The translations under genes were made by a program, and so were the position numbers. Below, in pieces: positions 1-20,534 of a DNA stretch of 20,534 nt. Under the pieces are notes generated by a model. The model saw only the letters and a program-made list of their open reading frames with translations, did no database searches and was not told the DNA's origin. Source of the DNA: a virus. How positions within the stretch are numbered: the first letter of the stretch is position 1; each line of letters opens with the position of its first letter. The stretch lies in the IMG/VR virus record IMGVR_UViG_3300032282_006023, positions 1-20,534 of that record; one strand, 5' to 3'.

Positions 1-30
1 AAATTAAAATAATTAAACATAATAACGATA

Positions 31-37
31 TATTTAT
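31..37 (+). promoter_or_regulatory. TATTTAT motif before the first gene
   Basis: TATTTAT lies 14 bases before the ATG at 52 and is followed by ATAAAAAC, similar in core and spacing to the motifs at 10716 and 19094. The upstream part of any promoter is cut short by the window edge. Confidence 0.3.
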
Positions 38-51
38 ATAAAAACAATTTT

Positions 52-276
52 ATGGATTTAAAATCAAAATTGAACAATTACCTCGGAAAATCAGTTAGAT
101 ATTCTGAAGAAGATAATGGAGACGGAACAAAACAAGTTTGTGATCTTGATACAGGAGATTGTTATACTGTAAGAGAAAGAGACGGTCTTATTGAAAGAGC
201 TGGACACCAAACAACTGCCAACAGAAGAGTAAGAGTTGAAACCGCGAGCGGAATAAAAACATTATTAAACGGATAA
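52..276 (+). CDS. Small hypothetical phage protein (74 aa)
   Basis: I do not recognise this protein. It is 74 residues, charged and soluble, with two cysteines six residues apart (VCDLDTGDC) in the middle and a basic stretch (NRRVRVET) near the C-terminus. No signal peptide or membrane segment is visible. The ATG follows an A/T-rich leader without a Shine-Dalgarno sequence, and a TATTTAT motif lies 14 bases upstream. The next gene begins only 4 bases after its stop, so the two are probably co-transcribed and both end at the terminator near 939-967. The open frame, clean spacing and co-directional context support a real gene; the function is unknown. Confidence 0.7.
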   Translation: MDLKSKLNNYLGKSVRYSEEDNGDGTKQVCDLDTGDCYTVRERDGLIERAGHQTTANRRVRVETASGIKTLLNG

Positions 277-280
277 TATT

Positions 281-919
281 ATGAGTTTAGATAAGAAAAT
301 TTTAAGTGAAATTGAAAGATACAGAAGTATTAATCAATATATTATGGAGCAAGTTCCACCACCACCTCCGGCAGCACCTGGAGAAATTCCTCCACCACCA
401 GCTGGTGATGCAGGAGCACCTCCACCACCAGCACCTGATGCAGCACCTCAACCAATAGATGTTGCAAATGATCCTGATGTTGAGAAGATTGACGATGAGG
501 GAGAATCAGAAGAAAAGGGTGCAGATGAAGGAACAGAAGAACTTGAAATAACAGATCTTGTTGATTCTCAAAAAAACATTGAAACAAAACAAGAAGAATA
601 TTTTCAAAACTTATTTAGTCAGCTTTCAAATTTGGAATCAAAATTATCTGAAATGGATTCAATTATGAATAAGTTGAATTCGTTAGAAATGAAGATTGAA
701 AAATATAGAGAGAAAACTCCACAGGAGAAATTGGAATTAAGAACATATGATTCTTATCCATTTAATCAAAAATTATCAGATTTTTTTGACGATAAGAAAG
801 AAGATATGGAAAAGACAGGAAAAAATGATTATGTTTTAACATCTGATGATGTAACAGACATTAATGTTGCAGATATTAAAGGGTCTTTCCAACCAAATGA
901 AGACGATGAATTAAGATAA
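281..919 (+). CDS. Proline-rich, acidic, coiled-coil protein of unknown function (212 aa)
   Basis: Not recognised as a named family. It reads as four parts. Residues 1-25 are a short charged head. Residues 26-58 are a proline/alanine stretch holding two imperfect 10-residue repeats (37-46 and 47-56, PPPPA at the start of each). Residues 59-93 are strongly acidic. Residues about 94-145 are a likely coiled coil with leucine, isoleucine and methionine spaced in heptad fashion. A folded-looking C-terminal part (about 150-212) contains the SYPFNQKLSDFF segment. There is no signal peptide or membrane segment. An architecture of flexible linker plus coiled coil fits a scaffold, prohead-core or virion-associated protein, but that is inference only. 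It lies 4 bases after the preceding gene and just before an intrinsic terminator. A minus-strand open frame over the proline codons is a shadow. Confidence 0.8.
   Translation: MSLDKKILSEIERYRSINQYIMEQVPPPPPAAPGEIPPPPAGDAGAPPPPAPDAAPQPIDVANDPDVEKIDDEGESEEKGADEGTEELEITDLVDSQKNIETKQEEYFQNLFSQLSNLESKLSEMDSIMNKLNSLEMKIEKYREKTPQEKLELRTYDSYPFNQKLSDFFDDKKEDMEKTGKNDYVLTSDDVTDINVADIKGSFQPNEDDELR
389..448 (+). repeat. Two imperfect 30-bp tandem repeats coding PPPPA-type decapeptides
   Basis: Two adjacent 30-bp units begin with the same 14 bases (CCTCCACCACCAGC) at 389 and 419 and then diverge. They encode consecutive 10-residue units in the proline-rich part of the surrounding gene. A shorter proline run precedes them. 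Unit number in such repeats often varies between relatives, but only two units are visible here. Confidence 0.75.
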
Positions 920-938
920 AAAAAATTAATTTAAAATG

Positions 939-967
939 AAGGTCACCAAATGGTGACCTTTTTTATT
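939..967 (+). terminator. Intrinsic terminator after the first two genes
   Basis: A perfect 9-bp stem (AAGGTCACC at 939-947, GGTGACCTT at 952-960) closes a 4-base AAAT loop and runs straight into a T-rich tail (959-968). It begins 19 bases after the stop of the 281-919 gene and 64 bases before the gp32-like gene, so it separates the first two genes from the replication block. Confidence 0.88.
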
Positions 968-997
968 TGACATAACACCTAATTTATATTATATTTA
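966..997 (+). promoter_or_regulatory. Possible Bacteroidota-type promoter for the gp32-like gene
   Basis: TTTG at 966-969 is followed after 20 bases by TATATTTA at 990-997, which matches the Bacteroidota pattern TTTG - about 19 bases - TAnnTTTG except for the last base. It lies directly after an intrinsic terminator and 33 bases before the start of the gp32-like gene, where a promoter would be expected. In such AT-rich DNA a partial match can arise by chance. Confidence 0.35.
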
Positions 998-1030
998 ATT
1001 TACATTATTAAAATTCTAAATTTAAACACA

Positions 1031-1882
1031 ATGAGTTCATTAGACGCCGTATTGGCACAGTACGAAAAATCACAACAAGGGGGCGGGGCCCAAAACAGAA
1101 TGTCGCAAGACGAAAGAATGAAAAAGTATTTCGCCCTAATTTTGGGTGATAAAGAAAAATCAGGACAAAGAAAGATTAGGATTCTTCCTACTCCAGACGG
1201 ATCATCTCCATTTAAAGAAGCTTGGTATCACGAGATTCAAGTTGGAGGACAATGGCAAAAGTTTTTTGATCCAGGAAAAAATGACAATGAAAGATCACCT
1301 TTGAATGAAGTTTATGAAGAACTTATGGCAACAGGTAAAGATTCTGATAAGGAGCTTGCAAAACAATATAAATCTCGTAAGTTTTATATTGTGAAAGTAA
1401 TTGACAGAGATCACGAAGAAGACGGACCAAAGTTTTGGAGATTTAAACACAACTATAAGAATGATGGTATCCTTGATAAGATCATTCCAATTTGGAGAAA
1501 CAAAGGTGATATCACCGATCCCGAAAAAGGTCGTGACTTGGTAATTGAACTTACCAAAGCAAAAACACCAAAAGGTAAAGAATACACAACTGTATCTACA
1601 ATTATGTATGACGATCCAGCTCCTGTTCACGAAGACAAAACACAAGCTAACGCTTGGATTAATGACGAACTAACTTGGTTAGATGTTTATTCTAAAAAAC
1701 CAGTTGAATATCTTGAAGCAATTGCAAGAGGTGAAACACCAAAGTGGGATACTGACAAAGGTGGATATGTTTATGGAAATTCTTCTGTAGATGAAACATC
1801 AATTGGAGGAAGTAAAAAAGCTTCTAATGTGTTAGTTGATCCACAAGCAGATGCTGAAATCGATACAGATCTTCCATTCTAA
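1031..1882 (+). CDS. 32: gp32-like single-stranded DNA-binding protein
   Basis: Probable counterpart of T4 gp32, which coats single-stranded DNA during replication and recombination. At 283 residues it is close to T4 gp32 (301). A flexible glycine-containing N-terminal part leads into a basic and aromatic core (RKIRILPTP, then AWYHEIQVGGQWQKFF, then the FYIVKVIDRDHEEDGPKFWRF region), and the C-terminus is acidic. The neighbours (UvsX, 5' nuclease, gp41 helicase) support the call. Two things are odd. The protein has no cysteine at all, so the zinc site of T4 gp32 (one His, three Cys) is absent. The last residues, DAEIDTDLPF, resemble the acidic, Phe-ended tip of bacterial SSB. The ATG follows TTTAAACACA with no Shine-Dalgarno sequence. 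The assignment rests on pattern and context, not a computed alignment. Confidence 0.85.
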   Translation: MSSLDAVLAQYEKSQQGGGAQNRMSQDERMKKYFALILGDKEKSGQRKIRILPTPDGSSPFKEAWYHEIQVGGQWQKFFDPGKNDNERSPLNEVYEELMATGKDSDKELAKQYKSRKFYIVKVIDRDHEEDGPKFWRFKHNYKNDGILDKIIPIWRNKGDITDPEKGRDLVIELTKAKTPKGKEYTTVSTIMYDDPAPVHEDKTQANAWINDELTWLDVYSKKPVEYLEAIARGETPKWDTDKGGYVYGNSSVDETSIGGSKKASNVLVDPQADAEIDTDLPF

Positions 1883-1894
1883 TAAAACAAATAT

Positions 1895-1926
1895 CATGTA
1901 TGGTATCTTGTATGGTACCATACATG
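1895..1926 (+). terminator. Hairpin after the gp32-like gene, with an overlapping palindrome
   Basis: CATGTATGGTA (1895-1905) and TACCATACATG (1916-1926) form a perfect 11-bp stem around a 10-base loop. The right arm can instead form a perfect 16-bp palindrome (1909-1924), because TGTATGGTA occurs twice. The structure starts 12 bases after the stop codon and is followed by a weak T-rich stretch (TTAATTTTAT) and then the next start at 1940. It could be a leaky terminator or an mRNA-stabilising element that lets the abundant binding protein be expressed above the genes behind it. The function is inferred. Confidence 0.65.
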
Positions 1927-1939
1927 TTAATTTTATCAT

Positions 1940-2230
1940 ATGACATTTAAAGAAGAAATTGAATTACAATTAAGAGACAATAAAATGTTATCTTATGAGA
2001 TATTAAGTCAATTAAAGGAAAAAGGATATTCGTCTGGTAAACCTAAACAAGTTGGTGACACTGTTTTGTTTGGGATGTTGAAAGAAGAAGATCAAGATGG
2101 AGAATTAGGGCTTAGATTAATAACTTTTCATGAAGAAGAACTTGGTTCATTATATGAAGAAGACGATGAATTTTACCCCAAAAAAGTCGGTAAACTACCA
2201 AATATTAAAAAAATAGAAAATGGCAATTAA
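1940..2230 (+). CDS. Small acidic hypothetical protein between gp32-like and UvsX-like genes
   Basis: Unrecognised 96-residue protein. The N-terminal half looks helical (EEIELQLRDNKMLSYEILSQLKEKGY). A central segment has possible beta strands (VGDTVLFGML, LGLRLITFHEEEL), and an acidic EEDDEFYP patch comes before a basic end. There is no signal peptide or membrane segment. Its last 11 bases overlap the start of the UvsX-like gene in another frame, which suggests translational coupling. Small proteins in this neighbourhood of T4-like genomes are often recombination accessories, for example a UvsY-type mediator, but no sequence feature seen here proves that. A hairpin sits immediately upstream. 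Confidence 0.75.
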   Translation: MTFKEEIELQLRDNKMLSYEILSQLKEKGYSSGKPKQVGDTVLFGMLKEEDQDGELGLRLITFHEEELGSLYEEDDEFYPKKVGKLPNIKKIENGN

Positions 2231-3206
2231 GAAAAAAGATAGTGTTGGTGGATTTAAAGATAAATTCTCAACTAAAACAAAATATAAAGAAACAAATTAT
2301 TATAATTGCGGTGAAGCATTCTTAAATGCTTGTGGTATACCTGGACCTGTTATGGGCGGAATCAATATGTTTTTGGGACATAGTAATAGTTCCAAAACAA
2401 CCGCAATGATATTAGCAGCCGCAGATGCTCAAAAGAAAGGACATTTACCTGTTTTTATTATTACGGAAAAGAAATGGTCATGGGAACATGCTGTTGAATT
2501 GGGATTACAAGCGAATAAAAATGAAGATGATGAATGGGATGGTGATTTTATTTTTAACGATGGTTTTGATTATATTGAACAAGTAACTGATTTTATTAAT
2601 GAGGTTATTGATGCCCAAGAAAAGGGCGAAATTAAACAATCCATTTTATTTCTTTGGGATTCAGTTGGATCCATTCCTTGTAAAATGACATTTGATGGCA
2701 AAGGCGGAAAACAACATAATGCAGCAACTCTTGCTGACAAGATAGGTATGGGAGTTCATTCAAGAATTTCTAAATCAAAAAAAGAAGATTATGCTTACTA
2801 TAATACTTTAGTAGTAGTTAATCAACCATGGGTTGCTCTTCCTGACAATCCATTTGGACAACCAACAATTAAGGCTAAAGGTGGTGAAGCGTTATGGTTA
2901 GCATCTTCATTAGTATTTCTTTTTGGTAATCAAGCAAGTGCAGGAATCAATCACATTACCGCAACTAAAGGAGGAAGAACCGTTAGATATGCAATTAGAA
3001 CCAAAATTTCAATTCTAAAAAATCATGTGAATGGTTTGGGTTATAATGATGGTAAATTGATTGCAGTACCACAAGGGTATATTGAAGACACTAAAGAAGC
3101 TTTGGAAACATACAAAAAAGAATATTCTCAATATTGGAATGGAATTCTTTCTGGCTCAGGTGAAATAGTGTTGGAAGAATCTGGTGATGATGATATTACA
3201 GAGTAG
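2220..3206 (+). CDS. uvsX: UvsX/RecA-like strand-exchange recombinase
   Basis: Likely the phage RecA-family ATPase that forms filaments on single-stranded DNA and drives homologous pairing and recombination-dependent replication. At 328 residues it is slightly shorter than T4 UvsX (391). The nucleotide-binding loop is G53-H-S-N-S-S-K59-T60: lysine and threonine are kept, but the usual glycine before the lysine is serine, much as T4 UvsX also departs from the consensus. A Walker B-like segment SILFLWDSVG places the aspartate at D147. The PVFIITEKKW stretch around residue 83 is in the place of the usual catalytic-glutamate strand. VVVNQPW (about 198-204) and the basic KGGRTVRYAIRTK region follow, and the tail is acidic. 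The start overlaps the preceding gene by 11 bases. The RNase H-like nuclease follows after 39 bases. Confidence 0.88.
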   Translation: MAIKKKDSVGGFKDKFSTKTKYKETNYYNCGEAFLNACGIPGPVMGGINMFLGHSNSSKTTAMILAAADAQKKGHLPVFIITEKKWSWEHAVELGLQANKNEDDEWDGDFIFNDGFDYIEQVTDFINEVIDAQEKGEIKQSILFLWDSVGSIPCKMTFDGKGGKQHNAATLADKIGMGVHSRISKSKKEDYAYYNTLVVVNQPWVALPDNPFGQPTIKAKGGEALWLASSLVFLFGNQASAGINHITATKGGRTVRYAIRTKISILKNHVNGLGYNDGKLIAVPQGYIEDTKEALETYKKEYSQYWNGILSGSGEIVLEESGDDDITE

Positions 3207-3245
3207 TGTTTATGAAAGAATTTATTCACATTTTAAATAAAGAAA

Positions 3246-4247
3246 GTGATCAAAACACTTTTAGTAGATGGAAATAATCTATTCAAAATAGGTTATCACG
3301 GAGCAAAAGAACTATTTTATGAAGGTAATCATATTGGTGGAGTATATCACTTCATCAATATACTTCGTAAGTTTTTAGAAGAACACGATCACGATAAAGT
3401 GATTGTTATGTGGGATGGAGAATCTAACTCATCCGCAAGAAAACTATTATATCCCCAATATAAGGCGAATCGGCTTCAAATAATTAATGATGAAGTATAT
3501 GAATCCTATTTACAACAAAGAGGAAGAGTTAAACAATATCTTGAAGAAATATTTGTTAGACAAGTTGAGACGGATAATAATGAAGCGGATGATTTAATTG
3601 CTTATTATTGTCAAATTGCTAAAGATGAAAAAATAATCATATTCTCTGCGGACAAGGATCTTACACAATTAATTTCTGAAAATGTAACAATATATTCTCC
3701 GATATCTAAAAAATATTTTAAATACGGAGATATGATCACTTTGAATAAAGTTGATATACCTCATTATAATGTTGCCTTATGTAAAATCTTTGTTGGAGAT
3801 AAATCAGATAATATTGATGGAATCCAAGGAGTGGGTGAAAAAACTTTGGTAAAATTATTTCCTGAAATGCTTGATAAATCCTGCACTATTGAAGAATTGT
3901 TATACAATGCCCGAAATATCGAGCAAAATAAACCTGTTAAAACTATATCAAATATTTTGACTGGTAAAACAAAAAGTGGTATACTTGGAGAAGAGTTTTA
4001 CAAAACAAATAAAAAAATAGTAGATTTGTCCGAGTGTTTGATAACCGATGATGCAAAAGAATTGGTGGAACAAATATTAAACGATACAATTGATCCTGAA
4101 AATCGAGGGTATAAGAATCTAATGAGATTGATGATGGAAGACGGTCTTTTTAAATATTTACCAAAGAACGATGAAGCTTGGGTAAATTTTCTTCGACCAT
4201 TTATGAAACTAACAAGAAAAGAAAAACGACAAACAAATAAAAACTAA
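3246..4247 (+). CDS. rnh: T4 RNase H / FEN-family 5'-3' nuclease
   Basis: Metal-dependent 5' nuclease expected to remove RNA primers and 5' flaps from Okazaki fragments. The acidic residues of the FEN/PIN fold are all visible: D8 in LLVDGNN, D57 in VIVMWDG, E113/D115/D116 in ETDNNEADDL, D136 and D138 in FSADKDL, and D185 and D188 in VGDKSDNI. The helix-three-turn-helix DNA-binding element GIQGVGEKT is at 192-200. The basic SARK...YPQYKANR segment (63-76) corresponds to the helical arch region. At 333 residues it is near T4 RNase H (305). The start is a GTG; it is preferred because the catalytic LLVDGNN strand begins five residues later. An ATG at 3212 is in another frame and opens only a 21-codon frame. 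A run of purines (AAAGAAA) lies just upstream. Confidence 0.92.
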   Translation: MIKTLLVDGNNLFKIGYHGAKELFYEGNHIGGVYHFINILRKFLEEHDHDKVIVMWDGESNSSARKLLYPQYKANRLQIINDEVYESYLQQRGRVKQYLEEIFVRQVETDNNEADDLIAYYCQIAKDEKIIIFSADKDLTQLISENVTIYSPISKKYFKYGDMITLNKVDIPHYNVALCKIFVGDKSDNIDGIQGVGEKTLVKLFPEMLDKSCTIEELLYNARNIEQNKPVKTISNILTGKTKSGILGEEFYKTNKKIVDLSECLITDDAKELVEQILNDTIDPENRGYKNLMRLMMEDGLFKYLPKNDEAWVNFLRPFMKLTRKEKRQTNKN

Positions 4248-4254
4248 AAAAAAA

Positions 4255-4707
4255 ATGAAAGAGCAAGACAGTACGAAAATGGAGTTCCTTCTAACCCTAA
4301 ACGATAACATCGTTGTTCAAAGGTTCTTTAATGTGAGAGGGTATAATCCTCAAGCAAAAAACTCGATTGAGTTTTATGAGTTTATTAAATCCTTGAAAGA
4401 GGAACTTGAGTATTATCTCAAAATGAAAACCGTTGTCTATATGATGGACAATATGGAAGCAATTATGCATGATCCAAAGATCATGGAAACTTCATTTACC
4501 GAAGATGCGGAAATTTTTAACATCTATGTTAAAGTAAATGATCAGACAATTTGTCATAGAATTTTTGACGGAAAAAAGTTTCCACCAAAAGTTCGTTATA
4601 CAGTGGATGTAAGACCATATTTGAAAGATGTGCTTCGTGAGTTAACTGACATTTTTTCAAATTATGATTTAGAACATCAATATTTGGAATTTGATTTGAG
4701 GAAGTAA
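4255..4707 (+). CDS. Hypothetical protein next to the replicative helicase (150 aa)
   Basis: Not recognised. The 150-residue protein alternates predicted strands (FLLTLNDNIVVQRFFNVRGY, FNIYVKVNDQTICHRIF) with helices (FYEFIKSLKEELEYYLKMK, YLKDVLRELTDIFSNYDLE), and the two halves look loosely alike. One cysteine is present; there is no membrane segment or signal peptide. The ATG at 4255 follows a run of eight A residues; an in-frame ATG at codon 9 (4279) is a possible alternative. It lies between the 5' nuclease and the gp41-like helicase, 7 bases after the former. That position is compatible with a helicase loader or other replisome accessory, but this is inference from location only. Confidence 0.8.
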   Translation: MKEQDSTKMEFLLTLNDNIVVQRFFNVRGYNPQAKNSIEFYEFIKSLKEELEYYLKMKTVVYMMDNMEAIMHDPKIMETSFTEDAEIFNIYVKVNDQTICHRIFDGKKFPPKVRYTVDVRPYLKDVLRELTDIFSNYDLEHQYLEFDLRK

Positions 4708-4740
4708 GTATTTAATAATATAGGGGTATTTCAAAAAATT

Positions 4741-6117
4741 ATGAATAAGAATTTCGATTATTTAGGGAACACATTTCAGATTCAGTTATTAAACCAAATT
4801 ATCACAGACAAAGATTTTTCATCATCCATTATGGATGTGATAGAGAGTTCTTATTTTGATAACAAATATTTCAAGATCATCCTTCAGATGATTAAAGAAT
4901 ATCATTTGAAATATGAAACAACACCAAATTTTGATACACTTGAACAGATTGTTAAATCTGAAATTTCTCAAGAACTTGTTGCAAAAATTGTATTTGATAC
5001 ATTAAAACAAATCAAAGATGCTCCTTTTGAAGGATCATCTTTTGTACAAGAAAAGGCTCTTAAGTTTTGTAAACAACAGGAACTTCAGAAGGCAATGGAT
5101 AAGGCTCAAAAGATTATCACCGAAGGTGATTTTGAATCTTATGATAAAGTTGAAGGTTTGGTTAGAGAAGCATTACAAGTTGGAGAGGTTGATAAAGGGA
5201 CCACAGATATCTTCACAGGACTTGATACCGTATTGGAAGAAGATTATAGACATCCAATACCAATGGGAATACCAGGAATAGATAAACTATTAAAAGGTGG
5301 TTTAGCAAAAGGAGAGATTGGAGTTATACTTGCACCTACAGGTGTTGGTAAGACAACAATCCTTACTAAAATTGCAAATACAGCTTTTAATTTAGGATAC
5401 AATGTCCTTCAAATATTTTTTGAGGATAATCCAAAAATTGTTCAAAGAAAACACTTTACCATTTGGACTGGAATTGAACCTGATAATTTAGCAAATCATA
5501 AGGAAGAAGTAATGTCAAAAATTACTGAAATCAAAGATACCATGCAAAATAAACTTATTTTGAAAAAGATGGCATCTGATACTATGACAATGAGTAATAT
5601 AAAAAATCAGATCAGAAAAATGATTGCAGATGGAAACAAAATTGATTTAGTTTTGTTGGACTATATTGATTGTGTTTTACCTGAATCAACTTCAAAAGAT
5701 GAATGGAAAGCTGAAGGTTCTGTAATGAGAGGGTTTGAAGGAATGTGTCACGAGTTGGATATGGTTGGATGGACCGCCACACAGGGCAATAGGTCCTCAA
5801 TATCGTCTGAAGTTGTTACAACCGATCAGATGGGTGGGTCAATTAAAAAGGCTCAGGTTGGTCATGTAATCATCACTGTGGCGAAGAGCCTCCAACAGAA
5901 AGAGATGAATTTAGCGACAATAGCAATTACTAAATCGCGTCTTGGAAAAGACGGTGTTGTTTTTGAAAATTGTAAGTTCAATAACGAGCTATTGGAAATA
6001 GATACTGAATCATCAGTAACCTTCTTGGGTTTTGAAGAACAACAAGAAGAAAGAAAAAGAGATAGAGTAAAAGAACTCCTTGATAAGAGAAAACAAAGGG
6101 AAAATAAGGTTAATTAA
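4741..6117 (+). CDS. 41: gp41/DnaB-like replicative DNA helicase
   Basis: Hexameric 5'-3' helicase of the DnaB/T4 gp41 family, expected to unwind the replication fork and work with a primase. At 458 residues it is close to T4 gp41 (475). Residues 1-150 are the helical N-terminal domain, followed by a linker and the RecA-like motor. Walker A is A198-P-T-G-V-G-K204-T-T. Walker B is LVLLDYID (303-310). A TATQGNRSS segment matches the DnaB motif that senses nucleotide and DNA. KSRLGKDG around R400 is the likely arginine-finger segment. The C-terminus is very basic and charged (EERKRDRVKELLDKRKQRE). The ATG follows CAAAAAATT with no Shine-Dalgarno sequence. No separate primase gene is visible in the window. 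Confidence 0.93.
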   Translation: MNKNFDYLGNTFQIQLLNQIITDKDFSSSIMDVIESSYFDNKYFKIILQMIKEYHLKYETTPNFDTLEQIVKSEISQELVAKIVFDTLKQIKDAPFEGSSFVQEKALKFCKQQELQKAMDKAQKIITEGDFESYDKVEGLVREALQVGEVDKGTTDIFTGLDTVLEEDYRHPIPMGIPGIDKLLKGGLAKGEIGVILAPTGVGKTTILTKIANTAFNLGYNVLQIFFEDNPKIVQRKHFTIWTGIEPDNLANHKEEVMSKITEIKDTMQNKLILKKMASDTMTMSNIKNQIRKMIADGNKIDLVLLDYIDCVLPESTSKDEWKAEGSVMRGFEGMCHELDMVGWTATQGNRSSISSEVVTTDQMGGSIKKAQVGHVIITVAKSLQQKEMNLATIAITKSRLGKDGVVFENCKFNNELLEIDTESSVTFLGFEEQQEERKRDRVKELLDKRKQRENKVN

Positions 6118-6163
6118 ATATCTACTTTTTTGAAAAAAAACTTATTTTTTTTTAACAAAAATA

Positions 6164-6186
6164 ATGGTCGGTTATAAGCCAACCAT
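6164..6186 (+). other. Imperfect hairpin between helicase and reductase genes
   Basis: ATGGT at the left pairs with ACCAT at the right. Two further G-C pairs follow an internal C/A mismatch, and a T/G wobble closes a 5-base loop. An A/T-rich stretch with long A and T runs (6126-6153) lies before it and a TATTTAT motif follows at 6188. It may be a weak terminator or leader structure. The 128-base gap holding it is the longest intergenic region of the window. Confidence 0.4.
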
Positions 6187-6187
6187 A

Positions 6188-6194
6188 TATTTAT
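6188..6194 (+). promoter_or_regulatory. TATTTAT motif upstream of the class II reductase gene
   Basis: TATTTAT occurs 51 bases before the ATG at 6246, just after the imperfect hairpin at 6164-6186. If it marks a promoter, the reductase mRNA would have a longer A/T-rich leader than the other genes. Confidence 0.25.
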
Positions 6195-6245
6195 TATAAA
6201 AATCGTTGATTTTTTTAATAAAAACATAAAACTAAAAATTAAACA

Positions 6246-8108
6246 ATGGACATTTCAAACAGAATTCTCTCGGACATAACGGTATATATGAAATATTCAA
6301 AATTCATACCGGAATTAAACAGAAGAGAAACATGGCAAGAGTTAGTAACAAGGAACATGGAAATGCATATTAAGCATTATCCACAATTAGAAAAAGAAAT
6401 TAGAGAGAACTACATGTATGTGTTTAAAAAACAAGTTCTTCCATCAATGAGGTCAATGCAATTTGCAGGAAAACCAATTGAAATTTCACCAAATAGAATT
6501 TACAATTGTGCTTTCGCACCGATTGATGATTGGAGAGTATTCTCTGAAATTATGTTTTTATTGTTAGGTGGAACAGGTGTCGGATATTCAGTCCAAAAGC
6601 ATCATGTAGAAGCTTTACCTGAAATTCAGAAACCAAACAAAGAAAGAGGTAGAAGATGGTTAGTTGCTGATTCTATTGAAGGATGGGCAGATGCTGTTAA
6701 GGCTTTGGTAAAATCTTATTTTTTTGGTGGATCACATATTGAATTTGATTTTAGTGATATAAGAGCAAAAGGCGCTAGACTTGTAACATCAGGTGGAAAA
6801 GCTCCCGGACCTCAACCACTTAAAGAATGTCTTATAAAATTAGAAGGTATCCTTGACTCTAAAGAAAATGGTGAGAAATTGAGACCAATCGAAGTTCACG
6901 ATATGGTTTGTCATATTGCTGACGCAGTCCTTGCCGGAGGAATCCGGAGGGCAGCACTCATATCCTTGTTCTCTGCAACGGATGATGAAATGATTGGTTG
7001 TAAGTCAGGTGCTTGGTGGGAAACAAACCCACAAAGAGGAAGATCAAATAATTCAGCTGTGTTGCTCCGACACAAAATCACAAAAGATTACTTCATGGAC
7101 CTTTGGAAGAGAATTGAAGCAAGCGGAGCTGGTGAACCCGGTATTTATTTAACAAATGATAAAGATTGGGGAACCAATCCTTGTTGTGAAATAGCATTGA
7201 GACCATTTCAATTTTGCAATCTTGTCGAAACAAATGTATCAAATGTTGTAAGTCAAGAAGACTTTAATGACAGAGCTAAAGCGGCAACATTTATTGCAAC
7301 ACTTCAAGCGGGATATACTAAATTTCATTATTTGAGACCAATTTGGCAAAGAACAACAGAAAAAGATGCATTGATCGGGATCTCAATGACAGGAATTGGA
7401 TCAGGTGCTGTTCTAAAAATGGATATGAAACAAGCGTCAAAAATTGTGAAGGAAGAAAATAAAAGAGTGGCCGAACTCTTAAATATCAATCCAGCGGCAA
7501 GAACAACAACAGTTAAACCTGCGGGAACAACTTCATTGACCTTGGGAACATCTTCAGGTATTCACGCTTGGCATAATGATTATTACATAAGAAGAATCAG
7601 GGTCGGTAAGAATGAAGCAATTTATTCTTATTTAAAAGAAAATCATCCTGAACTTGTTGAGGATGAATATTTTAGACCACACGATACTGCGGTAATTGGT
7701 ATTCCACAAAAAGCGCCCGAAGGGTCTATTTTAAGGAATGAGTCACCCATTCAACTTCTTGAAAGGGTAAAGAAAGTTCATAATGAATGGATTAAACCAG
7801 GTCATAGAAGTGGATCAAATTCTCATAATGTATCTGCAACAATATCTATTAGAGAACACGAATGGCCGGCAGTTGGTGAGTGGATGTGGATAGAAAAGGA
7901 TCATTATAATGGGCTTTCAGTACTACCATATGATAATGGATCATACATCCAAGCACCTTTTGAAGATTGTACAAAAGAAAAATATGAAGAATTGATGGAA
8001 TCTCTTAAAGATGTTGATTTGTCAAAAATCATAGAATTAGACGATGATACTGATTTGAGTGGAGAGATCGCTTGTGGTGCAAACGGATGTGAAATTGTGT
8101 CGGCATAA
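6246..8108 (+). CDS. nrdJ: Adenosylcobalamin-dependent (class II) ribonucleotide reductase
   Basis: Reduces ribonucleotides, probably triphosphates, to deoxyribonucleotides using coenzyme B12 as radical source, feeding phage DNA synthesis. The residue pattern matches the monomeric Lactobacillus leichmannii enzyme (C119, C408, E410, C419, C731, C736). Here C88 (NRIYNCAF) and C324 (FQFCNLVE) would be the disulfide pair. C313 and E315 in NPCCEIAL are the thiyl cysteine and its glutamate. C610 and C615 near the C-terminus (ACGANGCE) would be the shuttle pair. The 11-residue spacing C313-C324 and the 5-residue spacing C610-C615 equal those of the reference. Other conserved blocks are GGTGVGYSVQ (108-117), LAGGIRRAALIS (229-240) and VKPAGTTSLTLGTSSGIH. 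At 620 residues it is well below the usual ~740, yet no key residue is missing, so it is a compact form rather than a truncation. No B12 riboswitch was recognised upstream. Confidence 0.93.
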   Translation: MDISNRILSDITVYMKYSKFIPELNRRETWQELVTRNMEMHIKHYPQLEKEIRENYMYVFKKQVLPSMRSMQFAGKPIEISPNRIYNCAFAPIDDWRVFSEIMFLLLGGTGVGYSVQKHHVEALPEIQKPNKERGRRWLVADSIEGWADAVKALVKSYFFGGSHIEFDFSDIRAKGARLVTSGGKAPGPQPLKECLIKLEGILDSKENGEKLRPIEVHDMVCHIADAVLAGGIRRAALISLFSATDDEMIGCKSGAWWETNPQRGRSNNSAVLLRHKITKDYFMDLWKRIEASGAGEPGIYLTNDKDWGTNPCCEIALRPFQFCNLVETNVSNVVSQEDFNDRAKAATFIATLQAGYTKFHYLRPIWQRTTEKDALIGISMTGIGSGAVLKMDMKQASKIVKEENKRVAELLNINPAARTTTVKPAGTTSLTLGTSSGIHAWHNDYYIRRIRVGKNEAIYSYLKENHPELVEDEYFRPHDTAVIGIPQKAPEGSILRNESPIQLLERVKKVHNEWIKPGHRSGSNSHNVSATISIREHEWPAVGEWMWIEKDHYNGLSVLPYDNGSYIQAPFEDCTKEKYEELMESLKDVDLSKIIELDDDTDLSGEIACGANGCEIVSA

Positions 8109-8111
8109 CCT

Positions 8112-8312
8112 ATGGAAAGTACAGAAAATAAAGGGAGGGAGAAGCAAATAAAGCTTCTCCCTTATCATTACTATATGGATGGTAAGTTTTTGGTATTCAC
8201 AGAACAATATCATATTGATCGTGGATATTGTTGTGGTACAAGTAAAGGATGCCGTCATTGTCCTTATGATCCAAAACATATTAAAGGAACAACTACTTTA
8301 ACAAAAAAATAA
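8112..8312 (+). CDS. DUF5522-like Cys-rich small protein
   Basis: This 66-residue protein has the layout I know from the DUF5522 family: a short FYY-type strand and FTEQYH followed by RGYCCG, a short insert and GCRHCPY. Four cysteines (CC, then GC and HC) and histidines suggest a bound metal, probably zinc; the function of the family is unknown. Family members usually have CC-x-x-GCRHCPY; here the gap is CCGTSKGCRHCPY, two residues longer as far as I recall. It begins 3 bases after the stop of the class II reductase and is probably co-transcribed with it. A 10-bp perfect hairpin lies inside the first part of the gene. The start at 8112 is chosen because the LLPYHYYMDG segment before codon 22 resembles the family's N-terminus; a later ATG at 8175 would lose it. 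Confidence 0.78.
   Translation: MESTENKGREKQIKLLPYHYYMDGKFLVFTEQYHIDRGYCCGTSKGCRHCPYDPKHIKGTTTLTKK
8136..8162 (+). other. Perfect 10-bp hairpin inside the DUF5522-like gene
   Basis: AGGGAGAAGC (8136-8145) pairs perfectly with GCTTCTCCCT (8153-8162) around a 7-base loop (AAATAAA). The region just before it (AAAGGGAGGG) is unusually G-rich for this genome. It lies within codons 9-17 of the gene and is followed by TTATCATT rather than a T tract, so it could be an RNA structure that limits read-through or translation, or a processing site after the reductase gene. It could also be chance. Confidence 0.45.
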
Positions 8313-8320
8313 TCATAGTA

Positions 8321-8327
8321 TATTTAT
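8321..8327 (+). promoter_or_regulatory. TATTTAT motif before the tail block
   Basis: TATTTAT ends 5 bases before the ATG of the gp25-like gene and is the only recurrent motif in the 20-base gap that separates the nucleotide-metabolism genes from the tail block. The spacing is shorter than at 31, 10716 and 19094, so it may be a start-site element rather than a promoter. Confidence 0.28.
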
Positions 8328-8332
8328 GAAAT

Positions 8333-8806
8333 ATGGCAGATGGGATTACATATGGTTTAAATTTTCCGTTTAAAGATTCATTAAGGGGTGATTATTTATT
8401 ACTTACCGAATTACAATCACAAGAAATTAAATCGGATCTTATTCATCTTCTTTTAACCAGAAAAGGATCAAGATATTATCTACCGACATTTGGAACAAGA
8501 TTATATGAATTTATTTTTGAACCATTTGACGGACTTACATTTAATGCAATTGAATCTGATATTAGAGATGCGATTGAAAATTTTATGCCAAACCTATTAG
8601 TCAATCAGATTACTATTGAACCTTTAGATCAAACTCAAGAAGTTAATAGCACGAATTTTTTGGATGAAACAGGAAGTAATAAATTGTATGACATATACAG
8701 AGTTCCTGGTAAAGGTACATCCGAGTATACTGCAAAAATAAAAATAGATTATTCAACAAATGGTCAAACATTTGCACAAAGTGATTTTGTTATAATCAAT
8801 ATTTAA
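8333..8806 (+). CDS. 25: gp25-like baseplate wedge protein
   Basis: Member of the GPW/gp25 family, a structural part of the contractile-tail baseplate wedge that touches the sheath and inner baseplate. The family core is clear: QEIKSDLIHLLLTRKGSRYYLPTFGTRLYEFIFEPFD, i.e. a helix, the RKGSR turn, the P-x-FGTRL motif and the FEP motif, followed by a second helix (FNAIESDIRDAIENFM) and strands. At 157 residues it is slightly longer than T4 gp25 (132), with an extra loop around 105-140. It starts the tail block and is followed after 5 bases by the gp6-like gene, the usual pairing in contractile tails. The ATG is preceded by TATTTAT at 8321-8327. Confidence 0.92.
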   Translation: MADGITYGLNFPFKDSLRGDYLLLTELQSQEIKSDLIHLLLTRKGSRYYLPTFGTRLYEFIFEPFDGLTFNAIESDIRDAIENFMPNLLVNQITIEPLDQTQEVNSTNFLDETGSNKLYDIYRVPGKGTSEYTAKIKIDYSTNGQTFAQSDFVIINI

Positions 8807-8811
8807 GAAAG

Positions 8812-10650
8812 ATGGCAAGTCGTAAAATATCATATACAACAAGAGATTTTCAGGCAATAAGAACTGAATTATTAAATTATGTAAAAACATATTATCCTAC
8901 ACTAATACAAGATTTTAATGATGCTTCAGTATTCTCTGTGTTTATAGATTTAAACGCTGCGGTTACTGATAACTTACATTATAACATTGATAGAAGTATT
9001 CAGGAAACTGTATTACAATATGCCCAACAAAGATCATCAGTATATAACATAGCAAGAACATATGGTCTTAAAATCCCTGGACAAAGACCTTCAGTATCCT
9101 TGGTAGATTTTTCAATAACGGTACCTGCTTATGGAGATAAAGAAGATGAAAGATATTTGGGAATTCTCCAAAGAGGATCTCAAGTAGTTGGTGCTGGATT
9201 AGTATTTGAGAATGTTTATGATATTGATTTTGCTTCTCCATACAATTCTCAAGGTTTTCCAAATAGACTAAAGATCCCAAATTTTAATGCAAATGGAATT
9301 CTTTTGAATTATACTATAACAAAAAGAGAAATAGTTGTTAATGGTATAACTAAAGTTTTCAAACAAGTTATAACGGCAAGTGATGTTAGACCATTTTACG
9401 AGTTATTCTTACCTGAAAAAAATGTTTTGGGTATTACATCAGTATTACTAAAAGATGGAACAGATTATACAAATATCCCAACAACAGGAGAATTTTTAGG
9501 GCTAGCAAATAGATGGTATGAAGTTGATGCTTTAGCTGAAGACAGAGTTTTTATTGAAGATCCTACAAAAGTTTCTGATAAACCTGGTATTAAAGTTGGT
9601 AGATATATTCAAACGCCTAATAGGTTTATTTCAGAATATACCGCAGAGGGATTTAAAAAAATGACTTTTGGTGGTGGAACAAACACAGCTCAAGATGCAT
9701 TAAACGAATTTACAACTTTAGGAGTAACTTTAGACCTACAAAGATATTCAAATAACTTTTCATTAGGATCTGCATTAACACCTAATTCTACTTTGTTTAT
9801 TCAATATAGAATCGGTGGAGGAATTCAAACTAATTTGGGAACCAATGTGATTAATCAAGTTGGAACGGTTGCATTCTTTGTAAATGGGCCTTCAGAATCT
9901 CAAAACTCTGCGGTGGTAAATTCATTAAGATGTAATAATGTAACTGCGGCAATAGGAGGAGCTGGAATTCCATCAATAGAAGAGATTAGAAATTATGTAT
10001 CATTTAACTTTTCTGCACAAAAAAGAGCAGTAACTGTTCAAGATTATGAATCTATAATCAGAAATATGCCAGCAACATTTGGAGCACCAGCAAAAGTTTC
10101 AATTACGGAAAACGATAATAAGATATTGATTCAAATCCTTTCATATGATTCATCAGGAAAGTTAACTAATATAGTTTCAAATACATTGAAACAAAATATT
10201 GCAAATTACTTATCTAACTATAGAATGATGAATGATTACATTTCAATATTTACCGCTGAAGTAATAGACTTGAGTGTTGATGTTTCAATTGTATTAACAT
10301 CAGCACAAAATTCAGGACAAATTATTTCTCAAGTTATTGATACCATTTCAACATATTTTAATCCACAAACAAGGCAACTTGGTCAAAATGTTTATTTATC
10401 TGAAATAAAAAGTTTAGTCCAAAATTTAAATGGGGTTTTAACCGTCGCTAGCTTAAACATATTTAATGAAGTTGGAGGACAGTATTCATCAGCACAAACA
10501 TCGATGGAGTATTCAGATCCTGTAACTAAAGAAATTGGTCCTGTAGACGATACAATATTTGCTCAACCTTCTCAAGTTTATCAAATTAGGTATCCAAACA
10601 AAGATATTAGGGTTTCAGTTAAGAACTTCCAATCTATTACTTTCTCATAA
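8812..10650 (+). CDS. 6: gp6 / baseplate-J-like wedge protein
   Basis: Baseplate wedge protein of the J/gp6 family that forms the iris-like ring of contractile-tail baseplates. At 612 residues it is close to T4 gp6 (660). The N-terminal segment TTRDFQAIRTELLNYVKTYYP...FIDLNAAVTDNLHYNIDRSIQE is typical of the family. The segment RAVTVQDYESIIRNMP near residue 404 is the conserved part of the C-terminal J-like domain, followed by alternating strands and helices (ISQVIDTISTYFNPQTRQLGQNVYLSEIKSLV). There is no signal peptide. It follows the gp25-like gene by 5 bases. The gap of 85 bases after it is the largest within the tail block and carries TATTTAT motifs. Confidence 0.9.
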   Translation: MASRKISYTTRDFQAIRTELLNYVKTYYPTLIQDFNDASVFSVFIDLNAAVTDNLHYNIDRSIQETVLQYAQQRSSVYNIARTYGLKIPGQRPSVSLVDFSITVPAYGDKEDERYLGILQRGSQVVGAGLVFENVYDIDFASPYNSQGFPNRLKIPNFNANGILLNYTITKREIVVNGITKVFKQVITASDVRPFYELFLPEKNVLGITSVLLKDGTDYTNIPTTGEFLGLANRWYEVDALAEDRVFIEDPTKVSDKPGIKVGRYIQTPNRFISEYTAEGFKKMTFGGGTNTAQDALNEFTTLGVTLDLQRYSNNFSLGSALTPNSTLFIQYRIGGGIQTNLGTNVINQVGTVAFFVNGPSESQNSAVVNSLRCNNVTAAIGGAGIPSIEEIRNYVSFNFSAQKRAVTVQDYESIIRNMPATFGAPAKVSITENDNKILIQILSYDSSGKLTNIVSNTLKQNIANYLSNYRMMNDYISIFTAEVIDLSVDVSIVLTSAQNSGQIISQVIDTISTYFNPQTRQLGQNVYLSEIKSLVQNLNGVLTVASLNIFNEVGGQYSSAQTSMEYSDPVTKEIGPVDDTIFAQPSQVYQIRYPNKDIRVSVKNFQSITFS

Positions 10651-10710
10651 GTTCACTTATTTATCATTTAACCTATTATTTAGTAATGTGCGAACCTGAA
10701 AAATTCTACA

Positions 10711-10723
10711 TAAACTATTTATT
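10711..10723 (+). promoter_or_regulatory. TATTTAT-type upstream motif before the giant tail gene
   Basis: The 13 bases TAAACTATTTATT are identical to a stretch before the gene starting at 19115 (19089-19101) and lie 12 bases before the ATG at 10736. The TATTTAT core also occurs at 10658-10664 in the same gap. The repeated sequence and similar spacing suggest a phage-specific promoter or translation-start element. It was found by eye and has not been tested statistically. Confidence 0.45.
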
Positions 10724-10735
10724 TAAAAACTCCTA

Positions 10736-13700
10736 ATGGGTCAATCCTATAGAATAAGATCAGAGATTGGTATTAATAAAACAATTAATGTTCAAATAGA
10801 TCAAGAATTTGATTTTATTGAACTTTTATCTTTAAAAATACAACAAGAAGACATATACACAAGAAGTTGTGCTGACTATGGTGTTTTAGCCGGTAGAATT
10901 ACAGCAAATAATGGTTTTGGAATTCCAAACGCAAGAGTATCTATTTTTATACCTATTGAAAACATAGATGAATCTAACCCAATAGTCACAAGCATATATC
11001 CTTATAAGTCACCAACAGATAAAAACGAAGATGGATATAGGTACAATTTATTACCTTACGAAAAATCATATTCAAAACATGCAGCCACAGGAACATTACC
11101 TACAAGATTAGATGTTTTAACAGGTAAAACCGCAATAGAAATATACGACAAATATTATAAATTTACTGCGAAGACTAATGAAAGTGGTGATTATATGATA
11201 ATGGGGGTACCATTAGGTAATCAAACTGTTGTTATGGATGTTGATTTATCTGACATAGGTGAATTCTCATTAACACCACAAGATTTGATTAGAATGGGAT
11301 TGGCAACAGAATCTCAAGTTGCCGGAAATAAATTTAAAACATCCAAAGATTTAAATTCTCTTCCACAATTAGTTTCAATTAGTAAAAGTATTGATGTGTC
11401 TCCATTATGGGGTGATCCTGACATTTGTCAAATTGCAATAAGTAGAGTTGATTTTGATTTGAGAGATGAGGCGAATATAGACATACAACCAACTTCGGTT
11501 TTTATGGGATCAATTTATTCCGCTCCTGACAAATTTAGAGTAAGAAGTAATTGTAAACCAAAAGATAATTTAGGTAATTTATGTAATTTAGAGGCAGGAC
11601 CAGGACAAATCTTAGCCTTAAGACAGACAATTCAACAAGATTCAGATGGTAATCCAATATTAGAACAATATCAACTTGAACAAGCTGGTAATATAATTGA
11701 TGGAAATGGGGTATGGTTGACGGAGTTACCAATGAATTTACAGTATGTTATAACTAATGAATTTGGTGAAAAAATAATATCTAACGATCCAACAATAGGA
11801 ATACCAACCAAAGCAAAATATAGATTTAAAATTAAATGGCAACAATCGGCAACACTTACGGAACAAACAAGAAGGGCTTATTTTTTGGTTCCAAATATTA
11901 GAGAATACGGGTGGACTAATTCAAATAATGATCCAAACTATGATAGTGATGTAACAATATCTAATCAGCTTAGAAGTTCATATTATTTTGGGTTAGATTG
12001 GACAGGGTATACAAACGGTTTAAATTCAACTCAAGAAGTAAATAAAAAACTAGATGAAATTATTGAGTGTAAAGATACTTTTTATGAGTTTGAATTTAAT
12101 AAAGTATATACAGTTTCAGGTTTAATTGACGAATATAAAAAAGGGGCTAAAGGAAGATTTATAGGGATTAAAGAAATTGATGATGATAGTTGTTCATCAA
12201 CTATTAATAAATTTCCAGTAAATGAAGGGTTTAGAAATTTTGATTTGTTATTTTTTATATTTTCTATTTTATTTCAAGCTATTCAAATAATAGGGATACC
12301 GGTTTTAATTATTGCTCATTTAATACTTGGACTTATTGCTTTGATTACTAATTTTCTTTGCGAATTATGTAAAATAAAAATACCTATTATTAATGTAAGA
12401 CCTTTTGGATTTTTATGTAATTTATTAAATATAAAATGTGAAAAGAAAGATTTTACCATTAAATTATCTATGATAACATATCCAGAGTGTGAAGCGTGTG
12501 AATGTACAGATACAAGTTTAAATAGTAGTATAGTTGGAGGTGGTACTAATGGAGTATTATCATATTTTTCAGATGCCGGAAGTTATTTCAACAACCTTCA
12601 AACACTCATTACAAAACAAGGTAAAACAGCTCAAGAAGATGTGAGCTTAAATGCATTAATTTATTCACAAGCAATTGGAGGAAATTCAGATAATGTTGCT
12701 GACGTTTCTTTATTTAAAATGCCAAAATCAAGTGTTTTAAGATTTACTAATGCCGAAGAAGATTATATGGCATTAGGAACACAATTACCATTGGGAGAAA
12801 GAATAAATATATTCAATGGCAGAAGTAATTATTTTAATGGATTAAACAAAATTAAAGTCACTTTTCAAAGTGATGCAAATGGAACATTTCATTATGATAA
12901 TACAATAACTGTTATATCTAACGCACCATTTATTTCAGGACAACTTCTTACTACAGTCAATCCTGCAACATCTTTAGACCCAAATTTTCTTTTTAGCGCA
13001 ACAACAAATAATGGGATAGTACAAGGATTATTAGGGGCCACAAAACAAGGAGCATTCAATTTAAATGTAAGTTATTGTAACCCAACAAATAATTTATCAA
13101 ATTTAACAACACCATATAAGATTTTATCTGGAGGAACTATAAATAGACAACTTTATCCTATGGATAGGGAGTATTTTCAAGTACTTACAGCAATTACGAT
13201 ATCTGAAGCATCCAAAATTTGGAAAGCTGGTAGTACCTCAACAATACCATCAATTTTAGAATCAAGTATGGTAATTCAGCTTAGAGAAAAAGGTAACAGT
13301 AGATTTCTTGAACCTGATAAAAGAGGTGGAAGAATTGATACTTATAAATTTAAGGAAACTTTTGATAATTTTGATCAGCAATATATTCTTATTTTACAAA
13401 GAGGAGTTGACCCTTATTCTCCTCTAATAACTAACAAATATGGTATTGGTAAAATATTGGGTTTGCCAAATGAAGATGGTTTGCAAATAACAACAAGTGC
13501 GAGATTAAATATTCCAATACAAAGTTTAAATTCTGGTGCGGCTACAGTACAAAATTTTTCGCAAACAAATATATTTTATCCTTCATATTTCTTTACGATT
13601 AGTAATCGATTTTCGGCTTTTACTACTTCTACAATTGGATACTATGGAGCATTAGATGCAACACTACCAAGACAAGATTGGGCAAGAAAATCATTTTTTA

Positions 13701-15490
13701 ATGCAACAGGAATTATAAGTATTGGTCAACAAATGGCGAGTAGCGCTCCCTCTATAGGTGAGTATGACGCTTCTGATGATATATCGGGTAATTCTTACAT
13801 TTATGCCACTTGGAATGATTCTAAAAACAGAACAAAATATAGCCAATTTGAATTCACATATTATACACCTAATCTATACCCATCTTTTCAGACAACACCA
13901 ATGAGGTTGTCTGATAAAACAAAAAATGTTATGAGAACAGATAGGTTACCATCTTCGGATCAATTAAATGGGCAAAGTTGGACAACCAATCCTGCATTAT
14001 TACAACAAAATAACAATTTCCAATTATATACAATACCTGAATTAACAGCTGATTCAAAAAATCCTGGATACTCAACGGGAGCTTCTCAAGTAACTCCTGA
14101 TTTGGAGGATCAAGCATTTTCAGGAACCGTTTATGGTAGTTTTAGTTGTCCTGGTATGGTTAGTCTTTCTTGTTATTCTGGCAGTGGGTTTAATTTTGGA
14201 ATAGATGAAAAATGCAGAATTACCGATTCTGTACAATTAGGGTGTTATATTTTATTAAAAAGACCCATTCTTGATATAGGTAAAGATTTAAAAACATTTA
14301 ATGAGTGGGGATATAGGTATAGATTTTTTTATGGTTTATGTCGAGGAGTTTTAGCTCAATCATTTATGAATAATTGGGTGAATGGATCGTTATTTGCATT
14401 CCCTATTCAAACAAGCACCTATTATAATAAAAAAAATTTACCATACTCAACTGTTTGCAAAGATTTAATTTATTTTGATAATACAACTAATAATTTCTAT
14501 TATAGAAGTAGTCCTTATAATAAGACCACCAATTATTTTATAGGTAAAAGTAAACCAAATGCAACATCAGTTAATGATTTAAACTTATTGTTCCCAACAA
14601 CTTTAATAAATTTAGGACCTAAAGATTATTTTTATCAAGAAATCACATTTAATCCCTCAAATAAAGGATATATTTTAGATCAGTTAAGTCCAACAACATA
14701 TAATGATACTTCTGATATGGTAAATCTTTTTGTTATATCAAGAATTGTAAATTCTAGTTTTCTCGCAAAATTAATTAGTATTGGTAATAATGGATTAGAT
14801 CAACTTTTTAGTAGAGATGGTAATTTTGGTCCTTTTGGGGCTAAAAGAATTGATGGAGATTTGGCACAAATGATGTCAATAAATTCTGAAATTGGTAACA
14901 TAAGTTTTTCACCAGAATTTTATCAATTTGGTACTGGTAATACAAGTCCTGTTTATGTTAATACAGAAGGTAAATCATTTATTGGAATTTATTATTCATC
15001 AACAACTGGAAATTTACAATTTAAAGATTATATAAGCCCTGGAAGGATTGATTTTAGAGGTCCGGCACCAAACGAACAATTATATCCATATTCATATGGA
15101 ATTAAATCTCAAGTAGTTCCATTTTACCAATGGGGACCAGGAGCAAAATCGGCTCAAACAATATTTGGAAGTGAATTAAGTAATTGGCAAACTAATAGCG
15201 GAGACATTGTACAAGGAAAACTTTATCAAGGATTGGACAGATTATCAATACAAACTCCATCTTATTTTAAGGGGGCGAATGCTTCAATCAGTGATACCTT
15301 TGCTAGAGGGTATATTTTTGAAGTAAATGCTGTTCCTACACCTAACGCCACTCAATTTACATTTTCTACGGGAGATGGTGTATTACCTAATAAATTTATT
15401 GTGGGAGCACCATTTCATTTTTATTTTGGACTAATTAAAGGACAAACTGCATTAGATAAATTTAAAACAAAGTATTCTGTAGGTGAATAA
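10736..15490 (+). CDS. Giant tail/baseplate protein with internal hydrophobic segment (1584 aa)
   Basis: Probable virion protein in the position of T4 gp7 (1032 residues), directly behind gp25- and gp6-like genes, but much longer and without a recognisable gp7 sequence. Residues about 47-172 resemble a carboxypeptidase-regulatory-like/CNA-B-like beta sandwich (YGVLAGRITANNGFGIPNARVSIFIP, then TNESGDYMIMGVPLGNQTVVM) with an insertion. A 39-residue hydrophobic stretch at 503-541, broken by G520-I-P522, is long enough for one or two membrane helices. Seven cysteines follow (542, 545, 561, 568, 585, 588, 590), including CELC and CEACEC. The remaining 1000 residues are rich in Asn, Thr, Tyr and Phe, as in beta-rich tail proteins. 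There is no N-terminal signal. Its last 8 bases overlap the next gene. It may be a wedge, a peripheral tail component or a membrane-contacting protein. Confidence 0.85.
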   Translation: MGQSYRIRSEIGINKTINVQIDQEFDFIELLSLKIQQEDIYTRSCADYGVLAGRITANNGFGIPNARVSIFIPIENIDESNPIVTSIYPYKSPTDKNEDGYRYNLLPYEKSYSKHAATGTLPTRLDVLTGKTAIEIYDKYYKFTAKTNESGDYMIMGVPLGNQTVVMDVDLSDIGEFSLTPQDLIRMGLATESQVAGNKFKTSKDLNSLPQLVSISKSIDVSPLWGDPDICQIAISRVDFDLRDEANIDIQPTSVFMGSIYSAPDKFRVRSNCKPKDNLGNLCNLEAGPGQILALRQTIQQDSDGNPILEQYQLEQAGNIIDGNGVWLTELPMNLQYVITNEFGEKIISNDPTIGIPTKAKYRFKIKWQQSATLTEQTRRAYFLVPNIREYGWTNSNNDPNYDSDVTISNQLRSSYYFGLDWTGYTNGLNSTQEVNKKLDEIIECKDTFYEFEFNKVYTVSGLIDEYKKGAKGRFIGIKEIDDDSCSSTINKFPVNEGFRNFDLLFFIFSILFQAIQIIGIPVLIIAHLILGLIALITNFLCELCKIKIPIINVRPFGFLCNLLNIKCEKKDFTIKLSMITYPECEACECTDTSLNSSIVGGGTNGVLSYFSDAGSYFNNLQTLITKQGKTAQEDVSLNALIYSQAIGGNSDNVADVSLFKMPKSSVLRFTNAEEDYMALGTQLPLGERINIFNGRSNYFNGLNKIKVTFQSDANGTFHYDNTITVISNAPFISGQLLTTVNPATSLDPNFLFSATTNNGIVQGLLGATKQGAFNLNVSYCNPTNNLSNLTTPYKILSGGTINRQLYPMDREYFQVLTAITISEASKIWKAGSTSTIPSILESSMVIQLREKGNSRFLEPDKRGGRIDTYKFKETFDNFDQQYILILQRGVDPYSPLITNKYGIGKILGLPNEDGLQITTSARLNIPIQSLNSGAATVQNFSQTNIFYPSYFFTISNRFSAFTTSTIGYYGALDATLPRQDWARKSFFNATGIISIGQQMASSAPSIGEYDASDDISGNSYIYATWNDSKNRTKYSQFEFTYYTPNLYPSFQTTPMRLSDKTKNVMRTDRLPSSDQLNGQSWTTNPALLQQNNNFQLYTIPELTADSKNPGYSTGASQVTPDLEDQAFSGTVYGSFSCPGMVSLSCYSGSGFNFGIDEKCRITDSVQLGCYILLKRPILDIGKDLKTFNEWGYRYRFFYGLCRGVLAQSFMNNWVNGSLFAFPIQTSTYYNKKNLPYSTVCKDLIYFDNTTNNFYYRSSPYNKTTNYFIGKSKPNATSVNDLNLLFPTTLINLGPKDYFYQEITFNPSNKGYILDQLSPTTYNDTSDMVNLFVISRIVNSSFLAKLISIGNNGLDQLFSRDGNFGPFGAKRIDGDLAQMMSINSEIGNISFSPEFYQFGTGNTSPVYVNTEGKSFIGIYYSSTTGNLQFKDYISPGRIDFRGPAPNEQLYPYSYGIKSQVVPFYQWGPGAKSAQTIFGSELSNWQTNSGDIVQGKLYQGLDRLSIQTPSYFKGANASISDTFARGYIFEVNAVPTPNATQFTFSTGDGVLPNKFIVGAPFHFYFGLIKGQTALDKFKTKYSVGE

Positions 15491-17180
15491 ATATACAATC
15501 ATACCAAGTTCATATGAATATCAGTCGGCTCCAAAAGTTGATCAAGAAATTAGTATAAATTTGGAAGAACAATTGCAACAAATAATTGAATATGATCGTG
15601 CATCTACGGTTAGTTTAGCTCAAGTTTTTGATGATGAAAGACAAAGTTGCACCGTATTCAGACCCACATTTAAAGTTGTTTATTTATATGCCAACACAAT
15701 AACGGGAACAACCAAGTATGCTCCATTTCAATATAACTTATATTATGTGGATGCTGAAACATCTGCATTTACTGGAATTTGGAAAGGATTTCCGCAATAT
15801 TACGAATTTGATTTTTTTAGAGGAAATGCTTATGACCAACATTTTGAATATAGATCAAAAAGTGCTTACTCTTATAACTGGATGTATTATTTAAGCTATG
15901 CCTCTAATAATGATTACAACAAAGAACTTTATTACAATTTTGAGAATTCAAGTTTAACTTGGACAGCATCTACCGGAATTCCATTTGTTATTAAGAATAG
16001 TGCGGAAAACGGTAATTCAATAATTTCATTTCAATGCATTGCTCCTCACGGATTATCTTCAGGAGAATATGTCGAATTGTCTTTATCTTATGCAAATAAA
16101 AATCTTTTTCAAGTTTATAGTTTAGGTAACGGATTATTTAATAGTAATGAATATATTTTTAACATATATAATGTTGGATATACGGGAACAACTTTTAGTA
16201 ATAATGTAATTGGTACTTTCAAAAGAGTTGCCAATCCTGATAATCGTATTGAGACAACATCAAAATATTATATAAGACAACATAAAATTCATTCAAATGC
16301 AGAAGATATTGCAGTAACAAGAATAGGATTTGAAAGAAACCTTTTTTCTGAAGAACAAAGTTTTGAATATAGTTCAATAACTCCTAATAAAATTTCAAGA
16401 GTATCAAAAAAGACATCAAGTAATGCTTATAATTTAACATTAAATTATGATTTAGATTTAGCAAAAACCGTTGATAATCAAAAAAGACCTGTAAGTGAAT
16501 TGTTCTTAACAATAATAAACAAAGGATATTCGGGATATTTTAATCAACCAAATGATGGTATTGGATTAAAACAAGGTTGGGAGTTTAATATTACATCTAG
16601 TTCAAGTACTTGGTGGAGTACAACTAATCAAAAATCAAATACCACAATAAAAGTAGAGTCATATGATAGAACAGACAGAGGAAAAAATTATACTTTTTAT
16701 TATAATTCAAACCTTAATAAAGGGGATATTATAGATGGTGATTTTTGCGAATGGAATGATTATGAACAAACAGAAAGAGTCGTATCACCATATTATCAAA
16801 AGTTGAAATTCAATGAAAATGTTTTTCAAACAATAAGTGCGCCTCAACAAAACCCTCCCGGATATTATTATAGCCCACATAACTCAATGACTATTAGAGT
16901 ATTTTCAGATTATATTGAAACTGGAGATGTTGCAACGGTAGATTTAATTCCATCTTATTCTTTTTATTCCAATTTTGATCAACAATTTAGGTGGAGAGAT
17001 CTATATACTTATGGGTTCATTGATAATCTTGAGAGAGGAGTAAATTATCCATTTTTTAATAGTGCCCAATATCCTTATCAAGATATAGTATTTAGATTGA
17101 TACCTGAAGGATCAAATTATACCCAATCACTTTTAGGAATAAATTATCCGATAAAGCCAATTGTAGATGAGTGTGAATAA
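15483..17180 (+). CDS. Probable tail/baseplate protein (565 aa)
   Basis: Unrecognised large protein, rich in Tyr, Asn, Ser and Phe, in the tail block. An APHGLSSGEYVELS segment near residue 191 is like the short HGL-x-x-GD-x-V motif found in many phage tail and baseplate proteins. The C-terminal part has a run of aromatic residues (SYSFYSNFDQQFRWRDLYTYGF). No membrane segment, signal peptide or catalytic motif is visible. The start is a GTG that overlaps the preceding stop by 8 bases (GTGAATAA); no better start is near. By position it could correspond to a T4 gp8-like wedge component, but the sequence alone does not show this. Confidence 0.78.
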   Translation: MNKYTIIPSSYEYQSAPKVDQEISINLEEQLQQIIEYDRASTVSLAQVFDDERQSCTVFRPTFKVVYLYANTITGTTKYAPFQYNLYYVDAETSAFTGIWKGFPQYYEFDFFRGNAYDQHFEYRSKSAYSYNWMYYLSYASNNDYNKELYYNFENSSLTWTASTGIPFVIKNSAENGNSIISFQCIAPHGLSSGEYVELSLSYANKNLFQVYSLGNGLFNSNEYIFNIYNVGYTGTTFSNNVIGTFKRVANPDNRIETTSKYYIRQHKIHSNAEDIAVTRIGFERNLFSEEQSFEYSSITPNKISRVSKKTSSNAYNLTLNYDLDLAKTVDNQKRPVSELFLTIINKGYSGYFNQPNDGIGLKQGWEFNITSSSSTWWSTTNQKSNTTIKVESYDRTDRGKNYTFYYNSNLNKGDIIDGDFCEWNDYEQTERVVSPYYQKLKFNENVFQTISAPQQNPPGYYYSPHNSMTIRVFSDYIETGDVATVDLIPSYSFYSNFDQQFRWRDLYTYGFIDNLERGVNYPFFNSAQYPYQDIVFRLIPEGSNYTQSLLGINYPIKPIVDECE

Positions 17181-17982
17181 ATATTTTATAAGACAAGACA
17201 ATTTTACGGATAAGCAAGTAGATCTTTTAGTTAGACTTGATTGGGATTATCTTGGTATTGATCAAAGCATTGATTTATATGAGCAAGAAGTTATAACGGA
17301 AGTAATTGGTGTTGGAAGAGATTTTGAAGTTGATAGATTTTCTAATGAACCATATTCAGGAGCATCTAAAGATACTGCAATAAATTATCAATTTTATTTT
17401 TATTCTGGAGGGTCACTTAACGATGAAAATAATTGGAGATTAGATTATAGGAGTGAAGGATTTACAACAGGGAATGTATATTATTATGATAATAATTTTT
17501 CTAATTCTTTTTTTAAGTTTGATCTATATGATAGTACTGACGACAAAAAACAAAAAAATTATATAACGATTATTATACCAACACAACAAGGGTTAAAAAT
17601 GGATGCGATGCTTCAAAGAACTCCAGTAACCATAAAAAAACCTGAATTTGTATTAGATTTTGTTGGAGATGTTGAAGGGTTTTTTATTTATTGGTTAAAG
17701 AAAAGAACTTTTTTGAATATCGACACATTTTATATGACCGCAAAATTTTATAATGCAGATGTCGGAGCTTTTACAAAAATGATGAATGTTCCACAATCAA
17801 CACTTTCAGGAGATAAATATAATTTCGATAACCTAACATATTTTTATTATAAAGTAAAATTAGATTACGATAAAAGAACTTATCAAGTATTCAATTTGAA
17901 TCCTAATGTTACTCTTTACCCTGATGGGCAAAGAGCAGGAACACCAGTTCCTATAAAATGGTATGAATATGTTAACCCATAA
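17167..17982 (+). CDS. Probable tail protein (271 aa)
   Basis: Unrecognised protein of the tail block, beta-rich and aromatic, without membrane segment or signal. It begins with ATG AGT GTG AAT AAA TAT, overlapping the previous gene by 14 bases; its third to sixth codons repeat the first codons of the previous gene. It ends with TAATG shared with the next start. The tight coupling on both sides suggests its product is made in fixed proportion with its neighbours, as for baseplate subunits. Function not assigned. Confidence 0.78.
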   Translation: MSVNKYFIRQDNFTDKQVDLLVRLDWDYLGIDQSIDLYEQEVITEVIGVGRDFEVDRFSNEPYSGASKDTAINYQFYFYSGGSLNDENNWRLDYRSEGFTTGNVYYYDNNFSNSFFKFDLYDSTDDKKQKNYITIIIPTQQGLKMDAMLQRTPVTIKKPEFVLDFVGDVEGFFIYWLKKRTFLNIDTFYMTAKFYNADVGAFTKMMNVPQSTLSGDKYNFDNLTYFYYKVKLDYDKRTYQVFNLNPNVTLYPDGQRAGTPVPIKWYEYVNP

Positions 17983-19091
17983 TGGCAGATTATAATTTTA
18001 TAGTATCACCTGAAACAATTAAAGGAGATTTATTTCAAGTTAATTATCAGGGTGTAGATGTGGGAGTTTATTCTGCAATGACTAAAGTTGTTAGTTCTGG
18101 AATTGGGGGCAGTTCGTTATTGACAGGATTAACAGTAAATGTACTTCTAACTCAATCTGCTCACGATGTTGGATACTATACGCCATTTGATGGTGCAGTA
18201 ATACAAAAAGATGTTGTGTCCAATTTCATCTTCTCTGCAACAACGGGAGATCCTTATACATACTATGTTTATAATACATCAAATGAGTTTCAAAAGTTTT
18301 TGGAACTTTCACAGTATACATTAGACTGGGGAGACGGGTCATCAATTCAAATTATAGATACTTTTACTCCAAACTATTTAAGTCACACTTATCCTTCAGC
18401 AACTTCAGGATATACAATAACCTTAAAACAAGTAAATCCTTGGGGTGTAAACACGGTATCAAAAGAAATTTTAACACCTTTTGAAAATGTTACAATATAT
18501 AATCCGAATGGATTATGTTTTTTCCAAGCATCTTATGGTAATTGGATAAACACTCCTGTAAGTTATGATTATATTTTTTCTGGTGATGCGGTAAATGTTG
18601 TGTCCGCACAAACATCAAATAATTTTACAACAGTTCCATTTATTGTTTCAGGAATAACCAAATCAAGAATTAATGAACTTAAACTTTATGGTACTAGACC
18701 ACCAATAGAACCTTTATATAGTCCGTTTTTTGAAATAGGTACTCCTGTTATTGCCAATGGTCAAATATGGGGGGCGATAAATAATTGTGATACCGGAATT
18801 TTTACTGCTTACACTATTCAAAATATTAATTATTATGATTATGCAGATGGAACAACAATATTTTTTGAACAATCATCAGGATTTACTGATGCTAATTTAA
18901 CAGCCGTTCCTATAACAAAACTTGAATCTCTTTTAAAGGTTTATGATCAACCACAAATCCAAACCGATGTTTTTATTGAGAGAGGAAAGAACAGTGCATA
19001 TGAAAGAGTCCAAAGATTAGGAGAGGTCGATAATATAGGAGATCTCTTAAACTATGGATATGGATTTTTTAATGTTGAAAAAGTGAATTAA
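17982..19091 (+). CDS. Virion protein with a PKD-like domain (369 aa)
   Basis: Probable structural or host-contact protein. A PKD-like immunoglobulin-fold domain is visible at about 75-165: the LDWGDGSS motif at 114-121, HTYPSATSGYTITL at 135-148, and a NPWG strand just after. PKD domains are common in surface and tail-associated proteins. The rest is beta-rich and unassigned, with a charged C-terminal helix-like part (FIERGKNSAYERVQRLGEV). The start shares one base with the previous stop (TAATG). No membrane segment or signal. The exact role, fibre, adhesin or wedge, is not shown. Confidence 0.8.
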   Translation: MADYNFIVSPETIKGDLFQVNYQGVDVGVYSAMTKVVSSGIGGSSLLTGLTVNVLLTQSAHDVGYYTPFDGAVIQKDVVSNFIFSATTGDPYTYYVYNTSNEFQKFLELSQYTLDWGDGSSIQIIDTFTPNYLSHTYPSATSGYTITLKQVNPWGVNTVSKEILTPFENVTIYNPNGLCFFQASYGNWINTPVSYDYIFSGDAVNVVSAQTSNNFTTVPFIVSGITKSRINELKLYGTRPPIEPLYSPFFEIGTPVIANGQIWGAINNCDTGIFTAYTIQNINYYDYADGTTIFFEQSSGFTDANLTAVPITKLESLLKVYDQPQIQTDVFIERGKNSAYERVQRLGEVDNIGDLLNYGYGFFNVEKVN

Positions 19092-19101
19092 ACTATTTAT
19101 T
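19089..19101 (+). promoter_or_regulatory. TATTTAT-type upstream motif, second identical copy
   Basis: TAAACTATTTATT here is identical over 13 bases to 10711-10723. It overlaps the stop codon of the preceding gene and lies 13 bases before the ATG at 19115, followed in both places by an A-rich leader. It may be a late promoter or a start-site element. Confidence 0.45.
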
Positions 19102-19114
19102 AAAAAAAGAAAAA

Positions 19115-20023
19115 ATGGCAATTGGATCATATGGGACAATAAGACCTTCTGATGTTAGTCCTGAAGACGTTGAAATTATAATGACATACACACCCTCAAG
19201 GGACGTAACTGATAGTTTTACATTAACACAACTAGATGCTCAAACTTTATTGAGACCTTATTTTAATAATTCTGACACTGGAGGAAATGCTGGTGTGGAA
19301 GTATTGGGTGGTTTATATAATTTAACACTACCTGCGGAACAATTTAATAATTTAGGTATTTACACTCTCTATTTAAGACCAGCGCAAATCAGAACAGTTA
19401 TTACAGATTGTGGAGTTTTAAGTGCATTGCCAAATGTTAAAGGAATAATAATTGACGTTAGTAATGTTCCTGTTCAATACCAAAATAAATTCGTTCCTCA
19501 AGGGTTAGTTGGTTTTAGAGTCGAATATTTAAATCCTGATGGGTCAAAAATACCAAACTTTTTTAGAGTCGTTACATCTTGTTTTTTTTGTGAACCTGTT
19601 GTTACAAATGAAGTTAATACTACACAAAAGGCAATAAGATATAGATATGTTGATGGAGACGCAAATTTGATATTCTTAACTTTATCACCATCATCCTCAC
19701 CAACTAATAAACCAAATGCAACTCCATTTATAGGACAACCTAGCCAAAGTATTATTATTTCTAATACATATTTTAATCCTATATCACTTGAGGTTGAAAT
19801 GGTTGAATACGATATCTCATCTCTTGCAATAGCTCTTTACGGTAATCAAACTAAATCAATTGATGACGGTATTTACACAATCTATGATGCTCAAAGTAAC
19901 ATATACAGACAATACAACTTGTATGAGATTAGAGATCAATTTAATGCATTGTTATATGAAGTTAGACAAAGTAGAGGTGGAAACATCGATTTTAGTAAGA
20001 ATTTTACAAACATAACTAGTTAA
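19115..20023 (+). CDS. Probable virion protein (302 aa)
   Basis: Unrecognised protein of the tail block. It starts MAIGSYGTIRPSDVSPEDVEIIMTY and is beta-rich through the middle (GVEVLGGLYNLTLP, GIYTLYLRPAQIRTVI, KGIIIDVSNVP). Two cysteines sit close together in TSCFFCEP near residue 153, with one more at about 103. The C-terminal part (about 255-290) looks helical and charged (YNLYEIRDQFNALLYEVRQSRGG). An A-rich leader (AAAAAAAGAAAAA) precedes the ATG. It shares one base with the next start (TAATG). A structural role is inferred from context only. Confidence 0.8.
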   Translation: MAIGSYGTIRPSDVSPEDVEIIMTYTPSRDVTDSFTLTQLDAQTLLRPYFNNSDTGGNAGVEVLGGLYNLTLPAEQFNNLGIYTLYLRPAQIRTVITDCGVLSALPNVKGIIIDVSNVPVQYQNKFVPQGLVGFRVEYLNPDGSKIPNFFRVVTSCFFCEPVVTNEVNTTQKAIRYRYVDGDANLIFLTLSPSSSPTNKPNATPFIGQPSQSIIISNTYFNPISLEVEMVEYDISSLAIALYGNQTKSIDDGIYTIYDAQSNIYRQYNLYEIRDQFNALLYEVRQSRGGNIDFSKNFTNITS

Positions 20024-20534
20024 TGGCGACATCAAGAACTAAATATTTTTATCCTCCTAGACCTGGAAATGGTGCTGGGACTTTTTCTGACAATATAGTT
20101 GGACTTCAAACTGTTGAAGGTGGAGGTCTTACGCAAGGTAACTTTGAATTTACAACAGGCGTAACAGAAAAGGTGAATAGAACTTTTAATGTTGGTGCAT
20201 TTTCTGAACCAATGACATTGGATATGATGGATATTCAAGATGTTGATGAAAGTAGAAGAATTATTGCGACCAACTTCAGAGTATATCCTAATTATGATGT
20301 TTCACAAGTTTTAAATTTTTCGATGTATGGATCTCTATCAAAGAGATTCAGTGTGTCAGTAACAAAAGGTATTAATTATTTTCCTGCGGCTTTAGATGTT
20401 GTTTTTACTTCATTAAATTTTACGACAGGAAAAACAGCTTCAAATATAGTATATGATTCTGTTTCAGATGAAACTTATTTTGAAGTAAATGTTGATAGAT
20501 TTCTTAATCCTTTTGATATTGATTATTCTGTAAG
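20023..20534 (+). CDS. Probable virion protein, 3' end outside the window
   Basis: An open frame runs from ATG at 20023 (TAATG, one base shared with the preceding stop) without interruption to the end of the window, at least 170 codons. It begins MATSRTKYFYPPRPGNGAG and continues with a beta-rich sequence (GLTQGNFEFTTG, VLNFSMYGSLSKRFSVSVTKGINYFP). No domain was recognised. The same strand, overlap style and codon use as the preceding tail genes support a further structural gene. A minus-strand open frame at 20032-20238 lies over it and is taken as a shadow. Confidence 0.78.
   Translation, partial: MATSRTKYFYPPRPGNGAGTFSDNIVGLQTVEGGGLTQGNFEFTTGVTEKVNRTFNVGAFSEPMTLDMMDIQDVDESRRIIATNFRVYPNYDVSQVLNFSMYGSLSKRFSVSVTKGINYFPAALDVVFTSLNFTTGKTASNIVYDSVSDETYFEVNVDRFLNPFDIDYSV

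Follow-up and report, generated by a model that had tools for sequence, protein, structure and literature searches.

A conserved membrane-like hydrophobic segment in a giant baseplate-cluster protein of uncultured phages

In phage phi29, the L-loops of the tail-knob protein gp9 are hydrophobic, are hidden in the resting virion, leave the knob after genome release and form a barrel with a hydrophobic outside (PMC6542822). Cis13 of tCIS, a thylakoid-anchored contractile system, spans the membrane (PMC8894136). Tape measure proteins with transmembrane segments have been reported for TP901-1 and diffocin (PMC5099701, PMC10996793). Alg11 of AlgoCIS contains a disulfide, C268-C1000, which is needed for firing (PMC13314943). 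The GenBank note on phage T4 gp7 states that the 'C-terminus is predicted integral membrane domain', and gp7 is present in solved baseplate entries.

In this study, we compared these systems with a protein of 1584 residues, called the giant protein below, which is encoded in the window, that is, the whole stretch of 20,534 nucleotides of IMG/VR record IMGVR_UViG_3300032282_006023 that was analysed. Like phi29 gp9, the giant protein is predicted to have a hydrophobic helical segment inserted in a tail-tip protein, but the phi29 tail is short and non-contractile, unlike the contractile system expected here, and the exposure and the pore are data of phi29 only. As with Cis13/Cis12, a predicted transmembrane helix would link the periphery of a contractile-machine baseplate to a membrane, whereas Cis13 is a tail-fibre-like trimer that acts in the producing cell and the giant protein comes from an infecting phage. 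The tape measures of TP901-1 and diffocin are similar in that hydrophobic helices of a tail protein are proposed to meet the host membrane. However, a tape measure sits inside the tube, while the giant gene lies in a baseplate cluster beside gp6 and its product is modelled with much beta structure. Its gene position does not support a tape measure identity. Alg11 is another protein; its long-range disulfide, in the baseplate of a contractile machine, has a candidate counterpart in the giant protein, the bond C273-C1241, which is predicted from covariation only.

The gene cluster of the window is as follows.

8333..8806, plus strand: gp25-like baseplate wedge protein or sheath initiator (PHROG 261, E 1.1e-17; Pfam GPW_gp25, E 7.7e-12)
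8812..10650, plus strand: gp6-like (Baseplate_J) wedge protein (PHROG 219, E 2.4e-26; Pfam Baseplate_J, E 2.2e-7)
10736..15490, plus strand: open reading frame of the giant protein (1584 aa), the third gene of the cluster gp25-gp6-giant
15483..17180, plus strand: 565-aa protein downstream of the giant gene, family unassigned, a kept neighbour in 75/75 covered contigs
17167..17982, plus strand: 271-aa protein downstream of the giant gene, kept in 64/64 covered contigs
17982..19091, plus strand: 369-aa protein downstream of the giant gene, kept in 52/52 covered contigs
19115..20023, plus strand: 302-aa protein downstream of the giant gene, kept in 49/49 covered contigs

The order gp25-gp6-giant-565-271-369-302 was kept in nearly all covered contigs, and among the non-redundant relatives with enough flanking sequence, gp6 was present in 86 of 86 and gp25 in 63 of 64. 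The assignment of the giant protein as a putative baseplate component rests on the gene order gp25-gp6-giant. Because a gp23 capsid protein of the T4 type is encoded on four of the eight longer relative contigs, we regard this as a T4-like phage family. We infer that the giant protein is a tail-tip virion protein of uncultured T4-like myophages. The relative contigs reach 326 kb, and two IMG/VR scans gave 119 and 586 tblastn-confirmed matching stretches, respectively, so the family is large. The cluster is tightly packed except for about 85 non-coding bases between gp6 and the giant gene (10651-10735), and a gap of similar size was seen in relatives. Directly upstream of gp25, positions 6246-8108 encode a ribonucleotide reductase large subunit with a match to the class II (B12-type) insertion domain, which was found at this place in only 16 of 39 covered relative contigs. 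Positions 281-919 encode a protein of 212 aa that is rich in proline in one stretch and acidic in its middle part.

The giant protein had no match above the cut-off in PHROGs or Pfam, and its family had no tblastn match among 50,697 INPHARED phage records. A profile of 26 sequences found no PDB sequence at E <= 1, and no bacterial genome was matched in a genome-contig scan; a known family was thus ruled out at these levels. When the model of residues 1-830 was searched with Foldseek against BFVD, one relative was found, Myoviridae sp. ctPuP5 (E 2.2e-22, 43% identity), and apart from it there was no match at E <= 0.001; the helix fragment had no PDB match at the same threshold. By gp6, the nearest isolates were Flavobacterium immuto, Microcystis Mel-JY01 and LR756508. 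Their post-gp6 proteins (1265-1400 aa) were rejected as relatives, with a Kyte-Doolittle (KD) maximum of 1.1-1.4, no hydrophobic run and no profile match. The 12 listed genes of the window (starts 1031-19115) have A/T-rich leaders without clear Shine-Dalgarno motifs. Such leaders are common in Bacteroidota and their phages. Together with the Flavobacterium gp6 relative, the A-rich leaders are the only hint that the host may belong to the Bacteroidota.

The segment under study and the invariant cysteines on its two sides are located as follows.

12191..12193, plus strand: invariant C486 on the N-terminal side of the hydrophobic insert (102/102 sequences)
12242..12358, plus strand: membrane-like hydrophobic run by hydropathy, residues 503-541, with G-I-P at 520-522 (kept in 102/102 sequences)
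12488..12505, plus strand: invariant CxxCxC (C585, C588, C590) closing the insert (102/102 sequences)

An earlier note on this DNA had described residues 503-541 as almost continuously hydrophobic with a G-I-P break, and this was confirmed. The highest KD average of any 19-mer in the giant protein was 2.77, at residue 518/519, a value reached in 0.3% of shuffles of the same protein, and the maximum in the other open reading frames tested in the window was at most 1.76. Among these frames, a negative crude insertion-energy sum was obtained for segment 503-541 only. The 21-mers starting at 501-525 had a mean Eisenberg hydrophobicity (H) of 0.70-0.88 and a low moment of 0.18-0.34, which places them in the transmembrane corner of the plot.

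The conservation of the run was one of the checks that the earlier note had set, and we compared 102 non-redundant sequences (<90% mutual identity), the lowest being about 44% identical to the window protein. All 102 had a 19-mer of KD >= 2.0 at the same site, always between the invariant C486 and the invariant CxxCxC, which rules out chance or a sequencing artefact as the source of the segment. The length and the letters of the insert were far less constant. The insert, counted between D503 and residue 577, was 37-136 residues long, and pairwise identity was 0.40 within 504-541 versus 0.74 on either flank, while the hydrophobic fraction within 504-541 rose to 0.80. The best insert 21-mer had H >= 0.73 in every relative, compared with a median of 0.51 elsewhere in the protein. 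In one relative (L125), the letters at the insert site seemed unrelated and yet were hydrophobic, and long-insert members had up to 93 charge-free residues. These comparisons indicate that selection on the insert acts on composition and not on the packing of particular side chains, and they support the view that the segment evolves like a membrane segment, with composition kept and length and letters free. Because hydrophobicity is always kept while length and letters vary, we favour a membrane module. Some relatives (L022, L083, L105, L128 and L217) carry a second, independent hydrophobic insert near window residue 1035 in the C-terminal half (KD 2.1-2.7, region of 66-76 aa), which is absent from the window protein.

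AlphaFold2 was run on residues 1-830 with 63 sequences, and the following features were obtained from this model or placed on it.

10874..11485, plus strand: putative transthyretin/CnaB/carboxypeptidase-regulatory-like beta-sandwich, N-terminal residues ~47-250 (VIA-align matches; weak Pfam match)
12230..12370, plus strand: predicted long helix, residues 499-545 (local pLDDT 66-81)
12263..12340, plus strand: polar stripe on one helix face, residues 510 (S), 514 (Q), 517 (Q), 528 (H) and 535

The model was poor overall (pLDDT 56, pTM 0.32). At the segment it gave, with moderate confidence (pLDDT 66-81), a long hydrophobic helix and no clearly buried core; as a monomer model of poor overall quality, it is no guide to burial once the baseplate is assembled. 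In a long-insert relative (L135), AlphaFold2 gave a hydrophobic helix pair, 108-166 and 171-193, with pLDDT 87-98. On a helix that is otherwise greasy, the conserved polar residues 510, 514, 517, 528 and 535 all lie in one stripe 60 degrees wide; position 535 is mostly N in relatives and A in the window. The clustering on the wheel had a permutation p of 0.0017, with positions chosen post hoc, and an unbiased test of the helical hydrophobicity period gave p of about 0.01. If the model is correct, a greasy helix with a narrow polar stripe would show the pattern of an oligomer in lipid, the reverse of a soluble coiled coil. In the N-terminal region, the Pfam CarboxypepD_reg match was weak and below the cut-off (E 0.034). 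When residues 37-253, where the model has moderate local confidence, were compared by VIA-align, the matches were chains of teneurin, CnaB and transthyretin with Z 6.4-9.4, for the most part at rmsd 2-4 A over about 80-100 residues. T4 gp7 has an N-terminal helix-turn-helix that takes part in the core bundle of (gp6)2-gp7; in this region of the giant protein, a single short helix was modelled, at residues 26-34 with pLDDT under 60.

The main rival to a membrane module is that the helices pack into a permanently buried bundle in the baseplate, against copies of themselves, gp6 or an adjacent subunit, and at no stage come into contact with lipid. Wedge proteins do use helix bundles, such as the core bundle of (gp6)2-gp7 (PMC10457771), and the polar stripe might reflect helix packing. 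T4 gp7 (L251:7061-10159) served as a control. It has a hydrophobic 19-mer of KD 2.07 at residue 886 within a protein solved in the baseplate, and this "membrane" segment is probably a false positive that belongs to a folded core; hydropathy alone may thus have misled before, because the "integral membrane domain" of gp7 lies in a protein solved in the baseplate. Since gp7 has a shorter one, the remark of the earlier note that such segments are absent from wedge proteins goes too far and is only partly right; the pattern of the gp7 segment is different. Like gp7, the giant protein is large, has a hydrophobic 19-mer, and its gene comes right after gp6 in a cluster that includes gp25. However, the gp7 segment is single, short and near the C-terminal end, a nearly constant string led by HPxGFGF, and in six relatives, with identity over the fragment as low as about 31%, its letters were nearly the same and its length was equal. 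Such constancy of length and letters is expected of a packed core, whereas the insert of the giant protein ranges over 37-136 aa with drifting letters and contains as many as 93 residues without charge in long members. We consider permanent burial unlikely. Homology between the giant protein and gp7 was not found (hhalign probability 0.0 with gp7 as a single sequence, no PHROG match); the sequence does not support placing it in the gp7 family, and a remote relation below this sensitivity is possible.

A second rival is a role in assembly and not at infection, in which the helix would hold nascent baseplates at the inner membrane of the host. Related machines do have baseplates anchored in a membrane: tCIS needs the transmembrane helix of Cis13 for its position (PMC8894136). 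However, tCIS and T6SS remain in the cell, whereas a phage must be released, for which the helix would need to be pulled out of the membrane or shed, and we regard this explanation as improbable.

The remaining features concern the variable cysteines.

11552..11554, plus strand: C273, co-inherited with C1241 (both in 62, one only in 0 and 2, neither in 38 of 102 relatives)
12359..12439, plus strand: Cys hairpin 542-568, with the putative pair 545-561 nested inside the putative pair 542-568 (phi of co-occurrence 1.00 for 542/568 and 0.98 for 545/561; tree contrasts)
14456..14458, plus strand: C1241, candidate partner of C273 (co-occurrence; tree contrasts)

The seven cysteines within 49 residues, including CELC and CEACEC, were found where the earlier note had seen them, at 542, 545, 561, 568, 585, 588 and 590, and such a cluster was matched in 0.02% of shuffles of the same protein. 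Their conservation in relatives was only partial: C585, C588 and C590 are invariant, while 542, 545, 561 and 568 vary, and do so in pairs. Among the 102 sequences, 542 and 568 were together in 49 and absent together in 53, with no exception (49/0/0/53), and 545 and 561 were nearly always together (40/0/1/61). The outer pair 542/568 was kept without the inner pair in 9 of 102, one of these with C561 alone. The number of cysteines in the insert was 0, 2, 4 or 6 in 101 of 102 sequences, and odd in L125 only. C273 and C1241, 968 residues apart, were jointly present or absent in 100 of 102. On a tree built without the cysteine columns tested, 545/561 changed in the same direction in 9 of 10 independent contrasts and never in the opposite direction (sign test p 0.004); the corresponding counts were 4 of 4 for 542/568 and about 5 of 6 for 273/1241, which are too few for significance alone. 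The mismatched controls 545/568 and 273/542 changed together in only 4 of 10 and about 1 of 6, respectively. This paired gain and loss suggests that 542/568, 545/561 and 273/1241 are disulfides, the last pointing to a long-range bond between the N- and C-terminal parts of the giant protein. C486, C585, C588 and C590 could form a metal site or disulfides; they never vary and are for this reason uninformative on the choice, and the flanks that hold them had pLDDT under 50 in the AlphaFold2 model.

The proposal that the seven cysteines are one metal-bound part is not supported, as four of them come and go as two pairs. Pairwise co-loss rules out a single metal cluster of all seven, and a zinc-ribbon-like site of 542/545/561/568 would need four ligands conserved together, but the outer pair persists without the inner one. 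It is very improbable that the cysteines bind zinc or iron-sulfur with the hydrophobic run as a buried support: the CxxC and CxxCxC spacing and the four cysteines (C486, C585, C588, C590) invariant in 102/102 fit such a site, but C542/C545/C561/C568 vary in pairs, and a metal site built on four cysteines would be lost once only two were left.

We believe that a shielded, membrane-inserting helical module of a tail-tip protein is the best explanation, and give it slightly better than an even chance; for the segment itself, we lean somewhat towards a membrane reading. In the resting virion, the helices would be shielded inside the baseplate. Receptor binding and sheath contraction would open the baseplate, so that the copies expose their helices, which would enter the host membrane, most likely the outer membrane. 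The greasy faces would turn toward lipid, while the polar stripes would line a lumen or lie against one another, and insertion would give the opened baseplate an anchor and/or help the tube to pass. The helix of short-insert members may be capped by a hairpin stapled by disulfides (542-568, 545-561), whereas long-insert relatives replace the hairpin 542-568 with further hydrophobic sequence, predicted to be an extra hydrophobic helix. The invariant C486 and CxxCxC probably hold the module at its base to the rest of the protein. Against such a module, the continuous helix of 59 residues in the prediction far exceeds one bilayer crossing. It is possible, but doubtful, that in this widespread family a baseplate ring of shielded, disulfide-stapled transmembrane helices inserts into the host membrane at contraction and surrounds the tube as an anchor or gasket.

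The finding is real and goes beyond chance hydropathy, and the metal reading is mostly replaced by disulfides. How the tube and DNA of contractile phages pass through the envelope, and whether the baseplate contacts lipid, is largely an open question, and to our knowledge membrane entry has not previously been shown for this part of the contractile phage tail. The giant protein is without known relatives in isolates or the PDB. Its cysteine pairs give direct and cheap predictions in the form of specific disulfides. With a membrane-grade helix that is conserved in the tail-gene cluster of a large phage family from the environment, the question of contact between baseplate and lipid becomes testable.
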